Below, one piece after another: positions 1 to 64,000 of a stretch of DNA of 64,000 nt. The notes under the pieces are model-generated. The model was not told where the DNA came from and did not search any database. It saw nothing but the letters and a program-made list of their open reading frames with translations. Location of the stretch: NCBI GenBank assembly GCA_015178975.1, contig WHVD01000186.1, forward strand, positions 62,001 through 126,000. Reading direction: 5' to 3'. Source of the stretch: Hysterangium stoloniferum. Lineage: Eukaryota; Basidiomycota; Agaricomycetes; Hysterangiales; Hysterangiaceae. Position 1 is the stretch's first letter, and each line of letters begins with the position of its first letter. A program made the translations under genes and the position numbers.

Positions 1-3000
1 TTTTCCTCCTGCGCCCGTATTACCTTTATGAAGACACTTTCTAAACTAATCCGTTCCACCGTATACTCAGGAAAGTCGTCTTGCCTGCTCAAAATGTCGA
101 ACAACTCTGCTAGAGATAGATTCGTGTCACCGGTGTCAGTCATGATTACCGGGGCATCGGCTTCTTTAGCGGAATCGGTCCGGATAGGGACTTCAAAACG
201 CGTCGCCACGTCATTTGCCATACGGGACCCTGGTATACGAGAAATGAGCTGTTGCGCCTTCACCATCTCCTCGCGCGTACGTGCAGGGAAATGTACTTCA
301 TAGAGAGCGTATCGTGCTGCAAGTGCGTCCGGACTTCCGATTGCTGGATACAAAATAAATAATTTAAAAATAATTTCCTAGGACTATGCCGCAATTTCTT
401 ACCGAGCATCCGACCTGCCAGTATTCCCACCTTGTTGGCAAGCGCCGACGCTTCTTCCATTGAATCTATAAAGAAGAGGCAAGCGATATTCAGGAAACCC
501 GGCAAGTCGCAAAGGAATGCGTGCTACTGACGTGTAGTAATCACCACCGCTTTGCCGATAGCCATGCGACGGAAAGTAGCCCACATGCTTCTCTTCGTCG
601 CAGCATCTATACCCGTTGAATATTCGTCGATAAGGATAACCGTCGGATTCCCTGTGGTTTGGAACAGGACCATTAGAGCGAACTTATGATGTAGGCTGAG
701 TAGTTACCCATTAATGCTATCGCAAATGATAATTTCCGTTGATTACCTCCCGATAATGTAACGGCCAGTCGATCCGCATACTGGCTCAGTGTCGTAGCTT
801 GTAAGAGGGATTCCACGTTTTGATCCAACTCTGCACCACGTTCAAGTCCCTTAAGTAACCCATAAATTACAAGATGTTGCCGAACGGTGAGTTGAGGGTC
901 GATTGCTGTGAACTGCGGGCAAACGCCTAAAGAGAGTCTTGCTGTGTTGGGGTGCTCGATAATTGACGTGCCATTGATGTGAACGTCCCCAGAATCTGGG
1001 TAAAGATCACCCCGTATGATGTTGAAAATGGAAGTTTTGCCTATCATTGGTGTCTATGAGAGCCCAGGAATCAGAGGCGCAATTACAACTCACCAGCACC
1101 GTTAGGACCCAACAGAGCGAACACAGTATCCTGTGATACTCCAAAGCTAACGTTATCCACAGCTTTTGAATGCGACCGGTTGAAGGTCTTCGAAACGTGC
1201 AATACACGAAGCAAATCCGTAACGGACGTCTCAACAGCCCCTGTCTCGCCAGAAACATCTTTATCCTGTGCGTTATCCGATGTCGGCCGCACATCACGAG
1301 TTGGTGGCCGAGTGAGTTGGAGCCGGCGGGGGAGGACAGATCCAGAGTCGACGTAGACCAGTACGGCGAAAAAGAGGAGACATTCTATAATGAGGTAGGC
1401 AATTGGACCGCCGAATTTCTTGATGCTCCCTAGACTGGAAGTGGAAAATTCCCCATCCTCGCAAAGAAGGGAGAATAGGTTTACGGATACGAGGGAAGCG
1501 CGCAGCTAAATTGTTGTCCGAATTAACAAATTGTGTTAAGAAAAAGCGAAGCAAGACTGACCACACTGGCTACTGGGGATGCCAAGGAAACCGTGAAATC
1601 TGCGGGATGTGTGAGTTGGGAAGAAGATTGGGATGGGGAGATACCATAGGCCACTCACGAGTAATAGTGATGATTCCAGCCGCCTTCGAATTCTTGGCAT
1701 ACGTAATCGTCAACAAGTAGCCTGCGAGGTACAGCTGCATAATTTTAAAAATAACGATCTCCGTGCACGACGTGGATCCAAGACACTCACAATGAACATG
1801 AGAACCTGATACCCTGCCACTGCAGCAAACGCAGCCAGGGGCGATGCAGTGAACAGTGTAACGCAGTAGGCAAACAGCGCTGAAGCAAATCCATACAGAA
1901 CCATAACAATCCACTGAAAAATAACAATGGTTAATAAAACAATGATGTCCATCACTGCAACGAAGTAAACGGACTAAATATCCCAAGCCATGGAACTGAT
2001 TGGACGCCAAAGCAAATACAATAATGATTATGGTAGTGAGCAAGGTCGAAAAGAACCCATCAAAAAGAAGATGGCCGAGCCATAAACCAGCAGGATTTGT
2101 TAGCCCATTAGACAGCTGCATAGCCTGGATGGATGTCCGTCTTTCCATAGATGTATATAACGCAAAAAAAGCGGGATAAACGCCCTATAAACCACAAGCT
2201 TATCTATATTCAGTCTGAATTAAACTGAATAACAGGGCGCACCATAGTAGCCCCAAAGAAAGCGACCCACTTCAAGGCAAACAAAGTCCCTGGATTCGCA
2301 GCGGGAAAACTCTGATAATTTGCCGCAATTATACTTGGTAGATTGGCTGCCCTGCCAGACGCATTCAGTGCGCGATTGTACAGCACATTTGAAGCCAGGT
2401 TCAACATTGTCGGGCCCCTCAACCCGGGCGGCGAGGCCTGCCACGCAAACAGTGTTTCTCCTGTGGTCAAGTTGATTGATACACCGCCGAGGGAAATGTT
2501 CCTGAAGTTATCCTTAAAGGTGTTGACGAACGTATTGTTATCCTGAATATCCGTAACAGGGACACTAGCTGCACTAACGCCCAACGCCCCCGTCAAACCT
2601 GGGGGCGAAACGAGCGCCTCCCCACCTGGCACAGCCAAGTTAAATGCACTGCTAAATGGCGAATCACCGATATATAACGACACACGATCCGCCTCTGCGA
2701 AGGTTGTTTTACATGTCTCCTGTCTTCCCTTCATAAAAAATAGCGGGATACAAGAGCCTGCGACAGCAATGAGGACTGTAAGGAGGGTGGAGAGCCAACT
2801 GCGGCGGAGGATAAGACAGCGTTTGTAGGCTATGGTGAGGCATTGAGACAAGGGTGATCGTTTTCGTCCTGAGGTGAGAGATAGCTTCTTTGGAGTATGA
2901 TCGAGGACGTCCGTACCAGCATCAGGCGTGTCCGAACCGTTCGGTTCAACCTTCGCCGTATCCTGCATCTGAACACCAGGCTCCGTCTCCATCAGCTTTA

Positions 3001-6000
3001 AGAATACATCTTCAATAGACGTGCCGTGAATATCGTACCCCACCACACCGAGATGAGTTTTTTCAGCTTGCAGGGTCTCGAGGATCTGTTTCACGATGCG
3101 GGAGTCCTTTGAATGGAGGGCGTATTCTGCAGTGTGGTTCGACTGGGAGATAGAGGCTATAGAAGCATACGGGACGATGCGCTGTATTTTCGGGAGGAGT
3201 CTTGCTGCTCGTGTCTGTGATTGGGCGTGGCCTCTCTGGGCCTTTTCGTCGAAAGAGACGCGGAGAGTGTACCCGCGGCCAAGTTGAGATTTTAGAGCTA
3301 CAGGCGAACCTTCGGCCACGAGTTTTCCTGGTGCAGCGAGGATCGCTATGTGGTCTGCTAGGAGATCTGCCTCGTCTAGGAACTGGATGCCACGAGTAAC
3401 ATGTAAAACAAACAATGTATTATACCCAAGAAAACACGTACATGGGTCGTAAAAACAATTGTCCTCTCATTCTTCACAGTCATAAGCGTTCTCCAAATAG
3501 ATCTTCTGGACAGTGGATCCACGCCAGATGTACATTCGTCCACAAGCACAACTAAAACCGAAAAGGTCAGCCTGTCCGGGATACACAAAGAAGCAAACAA
3601 TAAATAAATAAACCAGAAAAGACCCACTCTCTGATCCCCCAACTAATCCAATAGCCAACTGTAACTTTCTCTTCTGTCCTCCACTCAAACTACCCGCGTT
3701 CGCGTGCACCTTTCCCAACAACCCACAATCTATTAGCAATGTCTCTAATTCCTCTTTCGTCCTCTCAACCCGGATACCACTGACGCTTGCCTCTCTTGCC
3801 TCGTGCGACGACGAAGGTCGCTTAACATCACTCCACAACTGCATGGTCTGAAAACACGTCAGTTCCGGAAAGAGGACATTCTTTTGTGGGACGATGCCGA
3901 GGACACCTTTTGGTGGGTGAGCGGGACCTTCCCACACTCCCTGTACCTGTCTGTCGTTTTCAGCTCTACTACTCAATGACCCTCGAGGAGGAAACACAAC
4001 AGTCCCCCCGCTCCTCCCAATCAATCCTGCCAAAACACCTAACGCCGTACTTTTCCCTGCACCGTTACTTCCTAAAAGAACGAATATTCCGCCTCTGGGA
4101 ACGACAAAGGATAAGTCTGAAATCGCAGTAACTGCATCGGTTTCTGCGCTGTTATTGAAATACCGCCACAAACGGAGGAATCTGGGCACCCGGTTTGTAT
4201 AAAATCGCTTGGAGAGTTGTGTTACGATTATTGCTGGTGCGAGGGGAGAGCTGCTTGTGGAAAGTTTGGTTGGATAGGAGTCGACAGTAGGAGCTGTGGT
4301 CGGAACAATATCATGAGATTGAGTGGCTGGCTTTCGGTTTCTGAACCAGGAACGTTTGGAGTTCGGTGGTTTGGGGTCCTGAGCGTCGTAATAACGGCGT
4401 TCAAACCAGACTGTTAGTGCTGGATAAATAAATATGTTTATCTGTAACAAGAGGAGAATTCAGACTAAGAAGTTGTGACAGCGGCAAGTTTAATATAACT
4501 AACCAAGGCGGCAATGATCAGAGGCAAGAGTATCAACCCATTATCTGGATCATGCTTTATCACAGAGGTCGGAATTTGGTGGACTTCGAATCCAGCTAAA
4601 GCTCTGATAACCACAGCGCATCAGCGAGAAGTCCCACATACACCTCTAGAATATGCAGGACCAAAACCACACACCTCACAGCAAAAATATAAAACGACGG
4701 CGGAAATATCAACACAAACACTGTCGCAACACCGGTACTCGCTTTGGAAAAAATCAATCCCAACACGGCGAGAATTATGGCCAGGAATGTCGATATCGAC
4801 GCTATGAGGGAAGGGGGGAGGGAGGGGAGGGCGACGAAGAGGGAGTACGATGCTAGAGAAAGTCTGGTGATAACCAAAATGAATGAGTGAGTGAGTCAAA
4901 CAAAGGTGAATGAAATGAAGGGGAGACAGAAGGATGTGGGACAAACCCAGTAAGAAGATGTAACACAATCATAATTCCCACATTTGTCCCGGAGAATATC
5001 CGAAAGTGCCACAAGATTGCTATGAGGATCCATGCAGGGAGGTAAGCAAGGGAAATCGAAATATGCCACGATCTAACGAGATAAAATTTGAAGGCCAAGT
5101 CAATGCGATGCCGAATTTGAGATTTAGGGTAGAGATAATCTCGAGCCGTGGTGGAAAACGACATACAAAATCCTTGGCAAATCTCTCAAACCCATCGCCC
5201 TCAGATGATCGGTCAAACCGGCAGTTCGTTCGGTAGCATATGATCCAGGAAGTTGATACGATATTCCGACGAAGTTGATGAAGAGTGCGAGAACGAGGAG
5301 GGTTCGTAGGCCGCGGATGTAACCTGCAGGGTTTATTCCAGTATTGTCCACGAAAAATCCCGGCAGGACGAAATATTACGCACTGAGTCTAATCATTAAC
5401 GACTGTTCCTCGTCTGTCTCAATCGAATACGGCCACTCCCTGGGTATAGGGGGTAATCCAGCCACCCCACCCCCAGACTGCAGCTGAATAATAGCAGAAT
5501 CTATAGCCCACTGTAATGGAAATATTCGGCGCTCAAAGTCACTCTTGCGGTTGATAACATCTATAAATCCTAACCCAGCGTCTCCGCGTATCGTATAATT
5601 AAGAAGAGTCGATGCTGGCAGTACGTCTGTGCCGTTTGGAGGAGCTGTGAAGATGGTGGAGTTGAGGGAGGCGGGGTCAGCTTCCGTGGAGTTGAAGGGG
5701 GATGATTTTGTGACGTTTGTAGGAAGAGGCTGCGGAACATTCGTAGGGGGGGGGAAGGTGGTGAATGCGATCGCAGCGAAACATTCTGAAAATAAATTGA
5801 AGTTCTGGGGACATGCAGCTGGGATATCGTCGGGAGATTCCACCTGTCGGACTGCGAAACGATGTTCAGAGCGGAGGGATTGGATTACCAGATTCATAAC
5901 GTCGGATGGGGAGGGATGGGTCGTGGATGAGCCACTTGTGCCATCTGCCCATATTAATGGTAGCGTCGGGTCAAATACATCGGCCAGCGGGATGATCGGT

Positions 6001-6295
6001 GCGTGGGTTCCTAGGCCATACTGTAGCTAGTCAATGTGAGGTATTGTCTACGATCTCATGCACGTACATGGTTCGGCTTGATCAAAAACACCTGTGCAAC
6101 GGCAAGAAAGACACCGTATGCAATAGGCAACACTAAGCATCTAACGATGTTCAACTATGCAAAAGTCAGTGAAATTATGGTTAGACCTGAACTATAGCGA
6201 CTCGCAAACTTGTGTTTCGATAGGACAATCCAATTCTTTCGAAAGAGTGCCCAGAACTGGCGGAGGAAACGACCTTCTAGGAAGGACCTGAACAT
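1..6295 (-). CDS. ABCA-type full-length ABC transporter, multi-exon, C-terminal end cut by window edge
   Basis: Read right to left, the pieces give two half-transporters, each with membrane segments, a large extracytoplasmic loop and an ATPase domain. The start ATG at 6293-6295 opens MFRSFLEGRFLRQFWALFRK, followed after an intron by a hydrophobic first segment. Loop 1 (5897-5376) has several N-glycosylation sequons. NBD1: Walker A GSNGAGKST (about 4046-4072), signature LSGGQKRK (about 3665-3690), Walker B VVLVDECTSGVD (about 3515-3555), then FTTH and the FLDEADLLADHIAIL stretch, ending with an EDVFLKL motif near 3000. Half 2: membrane anchor and loop (2830-2220), TM cluster (2000-1600), NBD2 with Walker A GPNGAG/KTS split by an intron (about 1040-1110), LSGGNQRK (745-770), Walker B VILIDEYSTGID (about 610-645). 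An ESVFIKV motif close to position 30 shows that only the last residues are missing. Introns are short GT-AG. Family knowledge: ABCA proteins move lipids across membranes; the substrate here is unknown. Exon borders are approximate. Confidence 0.88.
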
Positions 6296-6690
6296 GATGA
6301 ATGATTTATCCTCTATCGTCTATAGTGACCGAGGTCAAAACGTGAGAGTGAGACGAGGCGTGGACCCAATCCATACTACGATCACTGCGTTTCGGCATGT
6401 CGTCGGCATGTCATCGCCACACAATGACGTCGCGTTCTACAGGAACATAATACATTCCTTCAAGTGCTATGAAAGTAGTAAAATAAAGCTCTATATTATG
6501 CGCTCTGGTACTTTGAAAAAAGGAAAAGCGTAAGTTTTTACAGAAGCAAATGGATAAGCGAAACAAACGGTTTGGCAGCAAACGAATTGGAAGCCATTGT
6601 CGACGCAGAGTGGAGAATTTAGGGGAAGAACGAGTCGTAAATGGATATTTGGGACTGTTGGGGGCGAAAAAAAGTGAGGTGGTGACCATG
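6296..6690. other. Upstream region of the ABC transporter, no gene seen
   Basis: About 395 bases before the transporter start. It should hold its promoter (read on the minus strand), but I see no clear TATA box or other defined site. The short open frames here are not convincing. Confidence 0.4.
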
Positions 6691-6691
6691 C

Positions 6692-7009
6692 ATGCTGAAA
6701 AACCCTACCTACCCGTCATTTCTGCCCACCACTATCATCTCTAATCCATCCCAGCTCCCTCCAAATACCCAGCCGTATTCATCCTCGCAGTTTTCTAACC
6801 AATCCTCAACCAACAATCTTCTTAGCACCACCACAATACCCACTTCTCTTCAAAGCCAGCAGAGCCAACGTCTTCACGTCTTAAACAATACTACTATCGC
6901 CCTAATCCCCGTGCCCGTCCAAGAGCCCCTGCAAATCTTCCATGTCAAAGTCTGTCGAAAATTCCTGAATCCCCCAATCCACCTCTCCTGCCCGCCCGAA
7001 AAAACCTGA
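6692..7009 (+). pseudogene. Gene remnant related to the one at 29.5 kb
   Basis: An open frame of 105 codons, with SSQFSNQSSTNNLLSTTT followed by NNTTIALIPVPVQEPL. The same DNA pattern and peptide order (SSQSANQSSTKNLLSTTT, then NTTLALIDTHIIEPIPRI) occurs at 29575-29800, so the two loci are diverged copies of one gene or of an unrecognised element. I do not recognise a family. No reliable start or splice structure can be assigned, and downstream similarity is lost before 7100. Confidence 0.4.
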
Positions 7010-7953
7010 GCCATCTGAACAAGTCTATCCAGGAGAACTATCAACTCTTCAACTTATGAGCCCAATCTTTACAAAAAGAATCCTTTTTAGAGTGTCCGAG
7101 CCTTGCTAACTTTCTAGTCTATTACTCCCCCCCCCCCCCCCCCCCCCCCCATTTGTCCGAATCGTCGAAGCACTCTCTTATTAGGGTTCCTCCAACCTCT
7201 CAATAGCCCATATACGTCATACCCCAACCATTTACACCTGAACACTAGCTATCAACTCAATGTCTCTGGCTCTCAACAGCTGAACAACGTAACCTAATCT
7301 TTGAATAACAAACTGGTTATTTCTCACACTAGCTTTCGCCACAGAGCCTGTTCAGTATTTTGTGTCTTTTTGCTCCTTGCCCTCACTACCCATCCACATA
7401 TCAGCGACTGGAAGTCCATCCAATCAGAAATACCGTCCTCAACACCATGTCCTCTTCAACCGCGCATTCCATCATATCCTAGCCCACTTGAGCCTTCCGT
7501 ATTCTAATTTTCTACTGACTGTCCACAGTTCGCGCATGCCTAAATCTCCCATCCTTCATCAACTTCCAACCATAGTCTTTACATTGCCATTCAATTTGAG
7601 AAATCGTTCTCATTCCTCAGCTTTGCTGTTTTATCTTCTACCTCGCCATCCTCATCCTTCTCTACCAGGTTATCCTTCCCCTCATCGCCAGCCTCCCTCC
7701 ACATCTCATCCATCTCAGGCCTGCAGTAAACTCAGAACCCGCTACCATTTATTTTTGAACGCTTTATTCACACATATTTATCAAATAATCCCCAGGTCCC
7801 CTGCCCGCACAAATAAAATACTGTTTGTGTCACTGTGCCCGAAATACTTGAATAACGTCTTCACACCTAAGGAGATATATCATCACCTAACTCCCATATA
7901 CAGAATCCTAATTCAGGCTTCTTCACCCCACCCAATCTAGTCACACCAACAAG
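7010..7953. other. No supported gene; C/T-rich sequence
   Basis: Strongly pyrimidine-rich on the plus strand. A 192-codon frame at 7362-7940 is low-complexity (S/P/H-rich) and looks like a by-product of base composition. It could be the 5' part of the gene piece that starts at 7954, but nothing proves it. Confidence 0.3.
7127..7150. repeat. Homopolymer run of 24 C
   Basis: Twenty-four consecutive C on the plus strand. It lies in the C/T-rich interval between two gene remnants. Length may be uncertain because such runs are hard to sequence. Confidence 0.9.
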
Positions 7954-8666
7954 ATGCTTTATTTCATAAATCCCGTTAGTCCACCGACCCTTCTTCTCAT
8001 ACTTATCACTTCTCATATACCATTCAACCTAGACAAGATTGAAAATCCCAATCAGTACCTGAAACGAGCTGCTCAAAACACACGAAATGCCGTCCAAAAG
8101 TGGATCGCCGAGATCAAAACCACAGGGTCTGTTGCAGCTACATTCCATCCAGAGCCTCCGTCTGAAGTTCATATCGTGCTTTATTTTCACGAGAGCCATC
8201 AGTTGACAAACATGAGGACGCCATCTGGAATCGAGGAAGGATTACCAGCCGACCACATCCGTACCGCATATCAAACTCTATCTTGCGTTCTCCATAGCTT
8301 GCCCAATGAAGATGTAATTTCTAGTAATGAACCGAACCTCGTCACTCTCTTATCTACTACCTCCCATTTCACTTATTCCCCATCCAACACTTTTCACTCG
8401 TCCCCCCACACTCATCAGGGTAAGTTGGGACTGCAGCCACCGATTCTCGAGCTTTCATTTGATACTTGGATGGCGGGACGCGTTATCACTCAACCCATAT
8501 CATACATGACCTTTGCAGATCGGAATTTATCGTCCGCTTCGCACGTCCATTGTATCTTTGAATTTCCTACACGTCGCTCCTACGCTAACTTGTCAATTTA
8601 CAGGTTTTGCACACGCTGCGAAGCACGGGATGACACCTTCCGAAACCGTACCATTGACTTTGTCCA
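7954..8666 (+). CDS. Unrecognised protein fragment, probably two exons, 3' end lost to a repeat
   Basis: An open frame with coding-like composition: NRNAVQKW-type helical stretch (NTRNAVQKWIAEIKTTGSVA), then EVHIVLYFHESHQLTNMRTP and GLPADHIRTAYQTLSCVLHS. A good intron can be placed from the donor gtaagttg after ...HTHQ (about 8420) to an acceptor ending tttacag (about 8603), which continues as GFAHAAKHGMTPSETVPLTL. The frame then runs straight into the hairpin and repeat at 8666, so the 3' end is missing or replaced. The start is uncertain because sequence upstream is also open. No family recognised; could be a pseudogene. Confidence 0.4.
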
Positions 8667-8696
8667 TGTTGGAAACCACTAAGCTTGTTGGCTTAA

Positions 8697-8772
8697 TGGT
8701 TTCCAACATAAAGTAAACTCTGATACTCCGCAAACCCCACAAGGTCATGAGTTCAATCCCTGCCCATACCAA
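8697..8772 (+). repeat. Small dispersed repeat with tRNA-like B box (SINE candidate), copy 1
   Basis: A block of about 76 bp repeated at 21412-21488 on the other strand. Near its end it has AGTTCAATCCC (8750-8760), close to the RNA polymerase III B-box consensus GGTTCRANNCC, inside a tRNA-like 3' context (ggtcatgagttcaatccc). A possible A box, TGGCTTAATGG, lies at 8689-8699 but is not conserved in copy 2. tRNA-derived SINE is the best guess; a decayed tRNA-related LTR segment is possible. Confidence 0.4.
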
Positions 8773-8945
8773 TAGTTTCAAGCCCAAAATAAGTGGCAAA
8801 AATAACTTATAAGTGGCATTAAGAGGGATAAAAATTATTTAATATCTAGTTGGCCCACACACAATGTTGGCTACTGGCCTGAAACAGGTCACAGGGGAGT
8901 TATGTACTACTGACCTTCAGGTCAGAGTTTACTTTATGTTGGAAA
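8700..8945. repeat. Element bounded by perfect 24-bp inverted repeats
   Basis: Bases 8700-8723 are the exact reverse complement of 8922-8945 (outer end tttccaacataaagtaaac). Both ends read TGTTGGAAA from outside in, a start also seen at 17453. The unit is 246 bp. No convincing target duplication was found, so class is open: MITE, foldback, or two facing LTR edges. Confidence 0.5.
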
Positions 8946-9580
8946 TAACTGAGGTGAGTGAAGATTGTTATGTATACACACACAATGTAACTAATAGTCA
9001 TTTATTAGTTATATTGTTATTAGGTACATTAAAATAGTCTGTTATACAATATAGTTCATACTGCTTAATCCTTTTGCTGGTGTCTGGCCAGACTGAGACT
9101 TACTCCCTTTGCAAGCTTAGCCATGGAGCCCAATTTATAACTACAGTAAGTGTCATTATATGTACTTCCTGGTACATACTTTGTTGCCTGTTTTGAAGTA
9201 CTGGAGCATCTGACAGTTTTGTGCAGGGTGGAACATGCTGGTTGTTGAAGTCTAAGCTCCACTTCTCTTTAGTAACTGGAATTTTTCCCATGTTGTCCCA
9301 CTCTTAACACTTTCCTCTAATACATACATCCACTTTGGGAAAACCTTTTGTAATTATGGAGAATTGAGCAATTCGACAGTTTGCTTGCATTTGGTCTGTT
9401 GGTACTTCATTTTTGATTCAAGTAGTTGAAGTGATTGGTTTTTGAATTGGTTGCAATTATTTGCTTTGATTGGAAATTTCCCTTTTTATTTTGACTTAAT
9501 GTATTTTCTGATTTCCTTTTATTTTGAAGCATTTTATTGTCATTTAATATTGTCATTTAATTTTGATTCGAAAAAGGTGT
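8946..9580. other. A/T-rich region without a supported gene
   Basis: The sequence after the inverted repeat (from TGTTGGAAATAACTGAGGTG at about 8938) resembles the start of the sequence at 17453 and may be an old LTR. Nothing else is recognisable. Confidence 0.3.
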
Positions 9581-9705
9581 GGGAGCAGGACAGAGTGAGA
9601 AGGAAAGGGCACATGCACCTCCTGGAGGAAAGAGAGAGGGGGCTGGTCAGAGGAGGGAGAGACAGAAACGGTACACGCACTGGCTGGAGGAAAGAGAGAG
9701 TGGTG
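9581..9705 (+). repeat. Short purine-rich tandem repeat, outlier of the 13-14.8 kb minisatellite
   Basis: About one and a half units of the motif gaaggaaaggg..., ctggaggaaagagag, ggtcagagga. The same unit forms the long array at 13060-14815. The array is non-coding by appearance although its lack of stops gives open frames. Confidence 0.7.
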
Positions 9706-9800
9706 TAAGTTTGTTACTAGGAATATACCTAATAACCTGTGCGCAACGGTCAAGTTTTTATGATGGTCACTGACACAGTCGTTCTTGAAACCAGTCTATA

Positions 9801-10915
9801 TGTTACAACTGGACAATCCCGCCGGACTCCGGGCACTAACCTGTACGCCCCCATGCGCTACAAGCACCAATCGTCTGTTTATAGGATTTCCCGCCCGGAC
9901 TCCGTCACATCAAGACTCATTACGTTCGACCTCATTACGATACATATCAGTCACCGGACTTCCCCCGGACTCCGTCTCTGTCTATGTCCGTCTTCATCCC
10001 ACGCTCAGTCACCGGTCCCCGCTTAGAATCCCGTCACCGCTCTAATCGAGCCCCGTTCCCGTTTTAGTCAAATGACCTGTCACGATTTAGGACTCCACTC
10101 CCACTCCGTTTCCCGTTATGGGTTATGCTTTGTCACGATTCGGACTCCGCTCTGTTCTGTTCTGTTCTGTTCTGTTCTGTTCTGTTCTGTTCTGTTCTGT
10201 TCTGTTCTGTTCTGTTCTGTTCTGTTCCGTTCTGTTCCATTCTGTTCTGTTCCGTTCTGTTCCGTTCTGTTCCGTTCTGTTCCGTTCTGTTCCGTTCTGT
10301 TCCGTTCTGTTCCGTTCTGTTCCGTTCTGTTCCATTCCGTTCTGTTCCGTTCTGTTCCGTTCTGTTCCGTTCTGTTCTGTTCTGTTCTGTTCTGTTCTGT
10401 TCCGTTCTGTTCTGTTCCGTTCTGTTCTGTTCCGTTCCTATCCTAACACCAATTTGGTGTTTACTATTCCCGTTTCATGTTTTGTTAGTTTCATTTCGAT
10501 TATTACTGGATTTGGTATGTCATGCATTCCACGGTCTATATAAACTGGCAGATGTTGTACATACAATCCAGTCAGAAAATTAGCTTAGATTCCCCCCAGT
10601 AATCTAAATATATTTTCTGCTCTAAAACCTTACTCGATTCACATCGCTCGCACTAGTCGGAGCCCACGGGCTCCAGTGCATCTATCTCTCTCAACCAACT
10701 CAACTCACAACCCACGACCCCCGACCTACGACCCACAACCTCCGACTTACAACCTACGACCCACAAACCCCACCCGGACTCCCCGGGATCCCCGTCTGTC
10801 CGTTTGAAATTGGACAACACAATCTAGTGAGGGCGCAGCCTATAAGCTAAAGCCAAGTCCTACTGGATATCCCGCGGGTTTCTCCGGAAACCCGGCCTGT
10901 GTGTGTATCCTAACA
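9801..10915 (+). mobile_element. Solo LTR A, 1115 bp, with expanded pentanucleotide
   Basis: Begins TGTTACAACTGG and ends GTATCCTAACA (TG...CA, short terminal inversion TGTTA/TAACA). It is flanked by the perfect 5-bp duplication CTATA (9796-9800 and 10916-10920), and no internal coding region lies between LTRs, so it is a solo LTR. It is about 300 bp longer than LTR B, entirely because of the TTCTG array at 10151-10436. Near its 3' end it carries the block gagggcgcagcctataag, shared by all LTRs of this group in the window. The family resembles the LTR attached to the Ty3 element at 61.2 kb. Confidence 0.9.
10151..10436 (+). repeat. TTCTG/TTCCG pentanucleotide array, ~57 units
   Basis: An uninterrupted run of 5-bp units: TTCTG at both ends, and mostly alternating TTCTG and TTCCG in the middle. 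It lies inside solo LTR A. The matching place in LTR B (about 11552-11572) has only a few TTCCG-like units. All three plus frames are open because the unit has no stop codon; the predicted C/S/V/L/F peptides are artefacts. Confidence 0.95.
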
Positions 10916-10920
10916 CTATA

Positions 10921-11100
10921 ACCAAACACACTCGTAGTGAGAGGCTAGAGATCGGACCTTGGATGATGTAAACAAAGATTATATCAAAAGGCTGACGTAA
11001 GCCTAATGTTGAGGAGTGTAGAACTTCAACAATAAGAGACACTACAGTATCCCTTACTGGTCGTAGGAGTGAGACTGAGAGTAAGACTTAAGAGATTGTC
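10921..11100. other. Spacer between the two opposed solo LTRs
   Basis: About 180 bp of unique-looking sequence. No gene or signal recognised. It is the only host-like DNA between the CTATA and TTGTC target duplications. Confidence 0.5.
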
Positions 11101-11919
11101 TGTTAGGATACACACTCAGGCCGGGTTTCCGGAGAAACCCGCGGGATATCCGGTAAGACTTGGCTTCAGCTTATAGGCTGCGCCCTCGCTAGATCGTGTT
11201 GTCCAATTTCAGACAGGCGGACGGGAATCCCGGGGAGTCCGGGCGGGGGTTCGTGGGTCGTGAGTCGTAGGTCGTGAGTCGAGAGTTGTGAATCGAGATA
11301 GTCGAGAGAGATAGATGCGCCGGAGCCCGTGGGCTCCGACTAGTGCGAGCGGTCTGATAAGAGTAGGGTTTTAGAGAGGAAAATGTATTAGATTACTGGG
11401 GGGAATCTAAGCTAATTTTCTGACTGGATTGTATGTACAACATCTGCCAGTTTATATAGACTGTGGAATGCATGACATACCGAATCCAGTAATAATGAGA
11501 CGAAACGAGCAAAACATAGAACGGGAATAGTAAACACCAAATTGGTGTTAGGAACGGGACGGAACGGAGCGGAGTCCGAATCGTGACAAAGCATAACCCA
11601 TAACGGGAAACGGAGCGGGAGCGGAGTCCTAAATCGTGACAGGTCATTTGACTAAAACGGGAACGGGGCTCGATTAGAGTGGTGACGGGATTCTAAGCGG
11701 GTCCGGTGACTGATGCGTGGGACGAAGACGGACATAGACAGAGACGGGGTCCGGGGGAAGTCCGGTGACTGATATGTGTCTTAATGAGGTCGAACGTAAT
11801 GAGTCTTGACGTAACGGAGTCCGGGCGGGAAATCCTATAAACAGACGATTGGTGCTTGTAGCGCGTGGGGGCGTACGAGTTAGTGCCCGGAGTCCGGCGG
11901 GATTTGCCCGGTCGTAACA
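11101..11919 (-). mobile_element. Solo LTR B, 819 bp, inverted relative to LTR A
   Basis: On the minus strand it starts TGTTACGACCGGGCAAATCC and ends TATCCTAACA. It is flanked by the perfect 5-bp duplication TTGTC (11096-11100 and 11920-11924). Same family as LTR A, D (25419) and E (61179). With LTR A it forms a large imperfect inverted repeat of about 0.8 kb arms with a 185-bp centre. Confidence 0.9.
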
Positions 11920-11924
11920 TTGTC

Positions 11925-13055
11925 CTTAAGAATGAGCTTCGAAATGAGATACAACGAAATTGCTTTTTCAATAGTGGGCAAAAGAGAGGCCCTTATATAC
12001 ATGAGGAAGCACAGGTCAAAACAAACATCTAAAAACAACGACACAATAACGATGTGATATGGTGTGAGTCATTTCTGAGTCATCACAATAGGAGTGTTAG
12101 TAAAGCTGTGAACAATAATAGGGGGAGGCTGCACTGAACAATAAGAGAATGACAAACAAAAGATGAGATCAGACATGTGATATGGATAAATGGGGAAACA
12201 CAATAGAACAATAGGGGAAGTGAGTCAGACAATAGGGATGATGGAGTAATAGAAGTGATGGCTGATGAAACATCGATTATATGAGTCAGAAACACTCAAG
12301 AATCCCATGATAATGCGTCACCCTCAAATGCTATGCTTGATTTCAAAATCTTGACAATATTACCAATCGATGAACCGAGATTGGACATATTGTGTTCCTA
12401 GTTTTGCAGTATAAGGAGGGGACACAATCAATCACCATTTTAGAATCAGGTGGTGAGTAGGCTCCACAACCACGCAAGGAACATGAAATGATGACAACCT
12501 CGACAAGGCTCTACTTGACTTCCCTCTGGAACTGGGGTCGTGAATAACTTGGGTCCTCTGTGATCTCCTATTGGAGTGAACGTTGCCATGTAACAGATTC
12601 CCGATGACGGTGGGGAACAGTCCTGCTGGAACACTCGATCGAATCAATAGTGGAGGATTTCGGAGGAGCCATCATAGTGTTCTATACAAATGAAACGAAT
12701 GAAGGCAGGATCATCTGGAGCATATGGGAGTCGAATACCTTGTCGACGGAGGAAACAATGGTATTTCTTGGAGGAGCATGAGTGGGCTGGTAGGGGCTTG
12801 GGAATGATGTCTGAGGATGAGGAGAAGCAAGATGTTATTGGCTGGAGTTCTATTTGGGAGTGAAGAGTCAGTTTTGAGTAGGAACTGAGGGTTACTTTGG
12901 AGGACGATGCAGTGTTGAACATGATGGAGTTTTGGTCATCTGTTTGATAAAACTGATTTGGCTGTGTAGAAGTCGTCTTGAGTGCCAAAGTATATATAAG
13001 AATTTGTGCTGTGACGTGACTTGAAACTATAGCCATATTAGTCTCTTTCCGATTG
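11925..13055. other. No supported gene
   Basis: About 1.1 kb with moderate A/G richness. An open frame of 164 codons at 12644-13138 (-) runs into the minisatellite and has no recognisable domain. I see no RNA gene or element end here. Confidence 0.3.
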
Positions 13056-13059
13056 AACT

Positions 13060-14815
13060 CTCTACAGTGGATCAGAGGAGGATGGAGAGAGAAGGAAAGG
13101 GGACATGTACCACCTGGAGGAAAGAGAGAGGAAGCCAATGAGAGCAGGACAGAGAGAGAAGGAAAGGGGACACACTGGCTGGAGGAAAGAGAGAGGAGGA
13201 CAGTCAGAGGAGGACAAAGAGAGAAGGAAAGGGTAGTACACTCACCTCCGGGAGGAAAGAGAGAGGAGGCTGGTCAGAGGAGGACAGAGACAGAAACGGA
13301 AATGGGACACACACTGGCTGGAGGAAAGAGAGGAGGACAAAGAGAGAAGGAAATGGTAAGTACACTGGCTGAAAGAAAGAGAGAGGAGGCCGGTCAGAGG
13401 AGGATGAAGAGAGAAGGGAAGGGTACATGCACTGGCTGGAGAAAAGAGAGAGAAGGAAACGATGCTTGCACGTGCTGGAGGAAGAGAGGAGGCCAGTCAG
13501 AGGAGGACGAAGAGAAAGGAAAAGGGACACACACATCCTGGAGGAAAGAGAGGAGGCCAATCAGAGGAGGATGGAGGAAGAAGGAAATGATACACGTACC
13601 ACCTGGAGGAAAGAGAGAGGAGGCCGGTCAGAGGAAGACGGAGAGAGAAGGATAGGGTACACGCACCATCTGGAGGAAAGAAAGAGAGGCTGGTCAGAGG
13701 AGAATGAAGTGAGAAGGAATGGGGCGCACTGGCTGGAGGAAAGAGAGAGGAAGATGAAGAGAGAAGGTAAGGGTAGATGCACCGGCTGGAGGAAAGAGAT
13801 AGGGCCAATGAGAACAGGATGGTGGGAGCCAGCAAAGGATACACGCACCGGCTGGAGGAAAGAGAAAGGGCCAATCAGAGGAGGACGAAGAGAGAAGGGA
13901 AGGGTCGACGCACCAGAGGAGGATAGAGAGAGCAGGAAAGGGAACGTGCACCACCTGGAGGAAAGATAAGCGGATCAGAGGAGGACGGAGGAAGAAAGAA
14001 ATGGTACACACATTACCTGGAGGAAAGAGAGGGCCAATCAGAGGAGGACGGAGATAGAAGGAAAGGGAACACTCACCGGCTGGAGGAAAGAGAGGAGGCC
14101 AGTCAGAGGAGGATGGAGAGAGAGGGAAAGGGAACGTGCACCGGCTGGAGGACAGAGAGGAGGCTGATCAGAGGAGGACAGAAAGAAGGAAAGGGAACAC
14201 GCACTGGGTGGAGGAAAGAGGAGGCCAATCAAAGGAGAACAGAGAGAAGGGGAAAATGAATGTGCACGGACTGGAGGAAAGAGGAGGCCCATCAGAGGAG
14301 GACAGAGAGAGAAGGAAACGGTATACGCACCGACTGGAGGAAAAGAGAGGGGAGGTACACACTGACTGGAGGAAAAGAGAGGGGAGGTACGCACCGACTA
14401 GAGGAAAAGAGAGGGGAGGTAAGCACCGACTGGAGGAAAAGAGAGGGGAGGTACGCACCGACTAGAGGAAAAGAGAGGGGAGGTAAGCACCGACTGGAGG
14501 AAAAGAGAGGGGAGGAAGAGAGAGGTGGCCAATCAGAGGAGGATAGAGAGGGAAAAGGGGCGTGTAGTGGCTGGAGGAAAGAGGCCGATCAGAGGAAGAT
14601 AGATAGAGGGGAAAGGAACGGTATATGCACTGGCTGGAGGAAAGAGAGAGGGCCGGTCAGAGGATGACGGTGCAAGAAGGGAACATGCACGCATGGAGGA
14701 AGAGGAAGCTGGTCAGAGAAGGATGGTGATCAGAGGAGGACAAAGAGAAGAAAACACATTACACGCACCTCCTGGAGAAAAGAGAGAGGAGGACAAAGAG
14801 AAGGAAATGGTACAG
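13060..14815 (+). repeat. Purine-rich minisatellite, irregular ~60-75 bp units
   Basis: Some 25 imperfect units built from cagaggaggac, agagagaaggaaaggg, acacgcaccggctggagga and aaagagagagga. Unit length and sequence drift along the array. At about 14335-14515 it switches to a 31-bp sub-repeat (gactggaggaaaagagaggg) repeated six times. Several overlapping open frames exist on both strands (R/E/G/K-rich or S/P/L-rich) but they are low-complexity shadows. The plus strand is almost pure purine in long blocks, which favours triplex or other non-B structures. Confidence 0.9.
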
Positions 14816-15198
14816 GAGGCTGGTTGAGAAATATTGAACAAAGACCACACATGCAGAGCCGCATCATTGACCACTGGCCACCCCTGGCTGACTTACCAAT
14901 TGCCCGTGTCACCAAGTCCCAACCCGCTATTGGGCTCGATCACAGCCATTCCCCTAGTGATACATACACCTGGTGGAACTGGACCAGGATCTCAAATCCC
15001 TTCTTATCCCCTTGACCACCACATTATAGAACCCCGGTTTCTCCTTTCATAATTCCGTCATCACAAACATTCAATGGTTCTGACTCCTATAAATTAGATA
15101 CACATACATCTGTAAAAGCTAGTGAAAACCACTCACAACAAGATACTTTTGTCCTGTCCATTACTGACTGAGTGAGGCTGATACCTCAGCCTTACACT

Positions 15199-15665
15199 GG
15201 CCTGTATTTGATGAGATATTTAGGTTCATGAAACTATGCGATGGGATGATCTCCACGACAAGTATTATGTATGAGACTGAAAACATTCATGACTGGCGAA
15301 ATTGGCTTTCACAAACTAATCGTAAATTTTATGTCGGCCCAGTTCCACCACTACCACCTGTATGCGAGGAGAGACTTGAGCAAAGTATAAAGACGGCCGG
15401 ATCGATGGACCCTTGTGACAAGCAGAACATCATTTCATTCCTTGACAGAGCTTTAGATATATTTGGCAGAGACACTCTGATTGACGTGAGCCCTTCCTTG
15501 GAATTGATTGTGATGCACACTACTGGTTGGTTTATCAAAAGGAGTTTATATTTGCCAAGCAGTTGGAACAAAGGAGAGTTACACTCAATTATGGACTATC
15601 TAACAGATTCTATATCATTTTGTATTTCCATCAAATTCAGGGATGTGAATAGGATTTTAAATTGA
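15199..15665 (+). CDS. Unrecognised protein exon
   Basis: An open frame of good composition: after a likely acceptor (tacctcag) come HWPVFDEIFRFMKLCDG, then NIHDWRNWLSQTNRKFYVGP, KQNIISFLDRALDIFGRDT and LYLPSSWNKGELHSIMDYL, and a stop at 15663-15665. The first in-frame ATG is at 15228. It looks like a terminal exon of a gene whose upstream exons I cannot place, since the sequence before 15050 is minisatellite. No known domain recognised. Could be a gene relic. Confidence 0.4.
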
Positions 15666-16936
15666 TTAATTATGCACAGGTTTTATGTGATGTTCAACCA
15701 CATCCAGGAGTTTTATGGATTTTAATTGGATCATCCTCTGACAAGTCACAGGAAGGATAAAGGGATACAGAATCCCACTGGACTATACAAAATTGAAGGA
15801 GTTTATATTTAATGATACAGTTGATGCTTAAAAGATCCTATGTACACCTGATCACCCTCCATCTACCTTTTGGATCCTTAACCAATTTTAAAATATTATA
15901 AGGATCCAATAGAGATTATTGAAGTTTATATAAGATAAGGCTCTACTACAGATCCTAAAATCTTTTGGAAAGAGGGGTTTTCCCGGTGACAGCAAATCAT
16001 GTAAATTGGTTATGGTAATCATTTTGGTCTATTGCAATATAAACCTGAATGCTGGGTGGGAAACGATGGAAATGGCATTGGTGGCAGTTCGGGAAGGATG
16101 GTACGTTCCACTGGTCATTTTTTCTCTGAACATTTAACATCTGTTGAATTCTGGCCCTCCATTTGCCATGACGGGCCCGCGGGTTGACATGGCTTTCAAG
16201 GAATATATCAGCCAGCGATTTGGATGGGTCGGTTCCCAACTACTTGATGTGATCCATAAGTTTAGAGTTGAACATGAAGTGCCATTTTCGCCCCATATGG
16301 CTTGTGGTCTGATGCGGTTGAGGCAGTAACTGATGCGCATCGTTCCGGATACGATCGACAATCTCGCCCATGGCGATGGTGCTTCTCTTCTCGGATATAA
16401 GAAAGTCGGTCGTCTTAATTTCTAGCGCTCGAGAACTCTTACGTTACGACATTGCTTATTCGGTGAAAATACACTCAACTATTATCCGTCACTGATGGTG
16501 AATGATCTCATATGAATGTATTCTAAAACCAATGTGACGCTAAAAGGGGTGACTTAAGGTTGTTTGAGAAGGAAAGAGTGGAAGACTCTGACAGGTGTGC
16601 AAGGACAATTCCAATGCAATTTTATATGAGTCTTCGTCAGCTCACTGTGTGGGAATCACTGAGTACAGCGCTCTGGTGAGAGTAACCGCTACCCGTGAAT
16701 ATCTATGTTTAACTACAGCGCTTGATTACAATTTCAAAATGCAGAACGTCCCCACTGTCGGCGGTAAACAATCTCAATAAGTGTAAGAAATTGGGAAGGT
16801 AACTTGAGTCTAAATATGATTCACCGGGTTTTCATTTAAATGAGAAGGGTAACTGACGTTGTGAATCCTGTGCCAGAATTGAATGCGATGCCTAGAAATC
16901 CCCACTGGTTCCGCTAATTTGTATTCACGAAGAAGG
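15666..16936. other. No firm gene; one possible exon at 16144-16329
   Basis: A 61-codon plus frame (FKEYISQRFGWVGSQLLDVI, then HKFRVEHEVPFSPHM) has protein-like composition but no detectable partner exons, and a minus frame over the same bases is equally open. The rest shows no recognisable feature. Confidence 0.25.
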
Positions 16937-16941
16937 CCGTT

Positions 16942-17155
16942 TAAAAGCCCGTTGTCAAATAGGCTCACTGGTCCGGGTCATACAGGTTGATAGGACCACG
17001 GTGTATTGCTCGATGAACTAGCGAACGATATACATGACGGGCAGCGTCCGGTAAGATGAAGGAAAACTTCCCGGACTATATATGCCGTGATTACTAATGC
17101 AAACTAAAAGGGGAAACAAAAGGTGAACTTGTAAGACTGGGGCACCAGGCTTACA
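16942..17155 (-). mobile_element. Small LTR-like insertion, 214 bp, copy 1 of a three-copy family
   Basis: On the minus strand it begins TGTAAGCCTGGTGCCCCAGT and ends GGGCTTTTA. It is flanked by a perfect 5-bp duplication (CCGTT on the plus strand, 16937-16941 and 17156-17160). Homologous copies lie at 31315-31457 and 41683-41917. TG...CA-type ends, 5-bp duplications and no coding content fit a short solo LTR. Confidence 0.75.
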
Positions 17156-17160
17156 CCGTT

Positions 17161-18330
17161 GCTAATTTGAAATATGTATGTCACCAATGAAGAGAATCCG
17201 CGGAGTCCTAGCTCTAGACCTTAGTATTATTTCATATGCGGTGATAGAGATGATATACAAGCAGCTTGAAGCCAGACAGCGGTGTCTTGCGATATTGAAC
17301 GCGTCATTCCACAGTCTAAATTTCCTAGTCTTGGAAAAGAACGTCTGGAAAACCAGCCATTCAAGGGTCATTGGCTTCAAAATTCACTTTAAATTAATCG
17401 CCAATGGCCAATGACCATTGCCACACGGAATACCGTCAATGACAGGATGCTGTGTTGGAAATATGGGAGGTGAGTGTCAAATTCAGCGCTTAATACTGAA
17501 CTCAGCTATTACGCCTGTATTACAAGGAAATTAAGCCTAATGTACATATGTGTAATCATGGGTTAATATGCGCCCTTTTCGGGTTCTGCCTCTTCCACGT
17601 GGTCAATGCGCCACCCAAATTGCTCAAATCAATGATTCGGAACTCACCTAAATCTTCGTCTTGATTGCAGCGGCTGTGGTGGGATATCATTAATTAAATA
17701 TATCTCTTATTGGAATTTGTGGTATAGCTCCCGCCCGCCAGTGCCACTGCAGTGCCCGCAGTGCAAGGGAATACGAGTCGAAGTGATCCGTGTATTGGTA
17801 AAGTTGGTTTTGCAATAAGTCAGGTAGAGATTTCCAGTGCGAGTCGTTCGAGTCAAAGCTTTAGTATATGGCTCCGGGGTCCATAACCTGACAGAAAAAA
17901 ATATAATAGGGCACGACATTCCTGCCCTCAGTCGCTGCCCGATGTTGGAGATGTAATTAGTATAATAGGGCACGAAATCACCTGCCTGTATACACGAGTC
18001 GTTTGGCACAAACATAGCATTTACGAAGTAAACGCTTAACTCAGTCGCTATCCAGGGTTGGCGATGTAGCGACTATGGTTCGTAGTGAATATTCCTGTTA
18101 TGTATGAAAGCGTGGGTGATGGCTGCGGTCCCAACACGAGATCGATCAAAGCAAAGATGTGATTCGAGAATCCCAGTATCAGCGATCGGTAGCGCTATCG
18201 TTTGCTGTTATATTTGTCACAGAGGTCCCACGAAATTCAAGCCGCTTGATCTGGCAAGGGTGCATGAAGAAACCGCATTGTCATTAGCCCGAGTAGACCC
18301 ATAATTGGGTTTCTCGTCATTTGACGTTTT
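17161..18330. other. No firm gene; possible old LTR start at 17453
   Basis: TGTTGGAAATATGGGAGGTG at 17453 matches the sequence start at about 8938. Near 17720 TGGTATAGCTCC vaguely recalls a Copia primer-binding site, so 17453-17715 may be a decayed Copia-type LTR. A 78-codon frame at 17178-17414 (+) is unrecognised. A short duplicated segment (ataatagggcacga at about 17908 and 17964) is also present. Confidence 0.25.
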
Positions 18331-18338
18331 GGTAGAAT

Positions 18339-18667
18339 TAGTGATTGGCAAGGCCCGGCCTCAGGCCGTGCAGTACTTAGGCCGTCGACTCTGGGGATAT
18401 TTTAAGCCCAAGCCGGGCCGCCAGGCCGCGGCCTGGTAGTGGCCCCACAAAATAAGGACAAGGAGCGCATGGTCAAGGATCGTCAGACTGTCTTCTGCAT
18501 AAAGTAAGCGAATGTTCAATTTCTGTTCCAGCCCCCTTGTACACAATGCCCGCCAAAGTCAAAATCTTGCCTGAGTAGTCCCCAGGGCGCTTAAGTTTAC
18601 AAATCCCATCTTGTACTGCATTAGTTATACTACGCGCGGCCTTCGGCCCGGGACTTGCCAATCACTA
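18339..18667. mobile_element. hAT-type MITE, 329 bp
   Basis: The ends are inverted: TAGTGATTGGCAAG at the left and its exact reverse complement CTTGCCAATCACTA at the right, with GC-rich similarity (ggcccgg) continuing inward. It is flanked by a perfect 8-bp duplication GGTAGAAT (18331-18338 and 18668-18675). Eight-bp target duplications and a TAGNG-type tip are the known signature of hAT elements. There is no transposase, so it depends on one supplied elsewhere. Confidence 0.9.
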
Positions 18668-18675
18668 GGTAGAAT

Positions 18676-19119
18676 TACATAACAGGAAGCGCACAAGCTC
18701 GCCAGAGGTCGATTGAGGCAGCACCCAATGGGCATCGCTCTGGATAGCATTCATATCATTCATAGCGAAGACACTTCTCATCCGGATGGTTTTCAACTGT
18801 GGCGCTCAAGAACTCCAGGCATGCCATACGATATGGGGTGACAACTACCTAAACTATTGTTGGCCGCCGTGTGTGCTTGAGGCGGTTGTAGGTGTCATTA
18901 AGTTTAAGACATTGGCGTAAGAAAATAGTGTAGGATTTTAGCAACGTGAGTATCCTGGAGTCTATATTTCAAAAAGGGTGGGCGAATCTTGTTTAGAAAG
19001 GCAAGAATGACACGCAGTCTATCTTGTGTAGGCACCGCCACAAGGCTGTAGATTGGAATTAAGACTGCACTATAAGTGCGGCACTCCCTTCTAGTGCAAG
19101 TACGACAGGCTTCCTACCA
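18676..19119. other. No supported gene
   Basis: About 440 bp before the frame at 19120. No promoter element can be defined with confidence. Confidence 0.3.
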
Positions 19120-19422
19120 ATGTCTACTCCCGATGAGACGACTCCGAGCAAGGATGATATGGCACCGGCTGAAACTGTCCTCGAAGACGTTGAGGAGCGA
19201 CCACCCTCGATTCCCCAAGGTCTATTAAACTCAGAAGAATGGGAGAAGATCTTTGAGAATGGAATTAAGGAAGGATACAGGTTAAAGCTCCGAGAACAAT
19301 TGAGATGCAACGAACCCGGGCACGACATATGTTACCGGGACCCAGAAGACGACCAGCACATGCCACTGTCTGAAAACCATATAAAGGTTTGGGTGGACGG
19401 ATGGGTGCGCAAAATAAAATAA
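19120..19422 (+). CDS. Small unrecognised acidic protein, 100 aa
   Basis: ATG at 19120 opens MSTPDETTPSKDDMAPAETV, an acidic, T/P/E-rich N terminus, followed by GLLNSEEWEKIFENGIKEGY and a region with two Cys (CNEPGHDICYRDPEDD). Stop at 19420-19422. Composition is protein-like. It may be complete or may be the first exon of a longer gene that includes 19573-21015. No family recognised. Confidence 0.45.
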   Translation: MSTPDETTPSKDDMAPAETVLEDVEERPPSIPQGLLNSEEWEKIFENGIKEGYRLKLREQLRCNEPGHDICYRDPEDDQHMPLSENHIKVWVDGWVRKIK

Positions 19423-19572
19423 AATATCCTTTTCGTATACAACTGTTGACAAACGTGGTGTTTTCAGTTTCAAGCAGAGAAGATTTCCCACCACCCACCG
19501 CCGAGTATTGTTAAGATCCTAAAGAGGTCCCCCAACACCACATCCCACCTCAACCGATATCCCAGTCATGGC

Positions 19573-20323
19573 GTGGACTGTAGAACTGTCTCACAGCATG
19601 TCACAACTTCAAGTCCCGGAATTGAACCTGGCTATTTCTTTGGAGTCGGCATGGAAAGGATTGGGATGACAGTCCTTTACAACGCAAAAATAGTCTTATT
19701 GCTGACCAAGTTGAAGATATACCAACAAATTGCGCGGAAGTCGAATCGAGACATGGTGGGCTCTAACAAGTTCCTACATAAGTACCACGCGCTTCCAAGA
19801 CTTGGAAAAATAATCCAAGAAACCATTGATTTATTGAGGTGGGGATAACTCGGCGTTGAATATATATATACTCAAAATACTACATCTTCGTAGACCCCCA
19901 TATCCTCGTCAAATTCAGGAACGAGCGCAGACAACTTTGATACAATTCGAGGTATCTACAATTGTTATGCGGGTGAGCAACAAAGCTTACCCTGCCGGGC
20001 TTATAATACAATTGGCTCGGGCCTTCTCGGAATGTCCCGGCGTTCGAGAAAGAGAATCGCCAACTTCGATTACAACATCACTTTACGATGCTATAGCCAA
20101 ATCGCCGCTACACATTAATCTCGACGGCGTTGCAACAACATTTATCGTAAAGATCGCCCATTATCTCATGAACTTCGATTGTCAAGAGACGGGTCGCGGA
20201 TTGCTTTCCGGCCTTAGCCTCATCGTGGAACACATCTCCCACGAGCGTCAGCTGTTTGTAGAAGAAGTCACGGCGATCAGAGAGTACTTAGAATTCTGGT
20301 TACGAGCGTGCGTCGCGCCATGA
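19573..20323 (+). CDS. Unrecognised helical protein segment
   Basis: Two successive plus frames (19573-19848 and 19856-20323) with protein-like composition: GRGLLSGLSLIVEHISHERQ and FVEEVTAIREYLEFWLRA suggest amphipathic helices. The break at about 19850 could be an intron or a frameshift. A stop follows ...CVAP at 20321-20323. It lies directly upstream of another unrecognised piece and may be part of the same gene or pseudogene. Confidence 0.4.
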
Positions 20324-20399
20324 CATATTTTCATCTTACTCATCAACACACTGTAATAGAAAATATCCCCAGCGAATGCCTTCGCACTCTCTTTTTCAT

Positions 20400-21015
20400 A
20401 GCCAGTTTATTGTGGATTGACTCCACCAAGATGCATGGTTTCGAGATAATGCTGGCGCTGTATTGGAGGTTACATTGGGCGACATCAACCAGTTTATTGT
20501 GGATTGCCTCCAGCAAGATGCAAATTTTCGATATCTTGTTGGCGCTGTATTGAAGGTTACACTGGGCGACATCAATGTGAATATAACATCATCGACACCG
20601 TCATATCCCAGACTGTATCAAGATGTCCTGGCCTTGGTAGTCTTCTTCAACGACAAAACGCTTCTCGCCGATCACATTAACCAGCTGAATCAGATTTCTA
20701 CTTTCATTGGGCCCCTTGTCTGGTATGTTGAAAATGTTTTATCTTCTAGCATCCTCTTACATTCACCCATGAAATTGCCCTCCCAGTCTGATGCTGATAC
20801 AAAACAGTCCCAATTCGTCACTTTTGAAGTCTTTCATAGGAATACTAGATCTAACTATGCGGCTAATAGCTGAATCCCCCGACCCCGAATCGGCGTGTCT
20901 CACAGTGTGCAACCGCGAGACCCTCAGCATTCTCATTCTTCTACATCAAAATTGTGACGAAATGCGCGGCTCAATCAACGAACAACATCTGGAAAGTGGG
21001 AAGATCAGTAAGTAG
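20400..21015 (+). CDS. Unrecognised gene piece with internal duplication and one intron
   Basis: Contains an approximately 90-bp tandem duplication (about 20403-20489 and 20493-20577), each copy reading roughly GAVLKVTLGDIN and, in the second, FIVDCLQQDANFRYLV. Then come LYQDVLALVVFFNDKTLLAD and, after a probable intron (gtatgttg at about 20723 to caaaacag at about 20809), SFIGILDLTMRLIAES and ILILLHQNCDEMRGSI, ending at 21013-21015. The first copy of the duplication is out of frame, which suggests decay. No family recognised. Confidence 0.4.
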
Positions 21016-21410
21016 GCCGCCGTCTATATTGTCTAGAGCCATCTAGGAGAGCTAGCTAGCTGGGCTAGACTGGGCTAGACACACTACTTTCGCGAGATCC
21101 TTATTTACTAGTCAGTATAAAAGCTTACTATAAATATAGGTAGTCGATGGAGGATAGGGAGTCTATATAATGGGTGTAGACATTCCCAAATCCCTAACGA
21201 AGACGAAGACATCATCTCGCTCGAACGTTTATTGCGTTCTTTACTTTCCATGGCCGCCCCACTTTTCACTGATGTGTCGGTAGGTCAAATACAAACTGTG
21301 TAAAGTTATATATTTTGAGGCAATTTAAAAACGCATATAGTCACCTTTTACCGTTGCTGCGCCCTCTGAAGGTTTTGCTTACACTCATATATGCATTGGT
21401 GTGAGGTACC
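21016..21410. other. No supported gene
   Basis: Contains short direct repeats (tgggctagac twice at about 21060) and AT-rich sequence. Nothing else can be named. Confidence 0.3.
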
Positions 21411-21411
21411 G

Positions 21412-21488
21412 TGTTGGTATGGGCAGGGATTGAACTCATGACCAAGTGGGGTCTTCAGAGTATTGAAGTTTACTTTGTGTTGGAAACC
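21412..21488 (-). repeat. SINE candidate, copy 2
   Basis: Reverse-complement copy of the block at 8697-8772, including the B-box-like AGTTCAATCCC (minus strand, 21423-21433) and the TTTCCAACAcAAAGTAAAC stretch. Similarity with copy 1 ends soon after the block on both sides. Confidence 0.45.
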
Positions 21489-22265
21489 TAGTTCTCTCCC
21501 TTTGAAAACATGACACAGTAGTCCAGGGTGCTTTCCCATGCTATCCGGCCTGAAACCACAACAATTCCAAGAGTGTCACTATACCAATGTTGCATTAGGA
21601 GGAAGGTTAGACATACATACCCCATGTTAGAGTATGATATTACAGCTTTATGATGTTCTATGTTACTCCCTATATTTTCTGATATTTGTAGTATTATTCC
21701 CAGCTGTTAAGATCTAAGCTAAAAAGGGGAAGGGAGGCTCTAAGTTGGGGGTCCAATGATTGGAAATGAACTAATCAGGGGGCTGATGATAGAGATCATA
21801 CTAGTCAGGAATGTTAAGTTTCAATGAATCTCAATCCTCGAGCTGTAGATATTTCTGGTAATATTCCAAACACTTTCTGGGAATGTCCCATGGAGTCCCT
21901 GAGTAATAGTCCAGGGAGTTTCCAGGGATTAGTACAAAGAGTATCAGAATAATTACCAGAGTACTGGGATGTACTTGGCTTCAGCTTATGTGCTGCACCC
22001 TCATACACTCATTTGGGTGTCCATATTTTGAGCTGACTGAATGCCTACAAGGAAGATGTAGATTCTGGAGTTCCTGTGGGAGTTCTGGGAATCAAGTGTG
22101 CAGACAGAAAAGAGGAGTAGAGCCTGGATCAGGATGTATTTGGGGTGTAACTAGTTTGAGATTCAAACTGGATTGTAAGTACATGAGTATGAGAGACTAT
22201 TGTCAGGAACCGGAAAACCCGCTGGACCTCCAGGCTCCCGGACTCTGTCCTACATGCTCCCGACC
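21489..22265. other. Old LTR-like sequence, no gene
   Basis: At about 21974-22000 it carries the conserved LTR block (minus orientation, cttggcttcagcttatgtg), and the sequence after it resembles 27720-28050 and 41093-41400. It is therefore a decayed LTR of the TGTTA...TAACA group. Exact ends could not be found. Confidence 0.4.
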
Positions 22266-22269
22266 CTCT

Positions 22270-22740
22270 ATATTGTATAGTTACAACCGGAGTTCCTGCT
22301 GGAACCTCCACATCACCCTATATGCACCAGTTGTTGGACTCTGCCGGACCTGCACCTCAACCTGTCTATATCCGACACTGTGTCTCACACACCAGTCCTT
22401 GGACTCCACTGGACCCACACATCAACCTGTTTATACCCGACTCTCTGTTCCCATCACCGGACTCTGACTGGACTCCCAGAACCCCTCTAACAGAGCATAG
22501 AACCCCACTCCTGTTATGGTCTGTCATGTGTCTCATGTACCAGTCGTCAGACTCCACTGGACTCCAGACTCCACCCTGTATATACCCGACACTCTGTATC
22601 TCACAGACCAGTCACCGGACTCTGACCGGACTCCCGGGAACCCCTCTAACAGAGCCCCACTCCCATTATGGTCTAATGACCTGTCATGTTTTGCACCCCA
22701 CTTCCATTCCGTTCTATTATTAATCAAGACCCTATTACAT
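22270..22740 (+). mobile_element. Degenerate LTR fragment of the LTR A family
   Basis: Starts near tagttacaaccggagttcct and continues with repeated accggactc / ggactccactggac motifs, then gagccccactcccattatgg and aatgacctgtcatg, in the same order as 9801-10100 of LTR A. The 3' half including the conserved block is missing. The segment contains an internal approximate duplication of the caccggactctgac part. Confidence 0.55.
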
Positions 22741-23440
22741 TATACCTGTAACAATCATTATATCTCAGTCGACGGGTAGATAGGAATTGACTGATATTTT
22801 AGTATGTACCTGTAACAATCATTATATCTAAGTGTAATGAGTATCTAGTTCTGACGGTAAGAGAGAAAGAAAGTGTACCTCAGTCGACGGGTAGATAGGA
22901 ATTGACTGAGGTAGCTCTTGGTAGTTTGAGTGTATTTATACATCTCCGGACAGTGATGCCCATAAATCACATGTTTCTCACTGACTCCCAATTGTATTAC
23001 GTCTTAGAGCATGCATAAGCCCTCATTTCACAACGCTCCTCCTGGCTGAGCAGGCTCAGGGATTCCATGGAGTCATAGGACCAAGCACTGTTTCTCATGC
23101 CTCGTCCATGAAACATCTGGGTCAGTTGGTATTGAGTACCCCGCACTGTCGGTCCCCTGGCTTGGATGCACACATGTCCAGAACATGAGTGCCAGTTGTT
23201 GAGGTCCCGTCAGATGCTGCAATAACAATCAAGTGTGGGCTAGATGCTGTCAGAGAAAGGGACCAAGCTTTATAAGAAGATTGAGTGGATTTGAGGAGTT
23301 GTCATATCAATGGAGTAACCATGCTTTCGAGTTCTTCTGTGCATTCATTTGCCTTTCACCTCCCATTGGTCTCAAATAACAGCCTTTGTGCGGCCTGAGC
23401 TGGTGCACATCCATAAGACACAGCAGTGATTGCTAGCAGA
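22741..23440. other. Unique region with short interleaved duplications
   Basis: A 22-bp segment (cctgtaacaatcattatatc) occurs at 22744 and 22808, and a 31-bp segment (cagtcgacgggtagatagg inside) occurs at 22764 and 22879. The second copy is bounded by ACCTCAGTC and its complement GACTGAGGT, giving a small hairpin (22877-22912). No gene recognised. Confidence 0.5.
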
Positions 23441-23450
23441 CCATCTAACT

Positions 23451-24513
23451 CCATGTTTGTGTAGAAGACTCCACGTTTGTGTAGAAGACTCCACGTTTGT
23501 GTAGAAGACTCCACGTTTGTGTAGAAGACTCCACGTTTGTGTAGAAGACTCCACGTTTGTGTAGAAGACTCCACGTTTGTGTAGAAGACTCCACGTTTGT
23601 GTAGAAGACTCCACGTTTGTGTAGAAGACTCCACGTTTGTGTAGAAGACTCCACGTTTGTGTAGAAGACTCCACGTTTGTGTAGAAGACTCCACGTTTGT
23701 GTAGAAGACTCCACGTTTGTGTAGAAGACTCCACGTTTGTGTAGAAGACTCCACGTTTGTGTAGAAGACTCCACGTTTGTGTAGAAGACTCCACGTTTGT
23801 GTAGAAGACTCCACGTTTGTGTAGAAGACTCCACGTTTGTGTAGAAGACTCCACGTTTGTGTAGAAGACTCCACGTTTGTGTAGAAGACTCCACGTTTGT
23901 GTAGAAGACTCCACGTTTGTGTAGAAGACTCCACGTTTGTGTAGAAGACTCCACGTTTGTGTAGAAGACTCCACGTTTGTGTAGAAGACTCCACGTTTGT
24001 GTAGAAGACTCCACGTTTGTGTAGAAGACTCCACGTTTGTGTAGAAGACTCCACGTTTGTGTAGAAGACTCCACGTTTGTGTAGAAGACTCCACGTTTGT
24101 GTAGAAGACTCCACGTTTGTGTAGAAGACTCCACGTTTGTGTAGAAGACTCCACGTTTGTGTAGAAGACTCCACGTTTGTGTAGAAGACTCCACGTTTGT
24201 GTAGAAGACTCCACGTTTGTGTAGAAGACTCCACGTTTGTGTAGAAGACTCCACGTTTGTGTAGAAGACTCCACGTTTGTGTAGAAGACTCCACGTTTGT
24301 GTAGAAGACTCCACGTTTGTGTAGAAGACTCCACGTTTGTGTAGAAGACTCCACGTTTGTGTAGAAGACTCCACGTTTGTGTAGAAGACTCCACGTTTGT
24401 GTAGAAGACTCCACGTTTGTGTAGAAGACTCCACGTTTGTGTAGAAGACTCCACGTTTGTGTAGAAGACTCCACGTTTGTGTAGAAGACTCCACGTTTGT
24501 GTAGAAGACTCCA
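23451..24513. repeat. 20-bp minisatellite, 52 full identical units
   Basis: The unit gtagaagactccacgtttgt repeats from 23461 to 24500 without a single visible difference, with a partial unit at each end (ccatgtttgt at 23451 is a variant). Because 20 is not a multiple of 3 and the unit has no stop on the minus strand, all three minus frames stay open for 370-470 codons; these are artefacts. Perfect homogeneity points to very recent amplification. Confidence 0.97.
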
Positions 24514-24524
24514 CCCTTTTCATA

Positions 24525-24690
24525 CGAGACTCCCACAGTTTCTGTAGAAGACTCTGCAGTTTCTGTAGAAGACTCTGCAGTTTCTGTAGAAGACTCTGCA
24601 GTTTCTGTAGAAGACTCTGCAGTTTCTGTAGAAGACTCTGCAGTTTCTGTAGAAGAGTCCACAGTTTTCGTAGAAAGGTCCACCTTAGCC
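24525..24690. repeat. Related 21-bp minisatellite, ~6 units
   Basis: The unit tctgtagaagactctgcagtt repeats from 24541 to about 24665, then decays (agttttcgtagaaaggtcc). It shares the core gtagaagact with the 20-bp array next to it, so the two have a common origin. Confidence 0.9.
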
Positions 24691-24918
24691 GGAAAGAAGC
24701 CTGGCAGTTTACCGAGGGCGGAGACGTCTGGCCATTTAGACGCTGGCCCCTACATACATCCACATACCCCACATAGCCCACACAATGTTTACTTCTTTCT
24801 CGGCAAAAATATTAGGGACTTGGCCAAATAAAATAAAAACCCTTTGGACTCTTTGGACTCTTCTACCAAAAATAGTGGACCCTCCACCTCAGGGGAGAAT
24901 ACCCTATATATATATATA
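24691..24918. other. Spacer; contains a short AT palindrome
   Basis: The start (ttagccggaaagaagcctgg) resembles the flank of the 38.5-kb minisatellite. At 24902-24925 an alternating TA run is bounded by ccc/ggg. No gene seen. Confidence 0.4.
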
Positions 24919-25413
24919 TAGGGTTTTAGAGCAGAAAATGTATTATATTACTGGGGGGAATCTAAGCCGATTTTCTGACTGGATTGCACGTACAACATCT
25001 GCCAGTTTAAATAGACCGTGGAGTAAATGACATACCGAATCCAGTAATAATGAAACGAAATGAGCAAAACATAAAACAGGAATAGTAAACACCAAATTGG
25101 TGTTAGGAATGGGACGGAATGGAGCTGAGTCCAAATAGTGACAAATCATAAACCATAACAGGAAACAGAGCGGGAGTGGAGTCCAAATCATGGCAGGTCA
25201 TTTAACTAAAATGGGAACGGCGCTCTGTTAGAGGGATGATGGGTTGTCTGAGCGGGGTCCGGTGACTGACATGCGGGATGAGGTCGGACATAGACATAGA
25301 CAGAGTCTGGTGGGTTTTCTGGTGACTGAAACACAACGTAATGAAGACAAACGTAGACGAGTCTGATGTACGGAGTCCGGCGGGATGTCTGGTAAACTGA
25401 TAATGGGTGTGTA
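24919..25413 (-). mobile_element. LTR fragment C, inverted
   Basis: Minus-strand copy of the middle of the LTR A family (gggttttagagcagaaaatg at its left edge). It lacks the 3' end and about the first 45 bp of the LTR. It faces LTR D, forming arms of about 0.5 kb. Confidence 0.8.
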
Positions 25414-25418
25414 CAGGG

Positions 25419-26212
25419 TGTTACAACCAGAAATCCCGCCAGACTCCGGGCACTAACTTATACGCACCCGCACCCTACACACACCCATGATCAGTTTACT
25501 GGAATTCCTGCCGGACTCCGTACATCATACTCGTCTACGTTCATCTTCATTACATTGTGTTTCAGTCACTGGAAAACCCACTGGACTCTGTCTCTGTCTA
25601 TGTCCAACCTCATCCCGCACATCAGTCACCGGACCCCACTCAGACAACCTGTCTTCCCTCTAACCGAGCCCCGTTCCCATTTTAGTTAAATGACCTGTCA
25701 CGATTCGGAGTCCGCTCCCACTCCGTTTCTTGTTATGGTTTATAATTTGTCACTATTCGGACTCCGCTCCATTCTGTCCCATTCCTAACACCAATTTGGT
25801 GTTTACTATTCCCATTTTATGTTTTGCTCATTCGTTTCATTATTACTGGATTCGGTATGTCATTTACTTCACGGTCTATTTAAACTGGCAGATGTTGTAC
25901 ATACAATCCAGTCAGAAAATCGGCTTAGATTCCCCCCAGTAATCTAATACATTTTCCGCTTTAAAACCCTACTTGAATTATACCACGGGCTCCAGTGCAT
26001 CTATCTCTTTCACCACTCATGACATCTCGATCCACGACCTCTGATCTACGACCTCTCGACCACGACCCCCACCTGGATTCCCCGGGATTCCCATCTGCCT
26101 GTCTGAAATTGGATGACACGATCTAGCGAGGGCACAGCCTATAAGCTGAAGCCAAGTCCTATCGGATATTCCACGGGTTTCTCCGGAGACCCGCCCTGTA
26201 CGTATCCTAACA
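25419..26212 (+). mobile_element. LTR D, 794 bp
   Basis: Starts TGTTACAACCAGAAATCCCG and ends GTATCCTAACA. Both LTR ends are complete, but the flanking pentamers (CAGGG and GCCAG) do not match, unlike LTRs A and B. It contains the conserved block at about 26126-26158. A rearrangement with fragment C next to it explains the missing target duplication. Confidence 0.85.
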
Positions 26213-27690
26213 GCCAGAACCAGTGTACACCTAAACTAGCACCCTACCTATCATGTCAGAAGGTGATTCACTAACTGACACATTGATTGACAAACAAGTA
26301 CTATTATTAGAAGTCTATTACCCACTTGTAGATTGTGTATTACAATAAGCCAACTCATACTATTTTTAATATATAGTTGAAGTCTTTATGTAATTGCAAG
26401 CCTAACATTCTCACCAAACCTCATTCTCCCTCTCAACTCTTTTCTGGTCACACCTACAACTATGAATCCTTTGTACTTACCATTGTCTAATCACCATGTA
26501 ATTCTAACTGTCACTATTGGAGTTGAACCTTTAAGTTCAATCCCATACAATTGAGCAATCATCTTTAGTTATTCTTGTTGTACTTATCTGTTGACACTAA
26601 AACACTGTACTCATTTAAGTTAATATTATTTGCACATGGAATGGTAAAATACATGACTCTTCACAAAAGGAGTAGATTAGACCAAGTTGAGACTAATTTG
26701 AGATACAAACTGGAGAGTAAGGACATGACTATGGAAGACTATATAGTTGTTCCAATAATTGTGCTACAAATCTGTTACTAGGCACTTCAAGAGAGACTTA
26801 TTGATATAACCCAAAAACCAAGTCAATTATGAGACTGAGATATTACAACCACCAGTCCCCTACTTATATATCTGCACGTGTACTACCCAATAGCCTAATG
26901 TAGTAGTAGGTGTCACACACAGACCAACTAGAAGAAGGTCTGTGCATGATGGCACAATCATTGGAATTCTAACTAATATAGAGAAAGAATAAAAGAAACT
27001 CTAATTACAGAAGCATAATCTCTTAGAGTACTAGGGGTCACACATATGCTAGTAGGAATATTAACACAGGGGTGGCAATAAGATAAGCCCTGACAAAATC
27101 TGAGAATATAATAAAACATGTTTTGGAAATGTTTCCAAAATACACACACAATAACAAGTAAGGTAAATGAGGAACAAGGACCAGGACATATCAGGGAATA
27201 AGTGCAGAAACAATAAGCAAGTGAATGTATTCAAGGGGTCCTGGTCATGGATACTAATTATCTAAAAGAATGTGCAGTAGTCTGACTGGATTCCAGATCA
27301 TGAAATAACCAGGGACACTTGGAGAAGATAACTGTTAAGGGGAGTCCAGTAATTCTTGGTCATATGATGAGGTATCTAGTTGAGGGCAGATGTTATAGTC
27401 TAGATGTCTAAAGGAGGGTATGCCAGGGGTCTGTAGGGTTAGAACATACTTAACCGGGAGGTCCAGTTCTACAAGACAAGTGTGTTAACTTTTTGGTGAA
27501 AATATGACCAGACCTATAGAGGATGAGTGCAATACTGTCTGAGTGATATTGTTGGTTATAAACACATAGGGGGGTCTCATGCATAACTACAGGATTATAT
27601 ACTCAAAACAAGAGCGGTAATGAATGTGGGCAATAATGACCCCAGTCACTATATGACTCCAACTGCTCACTTTACCTGAAAAGCTAACAA
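26213..27690. other. No supported gene; AT-rich repeat-like DNA
   Basis: About 1.5 kb of AT-rich sequence. The 26670-26780 stretch (LRYKLESKDMTMEDYIVV in one plus frame) resembles by eye the reading of 22140-22200, so it is probably part of the same old dispersed repeat. No element ends found. Confidence 0.3.
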
Positions 27691-27694
27691 AGTG

Positions 27695-28060
27695 GAGCTT
27701 GGCTTCAGCTTATGTGCTGCACTGCACTCCTATGCAAATGCTTGTGTGTCCTTAATTTAAAAGGGCTGATATGTGCTGGAGAACTTATGGATATTTGGAG
27801 TTTTGAACAGTTCCAAATATTGAGTGTACAGAAAGAGAAGAAGAATAAGCTTACTAAGTCAATATCAGATCTGAGGTGTAAGTACAAATGCATGGAAACT
27901 AATATAGGCTTTCTGGTAATTGTAATACAAACTGAGATCACAATAGGATGGATTAGGATAGGGGTTTCCAATTTGGAACATAATAAGCAAATGAATGAAT
28001 ACTTGTCAACAGAAAAGTTACCAAATACAGAACAAGGACAAAGCTTTGAATGGTTGGTAT
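27695..28060 (-). repeat. Old LTR-like repeat, copy of 41065-41400
   Basis: Starts with the conserved LTR block in minus orientation (cttggcttcagcttatgtg). It then shares many segments in the same order with 41065-41400: cttaattt...gctggaga, ttccaaa..ttgagtgtacag, atatcagatct, ggaaactaatata, gaatacttgtcaa. It is therefore a diverged member of the family of the solo LTR at 40986-41548. Confidence 0.6.
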
Positions 28061-29500
28061 GAGGACATAAAGATATTTGTTTTCCAGGAATTCCTTAACC
28101 AAAGACTACATTCCCACTCCTGGTCATACATACTTATATGAGATAGTACAGTGACCAAGGAAATGCCTGGTCACCAGCATCCACCAGAGTGCTGCTGGGC
28201 CAACCACCACCTTATCACTCACCACAATCAGTGTCTGTGAATATCAAACTTTGTCAGCTAAGGTAGAGGGTCACTAGGGAAATGGGATAGTAATGGTTTC
28301 AAACTGATAAAAGTTCTTATCAGGGGGATACTGCTACCCATACCATTTTGCCCATCCAGAATTACTGATTAGGAGTCTACTACAAAGTCTGAGAGCCAAA
28401 GGGAGTGAAAAGATACTGGATTCATGGTGACCAATGTGTGCATCAAACTCTGAGAATATTGAGACCTATTGGTGGGTAGTATACAGTTGGGTGGTACACC
28501 TGTCAGGGGAGGGAGGCTTCAACCTGAGATCAATGATCACCAAAGCTAACAAGTTGTGGACTGAGTCCAGCAGGGAAACCTGCTGGATCAGGATTTGTTG
28601 ATGTCCATACAGAAAGACAATGGTGGACTCTATCACTTGTAGTTTACATATATGTATCATGCACACCAAATAACTCTCTGCATGTTTAAGCCAAACTTTG
28701 GCTCTCCATGAATGCTTTTGATTACACTGGTCCCTATGATGTATTAGCCTTATTTTAATATTATCTTCTGAAAAAGGAGTCCAATGCTCTATCAAAATGT
28801 GCAAATACTCAATTCACTGCAAAGTAAAATAATTTAAGTATTTGATATTAATCAGTGGCAGCCTGAATAGACTTAGAACCCCTGAAGTCAAGAGTTTACT
28901 TGAATATATGCACCCTACTTCACAAAGAAGGTTTTGAGAGCTGCTTTTGCAAGCTGTTCTTTTTCTGTGAAAACAACTACTAAAATATGAATAACAATTC
29001 AGTGATTCCAAAACTAGATTCGACTTCGATTCTAGCTAGTTTATATATATTTTATACTACTGTATTTATCAAACAGTTAGAATAACTGGAAAGAGACAAT
29101 CCTCAATAACACTGGATGAATAGAGAAGCTGTCAGAGTGTCACCAAAAAAAATAGTATGATTTGGCTCAGGAATTGCAGAGGTTGACTATCAAGGATTGA
29201 ACAATTTTCAAACTCCGACATTGAATCTCACTCTGTGGGTGCCACGCACTGCTGTGAGGTGCCGCGAAAAGTGGACAATTGCCGCGAATATACATTTTGG
29301 CTTCAAACTAAAACATAGCTATATTTTGAATGGTAATACTCAAAATACCACTTTAAATAATATATTCTCTTACAAAAGGGGCTAATTCACAATTTTAAAC
29401 ATTAAAAACAGTCTTAAAGTAAATCAGCAGAGCCCCAGTAGGCAGATTGATATGTTATGAAGAATATATACAAACTATATCTATTTTATACTAGTTAAGT
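28061..29500. other. No supported gene
   Basis: A 112-codon minus frame at 28466-28804 has no recognisable domain. The rest is AT-rich. No tRNA, rRNA or element end detected by eye. Confidence 0.3.
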
Positions 29501-29509
29501 ACATATTTA

Positions 29510-30440
29510 AGGGTATCTTGAGGTGTTCGCGGCAGTCGCGACACCCTGCGCGGCACTTTCCCATAGCCCCCTCGCAGACCCAGTGGTCTTCATCCTCACA
29601 ATCTGCTAACCAATCGTCAACTAAGAACCTACTGAGTACGACCACCAGACGCACATCTGTTGAAGAAGAAAGCTTCGTTTTTCACCACCTGACTTATTTC
29701 TCTTAAAGACACAACACTACTTTGGCACTCATCGACACCCACATTATTGAACCAATTCCTCGTATCAACGACCGGGAACTGGTTATCTATACTCAGCCTT
29801 CCTCAGCGATCCATTTTTTTATGATGAGACAATAGATGGTCTAGGACGCATTGCGGGCCTTCTGGACGCCAGTCCTTTAGGGCGAGCATTGTCAGCAGTA
29901 CTACAGCGATAGGCCCCGAATCCCTACTCGATAAATGGGCAACGTTGTGCCATAAAGCATTCGCAGAATATATGAATCCACAATCTATAGAAAGTAAATG
30001 TATTGTGAAAAGAGGTGTTATAGTGAGGATCCCGCTAACATTTGGACCCATAATGCAATCGAAACCTATAGCATGACCAAATGGTTACAAAAAGCGACTC
30101 CTGAGGCCCAAGAGCGTGACAAGGCGATGTTCCGCTTAATGGCAGACAATCAACTCGCTTGAGAGCATTGCTGAGCACCTAAGATGCTGTGGATTGGATG
30201 GTTGAATATGAATCGGAGGAACTGCGAGACGCGCGATGAGACCCCAATTGGAGTGTGAAGTTTGATACTTCCAAAATCATGATATGCGTATGCGTAGCAA
30301 AGGAATAGGTTACAATTGAATGCGTGACTTTATAACACAAGGACTAAACGAATGGTGCGTCCTTTTTAAGCAGCAGAGGACTAGCAGCTATTGGGCAATG
30401 TCGACGTTGACTTTGACCAGCTTCATAGCTCTTTCAATAA
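29510..30440 (+). pseudogene. Broken gene related to the remnant at 6.7 kb
   Basis: Reading on the plus strand with frame changes gives a continuous-looking protein: SSQSANQSSTKNLLSTTT, NTTLALIDTHIIEPIPRI, then (shift) DETIDGLGRIAGLLDASPLG RALSAVLQ, then (shift) DKWATLCHKAFAEYMNPQS and TYSMTKWLQKATPEAQERD with FRLMADNQLA, followed by NVDVDFDQLHSSFNKL near 30400. Several frameshifts and stops break it. The family is unknown to me; the peptide is regular enough to come from a real host or element gene. Confidence 0.5.
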
Positions 30441-30811
30441 ACTGATATCGTAATTACATGCAGCTGAAATCAAGAATTAGCTTTCAGTAGGTTAGATGTA
30501 GGTTAACTTCAAGTGTTCTTTTTGTTACAATATACACAAGCTATTCAGTACCAGATAAAGACAGCGGGCAAGAGACAAAAAGAACAGAGAGGTACGAGGG
30601 GCTCCTTGTGCTACAAAAAATAGTACTTTCCATCAGTAGTACATCTTCAGTTCTTCGAGGTATAAATTGCAAGGGTAATGAAGTCAGTTGCGTCCAGATA
30701 GTCTGTAGAACGATCAGTAACGGATAGAATAAAGCACGATGACTTCTCACAAAATAATTCTAGGAATGAGACTGAATGACAAATATGTTGGTTGGACACA
30801 TTGGTTAACGG
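30441..30811. other. No supported gene
   Basis: About 370 bp with only short frames. Nothing recognised. Confidence 0.3.
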
Positions 30812-31141
30812 CTAAGTACAAACGAGAGTTCGTGACAGTGAGTTAAGTGACCAACAACTGATACTTTTATCGCTGCAAGGAATTGATATCCGTTCTGACT
30901 GGTATTGAAGGATGCGCCAATACGTGTTTTCCTGATGCTCTTGCTGACTGGAAGTTTGTTGAGAGCAATAAACTAGCTTTTGACGCAATTCTTCACTCTT
31001 GAGCAGCTCAGCCGCACGTTCGTTCATTGTCCCTATTGTTCCCATTACAATGAAAAAGGCGCTGCCCCCTGTGAGGTGAATTAAGATATCTACTTGTCGT
31101 GCCAAATTCTCCCCCATCATGATTAGGAAGTGTAATTCCAA
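30812..31141 (-). CDS. Unrecognised open frame, possible exon
   Basis: A 109-codon minus frame: LARQVDILIHLTGGSAFFIV followed by NERAAELLKSEELRQKLVYC and SQQTSSQQEHQENTYWRILQ. Composition is protein-like (helix, charged residues, a Q/E-rich turn). It might be joined to the frame at 31777-32007 upstream, with the LTR-like insertion at 31315 lying in an intron or disrupting the gene. No family recognised. Confidence 0.35.
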   Translation of the reverse strand: MELHFLIMMGENLARQVDILIHLTGGSAFFIVMGTIGTMNERAAELLKSEELRQKLVYCSQQTSSQQEHQENTYWRILQYQSERISIPCSDKSISCWSLNSLSRTLVCT

Positions 31142-31314
31142 CCCGCTGGCTCATTCGGCATAATAGCCAGCCCAACCACTTCATCTAACAATCTTAGATT
31201 AACTAGTTCACTAGTGCAGTTCGACTCTCGTAGACTATATGGTCTAGGCTCTTGAATGGACTCCGTCGGGCGCCTCACCAGTGTTACCAGTTCCTATAGA
31301 ACCTAATAGAGCCC

Positions 31315-31457
31315 TGTAAGCCTGGTGCCCCAGTCTTATGCAGGGAGTTTTCTTCTCTTTCCTTACCGTACGCTACTCGTTCTGAATCTAGTCTTGCTCC
31401 AGACAATACACCGTGGTCCTGTCAACGCCTGTGAGCCCATTTGACAGCGGGCTTCCA
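31315..31457 (+). mobile_element. Small LTR-like insertion, 143 bp, copy 2
   Basis: Begins TGTAAGCCTGGTGCCCCAGT and ends CGGGCTTCCA, flanked by the perfect 5-bp duplication AGCCC (31310-31314 and 31458-31462). It is shorter than copies 1 and 3 by an internal deletion. Confidence 0.8.
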
Positions 31458-31462
31458 AGCCC

Positions 31463-31776
31463 CATCTTTTAGACATTTACATGGAAATTAGAGTTCGAGT
31501 TTAATGCTACTGCCGCGCCGGAATTTGGGACAGGAATCCACATTCAGAATTTTATTGCGAAAATATATGCTCAGTCAACGTTAGTTTACAAGGAAGAGAA
31601 ACGGGAGCACAGATGCAAGGACAATTAAAATGATGAGGGAGGAAAGGTACGGATAGTAAATAGTCACAATCGACGGAACCTGCATCAAAAAGATGTGAAC
31701 CGACCGGAAAGAATATCATGCCTTCGGCTTACCTGAAAAGCTCTACCAGCGATCGGGCAGTGTCCCTTTACAGATA
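31463..31776. other. No supported gene
   Basis: About 310 bp between the insertion and the next open frame. Nothing recognised. Confidence 0.3.
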
Positions 31777-32007
31777 TCACTGCATCCGCAAACGGCGACA
31801 TGCATGCGAAAATAGCGTCCATGGATAACTCAGCTGATACTCAAATGAGATTTCAAAAGAGGAATTATCCTTTCGTGAAAATATAAATAAAATACTGCCG
31901 ACGATGCAATGCAACTGATTGAGCTCACCGTAACAAACACTCAGTGATCGGGCAGCGATATCCACAATATCGCTGCCGCATGCAATCACGCAACCATTCG
32001 AGGGCAT
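31777..32007 (-). CDS. Unrecognised short open frame with hairpin
   Basis: Begins MPSNGCVIACGSDIVDIAAR and runs 76 codons. The first ~25 codons look like a first exon ending near a possible donor (gtgagct, minus, about 31926). The codons over 31950-31976 coincide with a perfect 11-bp inverted repeat (ggcagcgatat, loop ccaca). Weak evidence for a gene. Confidence 0.25.
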   Translation of the reverse strand: MPSNGCVIACGSDIVDIAARSLSVCYGELNQLHCIVGSILFIFSRKDNSSFEISFEYQLSYPWTLFSHACRRLRMQ

Positions 32008-32169
32008 GAACTGGTCCCATTATCTTTCTCAGTCAATAAAATCCCTCTGAATGATGAACTAGTCATGTCGACTAATCTAACATCTAAACCTGACAAGGGC
32101 ATGTGCACTGAAAGAGTCGCAAGAGCCTTGGAGGACTATATGATAGAACCCAAATCCGTTAGGTTAATA

Positions 32170-32545
32170 TATACCTATCTTCACCAGGGATCTAGAGGAT
32201 GAAGAATGGATAATGGAGGGTATAATCTTACAGAACGAAGATAGGACCATTCTCACTGTGCCCATCACAGCTATCTCTAAGGAGAGGGAACCTTGCCACT
32301 AGCTAATCTGACTCCAATTTCCCACATCATAAGGAAAGGAGAAATTATCAGCTTAATTCATAATGCTAAAATGTGGGCTCAGAAACCTCAGTCCCCAGTG
32401 GAAAGGGATTTGATGTGGGTTGTGAGTACTAAAATCGCTCATTTCATAGAAAGCATCTCCAAATTAGAGATGGACTGAAGCTTTAACCCTGAGCCACCAG
32501 TGACACCTCCAGAGGTTGAGACAGCAGACGATTTCAACCCTTGTG
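32170..32545 (+). pseudogene. Degenerate open frame, possibly retroelement-derived
   Basis: Plus-strand reading gives EDEEWIMEGIILQNEDRTIL and TVPITAISKERE, then after a stop ISHIIRKGEIISLIHNAKMW and SPVERDLMWVVSTKIAHFIE. The composition and the TATA-like tatatataaatag that follows at 32561 would fit a decayed retroelement upstream of an LTR promoter. I cannot name a domain. Confidence 0.3.
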
Positions 32546-33016
32546 CACAAACACCTCAATATATATAAATAGATGGCCTCTACCATCCATCTCCTCTCAT
32601 TCTGACTTTCCCAATCATCCACTCATCCAAACTATCAAGCATCTATACTTGCCAGTATCTTCTGACTCTGCTCTATCTCATCTTGTTCTCTGTTTGCATT
32701 GATTGCTTGGACTGTGAGCATGAGTCATGATTCTTGTTTTTTTTGTTACAACTTTGATTCTGATAATGTTTTTATTTGTCTCTCTTGATCTGAAACAATT
32801 CACTTATTAACCTCCTGGTTGCTTTCCCCTTTCATCCAAGCCTCTGTGCTCTAGATACACTTCTCCTCTAGACAGCTACCTTATATTGCTTGCATCCTGC
32901 TGCAAAGGTGAGTGCACTATAGTATTTATTTAGCTAGACATCCATTATTTTATTTGTTGCCTCCTTTTTCATACGTGACCTGGCTTCGATGCTTTTATTT
33001 ATGCTCTATTGAGCTG
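32546..33016. other. Pyrimidine-rich stretch with a TATA-like box
   Basis: tatatataaatag at 32561-32573 is followed by a C/T-rich tract. It could be a promoter of an old LTR, or simply the 3' flank of the ankyrin gene on the opposite strand. No gene seen. Confidence 0.3.
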
Positions 33017-36000
33017 CTATGCCTCTCTTTTGGGACTAGTATTAGAACACACCTTCGAGATCAAGAATCCTTTATCACCAAGGTATTTCACAATCTTGAT
33101 GTGCCCCCTCTTTGATGCTGCAACCAGCGCTCGATCTCCGTCTGATCCTACATGAGAATATTCAGATTTAAGGACAAGAAGGCTAGCCTGAACGTCAACA
33201 CACCTTCGAGATCGAGACTCGCTCCTTTATCACCAAGGTATTCCACAACCTTGATGTGCCCCGCCCGTGATGCTGCAACCAGCGCTGGATCTCCGTTTGA
33301 TCCTACATGAGAATATCCAGATTTAAGGACAAGAAGGCTAGCCTAAATATCGACACACCTTTGAGATCGAGACTCGCTCCTTTATCACCAAGGTATTGAA
33401 CAATCCTGATGTGCCCCCTCTTTGATGCTGCAACCAGCGCTCGATCTCCGTCTGATCCTACATGAGAATATCCAGATTTAAGGACAAGAAGGCTAGCCTG
33501 AATATCGACACACCTTCGAGATCGAGACTCGCTCCGTTCTCACCAAGGTATTTAACAACCGCGATGCGCCCCTCCCGTGATGCTGCAACCAGCGCTGGAT
33601 CTCCGTTTGATCCTACATGAGAATATCCAGATTTAAGGACAAGAAGGCTAGCCTGAATATCGACACACCTTTGAGATCGAGACTCGCTCCGTTATCACCA
33701 AGGTATTTCACAATCTTGATGTGCCCCCTCTTTGATGCTGCAACCAGCGCTCGATCTCTCTGTGATCCTACATGAGAATATCCAGATTTAAGGACAAGAA
33801 GGCTAGCCTGAATATCGACACACCTTGGAGATCGAGACTCGCTCCATTATCACCAAGGTATTTAACAACCTCGATGTGCCCCTCCCGTGATGCTGCAACC
33901 AGCGCTCGTTCTCCGTATGATCCTACATGAAAATATCGAGATTTAAGGACAAGACTACCCTGAAAATGAACACACCTTGGAGATCAAGACTCGCTCCTTT
34001 ATCACCAAGGTATTTCACAACCTCGATGTGCCCCTCCCGTGATGCTGCAACCAACGCTCGTTCTCCCCAAAGTCCTGCATGAGAATATCCAGATTTAAGG
34101 ACAAGAAGGTTAGCCTGAATATGAACACACCTTCGAGATCAAGACTCGCTCCTTTATCACCAAGGTATTTCACAACCTCAATATGCCCCGCCTGTGATGC
34201 TACAACCAGCGCTCGATCTCCGTTTGATCCTACATGAGAATATCCAGATTTAAGTACAAGAAGGCTAGCCTGAACGTGAACACACCTTGGAGATCAAGAC
34301 TCGCTCCGTTATCACCAAGGTATTTAACAACCTCGATGTGCCCCGCCCGTGATGCTGCAACCAGCGCTCGATCTTCGTTGTATCCTACATGAGAATATCC
34401 AGATTTAAGGACAAGAAGGTTAGTCTGAATATCGACACACCTTTGAGATCGAGACTCGCTCCGTTATCACCAAGGTATTTTACAACCTCGATGTGCCCAT
34501 TCTTTGATGCTACAACCAGCGCTCGTTCTCCGTATGATCCTACATGAGAATATCCAGATTTAAGGACAAGACTACCCTGAAAATGAACACACCTTGGAGA
34601 TCAAGACCCACTCCTTTATCACCAAGGTATTTCACAACCTCGATGCGCCCATTCTGTGATGCTACAAGCAGCGCTGGTTGTCCGTCTGATCCTACATGAG
34701 AATATCCAGATTTAAGGATAAGAAGGCTAGCCTGAACGTGAACACACCTTTGAGATCGAGACTCGCTCCTTTATCACCTAGGTATTTCACAACCTCGATG
34801 TGCCCATTCTGTGATGCTACAACCAGCGCTCGGTCGCTGTATGATCCTACATGAGAATATCCAGATTTAAGTACAAGAAGGCTATCCTGAACGTGAACAC
34901 ACCTTGGAGATCAAGACTCGCTCCGTTATCACCAAGGTATTTAACAACCTCGATGTGCCCCGCCCGTGATGCTGCAACCAGCGCTCGATCTTCGTTGTAT
35001 CCTACATGAGATTATCCAGATTTAAGGACAAGAAGGCTAGTCTGAATATCGACACACCTTTGAGATCGAGACTCGCTCCTTTATCACCAAGGTATTTAAC
35101 AACCTCGATGTGCCCCTTCCGTGATGCTGCAACCAGCGCTCGTTCTCCGTATGATCCTACATGAGAATATCCAAATTTAAGGACAAGAAGGCTAGCCTGA
35201 ATATTGACACACCTTTGAGATCGAGACTCGCTCCGTTATCACCAAGGTATTTCACAACCTCGATGTGCCCATTCTTTGATGCTACAAGCAGCGCCGGATC
35301 TCCGTCTGATCCTACATGAGAATATCCAGATTTAAGGACAAGAAGGCTAGCCTGAATATCGACACACCTTCGAGATCGAGATTTGCTCCTTTATCACCAA
35401 GGTATCTCACAACCTCGATGTGCCTCGCCCGTGATGCTACAACCAGCGCTCGATCTCCGTTTGATCCTACATGAGAATATCCGGATTTAAGGACAAGAAG
35501 GCTAGCCTGAACGTGAACACACCTTGGAGATCAAGACTCGCTCCGTTATCACCAAGGTATTTAACAACCTCGATGTGCCCCCTCTTTGATGCTGCAACGA
35601 GCGCTCGATCTCCGTTTGATCCTACATGAGAATATCCAGATTTAAGGACAAGAAGGCTAGCCTGAATATCGACACACCTTCGAGATCGAGACATGCTCCT
35701 TTATCACCAAGGTATTCAACAACCTCGATGTGCCCCGCCCGTGATGCTGCAACCAACGCTCGTTCTCCCCATGATCCTGCATGAGAATATCCAGATTTAA
35801 GGACAAGACTATGCTGAAAATGAACACACCTCGGAGATCAAGACTCACTCCTTTATCACCAAGGTATTTCACAACCTCAATGTGCCCATTCTCTGATGCT
35901 ACAAGCAGTGCTGGGTGTCCGTCTGATCCTACATGAGAATATCCAGATTTAAGGATAAGAAGGCTAGCCTGAACGTGAACACACCTTCGAGATCGAAACT

Positions 36001-38363
36001 CGCTCCTTTATCACCTAGGTATTTCACAACCTCGATGTGCCCATTCTGTGATGCTACAACCAGCGCTCCGTCGCTGTATGATCCTACATGAGAATATTCA
36101 GGTTTAAGGACAAGAAGGCTAGCCTGAATATCGACACACCTTCGAGATAAAGCCTCGCTCCTTTATCACCAAGGTATTTCACAACCTCGAAGTGCCCCGC
36201 CCGTGATGCTGCAACCAGCGCTCGATCTCCGTTTGATCCTACATGAGAATATCCAGATTTAAGGACAAGAAGGCTAGCCTGAACGTGAACACACCTTCGA
36301 GATCGAGACTCGCTCCTTTATCACCAAGGTATTGAACAATCCTGATGTGCCCCCTCTTTGATGCTGCAACCAGCGCTCGATCTCCGTCTGATCCTACATG
36401 AGAATATCCAGATTTAAGGACAAGAAAGCTAGGCTGAATATGAAGATACCTTTGAGATCGAGACTCGCTCCTTTATCACCAAGGTATTTAACGACCTCGA
36501 TGTGCCCCGCCCGTGATGCTGCAACCAGTGCCCGATCTCCGTCTGATCCTAAATCAAAATATCCAGATTTAAGCACAAGACGGATAGGCTGAATATGAAC
36601 ATCCCTTCGAGATCGAGACACGCTCCCTCATCGCCCAGGTATTTCACCATTTCAAGGTCTCCCTTCTTTGAGCATACAAGCAGTGCTGAGCTAAGATATG
36701 CTCCTGTGTAATTCCAGTTAATGTTGAGTCACTCTTAGAAGCACTGCATACCTTGATCCCTGCCAGGTTCATTTCGTCTAACCAATACCTTTACCATTTC
36801 ACCCTTCCCCTGTTCTGCCAGAAACTCGAGAGCTGTCGTTTCAAAACCATTTATACCTTCATAAGAATTACTCTTTTTAAAGTCATTGTTCTGGCAATAC
36901 CTCACTTACGCAGTGCTATATCGGTAGCATCGGTAGCATTATTGTTCACCAAGAATTCCACGACCTCCAGGTCCCCCTGCTTCACAGCTGCTGCAACTGC
37001 AGTCACGCCCCTCTGATCTAACCCAGTCTCTCCAGATTGATGAAAACATGGGAAGGAAGAAAGTCATACCTTTTGTATTGACAGGCGCACCTCCCTCAAT
37101 CAGATTCTTGAACCCCTTGACTCTGCCGTTGAGTATGGCATCTCGGAACATCTCTTCCAACTTCCGTCCATCTTCTATACGCTCTTGAATCATTCTTTCT
37201 CGCCGTCGCCCAAAATCTTCCAAAACGTCACGCAGAGGGACAAGGAGGAGTAACATTGCAAGTATTTGCCCAAATGTCCAGGTTAATTCTCCCGGCTCCT
37301 GCATTGGTCGGTTCCTTCGAATAGTGGCCTCTGTATCAATGATAAATATGACATTGATCGCTGCAAGAGATAGCAGGCAAAGAGAAATCGGAAAAATGCG
37401 ACATATTTTCAGTTTCATGCGATTGGGATACTGAAGGGAGAAAAAGGAAACAAGAATGGAGAAACTGGTGTTGGTAGGTGGGGCTGAGTCGTATTTGCGA
37501 TTGAATCTAATGTAGAAAAGAAGCACGAGACTAATTGGAATGATAATGTTGAGTATTGGAACGAGAACGAGAGTGTAAATGCAGATGGAGAAGCTGCGTA
37601 GGCCGTTTGATGTAAGTGGAACCGCGTGACCTAGAACGACAATGGCTGGAGATGTTAAACAGGGAGTATTCGGAGCCACGCCAAAAGCAGTAGGATCACT
37701 CCAGAGCCAGATCCCGACCCCGGCCATAAGTGACAGGTGGATGATGCCAAGAAAGATCACGAATTTATCGGGAAGCGCTTGCTGCGTCTTGTCATTGCCA
37801 TCGCTGTTTTGAGGTGTCAATCCCTTTTGAAGAGATAGGAACTTGTGAATCCGTCCCGTCCAACTTTGCGATTCCTCCTCGAGGAGTGGATGGTGCCCTT
37901 CGACATCGGCGGAATGCATAACCCTACTACGACTCCCTTTGAACACTCGGAGAAAATCACAAAATACGCCGCACCAGAATCGCCCTCTCAAGGCGCGTTC
38001 GGGGGAGAGATTGGTTCTGTGGTGAATATAGAGCAAAAGGTAGATGAATAGATTGGTGTTGTTCATCCAACTCAAGTTGAGGATGATAGCGGCGTGGAAA
38101 GAGGTGATCCGTTGAGTCACAGCCTCGAAGATTGCTGAGACTAGGATGGCGAGAGCGGTGATGAGAATTGTCGACGCCTGGATTTCGACGGAAAAAAGTT
38201 CATCGATTGTGACTTCACCGTCGGAGATGGCGTAGAAGGCAGGTAGAAAGCTCATGAGATTCTGAGCGTAGATGGCGATCCGTACTCCTATACCGGAGAC
38301 GTCTGGATTTGCTGGAAGGCAGATTTGGGACCCGTTAGACGACATGAACACTGGGTATGGCAA
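33017..38363 (-). CDS. Multi-pass membrane protein with a long ankyrin-repeat tail, one exon per repeat
   Basis: The first exon (38363 to about 37072) begins MPYPVFMSSNGSQICLPANP and holds about seven hydrophobic segments (e.g. FVIFLGIIHLSLMAGVGIWLW-like at 37760, VLVPILNIIIPISLVLLFYI, LAMLLLLVPLRDVLEDF), ending in a first ankyrin-like piece (LIEGGAPVNTK). Divergent ankyrin exons follow at about 37015-36910 and 36870-36760. Then come 24 near-identical units: 99-bp exons, consensus GSNGDRALVAASRAGHIEVV plus KYLGDKGASLDLE, separated by 56-bp (three times 53-bp) introns, gtgtgt...catgtag, all phase 1. The last exon (33147-33017) has a 4-nt deletion and reads through into a stop at 33017-33019. 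Ankyrin arrays bind other proteins; the ligand is unknown. An alternative start is the Met at 38345. Confidence 0.85.
33148..36703 (-). repeat. Tandem array of 155-bp exon+intron units in the ankyrin gene
   Basis: Intron acceptors (cctacat on the plus strand) recur at 33147, 33302, 33457, 33612, 33767, 33922, 34074, 34229, 34384, 34539, 34691, 34846, 35001, 35156, 35311, 35466, 35621, 35776, 35928, 36083, 36238, 36393, 36548 and 36703. The step is always 155 bp, or 152 bp where the intron has lost 3 bp. Introns are about as conserved as exons, so whole units were duplicated and/or homogenised. Substitutions cluster in a few repeat positions (RAG/KRG/QRG/SKN, and the first residues after the acceptor). 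Confidence 0.95.
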
Positions 38364-38515
38364 GCTGGAGTGATCAGCCTCAATTTTGAACTACCAATGT
38401 TGGTGTGGTCGACGAGTGGGTACGTTCACCAAAGCTTCTTTGCCATCTATTATCCCCTAGTCTCTAGTCTCCATATATATACCAGTCTGGTATTCTCCCC
38501 TGAGGTTAGCGGTTT

Positions 38516-38605
38516 ACATTTTCGTAGAAGACCTCGACATTTTCATAGAAGACTCCAAGAATTTCGTAGAAGACTGCAGTTTTTGTAGAAAACTCTACCA
38601 GTTTC
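38516..38605. repeat. Degenerate 21-bp minisatellite, ~4 units
   Basis: Units such as cgtagaagacctcgacattt, catagaagactccaagaat, cgtagaagactgcagtttt and gtagaaaactctaccagttt are diverged relatives of the 23.4-24.7 kb arrays. The downstream flank (ttagccggacgaggcttgc) also matches the flank of that array. It lies about 150 bp upstream of the TM-ankyrin start codon. Confidence 0.8.
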
Positions 38606-39999
38606 CATTCAAAAGTCATTTAGCCGGACGAGGCTTGCAGTTTAGCGGGGCGCAATGTCAGGCAGTTTAGGCGCCAGTCATACAAAGTGTCTTTTTTGCC
38701 ACAAATTATCATTCATCCACAAAAAAACGCTTTGGAGTCCACCTATGTACCTTCCATTTGTAACCTAATTAGCTTGCCGCATAGCTCCTTGAACTCCGAC
38801 CTAACTAGAATGCATAAGTTATTGAGCCGCACCCTGCTGGATGATCTTGCACTTCCCAGCAACTAGACTAGCCAGACTCTTCACTTGCAGTGCTCCATGT
38901 GTGATCCCAAATCTCACATATACAACTGTCATAGCCGACATACTGTGTCGCCCTGCCGCCATTTTATTCCTGGGCTTTACTTTCATGGGCAAGAAGTGCA
39001 AATTAGGGCTCTCTTCAACGGTCTCTGTATCTAGTGTTGGTGTGAATTGACAGCTTGTAACTTCTAGGATTAAGACTGTGCACATACATCAGAATGCTCC
39101 CAATTTATTCAAGAATGTCAGGAAAGGTTGGAATGTGAGTAAATTACACTTTATTACCTATAATAACACAATAACTTTATAATGTATCTATACTAACATG
39201 CCTTGGTCCTTTAGCAATAACAGTGGCCAATCTCAAGTTGTTTAGAGAAATCTCAGTGATTTTGTATGCTGGTGTATCATATCCCTACAGTTTTCCTGTC
39301 AATGTCAAAATTTGATGCCCATGCCCTTTGACTGTTTCCCCAAATTTTCACACACCATTGCCCACATTTTGGACCATTTTATCACTATTTCCATGCCAAT
39401 TCACTTACTGTTGTCACCACTGCATTTTTCCACCACTAAAGAACCTTGCTACTGTCAAGGAGAAGGAGAAGAACAATTATAAGTTCATGCTAACAGTGAG
39501 ATATTGGGCTTGTCATGGACAAGGAGAGAGATCACTTTCTGAAGAGTCAAGTTATCCTGAGGTATATCATACTCATGTAATGTTTTTGAGCCCATCTTCC
39601 CTGCAGGACTGACAGGACTCTACAACTCAGAAGCAGCTACTACATGGTATCCTTCAATTGATATTCACACTTCCAGCCTTCCATACATACTGGCCTCTAT
39701 TTTTTTCTTCCCTCACACCTGTTCTTGCACAGGGGTGCTCTATTGTGTAATGATTTGAGTGTTGTTATTCCATCCCAGCTTTGGCAAGGAGGTGTTGTAT
39801 GGGTGGGTGTGATGTATCCAGTCTATTTTCACAAATTTTCCCTTAATTTTCCAGAGTTTATTTGCTATTTTATTGATTTTATTGATTTTATTTATTATTT
39901 AGACATTTAGGCTAATTCCTTTTGACTTGGCATACTTAAGGCTTTGAATGATGTCACATTACATAATCAAAGCCTAGAGTGGTTGAAATATATTCTTAA
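38606..39999. other. No supported gene
   Basis: About 1.4 kb between the ankyrin gene's upstream region and the Helitron. Short frames only. The TATT/GATT-rich stretch near 39870-39900 is low complexity. Confidence 0.3.
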
Positions 40000-40013
40000 C
40001 AAGGCTGTGACCT

Positions 40014-40032
40014 GTGGGAGGCAAGCCCCCAC
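40014..40032 (-). other. Candidate Helitron 3'-terminal hairpin
   Basis: The stem GTGGG/CCCAC with additional GG/CC pairs around ttg sits ten bases upstream (minus strand) of CTTG followed by T. Helitrons end with a short GC-rich hairpin 10-12 nt before CTRR and insert between A and T. The fit is close but the terminal tetranucleotide deviates. Confidence 0.4.
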
Positions 40033-40258
40033 CATGCTACCACCTCATAACTTTACTCAGTCACTTTGCAACCTGGTGGATCAATAATAATGTCTTTAAA
40101 CATACATCAACAGTCAGATCTTATTCTGGTTCAGAAACTTATTTTAAAGTGATTAAAGTTTACATTATTCAGAATTACATATATACATTATATAGATTTG
40201 TAAATTCACTGAACCTAAAAAACATAAGTTAGTCTCCTTTTGGAACCTTGCTAAATAC

Positions 40259-40980
40259 TTATGGATTAATAATAAGATCCTTAAATACTACATTTGCAGT
40301 CATATCAGTGTCATGGAGTTGGATTTTCACACTTCCCCAATTTGTCCCTCTTGAAACACCAACATAAAACTTTCCATGTGAGAACACAGGACTATGTAGA
40401 TCCAATCCAACTAATTTTAAAGATTGACCATGTGACTTATTTATAGTCATGGAAACTGCTAGCCTGACTGGAAACTGCCAATGATACAGTTCAAATAGCA
40501 TTTGTTTTGTAGTTGGAATAATTGTTATTTGAGGAATGAATGCTAGCTCTCCTGCTGAAGGTCCTGTAATGATCTTTACTTGAAGTACTCTGTGAGTCAT
40601 TTGTATTAACTGCAGTCTTGTTCCATTACAGAGTCCTTGTCCTGGATCCAAGTTTCGGAGAAGCATCAATGGTACTCCAGGTTTCAAATGCAATTTACTT
40701 GGTAACAATCCTCCAAAGTTGATTGAGTTTCAGTACTCAGGAGGATATATGTAATGTCTCATTGGCTCCATCTTTGACATTGTCTGCACTGTGGTAGGTC
40801 TGCCCAATCTTTGGAGAATTTTCAAAGAGCCTATAATTGATATGACCTACATCTGTATTTTGAGGACAGAGAATGGCCTACTCTAAAAAAAACTCATCAG
40901 TAAGAACCTCAGGATCATGTATATTTGGATAAATAGTTGAGACTAAATTATCCACTATTGGTCCACATAGCATGTGTTCA
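40259..40980 (-). pseudogene. Helitron helicase, C-terminal part
   Basis: Reading: EHMLCGPIVDNLVSTIYPNI, (stop) AILCPQNTDVGHIN, GQTYHSADNVKDGANET, then a shifted frame with LPSKLHLKPGVPLMLLRNLD, GLCNGTRLQLIQ, WQFPVRLAVSMTINKSHGQS and FSHGKFYVGVSRGTN, the conserved C-terminal motifs of PIF1-like Helitron helicases (motifs V and VI: TINKSHGQS, YVGVSR). A stop and at least one frameshift lie between 40710 and 40900. It ends with NVVFKDLIINP at 40259. Confidence 0.9.
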
Positions 40981-40985
40981 GGGAC

Positions 40986-41548
40986 TGTTAAGTACTGTGT
41001 CAGGAACTTATTCCAGAACTATCAGAAAGTGACCAGGAACTCAGAAACTTCCTAATAGAGTCAGGATGTCAGCTTCAGCTAATGTGCTGTGCCTCTATGC
41101 AAACACTCAGAAGTCCTTAATTTCAGAGACAGGGTTTTATGCTGGAGGATATGGATATTCAGAGTTCCAAAGAGTTCTGAATATTGAGCATGCAGAGAGA
41201 AGGAAGGAATAAGAAACTAAGTTGATATCAGATCTAACGTAAAGTACAAATTTGTGGAAACTAATATAAGTTCTCTCATTATTGTACTACAAACTAAGAT
41301 CACAATAAGACAGAATTGGTAGTATTCTGATATGGGAATACAATAAGCAAATGAGTGAATACTTGTCAATCAACAAGTTACCAAATGTGGAAGAAGGATG
41401 AGATCCAGAAGTACAGGAACTATAAATGTTCCATAGTCAGAAATTGGGATCTGATATTGAGACAGGAAGTCAGATCAGAGACTTGGGGTGGAGGTCAGAT
41501 GCTTCAGATAATATTGGATATTGAAGTATCCAGGAATGGGTCATAACA
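40986..41548 (-). mobile_element. Solo LTR in the Helitron helicase, 563 bp
   Basis: On the minus strand it starts TGTTATGACCCATTCCTGG and ends CAGTACTTAACA, flanked by the perfect 5-bp duplication GGGAC (40981-40985 and 41549-41553). It contains the conserved LTR block (agcttcagctaatgtgctg, minus orientation, about 41073) and is the better-preserved relative of 27695-28060. It splits helicase sequence before ...EHMLCGPIVD. Confidence 0.75.
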
Positions 41549-41553
41549 GGGAC

Positions 41554-41682
41554 TTCAAACATACTGTATAATTGAAAGGCATGTCCTTTCCATGTCCAAT
41601 ATCCAAATGCCACTGAGAACCAACAGCACTCTCTTGATCAGTAGGATCAAAGAATCTTGACATTGTGCCAAAGGTGAGACTG
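41554..41682 (-). pseudogene. Helitron helicase, short middle piece between two insertions
   Basis: Reads LWHNVKILRLTDQESAV with frame corrections and SQWHLDIGHGKDMPFNYT, matching the helicase region that normally follows the Walker B segment (..LW..V..L.L..NMR, W.LDIG.G). It is bounded on both sides by LTR insertions. Confidence 0.75.
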
Positions 41683-41917
41683 TGTGAGCCTGGTGCTCCA
41701 GTCTTATGCATTTTCCTTTTGTTTCACTCTTTTTATTCCACCCTTTTGTTCTATTAGCATATGATCACAGCATATCTAGCCTAGGTAGTTTCCCTTCTCT
41801 TACCTTACTGTATGCTGCCTGCCATGTAGACTGTTTGCCAGTTCATCAAGCAATACACCATGGTCCTATCAACTGTGTGATCTGGACCCAGTGAGCCTAT
41901 TTGACGACAGGCTTCCA
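41683..41917 (+). mobile_element. Small LTR-like insertion, 235 bp, copy 3, inside Helitron helicase
   Basis: Begins TGTGAGCCTGGTGCTCCAGT and ends CAGGCTTCCA. The flanking pentamers are GACTG (41678-41682) and GACTA (41918-41922), one mismatch. Same family as 16942-17155 and 31315-31457, and the longest copy. It separates helicase ...ACISRS from LWHNVKIL. Confidence 0.8.
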
Positions 41918-42412
41918 GACTACGAGATACATGCACAAATAATATCTTCTTTTGAACCTTTAGGAATGACAGGCAATGTATGTTGAAAGTCACTACCCCA
42001 TGCTACTGTAATGCCTCCAAAAGGAATATCCTTGTTAAGGATATCTCTAAGGCTCCAATCTACTGCTTCACAGGCAAAGTGATTCTGCATTGGAACCTCA
42101 TCCCAAATAATAAGGCTGACCTCTTCCATTATATTGGCCTTATCTGAGCCTTTCTTCATTGTACAGATGGTTTCTCATCAATCTCAAGGGGAATTTGAAA
42201 CATACTGTGAGATATCTGCTCACCACTCAGAATAAGTGAAGTGATGCCAGAGGAGGGAACACAGAGTACAATGAGTCCTTTGCCTCTGCAGGCATGTGCC
42301 AAAGTATTCCAAACAAATGATTTTCCAGTACCCAGGTCCATTCAAAAAGAAAAGCTTTCATCTACTCCAGTTTCATGCCTTGTAATGACAACATCCATAA
42401 TTTGATTGTATG
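41918..42412 (-). pseudogene. Helitron helicase, Walker A and B part
   Basis: From the right: VAYNQIMDVVITRHETGVDE, then the P-loop, where one G appears to be lost (ggacctgggtactggaaaa), shifting the frame inside GPGGTGKS. Then FVWNTLAHACRGKGLIVLCV, SSGITSLILSGEQISHSMFQ, (shift) EEVSLIIWDEVPMQNHFACE (Walker B DE) and FGGITVAWGSDFQHTLPVIP with KEDIICACISRS. These are motifs I, Ia, II and III of PIF1-type helicases. Confidence 0.9.
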
Positions 42413-43780
42413 CAACCTGTTACAATCATGTCACAACTGTGTCGCAACCCAACGGTCCCCAAGGATATTACTGTCTACTGATGTTCTTATTTATTGATCA
42501 AGTCATCATATCAGAAACCGTCGGTCACCCAACGCTGATGTATACCTTCACGGTGATAAAACCCCATTTACACCCCTGTCAAGTTATACTCGTACTCTCT
42601 GGTTATGCTTTGATACATCCCCTTTTATGATGATGATCTGTTCTACTCTATGTTTCACATATGCCCATATATACTTGTAACCCTTGGACTATTTCCTTTT
42701 CTTGTAATCCCGCTCACAGCTAATCATGGCTTCCAATAATATCATAACCTACTGGTTCCTAGTCAAGTTTATTTGTCAATAGTATTTTCCGCTCTTCCCT
42801 TAGTTAGTAGTCTCTAGACGCTGATAACTCATATATAGACCCACTGTAACGTAGCTACTAGGCAATCAGAATATCAACTCAGAACACCCACATACATCTC
42901 TCATAAGTCTCACTCTAAGTATCCCACTCCCCACCTCTGCATGCACTCGCCTACCCTCGGTCTCTGACTCCTCGGCCTGACACTTGACTTATCCTTCAGT
43001 TTCCGATCAGTAACTCACCGTGAGGAATTCAATAGGACTAGTTTTTGCCTGCCCAAAATTTAAGGACACCTGACAGTAACTTGTGAGGGCACAGCACATA
43101 AACTGAAGCCAAATCCTTCCAATCAGTCCCCATTGGCCTTGTGAAGAGTGGTGGATTCTGACCGCTCAATATACGAAGAATAGTGTTTATTCAACTACTA
43201 TTAGAGAGTATTGACCGTCAGTACAATACTATAGATTACTAGACTGTTAGTACTAGTATAAGAACACACTGTACGCCTCAAGAGCAACTGTATAGTTGCT
43301 CGTGACGGCTTAGAACAGTAAGATAATGAGTTGACCTTTTACAGTACAACTAGTAGCTAGAATAAGTAAGACACTCAGCTAAAGACTGAGTATCTAGGAT
43401 AGAGTAATAGTAGCGCGAGTCGACTACAGTATCGACGAGCGCAAAGTCTTGAAAGCGGAACTCGACCTTAGCGGTTCGAGTCCAAAAGGCTATTAGTAGA
43501 CTAGAGAATGCTACCCTTATGGTAGCTGAGATACTATCCTTGACACCTCTCGCTATTCGACGTCTGAGTCGTTACGAGGTGGTGTCTGCTGGGTAAAAGT
43601 TGTCTGTCATTTGGCGCCGAGGGCGCCCATACGTATACACAAAGCTTCGAACTACAAATCAAGGTGTGCTCGAAATATAGAAAGAATATAAAGAAAGAGA
43701 ATAAAAGGTAAATAATAAAGTACTATAATCCGGTTATTATTCCTTAGTCCAGGTATGCATATATGCATACCCTTTACAGG

Positions 43781-45103
43781 TGTAATGTATTCAGGGGATT
43801 CTCTTAGATAGCTCAATATATGCTATAGTGTCACAGAGCTTCAACAATAAAACAAGCAAAGGTCCAGTAATTTAAATACTGATAGATTAATGAGCTGCGC
43901 TATGAAGCTTAAACAACTCAAATCAATGCTTATTTTGATTATTGAAAGGTTCAATAGAACTGTGTATGACTCTTTTAGCAAATACAAGAACTATTCCTTG
44001 AGAATAGGGGCTGGAAGCTGAATATATGCGCAGTAACTTGGCAGAGACTTGATATAAGAGCTTCGGATTCTTGTATGCTTATTTGTAACTATTAATAGTT
44101 ATTTAACAAGGTGTTAAATAATTTATTAATAGAGAAAATAAATTGTATTGGATTATCTGAGTGCTTGTACTTGATTAATTCAATAAACTTAGGGCTGGGC
44201 CTTGAGTAATCTAGTATTGGCAGGGATTTCAGTAAAGATACTTAGATACTTATTAGGTTTATTATCTAATTAATAAGCCTAAAGGGTAGCTGTGAGGCTG
44301 GGGAACTTAGATGATTAGCTAAGTCCAAGAGTTGCTGACAAAGATTCAAGATGCTGCAAGTGTAGGTGCTTGCAGTGAGTGTATCAGACTAAGGCTATTA
44401 TTGTCCTTAGGATGATTAGATAAGCTGGTGCTGTGCTGCAAATATGTGTGTGATAGATTGTTTTATTGGAAACTTGGCCCTCCTTATATACATTTTGATA
44501 ACTCAATGATTAGCTAACTATTTAGTTTATGAGGTCATTAGTGAGATCATAATGACCTCATATTCTACTCATTATTTACCCTTTGTTTAACATGTGATTC
44601 CCTTCTCTGAGACAAGGGTTCTAAGCTTTGGCTTGAACATGAAGGTTCAAGGCCGCGGTCCCGGGGACGGAAGCAAACGATGAGTCGGCGGAACCTAATA
44701 ATGACTCGGGTAGTCACGTTCGTGACTTGTGTGACTCGGGTAGTCACATTCGTGACTTGTGTGACTCGGGTGGTCACATTCGTGACCTTTGTGACATCCC
44801 GACACTGGAGGCTTATGTAATAAGTCACATGACTCCAAAAATGCGCAAACTAGGCTGCACAAGGTGCCGAAAGGTAATAACTAAGTAAATAAAATATAAA
44901 TAATTAGTTAAAAATTATAATAAATTAACTAAGATATAATAGCATAATATGAGTTCATATATGCTATTATTTATGCGAAGTTAAAAGGAATAAGGCCTAT
45001 TTTTCACAATAAACATAATAAAAATACAATAGAAATTAAAGAAAATATTAAATAATTCAAAGAAAATTAAGAGAATATTATGAGATAATGTTGATACATC
45101 ACA
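43781..45103 (-). repeat. LTR 1 of the dimer (3' LTR of the left unit)
   Basis: Minus-strand ends TGTGATGTATCAAC ... GAATACATTACA. A TATA box (TATATAAG, minus, 44484-44491) lies inside. A 30-bp unit (gactcgggtagtcac + rttcgtgacttgtgt) repeats three times at 44703-44792 and includes the small palindrome GTCAC...GTGAC. Confidence 0.95.
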
Positions 45104-45121
45104 AAATCCCCTCTTCCTTTT
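45104..45121 (-). promoter_or_regulatory. Polypurine tract of left unit
   Basis: Minus strand AAAAGGAAGAGGGGATTT directly precedes the 3' LTR. The same site in the right unit is at 51853-51870. It is the expected plus-strand primer of reverse transcription. Confidence 0.75.
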
Positions 45122-45570
45122 GACTGAGTCATAATACTCAATCGCTTTCTGAGAATTAAATAATACTTTGTTTTTAGATGAAACATAAATAATACTTTTG
45201 TTTTGAATGATAAAAGAATTAAGATGCTAATCTAATCAATTATCATAGTTGGGAGAAATAGGAATAACGTTGACTATTTCTTCCTGTTGATTAATTATTG
45301 ACGATGAAGTCATTGCTTGATCACTTGGTGGGGAAAAGTTGAAAATACTATCGGTTTTAGAGCTGGATAAAGCATATGAGAAGCTGGAACTTCATTTTGA
45401 AAAGGTTTCCCTTCGATGATTTTGATAGAGTAGTCCAATTCGGTGACTGGGGAGAGTTCCATATGAAATTTTAAACTTTTTTGATGTGGAAACATTTTCT
45501 TTTACTTGAATATATAAGAATGAAAGAAATAATGGCGCATATAGGGTGCATATATTGATGTTTTGGTTAT
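45122..45570. other. Internal region downstream of the RT ORF, no gene
   Basis: About 450 bp between the ORF stop and the polypurine tract. RNase H and integrase would be expected here but only short frames exist. The same holds at 51871-52319 in the second unit. Confidence 0.7.
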
Positions 45571-48500
45571 TTAGAGGCCGAGTTGGCCAGTGAGAGCTCT
45601 GTGAGTCTCGGATGGCAGCTGTGCACTCTTTCTTTTGTTTTTCCAGTCACAAAGAATTGCAGGAGCATTCTTCAGATCCTTTTTGAGTAATGAGAATAAC
45701 AGGTTGACAACCCAAGCATAAAATGGAATATATGCTGAGAAATAGACCATCATTCCCAAGAATGTTTGAAGCTCATGAACATTTCGGGGTTCTTCTAATT
45801 GCAAAATAGCATCGATCTTCTCCTTATTAGTAGATAATCCAAGTCGGGAGACTTTCTGCCTTAATAACTGAAGTGATTGGTAGGGAAAATGGCATTTTGA
45901 GGAAGATAAGGTCATTTTAGAAGCAATGATTGCTTTGAGGACTGATTCTGTATGCATTAAATGATCTTCAAAGGTCTTAGAAAAGATGACAATATCATCA
46001 ATGTAGACCAAAGCAAATATCCAGAGGAATGGGGCAAGGATATTCTGCATCACTCTCTGGAAGACTGCTGGTCCATTTCTGAATCCAAAGGGCATTCTCA
46101 AGAATTGATAAAGCCCTCTGTGTGTTCTGAAAGCTGTCTTCTCTTTATCTTTTGATGCCATTTCCAATTGAGTAAAACCGGCTAATGCATCTAGTGTAGA
46201 TAACCACTGAGATCCAGTTAATGCTTGTAATATATCATCTTGCCGAGACAGTGGAAATTCATCTGGAATTACTTGAGCATTAAGTTGCCTAAAGTCAATT
46301 ACCATCCTGGGCTTTCCTTGCCGATAAATGATAAATGCAGGAGCACCCCAAGGGCTTTTGGAAGGCTCAATGACTTGTAATTTGACCCATTTATCCATCT
46401 GCTCATCAATAATCTCTCTATTCTTAGGTGAGGCAAAGAATGGAGGTTGGGAAATTTCTCTTGTTCCTTCTCTAAGATTTATCTCCACCTTGGCAGGATA
46501 GTGGCCTAATCTTCCATCTAATCCAAAGGCTAATCGATTCTTCCATAAGATAGCCTTTAGTTGATTCTTCTGCTCCAATGATAAATCCTTATTGATATCA
46601 ATCTCTTCAAAGAATTTATCAGAGCTAATATCATCAGGAGGAGTTTCTGCTGTCTTTGGGCCACCTTCTGATTCTCCTTGAGTATTAGGCTGATCAATAG
46701 AATTGTATTTCGGATTGAGAAGTTGGCTAGCAATGCTCTTGATCAAATAGGAATGAGCACTTAGATGGGATAGTTGCTCATTGTCTAAATGTTCCAAGCT
46801 ATCTAACCATGTTTCCGGATTATGGGAGTAGCCTAGTATTTGACCTTCATGTATATGCACTGGGAAACTTGAGAAATTGGAGATATATAACTGAGGATTT
46901 TTCCGAGTAATGATAGAATCAGGAGTAGCATAAAAATCTTGGTCTCCTCTGTTAGATAAGAATATCTTCTCTATATATGCTATATCAGATCCCTTTGGGA
47001 AGGACAGGGTCACTGGTATAGCACTTATAGACTCTGGAGAAATGGTTATATCAATGCTAGACCTAACTGAATTCTCAGTTTCCTTAGATTGAATTGATTT
47101 CTTTATTTTTTTGTTCTTCCTATGAGCCTTAATTTTTCTGGCAAGATCCGAGAGCTTTGGAGTGACATTAACTTGGAAAGCTTCACCCCTTTCATCCTTT
47201 AATAAAGGTCCAATAGAATTTTGAACTTTGATAGACTTTCCACTAGAGCCAAAGCTCAAGATTGAACCTTCTTCTCCTCGGATCACTGAGATTGCATATT
47301 GGTCTGCAAAATCATTGCCAATAATGAATGGAGTAGTCATTCCTTTGACTACATAAGCTTCAATGATTAATTCGACTGGCCCTTCACTTGTATCAAAGTA
47401 AATAGGCAAGGAAATAAATCCGGATATTGTAGAGGCTCCAGTTACTTGAATTAAATTGATTCTCTGTCCATTTTTAATCTTTGGAGGATTTTCGAGTTGA
47501 GATAAAGTAGAGTGAGATATCAATGAAATGTCTGCTCCAGAATCCACTATAATATTTGTAGGATTTTTGCCATAACTTCCAAGCCATCCTTGAGTGGAAG
47601 TGGCTTGTGCTCCAAGGAAAGCACAACTGGGAGGCCTGGCCATCAGTCTTGGCAAAGAAAATATTTCCCTCTTGGTGGAATTAGCTAGTTTGATAATATA
47701 GTTCTTGACATTGAAGATTCCATTCAACATTTTCCGCTGTAATTTCTGCTCAGAGGCCCTTTTCTGCACAGTAGTTCCCATGTTATCTGAATATATGCTG
47801 GTTTTCCTTTCAGATTCAATCTCTGATCCCCTCTGACTCGACTCAGGGTCTGAAGACTGGTTATTGGAAGTGGAAACCATGTTAACTGATGTGCATATAT
47901 TCAGTGCTTGAGATGATTCTGTGTTGGAATGCTCTTCTGAATTCAATTCAATCAAATCAGATGATTCCTCTATAGTTTCTTGAGAGCTCTCTTCTTCTGA
48001 GCTACAATTGTAATAGAGGTCATCATATTCTGTTTGAGCTTGAATATATTCTTCAGTTTGACTAATAAAATTTGTCCGAGCATTTCTTATTCCTTTCTTG
48101 GAGTACTTGCAGTCATAGTCCCAATGCTTTGGGCTGCCACAATGCCTACAAGGCCTAGCCTTCTTGGATTCCGGAGTATTCCCTTTAGAGACAATTGAGT
48201 CATCTCTTGGGAACTGAGGTTTCCCAATATTAGGACTCCAACCAATTAAAGTGGATCTTGCAAACTTGAAACGGTTAGGTCTTGAGGCAAAGCCTTTAGG
48301 CTCTCTAAGTGACTGCTCCAGTTGCTTCAATCTTCTGTCTATGGAAGAGGTAGAAGAAGTGAAGAAGGATGTTTGAAGGGCTTCCTCATGATGCTTAATG
48401 GCAGTTGCAAATTCTCTCAAACTCCTATACCGGTGAGTGTCTAGAATGGCTGCCCAGAACTCAGGAGCTCCATTCATCACTTCCATGATTGTTTCAGAGT

Positions 48501-50271
48501 CTGAAAGCCTGTATACCATGCTGAGAAGCTCTGTTTTCCGAATGAAATAGCTTGTAGGAGATTCAGTGGAGTGACCTGCTTCCCGGTAGTTTGCTTTATT
48601 AGCTCTACTTTTCTGCCGGTCAAGCCAAGACCTATTCATGTAATAAACACAAATAGCCCTTCTCAAGGTACTCCAAGAGACTGTAATCTCACGGCGGTAA
48701 TCTGTTGGTAATGACCAAAACCATAAGTCGGCTTCCTTCTCAAGCCTGAGAGGGATTAATTGTCCCAACTGTTGGAATATATAGTTGCTTCGTTCAGATA
48801 GATTATTGATCTTGAATATCCATTTGGACAAAGTGTCTGGATCACCATCCCACTTGGGAATAATTTCCGGCTTCAGTTTCAGATCAAAATGAGCTTCTTG
48901 TATGCTCTTAGCACTTGTAGTATCAGGTAGCTTGGGTGGCCCCTTCATAGAATTAAATCTTCTAGGGCCACTAGGACCATTATCTCCATCATCTCCATCA
49001 CCAGGAGGACCTCCTCCTCCTTGAGAGATGTTTGATTCTCCAAATAAACCTGACCTATGAGGTCTTCTATATGATGTTCTCCTATCCCTCTCAGGATCAT
49101 AAGGTATATGCAACCCAAGAGGTTCTCTGACAGGCTCTTTCCGAGGAATTGTAGTTCCTAAACCTGTAGTAGTATAAGGCAATGAAGTCTGCCTTTCAGG
49201 AGGTCTTCTAGTTTGAGGCTCTTGTAATAACTCTGACAATCTTCGAGATTCTGACATATATGCAGGCAGATTATCATAAGGGGAGTGATCACTTGAATGA
49301 GGACTGATTGTATCTTCAGAAATATGCTTCCTAGCCTCTTGGAAGCCTCGTTCTTCATGTAGAGGCACTCCCTTTTTAGTTTCATGCTTCAAAATGCTAT
49401 AATCGATTTCTTCTCCTTCAGAAGGTAATTCAAATTTTACTTCACTTGTCATTTCTTTAGGAGTTGAATGGATTATGCCTATAGGTTCATGACTAGGTGG
49501 TTTGGAAGGTGATTCTATTTCTGGAGGAAGCTGAATCTGGCTGATCCCCTCAGACTCGACCTGGGCTGGAGAAGCCTCTTGCTCAGGTACTTCAGTTTCA
49601 CCCATAGGAATTAGAGCCTTGTGGAAATATAAATATGCCAGAGTATTCTCAATCTCTTCACGATAGAGGACTGAGATCACTTCAAAGTCTTCTTGATTCC
49701 ATGCTTCTCTAGGATTATCATTTGGTCCCCATTTGGGTAGTTTAGGTACTTGTATGCACCTTGAAGTGAGTATAGGTGTTGCCTTATCAATATGCTCTTG
49801 AAGTATCTCCTGTAATAGTTCATAACATCCAGGATCTAAATGATAGCCAGCATCTTCTAATGGCAATTCTCTATTTTCCTCACTAGGGATTCCTCCCAAT
49901 AGGTCTTCTAACAAATAGAGAGCATGAGCCGCTACCTTTTCAGCCTGCTTGGGTAAAGGCATATAGGGTAGACTCTCTGTGTTTGGAATATATCTCTTCC
50001 CAAGTTTCAAAATGAGTTCTCTCCTAGACTTGTGTGGAAAGGTTGTCTCATACAGTCTCCTCAATCTCACTGTACTTGGATAGAGGTAAGTAAGATCTCC
50101 TGGTCTGGCTCTATCATTCCTTAATAGATGCTTTTGTGGAGTAGCAGAGAAACTGTGGACTGGAGTATTGGGAATAGTAACATTAAGATGGCGGAAATGT
50201 TCAGGAGTTGTGGTAGGTGCTGGAGAGACTAATCTCTCTGGGTGTAGTTGTATGCTAGGTGTTTTGGACAT
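45571..50271 (-). CDS. Ty3/gypsy-like Gag-protease-RT polyprotein, copy 1, lacking RNase H and integrase
   Basis: 1566 codons from ATG at 50271 (MSKTPSIQLHPERLVSPAPT). Gag: Pro/Glu-rich N terminus, then the capsid-like region around residues 450-640 (PKWDGDPDTLSKWIFKINN). Zinc knuckle CRHCGSPKHWDYDC (CX2CX4HX4C) near residue 705. Aspartic protease DSGADISLIS near residue 910. RT from about 1290: GKPRMVIDFRQLNAQ, FLRMPFGFRNGPAVFQ and the catalytic VYIDDIVIFS near residue 1425. After the RT thumb (ELQTFLGMMVYFSAYIPFYA) the frame turns into an unrelated 25-residue tail and stops; RNase H and integrase are absent. The intact frame suggests recent activity, with integration functions supplied by a relative. 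Confidence 0.95.
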   Translation of the reverse strand: MSKTPSIQLHPERLVSPAPTTTPEHFRHLNVTIPNTPVHSFSATPQKHLLRNDRARPGDLTYLYPSTVRLRRLYETTFPHKSRRELILKLGKRYIPNTESLPYMPLPKQAEKVAAHALYLLEDLLGGIPSEENRELPLEDAGYHLDPGCYELLQEILQEHIDKATPILTSRCIQVPKLPKWGPNDNPREAWNQEDFEVISVLYREEIENTLAYLYFHKALIPMGETEVPEQEASPAQVESEGISQIQLPPEIESPSKPPSHEPIGIIHSTPKEMTSEVKFELPSEGEEIDYSILKHETKKGVPLHEERGFQEARKHISEDTISPHSSDHSPYDNLPAYMSESRRLSELLQEPQTRRPPERQTSLPYTTTGLGTTIPRKEPVREPLGLHIPYDPERDRRTSYRRPHRSGLFGESNISQGGGGPPGDGDDGDNGPSGPRRFNSMKGPPKLPDTTSAKSIQEAHFDLKLKPEIIPKWDGDPDTLSKWIFKINNLSERSNYIFQQLGQLIPLRLEKEADLWFWSLPTDYRREITVSWSTLRRAICVYYMNRSWLDRQKSRANKANYREAGHSTESPTSYFIRKTELLSMVYRLSDSETIMEVMNGAPEFWAAILDTHRYRSLREFATAIKHHEEALQTSFFTSSTSSIDRRLKQLEQSLREPKGFASRPNRFKFARSTLIGWSPNIGKPQFPRDDSIVSKGNTPESKKARPCRHCGSPKHWDYDCKYSKKGIRNARTNFISQTEEYIQAQTEYDDLYYNCSSEEESSQETIEESSDLIELNSEEHSNTESSQALNICTSVNMVSTSNNQSSDPESSQRGSEIESERKTSIYSDNMGTTVQKRASEQKLQRKMLNGIFNVKNYIIKLANSTKREIFSLPRLMARPPSCAFLGAQATSTQGWLGSYGKNPTNIIVDSGADISLISHSTLSQLENPPKIKNGQRINLIQVTGASTISGFISLPIYFDTSEGPVELIIEAYVVKGMTTPFIIGNDFADQYAISVIRGEEGSILSFGSSGKSIKVQNSIGPLLKDERGEAFQVNVTPKLSDLARKIKAHRKNKKIKKSIQSKETENSVRSSIDITISPESISAIPVTLSFPKGSDIAYIEKIFLSNRGDQDFYATPDSIITRKNPQLYISNFSSFPVHIHEGQILGYSHNPETWLDSLEHLDNEQLSHLSAHSYLIKSIASQLLNPKYNSIDQPNTQGESEGGPKTAETPPDDISSDKFFEEIDINKDLSLEQKNQLKAILWKNRLAFGLDGRLGHYPAKVEINLREGTREISQPPFFASPKNREIIDEQMDKWVKLQVIEPSKSPWGAPAFIIYRQGKPRMVIDFRQLNAQVIPDEFPLSRQDDILQALTGSQWLSTLDALAGFTQLEMASKDKEKTAFRTHRGLYQFLRMPFGFRNGPAVFQRVMQNILAPFLWIFALVYIDDIVIFSKTFEDHLMHTESVLKAIIASKMTLSSSKCHFPYQSLQLLRQKVSRLGLSTNKEKIDAILQLEEPRNVHELQTFLGMMVYFSAYIPFYAWVVNLLFSLLKKDLKNAPAILCDWKNKRKSAQLPSETHRALTGQLGL

Positions 50272-50507
50272 AGTAGAATTATTTCTAGTCCTACTAAGGG
50301 TAAATCGAATACTGTTAGGTGGTAAGAGAGTAGGAGTATTCGATGGAGGAATAGGTGTATTGATTTGATTCGAAGAAAGCTTTTGTAGCTTGGATGTAAC
50401 TTGATTTAGTCTTGATTTGATTTCAAAATGTTCTGGATGAAAGCCTTGGGCCAGAATATATGTGGGTTACTGAAAGATTGCTGCAACAATAGATTGAAAC
50501 AAGATTT

Positions 50508-50524
50508 TCCCAGAGCGTCCACCA
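50508..50524 (-). other. tRNA primer-binding site, left unit
   Basis: Minus strand TGGTGGACGCTCTGGGA starts five bases after the 5' LTR (50530). Its complement TCCCAGAGCGTCCACCA reads as a tRNA 3' end with CCA. The right unit has the same at 57257-57273. Confidence 0.75.
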
Positions 50525-50529
50525 ATTTT

Positions 50530-51852
50530 TGTAATGTATTCAGGGGATTCTCTTAGATAGCTCAATATATGCTATAGTGTCACAGAGCTTCAACAATAAA
50601 ACAAGCAAAGGTCCAGTAATTTAAATACTGATAGATTAATGAGCTGCGCTATGAAGCTTAAACAACTCAAATCAATGCTTATTTTGATTATTGAAAGGTT
50701 CAATAGAACTGTGTATGACTCTTTTAGCAAATACAAGAACTATTCCTTGAGAATAGGGGCTGGAAGCTGAATATATGCGCAGTAACTTGGCAGAGACTTG
50801 ATATAAGAGCTTCGGATTCTTGTATGCTTATTTGTAACTATTAATAGTTATTTAACAAGGTGTTAAATAATTTATTAATAGAGAAAATAAATTGTATTGG
50901 ATTATCTGAGTGCTTGTACTTGATTAATTCAATAAACTTAGGGCTGGGCCTTGAGTAATCTAGTATTGGCAGGGATTTCAGTAAAGATACTTAGATACTT
51001 ATTAGGTTTATTATCTAATTAATAAGCCTAAAGGGTAGCTGTGAGGCTGGGGAACTTAGATGATTAGCTAAGTCCAAGAGTTGCTGACAAAGATTCAAGA
51101 TGCTGCAAGTGTAGGTGCTTGCAGTGAGTGTATCAGACTAAGGCTATTATTGTCCTTAGGATGATTAGATAAGCTGGTGCTGTGCTGCAAATATGTGTGT
51201 GATAGATTGTTTTATTGGAAACTTGGCCCTCCTTATATACATTTTGATAACTCAATGATTAGCTAACTATTTAGTTTATGAGGTCATTAGTGAGATCATA
51301 ATGACCTCATATTCTACTCATTATTTACCCTTTGTTTAACATGTGATTCCCTTCTCTGAGACAAGGGTTCTAAGCTTTGGCTTGAACATGAAGGTTCAAG
51401 GCCGCGGTCCCGGGGACGGAAGCAAACGATGAGTCGGCGGAACCTAATAATGACTCGGGTAGTCACGTTCGTGACTTGTGTGACTCGGGTAGTCACATTC
51501 GTGACTTGTGTGACTCGGGTGGTCACATTCGTGACCTTTGTGACATCCCGACACTGGAGGCTTATGTAATAAGTCACATGACTCCAAAAATGCGCAAACT
51601 AGGCTGCACAAGGTGCCGAAAGGTAATAACTAAGTAAATAAAATATAAATAATTAGTTAAAAATTATAATAAATTAACTAAGATATAATAGCATAATATG
51701 AGTTCATATATGCTATTATTTATGCGAAGTTAAAAGGAATAAGGCCTATTTTTCACAATAAACATAATAAAAATACAATAGAAATTAAAGAAAATATTAA
51801 ATAATTCAAAGAAAATTAAGAGAATATTATGAGATAATGTTGATACATCACA
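50530..51852 (-). repeat. LTR 2, shared by both units
   Basis: Identical in layout to LTR 1. It serves as the 5' LTR of the left unit and the 3' LTR of the right unit. Its neighbours are internal sequences (primer-binding side at the left, polypurine side at the right), so no target duplication is present. Confidence 0.95.
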
Positions 51853-52319
51853 AAATCCCCTCTTCCTTTTGACTGAGTCATAATACTCAATCGCTTTCTG
51901 AGAATTAAATAATACTTTGTTTTTAGATGAAACATAAATAATACTTTTGTTTTGAATGATAAAAGAATTAAGATGCTAATCTAATCAATTATCATAGTTG
52001 GGAGAAATAGGAATAACGTTGACTATTTCTTCCTGTTGATTAATTATTGACGATGAAGTCATTGCTTGATCACTTGGTGGGGAAAAGTTGAAAATACTAT
52101 CGGTTTTAGAGCTGGATAAAGCATATGAGAAGCTGGAACTTCATTTTGAAAAGGTTTCCCTTCGATGATTTTGATAGAGTAGTCCAATTCGGTGACTGGG
52201 GAGAGTTCCATATGAAATTTTAAACTTTTTTGATGTGGAAACATTTTCTTTTACTTGAATATATAAGAATGAAAGAAATAATGGCGCATATAGGGTGCAT
52301 ATATTGATGTTTTGGTTAT

Positions 52320-55300
52320 TTAGAGGCCGAGTTGGCCAGTGAGAGCTCTGTGAGTCTCGGATGGCAGCTGTGCACTCTTTCTTTTGTTTTTCCAGTCACA
52401 AAGAATTGCAGGAGCATTCTTCAGATCCTTTTTGAGTAATGAGAATAACAGGTTGACAACCCAAGCATAAAATGGAATATATGCTGAGAAATAGACCATC
52501 ATTCCCAAGAATGTTTGAAGCTCATGAACATTTCGGGGTTCTTCTAATTGCAAAATAGCATCGATCTTCTCCTTATTAGTAGATAATCCAAGTCGGGAGA
52601 CTTTCTGCCTTAATAACTGAAGTGATTGGTAGGGAAAATGGCATTTTGAGGAAGATAAGGTCATTTTAGAAGCAATGATTGCTTTGAGGACTGATTCTGT
52701 ATGCATTAAATGATCTTCAAAGGTCTTAGAAAAGATGACAATATCATCAATGTAGACCAAAGCAAATATCCAGAGGAATGGGGCAAGGATATTCTGCATC
52801 ACTCTCTGGAAGACTGCTGGTCCATTTCTGAATCCAAAGGGCATTCTCAAGAATTGATAAAGCCCTCTGTGTGTTCTGAAAGCTGTCTTCTCTTTATCTT
52901 TTGATGCCATTTCCAATTGAGTAAAACCGGCTAATGCATCTAGTGTAGATAACCACTGAGATCCAGTTAATGCTTGTAATATATCATCTTGCCGAGACAG
53001 TGGAAATTCATCTGGAATTACTTGAGCATTAAGTTGCCTAAAGTCAATTACCATCCTGGGCTTTCCTTGCCGATAAATGATAAATGCAGGAGCACCCCAA
53101 GGGCTTTTGGAAGGCTCAATGACTTGTAATTTGACCCATTTATCCATCTGCTCATCAATAATCTCTCTATTCTTAGGTGAGGCAAAGAATGGAGGTTGGG
53201 AAATTTCTCTTGTTCCTTCTCTAAGATTTATCTCCACCTTGGCAGGATAGTGGCCTAATCTTCCATCTAATCCAAAGGCTAATCGATTCTTCCATAAGAT
53301 AGCCTTTAGTTGATTCTTCTGCTCCAATGATAAATCCTTATTGATATCAATCTCTTCAAAGAATTTATCAGAGCTAATATCATCAGGAGGAGTTTCTGCT
53401 GTCTTTGGGCCACCTTCTGATTCTCCTTGAGTATTAGGCTGATCAATAGAATTGTATTTCGGATTGAGAAGTTGGCTAGCAATGCTCTTGATCAAATAGG
53501 AATGAGCACTTAGATGGGATAGTTGCTCATTGTCTAAATGTTCCAAGCTATCTAACCATGTTTCCGGATTATGGGAGTAGCCTAGTATTTGACCTTCATG
53601 TATATGCACTGGGAAACTTGAGAAATTGGAGATATATAACTGAGGATTTTTCCGAGTAATGATAGAATCAGGAGTAGCATAAAAATCTTGGTCTCCTCTG
53701 TTAGATAAGAATATCTTCTCTATATATGCTATATCAGATCCCTTTGGGAAGGACAGGGTCACTGGTATAGCACTTATAGACTCTGGAGAAATGGTTATAT
53801 CAATGCTAGACCTAACTGAATTCTCAGTTTCCTTAGATTGAATTGATTTCTTTATTTTTTTGTTCTTCCTATGAGCCTTAATTTTTCTGGCAAGATCCGA
53901 GAGCTTTGGAGTGACATTAACTTGGAAAGCTTCACCCCTTTCATCCTTTAATAAAGGTCCAATAGAATTTTGAACTTTGATAGACTTTCCACTAGAGCCA
54001 AAGCTCAAGATTGAACCTTCTTCTCCTCGGATCACTGAGATTGCATATTGGTCTGCAAAATCATTGCCAATAATGAATGGAGTAGTCATTCCTTTGACTA
54101 CATAAGCTTCAATGATTAATTCGACTGGCCCTTCACTTGTATCAAAGTAAATAGGCAAGGAAATAAATCCGGATATTGTAGAGGCTCCAGTTACTTGAAT
54201 TAAATTGATTCTCTGTCCATTTTTAATCTTTGGAGGATTTTCGAGTTGAGATAAAGTAGAGTGAGATATCAATGAAATGTCTGCTCCAGAATCCACTATA
54301 ATATTTGTAGGATTTTTGCCATAACTTCCAAGCCATCCTTGAGTGGAAGTGGCTTGTGCTCCAAGGAAAGCACAACTGGGAGGCCTGGCCATCAGTCTTG
54401 GCAAAGAAAATATTTCCCTCTTGGTGGAATTAGCTAGTTTGATAATATAGTTCTTGACATTGAAGATTCCATTCAACATTTTCCGCTGTAATTTCTGCTC
54501 AGAGGCCCTTTTCTGCACAGTAGTTCCCATGTTATCTGAATATATGCTGGTTTTCCTTTCAGATTCAATCTCTGATCCCCTCTGACTCGACTCAGGGTCT
54601 GAAGACTGGTTATTGGAAGTGGAAACCATGTTAACTGATGTGCATATATTCAGTGCTTGAGATGATTCTGTGTTGGAATGCTCTTCTGAATTCAATTCAA
54701 TCAAATCAGATGATTCCTCTATAGTTTCTTGAGAGCTCTCTTCTTCTGAGCTACAATTGTAATAGAGGTCATCATATTCTGTTTGAGCTTGAATATATTC
54801 TTCAGTTTGACTAATAAAATTTGTCCGAGCATTTCTTATTCCTTTCTTGGAGTACTTGCAGTCATAGTCCCAATGCTTTGGGCTGCCACAATGCCTACAA
54901 GGCCTAGCCTTCTTGGATTCCGGAGTATTCCCTTTAGAGACAATTGAGTCATCTCTTGGGAACTGAGGTTTCCCAATATTAGGACTCCAACCAATTAAAG
55001 TGGATCTTGCAAACTTGAAACGGTTAGGTCTTGAGGCAAAGCCTTTAGGCTCTCTAAGTGACTGCTCCAGTTGCTTCAATCTTCTGTCTATGGAAGAGGT
55101 AGAAGAAGTGAAGAAGGATGTTTGAAGGGCTTCCTCATGATGCTTAATGGCAGTTGCAAATTCTCTCAAACTCCTATACCGGTGAGTGTCTAGAATGGCT
55201 GCCCAGAACTCAGGAGCTCCATTCATCACTTCCATGATTGTTTCAGAGTCTGAAAGCCTGTATACCATGCTGAGAAGCTCTGTTTTCCGAATGAAATAGC

Positions 55301-57020
55301 TTGTAGGAGATTCAGTGGAGTGACCTGCTTCCCGGTAGTTTGCTTTATTAGCTCTACTTTTCTGCCGGTCAAGCCAAGACCTATTCATGTAATAAACACA
55401 AATAGCCCTTCTCAAGGTACTCCAAGAGACTGTAATCTCACGGCGGTAATCTGTTGGTAATGACCAAAACCATAAGTCGGCTTCCTTCTCAAGCCTGAGA
55501 GGGATTAATTGTCCCAACTGTTGGAATATATAGTTGCTTCGTTCAGATAGATTATTGATCTTGAATATCCATTTGGACAAAGTGTCTGGATCACCATCCC
55601 ACTTGGGAATAATTTCCGGCTTCAGTTTCAGATCAAAATGAGCTTCTTGTATGCTCTTAGCACTTGTAGTATCAGGTAGCTTGGGTGGCCCCTTCATAGA
55701 ATTAAATCTTCTAGGGCCACTAGGACCATTATCTCCATCATCTCCATCACCAGGAGGACCTCCTCCTCCTTGAGAGATGTTTGATTCTCCAAATAAACCT
55801 GACCTATGAGGTCTTCTATATGATGTTCTCCTATCCCTCTCAGGATCATAAGGTATATGCAACCCAAGAGGTTCTCTGACAGGCTCTTTCCGAGGAATTG
55901 TAGTTCCTAAACCTGTAGTAGTATAAGGCAATGAAGTCTGCCTTTCAGGAGGTCTTCTAGTTTGAGGCTCTTGTAATAACTCTGACAATCTTCGAGATTC
56001 TGACATATATGCAGGCAGATTATCATAAGGGGAGTGATCACTTGAATGAGGACTGATTGTATCTTCAGAAATATGCTTCCTAGCCTCTTGGAAGCCTCGT
56101 TCTTCATGTAGAGGCACTCCCTTTTTAGTTTCATGCTTCAAAATGCTATAATCGATTTCTTCTCCTTCAGAAGGTAATTCAAATTTTACTTCACTTGTCA
56201 TTTCTTTAGGAGTTGAATGGATTATGCCTATAGGTTCATGACTAGGTGGTTTGGAAGGTGATTCTATTTCTGGAGGAAGCTGAATCTGGCTGATCCCCTC
56301 AGACTCGACCTGGGCTGGAGAAGCCTCTTGCTCAGGTACTTCAGTTTCACCCATAGGAATTAGAGCCTTGTGGAAATATAAATATGCCAGAGTATTCTCA
56401 ATCTCTTCACGATAGAGGACTGAGATCACTTCAAAGTCTTCTTGATTCCATGCTTCTCTAGGATTATCATTTGGTCCCCATTTGGGTAGTTTAGGTACTT
56501 GTATGCACCTTGAAGTGAGTATAGGTGTTGCCTTATCAATATGCTCTTGAAGTATCTCCTGTAATAGTTCATAACATCCAGGATCTAAATGATAGCCAGC
56601 ATCTTCTAATGGCAATTCTCTATTTTCCTCACTAGGGATTCCTCCCAATAGGTCTTCTAACAAATAGAGAGCATGAGCCGCTACCTTTTCAGCCTGCTTG
56701 GGTAAAGGCATATAGGGTAGACTCTCTGTGTTTGGAATATATCTCTTCCCAAGTTTCAAAATGAGTTCTCTCCTAGACTTGTGTGGAAAGGTTGTCTCAT
56801 ACAGTCTCCTCAATCTCACTGTACTTGGATAGAGGTAAGTAAGATCTCCTGGTCTGGCTCTATCATTCCTTAATAGATGCTTTTGTGGAGTAGCAGAGAA
56901 ACTGTGGACTGGAGTATTGGGAATAGTAACATTAAGATGGCGGAAATGTTCAGGAGTTGTGGTAGGTGCTGGAGAGACTAATCTCTCTGGGTGTAGTTGT
57001 ATGCTAGGTGTTTTGGACAT
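52320..57020 (-). CDS. Ty3/gypsy-like Gag-protease-RT polyprotein, copy 2
   Basis: Same 1566-residue product as copy 1, with the same zinc knuckle, DSGA protease and YIDD RT motifs and the same early end after the RT. No residue difference is visible between the two translations. It lies 6749 bp from copy 1. Confidence 0.95.
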   Translation of the reverse strand: MSKTPSIQLHPERLVSPAPTTTPEHFRHLNVTIPNTPVHSFSATPQKHLLRNDRARPGDLTYLYPSTVRLRRLYETTFPHKSRRELILKLGKRYIPNTESLPYMPLPKQAEKVAAHALYLLEDLLGGIPSEENRELPLEDAGYHLDPGCYELLQEILQEHIDKATPILTSRCIQVPKLPKWGPNDNPREAWNQEDFEVISVLYREEIENTLAYLYFHKALIPMGETEVPEQEASPAQVESEGISQIQLPPEIESPSKPPSHEPIGIIHSTPKEMTSEVKFELPSEGEEIDYSILKHETKKGVPLHEERGFQEARKHISEDTISPHSSDHSPYDNLPAYMSESRRLSELLQEPQTRRPPERQTSLPYTTTGLGTTIPRKEPVREPLGLHIPYDPERDRRTSYRRPHRSGLFGESNISQGGGGPPGDGDDGDNGPSGPRRFNSMKGPPKLPDTTSAKSIQEAHFDLKLKPEIIPKWDGDPDTLSKWIFKINNLSERSNYIFQQLGQLIPLRLEKEADLWFWSLPTDYRREITVSWSTLRRAICVYYMNRSWLDRQKSRANKANYREAGHSTESPTSYFIRKTELLSMVYRLSDSETIMEVMNGAPEFWAAILDTHRYRSLREFATAIKHHEEALQTSFFTSSTSSIDRRLKQLEQSLREPKGFASRPNRFKFARSTLIGWSPNIGKPQFPRDDSIVSKGNTPESKKARPCRHCGSPKHWDYDCKYSKKGIRNARTNFISQTEEYIQAQTEYDDLYYNCSSEEESSQETIEESSDLIELNSEEHSNTESSQALNICTSVNMVSTSNNQSSDPESSQRGSEIESERKTSIYSDNMGTTVQKRASEQKLQRKMLNGIFNVKNYIIKLANSTKREIFSLPRLMARPPSCAFLGAQATSTQGWLGSYGKNPTNIIVDSGADISLISHSTLSQLENPPKIKNGQRINLIQVTGASTISGFISLPIYFDTSEGPVELIIEAYVVKGMTTPFIIGNDFADQYAISVIRGEEGSILSFGSSGKSIKVQNSIGPLLKDERGEAFQVNVTPKLSDLARKIKAHRKNKKIKKSIQSKETENSVRSSIDITISPESISAIPVTLSFPKGSDIAYIEKIFLSNRGDQDFYATPDSIITRKNPQLYISNFSSFPVHIHEGQILGYSHNPETWLDSLEHLDNEQLSHLSAHSYLIKSIASQLLNPKYNSIDQPNTQGESEGGPKTAETPPDDISSDKFFEEIDINKDLSLEQKNQLKAILWKNRLAFGLDGRLGHYPAKVEINLREGTREISQPPFFASPKNREIIDEQMDKWVKLQVIEPSKSPWGAPAFIIYRQGKPRMVIDFRQLNAQVIPDEFPLSRQDDILQALTGSQWLSTLDALAGFTQLEMASKDKEKTAFRTHRGLYQFLRMPFGFRNGPAVFQRVMQNILAPFLWIFALVYIDDIVIFSKTFEDHLMHTESVLKAIIASKMTLSSSKCHFPYQSLQLLRQKVSRLGLSTNKEKIDAILQLEEPRNVHELQTFLGMMVYFSAYIPFYAWVVNLLFSLLKKDLKNAPAILCDWKNKRKSAQLPSETHRALTGQLGL

Positions 57021-57278
57021 AGTAGAATTATTTCTAGTCCTACTAAGGGTAAATCGAATACTGTTAGGTGGTAAGAGAGTAGGAGTATTCGATGGAGGAA
57101 TAGGTGTATTGATTTGATTCGAAGAAAGCTTTTGTAGCTTGGATGTAACTTGATTTAGTCTTGATTTGATTTCAAAATGTTCTGGATGAAAGCCTTGGGC
57201 CAGAATATATGTGGGTTACTGAAAGATTGCTGCAACAATAGATTGAAACAAGATTTTCCCAGAGCGTCCACCAATTTT

Positions 57279-58601
57279 TGTAATGTATTCAGGGGATTCT
57301 CTTAGATAGCTCAATATATGCTATAGTGTCACAGAGCTTCAACAATAAAACAAGCAAAGGTCCAGTAATTTAAATACTGATAGATTAATGAGCTGCGCTA
57401 TGAAGCTTAAACAACTCAAATCAATGCTTATTTTGATTATTGAAAGGTTCAATAGAACTGTGTATGACTCTTTTAGCAAATACAAGAACTATTCCTTGAG
57501 AATAGGGGCTGGAAGCTGAATATATGCGCAGTAACTTGGCAGAGACTTGATATAAGAGCTTCGGATTCTTGTATGCTTATTTGTAACTATTAATAGTTAT
57601 TTAACAAGGTGTTAAATAATTTATTAATAGAGAAAATAAATTGTATTGGATTATCTGAGTGCTTGTACTTGATTAATTCAATAAACTTAGGGCTGGGCCT
57701 TGAGTAATCTAGTATTGGCAGGGATTTCAGTAAAGATACTTAGATACTTATTAGGTTTATTATCTAATTAATAAGCCTAAAGGGTAGCTGTGAGGCTGGG
57801 GAACTTAGATGATTAGCTAAGTCCAAGAGTTGCTGACAAAGATTCAAGATGCTGCAAGTGTAGGTGCTTGCAGTGAGTGTATCAGACTAAGGCTATTATT
57901 GTCCTTAGGATGATTAGATAAGCTGGTGCTGTGCTGCAAATATGTGTGTGATAGATTGTTTTATTGGAAACTTGGCCCTCCTTATATACATTTTGATAAC
58001 TCAATGATTAGCTAACTATTTAGTTTATGAGGTCATTAGTGAGATCATAATGACCTCATATTCTACTCATTATTTACCCTTTGTTTAACATGTGATTCCC
58101 TTCTCTGAGACAAGGGTTCTAAGCTTTGGCTTGAACATGAAGGTTCAAGGCCGCGGTCCCGGGGACGGAAGCAAACGATGAGTCGGCGGAACCTAATAAT
58201 GACTCGGGTAGTCACGTTCGTGACTTGTGTGACTCGGGTAGTCACATTCGTGACTTGTGTGACTCGGGTGGTCACATTCGTGATCTTTGTGACATCCCGA
58301 CACTGGAGGCTTATGTAATAAGTCACATGACTCCAAAAATGCGCAAACTAGGCTGCACAAGGTGCCGAAAGGTAATAACTAAGTAAATAAAATATAAATA
58401 ATTAGTTAAAAATTATAATAAATTAACTAAGATATAATAGCATAATATGAGTTCATATATGCTATTATTTATGCGAAGTTAAAAGGAATAAGGCCTATTT
58501 TTCACAATAAACATAATAAAAATACAATAGAAATTAAAGAAAATATTAAATAATTCAAAGAAAATTAAGAGAATATTATGAGATAATGTTGATACATCAC
58601 A
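57279..58601 (-). repeat. LTR 3 of the dimer (5' LTR of the right unit)
   Basis: Same length as LTRs 1 and 2. One base differs (gtgatctttgtg instead of gtgacctttgtg near 58284). It is followed on the right by the ACAGG duplication. As the 5' LTR on the minus strand it should hold the active promoter. Confidence 0.95.
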
Positions 58602-58645
58602 ACAGGCCTACTGACATCAGTCAGTTTTCTGTTCTTAACACAACC

Positions 58646-61178
58646 TTCTGGCCCTCATTCAACTTTTCAATATTTATATCTGCTTTTATTTGCTCAGTTG
58701 GCTGGTGATAACCCCTCTGTTCATTGATGAACCAATTTCCTACTCTCTCTTCCCATGGCTCTGTATATTGAGGCATATGAGGGTACTCTGAGAGTGGTTT
58801 CCCACTTGTTTGAAGAATTTCATCCAGCTTAAAGAGGCCAAAGTCATGGACTGTCTCATCAGATGGCTCTGGTTGATTTGGTTGATGAAGATGTGTCTGA
58901 AGAAAGTATTTCAAGTAATCACAAATGTATATTTTGAATTCATGCCAGAGTGCAAGTCTCCTTAATTGAGATCCAGTCTGCATAGCCTTTGCCTCTCAAA
59001 GACACAACTTCCATTCTTTATCATCTTCAAGTAGACCATGTGCCATGCAGGCTGCTTGGAATGAAGGATAGACCTGTCCTTCATAGGTCCTGAGATCTTC
59101 AAAAGAAGTTGCCCCCTTGACAACTGTGAGTAAAGTACGTAGGAAGAACCTTGGGCCACTTGAGGGTCCTACAAAATGAATACATCCAATGGCAAATTTG
59201 CTTTTCCTTGTATTCCATTTTCTGTTTTTGAATTTGAATTTGAATTTGATGTGAAAATTTCAGGAAATTCAACATAGTGAAGTTAATTGGCTGCTCTACC
59301 ATTAAGGCCTATTGTATTTTTAGAATTGGCCGCAAAGTATGCTATCAACTTAGTCTTGGAACAATGGGCAACATCCAAAGCCTCTTCTGGACCCTCCATG
59401 CCATCAAAGATAACTGACTGTTGATTCTCTAAATTCACAGGGAGGGCTATAACAGCAGGAATTTGAGTATGTATCTCATTTTCCAAAATTCTCCAAAATG
59501 CTTCATATGCACTGACATAGCTGACATCAATATATTGTTGAATTTCATCCTTGTTCTTTCCAAACTCCATTGTTGTACGATCATGTCCTTTGTATATATA
59601 CATACTTGAAAAATATTTAATGGAGTGAACATTAAAAGTCATCTCAACATTGATATGACATTCCAGAATGAGAAGAAGGGCCACACAGTAAGGGACAACA
59701 TTTTGATTGTCTAGCTCATGACCTCTGACTTCATGTTTTCTGCCATCATTTCTACAGCAGTACTTTGAATACCCATCTTCATTTATACTTGTAGATTCAA
59801 GAAAGGGCTTGGGAAAATGCTTTGTACATTTGTTACCTTTGATACATTTTTCACCACATACATGAGTCATGAGCTCAGAGATCAACTTGTAAAGCTTTGG
59901 TTGCTCATCTTGATCTGTAAACTCTGCAAATATCATAGAATCAACTTCTGCAGGAGTCCAGATTTTTGCCCCCTCTTCAAACCATATGAGCAAATGTATA
60001 TAAGGGAGTCCATGCTTTGGAAATTCAATAGTATGGACATGGGCAACTGCTTTGCCAAGGAAATATTTCTTCGTAATGAGGTGAAGTAAGTGTGCCTTTT
60101 TAAATGCAAAAACACATAACACTATCTCTGGGTGATCAGCTGCAGTTAGGCCTGGAAGAAGTGCTTCAGTTATTTCCCTCCATTTGGGGTTGGCTGTCAT
60201 AGTAATAAACATGCATTGCCATATTTGAATGATATAGCCAATGAATTTTGCAAATTTTCCATCATATCCCAACTGCTACCTTGAAAGGGTGCAGGCAGGA
60301 TAAATCTACTTCCAATTTCATTTGGCTCAGGTTGTTGGTTATTATCCTGTACTGTGAAGGCATCAACCACCTGATGGTACACTTCAGCTTGTAAAGTGCC
60401 TTGATTGTTCCTTATCCATGGTAGCCTGCTTTGCTCTGCTGCTGCTCATGTATCTACAATGTATTGCTGAAGCAGTTTTCCACCCCTCAGAATTGTAGTT
60501 GCTTCACCAATACTTCAGGTTGAGGAATCACTACCTCTGGCAAGTCAGGTACTATCTCCTCAGGAGCTGGTTCAAGGACTTCTGGCTCTGGAGCAATCTC
60601 TTCAATAGTTGCTAGGGCTGGGGTATCTCAGCAGGGAGTGGTTCATTTGCATAGGGAATATCCCAGCTCCAGCCTCACTCTCCTCTTGGAAAGAATAGCA
60701 CATAATGGAGTGGGGCATATAAAGGATTAGTTTCAAAGATTCTTCTAAATCCTCCACCCTGATAATTAAGCACAATGTCCCTTCTATCAGTAGAAGTACC
60801 ATTCCCTGGGAGGATGACTGCCAATTCATCCCTTGTTGGAATGTTGTATTGCCTTGGATCTGTATAAGCCTTATATATCAGCCTGACCTGGAGCTAAGGA
60901 GTGATTGGTTGGTCTCTCAGACATGTCATGGCCTGTTTATAGATGTGAACACAAGGATTAAATTCTAACATCATATCCTGTAATCCAGAAAGAGTTGTAG
61001 CATTAATTCTTTTGTCCTGGTTACATGCATATCTATGCTCTAATGCAGCATGTGCTTCATAAAAGTAGAGCTGAGCATAGGAAGGCATCTGAACCCCATT
61101 AGGACTCAGAGCACCATTATTATGTCTACGTTCCCCATGGAGCTTAAAGACATAAGGACCACATTCTCCATCAAGCGA
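58646..61178 (-). pseudogene. Helitron Rep (Helitron_like_N) and spacer region
   Basis: From the right: LDGECGPYVFKLHGERRHNN with SYAQLYFYEAHAALEHRYA (conserved N-terminal block), several short broken frames, then FITMTANPKWREITEALLPG, the HUH region HGLPYIHLLIWFEEG (first His of HUH replaced by Tyr), THVCGEKCIKGNKCTKHFPK (Cys-rich block) and YIYKGHDRTTMEFGKNKDEI (tyrosine region; the usual YKY core is altered). Then come YVSAYEAFWRILENEIH and the spacer RTYEGQVYPSFQAACMAHG, LWHEFKIYICDYLKYF, ending at LNEGQK. Multiple stops and frameshifts, e.g. near 58980, 59290 and 60270-60890. Confidence 0.9.
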
Positions 61179-61947
61179 TGTTAAGGGTGCATACATGGAG
61201 GGTTTCTGGAGAAACCCATGGGAAATATGGTAGGACTTGGCTTGAGCTATAGGCTGTGCCCTTGTGAGATCGTGTTGTCCAATTTCAAACAGGTGGACAG
61301 GAATCCCAGGGAGTCCAGGTGGAGTTCGTGGGTCGAGGGGTCATGGGTCGGGAGGTTGGGGAGTTGCGATAAATAAGTCGGAGGTTGAGAGATAGATGTG
61401 TTAGAGCCCATGGGCTCTGACTAACAAGAGCAGTGTAATTCAAAGAGGAGTTTAGAGTGGAAAATGTACTAGATTACTGGGGAGAATCTAAGCTGATTTT
61501 CTGACTGGATTGTATGTACAACATCTGCCAGACTATATAGACTGTGGAATGAATAACATACCAAATCCAGTAATAATGAAAACAAAACCAGCAAACATAA
61601 AACAAGATAAGTAAACACCAAATTTGGTGTTAGGAACAGAACGGAACAGAGTGGAGTCCAAATTGTGACAGGTCATTGACTAAAATGGGAATGGGGCTTA
61701 GTTAGAGGGATGATGGGTTTTCTGAGTGGGGTCTGGTGACTGATGCATGGGACGAGGTTGGACATAGACAGGGACAGAGTCTGGCAGGTATTCCAGTGAC
61801 TGATACACAATGTAACGAAGTCGACTGTGGACAAGTCTGAACATACGGAGTCCGGCGGGAATTCCAGTAAACTGACAACTGGTGTGTATAGGGCACGGAT
61901 GTGTATAAGTTAGTGCCCGGAGTCCGGCGGGAATTCTGGTCGTAACA
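61179..61947 (-). mobile_element. LTR E, 3' LTR of the Ty3 element at the right edge
   Basis: Minus strand TGTTACGACCAGAATTCCCG ... ends CCCTTAACA at 61179. Same family as solo LTRs A and B. Just before it on the minus strand is a purine tract (aaagggagggtac, 61948-61960), as expected for a 3' LTR. It abuts Helitron coding sequence on the left. Confidence 0.85.
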
Positions 61948-61960
61948 GTACCCTCCCTTT

Positions 61961-64000
61961 ATGCTGAAGTCCCAAAGAGGCTCTAGAACTTGATAAGGTT
62001 TTTGTTGGCTACGCACATGTGTCAAAAGTCATGTCAGTTACATGTATGTGTCAAAGAGTCACGTGATCTGGAAGGTAAGGTTCAGATATGATGAGCCTAT
62101 ATAAAAAATTGAAAAAATGAAATTTCTTCTTCTTTATTACCCCCATCATCAAATATGGGTCCAAAGGCAACACCAAAAAAACCAATGCCGACCGCTAGGC
62201 CCTCCATTGGCACTCCTGGCATAGTCGCTACTCCCCTCTTTAGGGTAGACATCCCATCGTCTAGTCATAGTGTCAGGTAACCCACCAAGGTAGCTGGGAT
62301 GGAAGCAGATTACCATATGAAAGGTGGAGAGGTATTTGGACCATTGGGCTTGCCAATGGGTGAGTAGTTTTGTGGTTGAAATCTTGTGGTCAGTTATAAC
62401 ATCTATCAGATGAGCTGATCCTTCCAGATAATGTTGCCATGTCTTGAAAGCTTCAAATATTGTGAGTAGTTCCTGATTGTGAACATCATAGTTGAGTTCA
62501 GGTGCCGAAAAGGTGTGAGACAAGAAGGCTACTGGGTGGACTTCACCGTCAGTGTCCAGAATGGACAATATCACAGCAAGTGCATAATCCAAGGCATCAG
62601 TTTCCACAATGAGTTGAACATCAGGCTTCCAGTGCAACAAAATAGGGGCAGATGTAAATGCACTTTTCAATTCTCGGAATGCCAGGAGAAATTCCATGGG
62701 ATGTCTTTATGACTAAGATGAGTGAGTGGAACAGTAATTTTTGAGTAGTTGTGAATAAAACAATGAAAAAAATTGGCAAAGCCTAAAAAGGATTGAATGT
62801 CCTTAACCTTTCAGGGTTCCAGCCAATCTTGAATGACTTGAATTTTAGAGTCATCTATGTGGAGACCATTGGGTCCCATCATTAAACCTAAATATTCAAC
62901 TGTGTCAACATCAAATGAACATTTTTTACCATTTGCAAAAAGACCATGTTTTCAGAGTCTTCAGAGAACTTCACAGACGTGTTTGTTGTGAAGTGTAGGG
63001 TCTTTGGAAAATATGAGGATGTTGTCTAAGTACACAATGACATAGACATCGAGGAGGTTGGAAAAGAAGTCGTTGATAAAATGTTGAAAGACCAACGGAG
63101 CATTGGTGAGGCCGAAAGGCATCACTAACCATTTGAAGGAGCCATAGTGAGTGCAAAAAGCCATTTTCCACTTGTCACCTTCAGCGATCCAAACCAAATG
63201 ATAGGCATGTTTGAGATCTATCTTTGTATAGATTTGGGCCTTCCGAGGGGCATTGAGTAAATCGGAGATTAATGGTAATGGGTACTTATCTTTCCAAGTG
63301 ATCGCATTTAGTCCTCAAAAGGCAATGCAAAGGCATAGGGAACCATCTTTTTTCCAAACAAATAGGACAGGGGCTCCATAAGGAGACTTTGAGGGTTGGA
63401 TAAATCCTATAGCCAAGTGTTCATTCAGGAAATCTCAGATAGCTGATAATTCAGACTGCGAGAGAGGATAAACTGGGCCTAAGGGTGGATGTGAACCTTC
63501 TTCAATATCAATTTTCAAATTGTAGGGCCTGTGAGGGGCAACTTGATTAGAACTCATGGTATTTTTTTGGAACACCTTCCAAATCTGCAATTGGTTTGGC
63601 CACTGGGGTTGCGAAATGACCAGTGGCTTTGTCAACTTTAATATTGACTGTAAATGCTCGGGAGCCTTCCAACTTGATGGCTCTCATAAAAGCTGCGGTG
63701 TTTATTAGAGAGACGGGAGGCAGAGAGCTTTGATTTGCCATTGGGGGCTGGAGGTGCCATAGAGGCCATATTTGCTGAAACGGGTGGAGATGGACCAGTC
63801 GTGTCGGGTGCCAATGGGGTTCAGAAATGGATACTGCCCAATACCCAATCAATTAATGGATTGTAGTGGGTAAGCCAGTTATGTCCTGGAACCACGGAGC
63901 AGCTCGAGTCCAACTGTGTTACAAAAAATGTAACTGTCTGAAAGGTTCCACATGGGAACCAAAGTTGGAGTTCACAGGCTTGCGAGATTACAGTTTGAGG
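61961..64000 (-). pseudogene. Decayed Ty3/gypsy pol (protease, RT, RNase H), continues past the right edge
   Basis: From the right: protease end region with GHNWLTHYNPLIDWVLGS, the linker, YNLKIDIEEGSHPPLGPVYPL-type RT start (63540-63440), [33 protein letters not shown], and the catalytic box reading YLDN instead of YxDD (63021-63034). RNase H: LLHWKPDVQLIVETDALDYA, HPVAFLSHTFSAPELNYDVH and NQELLTIFEAFKTWQHYLEG. Integrase should follow but only ~200 bp separate RNase H from the LTR, so it is deleted. Several stops (e.g. about 62703, 62955, 63317, 63435). Confidence 0.9.

Follow-up and report, generated by a model that had tools for sequence, protein, structure and literature searches.

A predicted membrane-anchored ankyrin gene of Hysterangium stoloniferum with one repeat per phase-1 exon and variation concentrated on the putative binding face

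Organization of the locus

The window is a 64,000-nucleotide stretch of contig WHVD01000186.1 from H. stoloniferum (assembly GCA_015178975.1, positions 62,001 to 126,000). Its minus strand carries a predicted gene that begins with a putative membrane exon and continues into a tandem array of ankyrin exons. The features, in the order of transcription, are as follows.

37070..38345, minus strand: exon 1 (1276 bp), an open frame ending in phase 1, with 425 codons for a predicted multi-pass membrane domain and one further base that opens the next codon
36910..37017, minus strand: exon 2 (108 bp), a divergent ankyrin-like repeat in phase 1, preceded by a 52-bp intron
36752..36856, minus strand: exon 3 (105 bp), a divergent ankyrin-like repeat in phase 1, preceded by a 53-bp intron
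36605..36703, minus strand: exon 4 or unit 0 (99 bp), a divergent ankyrin repeat in phase 1, followed by GG at the expected GT donor
33148..36548, minus strand: array units 1-22, each a 99-bp ankyrin exon with a 56-bp (19 units) or 53-bp (3 units) intron in phase 1; the last exon is 33302-33204
33017..33147, minus strand: unit 23, the last ankyrin repeat, which has lost 4 bp close to its end and then stays open until a TAG at 33019-33017

Tandem Repeats Finder reports the array as a single one (33045-36647, period 155, 23.3 copies, score 5173). All 22 units from 36548 to 33204 contain an exon of exactly 99 bp, free of stops and indels, that encodes one 33-residue ankyrin repeat. Their introns are GT...AG in every case, and each junction divides a codon into G and GA, which is phase 1. 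An earlier note, made from the sequence alone, had described 24 such units in uniform phase within 33017..36760. The one-repeat-per-exon layout and its phase were confirmed for 22 of them, while the other two are imperfect (the GG donor of unit 0 and the deletion in unit 23). The array does lie inside that range, but the gene starts upstream at 38345, with the membrane exon. The note mentions neither this exon nor the altered donor of unit 0 nor the decaying paralogues.

The unspliced minus strand contains 55, 54, and 51 stops in its three frames, and the longest open stretch is only 116 aa. Therefore, an intronless reading is ruled out and the introns are required to read the array; we infer that they are spliced. 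Because every array exon is 99 bp long and in phase 1, adding, losing, or skipping a unit leaves the reading frame intact, as the earlier note had proposed. The three older, divergent ankyrin exons upstream of the array are also in phase 1; therefore, the layout is older than the amplification.

The units belong to the ankyrin repeat family by the curated Pfam cut-offs. Units 1-8 matched Ank_2 with an E-value of 1.1e-45, scoring 154.5 bits for PF12796 (cut-off 27.3) and 129.9 bits for PF00023 (cut-off 21.1) over eight stretches. The top PDB match is the ankyrin-1/2 chain 4rlv_A (E 7.2e-80).

The donor of unit 0 is GG, and the corresponding site is GT in the paralogous copies on contigs C24 and C201. 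Judged by its sequence, this single site at the head of the array seems to be damaged. Retention of the unit-0 intron would end the predicted protein after 547 residues, short of the array. Skipping of unit 0 would leave an open frame of 1265 residues.

Exon 1 and its putative membrane domain

Exon 1 gave no Pfam family above the cut-off, and neither a ROC-COR nor an NB-ARC partner domain was matched in it. Its hydropathy profile has five separate regions above 1.6, and a low-confidence structure model contains seven helices of at least 20 residues. The model of the membrane domain is poor (mean pLDDT 42.6, pTM 0.43), and the multi-pass topology is a prediction. The changes assigned to exon 1 of this copy fall at codon positions 1/2/3 as 16/5/15, so that second positions are under-represented (5/36). 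Those assigned to the decayed C201 copy are distributed as 12/13/12.

An identity as an NLR was considered and rejected, since exon 1 lacks a NACHT domain and C97, the contig of this gene, carries none of the 38 NACHT matches listed. The NACHT-neighbouring ankyrin frames observed in the same genome are long open frames without introns of this kind.

Variation among the repeat units

The introns vary less between units than the exons do (pi 0.082 vs 0.131), which bears out the suggestion that they are at least as conserved. We compared seven ligand-facing positions of the repeat (2, 3, 5, 13, 14, 26, and 33), which we take to be the usual ankyrin binding face, with the rest of the repeat. At these seven positions pN is 0.33, against an overall pS of 0.126 (ratio 2.6, bootstrap 2.07-3.31), while the frequency-weighted pN/pS at the other positions is 0.55 (0.33-0.84). 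The two classes of position differ with a permutation p of 3e-5. Counted as distinct variants, replacement changes at the seven positions occupy 21 of 46 opportunities, compared with 14/77 for synonymous (p 0.0018) and 22/141 for intronic changes. The excess of amino-acid change at ligand-facing positions, for which the earlier note had proposed a search, is thus present. By the same count, distinct variants at the other positions of this array are not below the synonymous level (25/159 vs 14/77, p 0.71). Repeats that differ most at the usual ankyrin binding positions suggest, as far as sequence can tell, a fast-evolving recognition protein.

Three further loci with ankyrin arrays that lack introns are likewise most variable at the same positions (p 0.0044 to 0.033; the control comprised four loci of three contigs, C531 being entered twice with overlap). 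Therefore, variability at these positions is not in itself distinctive.

Several patterns of unit turnover were examined. Movement of exon and intron together as a fixed block is not supported: the correlation of exon with intron distances between units is weak and falls short of significance (Mantel r 0.12 to 0.16; p 0.06 to 0.14; three versions of the test). Sites show low linkage whatever their distance, and its decay is not significant (p 0.13). A four-unit higher-order repeat had a nominal p of 0.013, but this rose to 0.15 after correction for periods 2 to 8. The array bears no sign of repeat-induced mutation, with a TpA/ApT ratio of 0.60 compared with 0.80 in the window.

Paralogous arrays

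Three paralogous arrays, on contigs C24, C201, and C111, are truncated, decayed, or fragmentary, so that all of them are damaged. A 30-base stretch of the array intron, searched with up to 3 mismatches, has 29 matches in the genome, all within four arrays (C97 22, C201 3, C111 2, C24 2); the control gave 0. In the C24 array, the excess of replacement over silent change at the same seven positions is not significant (17/45 vs 24/80, p 0.43). The exon tests used 15 of the 17 C24 units, the frameshifted unit 7 and the terminal unit 17 being dropped; the intron comparison used 16 of 17 introns, and six C201 units were entered in the tree.

Intron divergence is 0.083 between units of this locus and 0.192 between this locus and C24. 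The former is less than half of the latter, as would be expected if the units were amplified or homogenised, as the earlier note had proposed, once the loci had separated. Surface pN is 0.329 within the locus and 0.345 between this locus and C24.

Possible origin and function

On balance, we favour the view that the locus encodes an ankyrin protein that is anchored in a membrane and serves in recognition. Its repeat exons would have been multiplied and homogenised together with their introns, as units, under diversifying selection. The ancestral gene would have joined a membrane domain to a small number of ankyrin repeats, each of them even then in a phase-1 exon of its own. In the present copy, one 99-bp exon and its intron would have multiplied until there were 22 units, either one at a time or as short blocks, and recombination between units would have partly homogenised them, each gain, loss, or skipping preserving the frame. 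The structural residues of the repeat would have been kept while those of the usual binding face diversified, which makes a rapidly evolving membrane-anchored surface the most likely outcome. The protein would present this binding surface at the membrane for the recognition of nonself or of a partner.

A recent silencing of the gene is a less probable but serious alternative. The gene would once have worked as described above, and the loss of the unit-0 donor would now sever the array from the membrane domain, too recently for the array to have decayed. The GG at a site where two paralogues have GT, the stop before the array when that intron is retained, and the damage in all three paralogous arrays agree with such a relic, as do the distinct-variant counts, which show structural positions without constraint in this array. 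However, 22 exons have stayed free of stops and indels, an open frame would remain if unit 0 were skipped, the weighted pN/pS at structural positions has an upper bound of 0.84, and second codon positions are scarce among the exon 1 changes.

It is unlikely that the array is a coding minisatellite with no recognition role, its units multiplied through slippage and unequal exchange, and variable wherever the ankyrin structure tolerates change. Long tandem repeats are abundant in this genome (35 Tandem Repeats Finder rows in the window alone), and both the intronless arrays and C24 vary at the same positions. Tolerance alone, however, would bring replacement change to the silent rate at most, yet at the seven positions it exceeds both synonymous and intron change here.

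Insertion of introner-like elements one at a time into an ankyrin array would explain the near-identical introns, and an excerpt of PMC4815162 mentions such elements in fungi, but this origin is very improbable and largely refuted, because the matches to the 30-base intron stretch are confined to the four ankyrin arrays, every array intron occupies the same codon, and the introns between the divergent upstream exons share the phase while differing in sequence.

Comparison with known systems

The favoured reading, a membrane-anchored recognition protein, was compared with systems described in excerpts of the papers cited below. In brown algae, one LRR is encoded per 72-bp phase-2 exon, and the ROCO (LRR) and NB-ARC-TPR candidate immune receptors show diversifying selection on their repeats and alternative splicing (excerpts of PMC11378527). 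The present array resembles them in having one repeat per exon, a single exon length, a single phase (22/22, 99 bp, phase 1), and diversifying selection. However, it combines ankyrin repeats with a membrane domain, whereas the algal receptors combine LRR or TPR exons of 72 bp in phase 2 with ROC-COR or NB-ARC. Some fungal NLRs carry near-identical ankyrin repeats that vary on the concave binding face (PMC4986451, in part). Near-identical repeats (exon pi 0.131) and a replacement excess at seven binding-face positions are shared by our array, whose gene lacks a NACHT or NB-ARC domain. Judging from these excerpts, the brown-algal one-repeat-per-exon receptors and the fungal NLRs with near-identical repeats are the closest kinds.

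Other likenesses are more limited. Exon 4 of human ANK1 codes for 33 residues and can be skipped in frame (PMC5762591, in part), so that it matches our ankyrin exons in length and frame neutrality; the comparison covers exon 4 only, and the repeats of ANK1 are divergent and form no homogenised array. In view of this exon and of the brown-algal LRR exons, the earlier statement that strict one-to-one intron placement is unusual for ankyrin genes was too strong. Wheat Lr14a, a membrane-bound ankyrin protein with a role in race-specific resistance (PMC7878491, in part), is likened by description only, through its ankyrin repeats and membrane association. The NACHT-ANK genes of Tuber melanosporum contain tandem 3-bp microexons (Iotti 2012, as related in excerpts of PMC4986451, PMC9815663, PMC3689799, and PMC10197012). 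They too are ankyrin genes diversified via tandem small exons, but these are 3 bp long there and 99 bp here.

Tandem 3-bp microexons were also observed in four of five cousin genes of the same genome, with no stop codon among the 98 found. They sit beside a membrane domain, not a NACHT domain. The microexon unit profile was built from those neighbouring intervals that measure exactly 73 bp (32 of 45), and the conservation of its acceptor and donor motifs is by construction because the finder requires both. The motif has 0 matches on either strand of the window.

Biological implications

Shuffling of near-identical repeats is known from fungal recognition proteins that are NLRs, as described in part in the work cited above; the present locus shows this kind of regime in a protein predicted to lie in a membrane. 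Its repeats are isolated one by one as phase-1 exons, so that variation arising by recombination and variation arising by splicing could be told apart within one locus. The locus would be a fungal counterpart of the brown-algal receptors with one exon per repeat.

The array's main variable positions are presumably about those that are randomised in designed ankyrin binders. It would be a natural counterpart of these binders, diversified chiefly where the designed proteins are varied.

A wider reading is speculative, and we give it a small chance. In it, these genes would be members of one fungal family of ankyrin receptors anchored in the membrane, and the binding surface would be assembled from interchangeable exons at two scales, 33-residue repeats here and single-codon microexons in the cousins. 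Exon skipping and germline turnover of units might then let a single locus supply a repertoire, on a principle like that of insect Dscam.

Organization of the ankyrin gene

The window corresponds to C97:62001-126000 in a genome of 111.1 Mb and 554 contigs, which is probably fungal, judging by its short introns, its gene content, and parallels in the literature. The ankyrin array is located at 36548-33148 on the minus strand and is composed of 22 units, each containing one 99-bp exon and one intron. None of the 22 exons contains a stop codon, and all of the 22 introns are of the GT-AG type, with lengths of 56 bp (19 introns) or 53 bp (three introns). All junctions are in phase 1, and a glycine codon is cut after its first base each time. 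If the array is left unspliced, 51 to 55 stops appear across the three minus-strand frames, and the longest open stretch is 116 aa. The tandem-repeat score of 5173 discounts a chance origin of this pattern. Four further exons lie upstream.

Exons upstream of the array
Minus strand, gene start: exon 1, 1276 bp, 425 residues
Minus strand, upstream of unit 0: two divergent ankyrin-like repeat exons, 105 and 108 bp
Minus strand, upstream of the array: unit 0, ankyrin repeat exon, 99 bp

The junctions of exon 1, the 108-bp exon, the 105-bp exon, and unit 0 are also in phase 1; therefore, the arrangement of one repeat per phase-1 exon predates the amplification. The product of exon 1 has five distinct hydropathy regions above 1.6, and a low-confidence structure model of it contains seven long helices; a multi-pass membrane domain is predicted from these features. 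A Pfam profile search with this product gave no family over its cut-off. The predicted spliced frame encodes 1265 residues when unit 0 is skipped.

Other features of the window

Other features were observed in the window as follows.

10151-10437: 10-bp repeat, approximately 29 copies
13072-14515: repeat mosaic with periods of 14 to 118 bp
23448-24675: 20-bp repeat, 61 copies, 97% matches
44700-58600: tandem pair of 6749-bp retrotransposon-like copies with 0 differences
58200: end repeat of the same element, third copy begins here
59283-60272: frame with a Helitron helicase-like N-terminal domain (Pfam, E 1.8e-18)

Three minus-strand frames (372 to 469 codons) are open at 23448-24675 because the repeat unit is 20 bp. 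The identical 6749-bp copies either arose recently or are an artefact of assembly.

Variation among the 22 units

Nucleotide diversity among the array units is 0.082 in the introns and 0.131 in the exons. The whole-repeat ratio of replacement to synonymous diversity (pN/pS) is 1.06, but it is distributed unevenly over the repeat positions. Positions 14, 3, 13, and 33 are the most variable, whereas positions 1, 7, 11, 12, 20, 22, 23, 24, 27, and 32 show no replacement change. As the putative ligand-binding face, we tested positions 2, 3, 5, 13, 14, 26, and 33, the ones randomised in designed ankyrin binders. The mean pN is 0.33 at these seven positions and 0.07 at the others (permutation p 3e-5). 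Relative to the overall pS (0.126), pN is 2.6 at the seven positions (bootstrap 2.07-3.31) and 0.55 at the rest (0.33-0.84). Distinct variants were also counted, with each variant scored once, which is less sensitive to copying between units. By this count, replacements at the seven positions (21 of 46 opportunities) exceed synonymous variants (14/77; p 0.0018), and intron variants amount to 22/141. The count at the remaining positions (25/159) is not below the synonymous count (p 0.71). The 22 units encode 21 distinct repeats with 19 distinct seven-residue faces.

Paralogous arrays and unit turnover

A DNA search of the genome found two paralogous arrays, one at C24:83-86k and one at C201:632-634k, as well as a fragment at C111:70k. 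In C24 (extracted loci L039 and L066, C24:80501-96000), the homology stops at the 3' end of exon 1, most of which is lost, and a 965-residue retrotransposon frame (reverse transcriptase, RNase H, and integrase) begins about 500 bp past this point. One unit of the C24 array is frameshifted. The C201 copy of exon 1 is retained and 70% identical, but it is interrupted by in-frame stops and frameshifts. The C111 fragment matches only the 3' end of the C97 locus (97.6% over 1106 bp) and a 271-bp stretch farther downstream. Changes in exon 1 at codon positions 1/2/3 number 16/5/15 among those assigned to the C97 copy and 12/13/12 among those assigned to the C201 copy; by this spread, the former looks mildly constrained and the latter neutral.

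The intron divergence is 0.083 within C97, 0.177 within C24, and 0.192 between the two arrays; silent variation in C97 is thus below that expected since the split. No such shortage is found for variation of the putative binding face, with a seven-position pN of 0.329 within C97 and 0.345 between C97 and C24. In the unit tree, the units group mostly by locus, although the C24 group is weakly supported (0.395); the C111 unit falls within the C97 group, and midpoint rooting places C97 unit 1 on the paralogue side. Some C97 unit pairs are recent copies: units 11 and 15 have 1 difference in 155 sites, and the pair 10-11 is similar to the pair 14-15. A four-unit period in the array was not significant after correction.

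Control arrays

In the C24 array, 15 of the 17 units entered the exon tests. Here too, variation concentrates at the seven positions (p 0.002), yet replacement change does not significantly exceed silent change (pN 0.244, pS 0.188; 17/45 vs 24/80, p 0.43). The seven positions also vary most in intronless ankyrin arrays on three other contigs, taken as four loci of which two overlap on C531 (p 0.0044 to 0.033), with a ratio of seven-position pN to pS of about 0.8 to 1.5. Variation at these particular positions is therefore common to ankyrin repeats in general. The C97 array stands out because its replacement change at these positions exceeds both silent and intron change.

One 33-residue repeat is identical in two intronless arrays (L003 on C531 and L004 on C57), which suggests that loci exchange repeats.

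Lesions at the array ends

The exon of unit 0 has GG in place of the expected GT donor, which is intact in the C24 and C201 copies. This donor is the main weakness of the functional reading, and a recent silencing of the gene at unit 0 is its strongest rival. In conceptual translation, retention of the following intron stops the protein after 547 residues, ahead of the array. Skipping of unit 0 joins phase 1 to phase 1 and preserves the open frame, which illustrates why symmetric exons tolerate damage. At the other end, unit 23 has a 4-bp deletion, and its frame then continues until a TAG at 33019-33017. By eye, the C111 fragment lacks the same number of bases in its terminal unit.

Cousin genes with 3-bp microexons

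Five more distant genes (39 to 41% identity) share the membrane domain and have a small number of divergent ankyrin repeats, between which the frame also changes. Past the ankyrin exons, four of the five have arrays of 3-bp exons enclosed by 70-bp intron-like GT-AG units, with a period of about 73 bp.

Microexon arrays of the cousin genes
L061, C24:441501-451000: 42 triplets
L062, C542:185001-194999: 40 triplets
L064, C209:61501-68792: 14 triplets
L063, C507:366001-375900: 2 triplets

Diversity is 0.70 in the 3-bp exons and 0.29 in the intron interior. None of the 98 triplets is a stop codon, against 11 expected from base composition, a contrast that is overstated because the copies are not independent and two loci are near-duplicates. 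A genome search for the pattern (up to 1 mismatch) gave 35 matches against 0 for the control, all confined to the membrane-ankyrin cousin loci. The 3-bp microexons of T. melanosporum are described in NACHT-ANK genes (PMC4986451, PMC9815663, PMC3689799, PMC10197012), in contrast to the membrane-ankyrin loci found here.

Comparison with known systems

Among the matches listed, we recognised no report of fungal ankyrin genes that place each repeat in its own exon; subscription papers lie mostly outside the literature searched. In brown-algal ROCO genes, each LRR occupies its own 72-bp phase-2 exon; the exons are shuffled and alternatively spliced, and they are under diversifying selection (PMC11378527). 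Near-identical ankyrin repeats occur in fungal NLRs, where the variable sites lie on the concave face (PMC4986451), and exon 4 of human ANK1 is a 33-residue exon that can be skipped (PMC5762591). We favour a putative recognition protein that would diversify through the turnover of repeat exons, given the architecture and phase of the gene together with silent variation that is scarce at this locus and replacements that are in surplus on the binding face.
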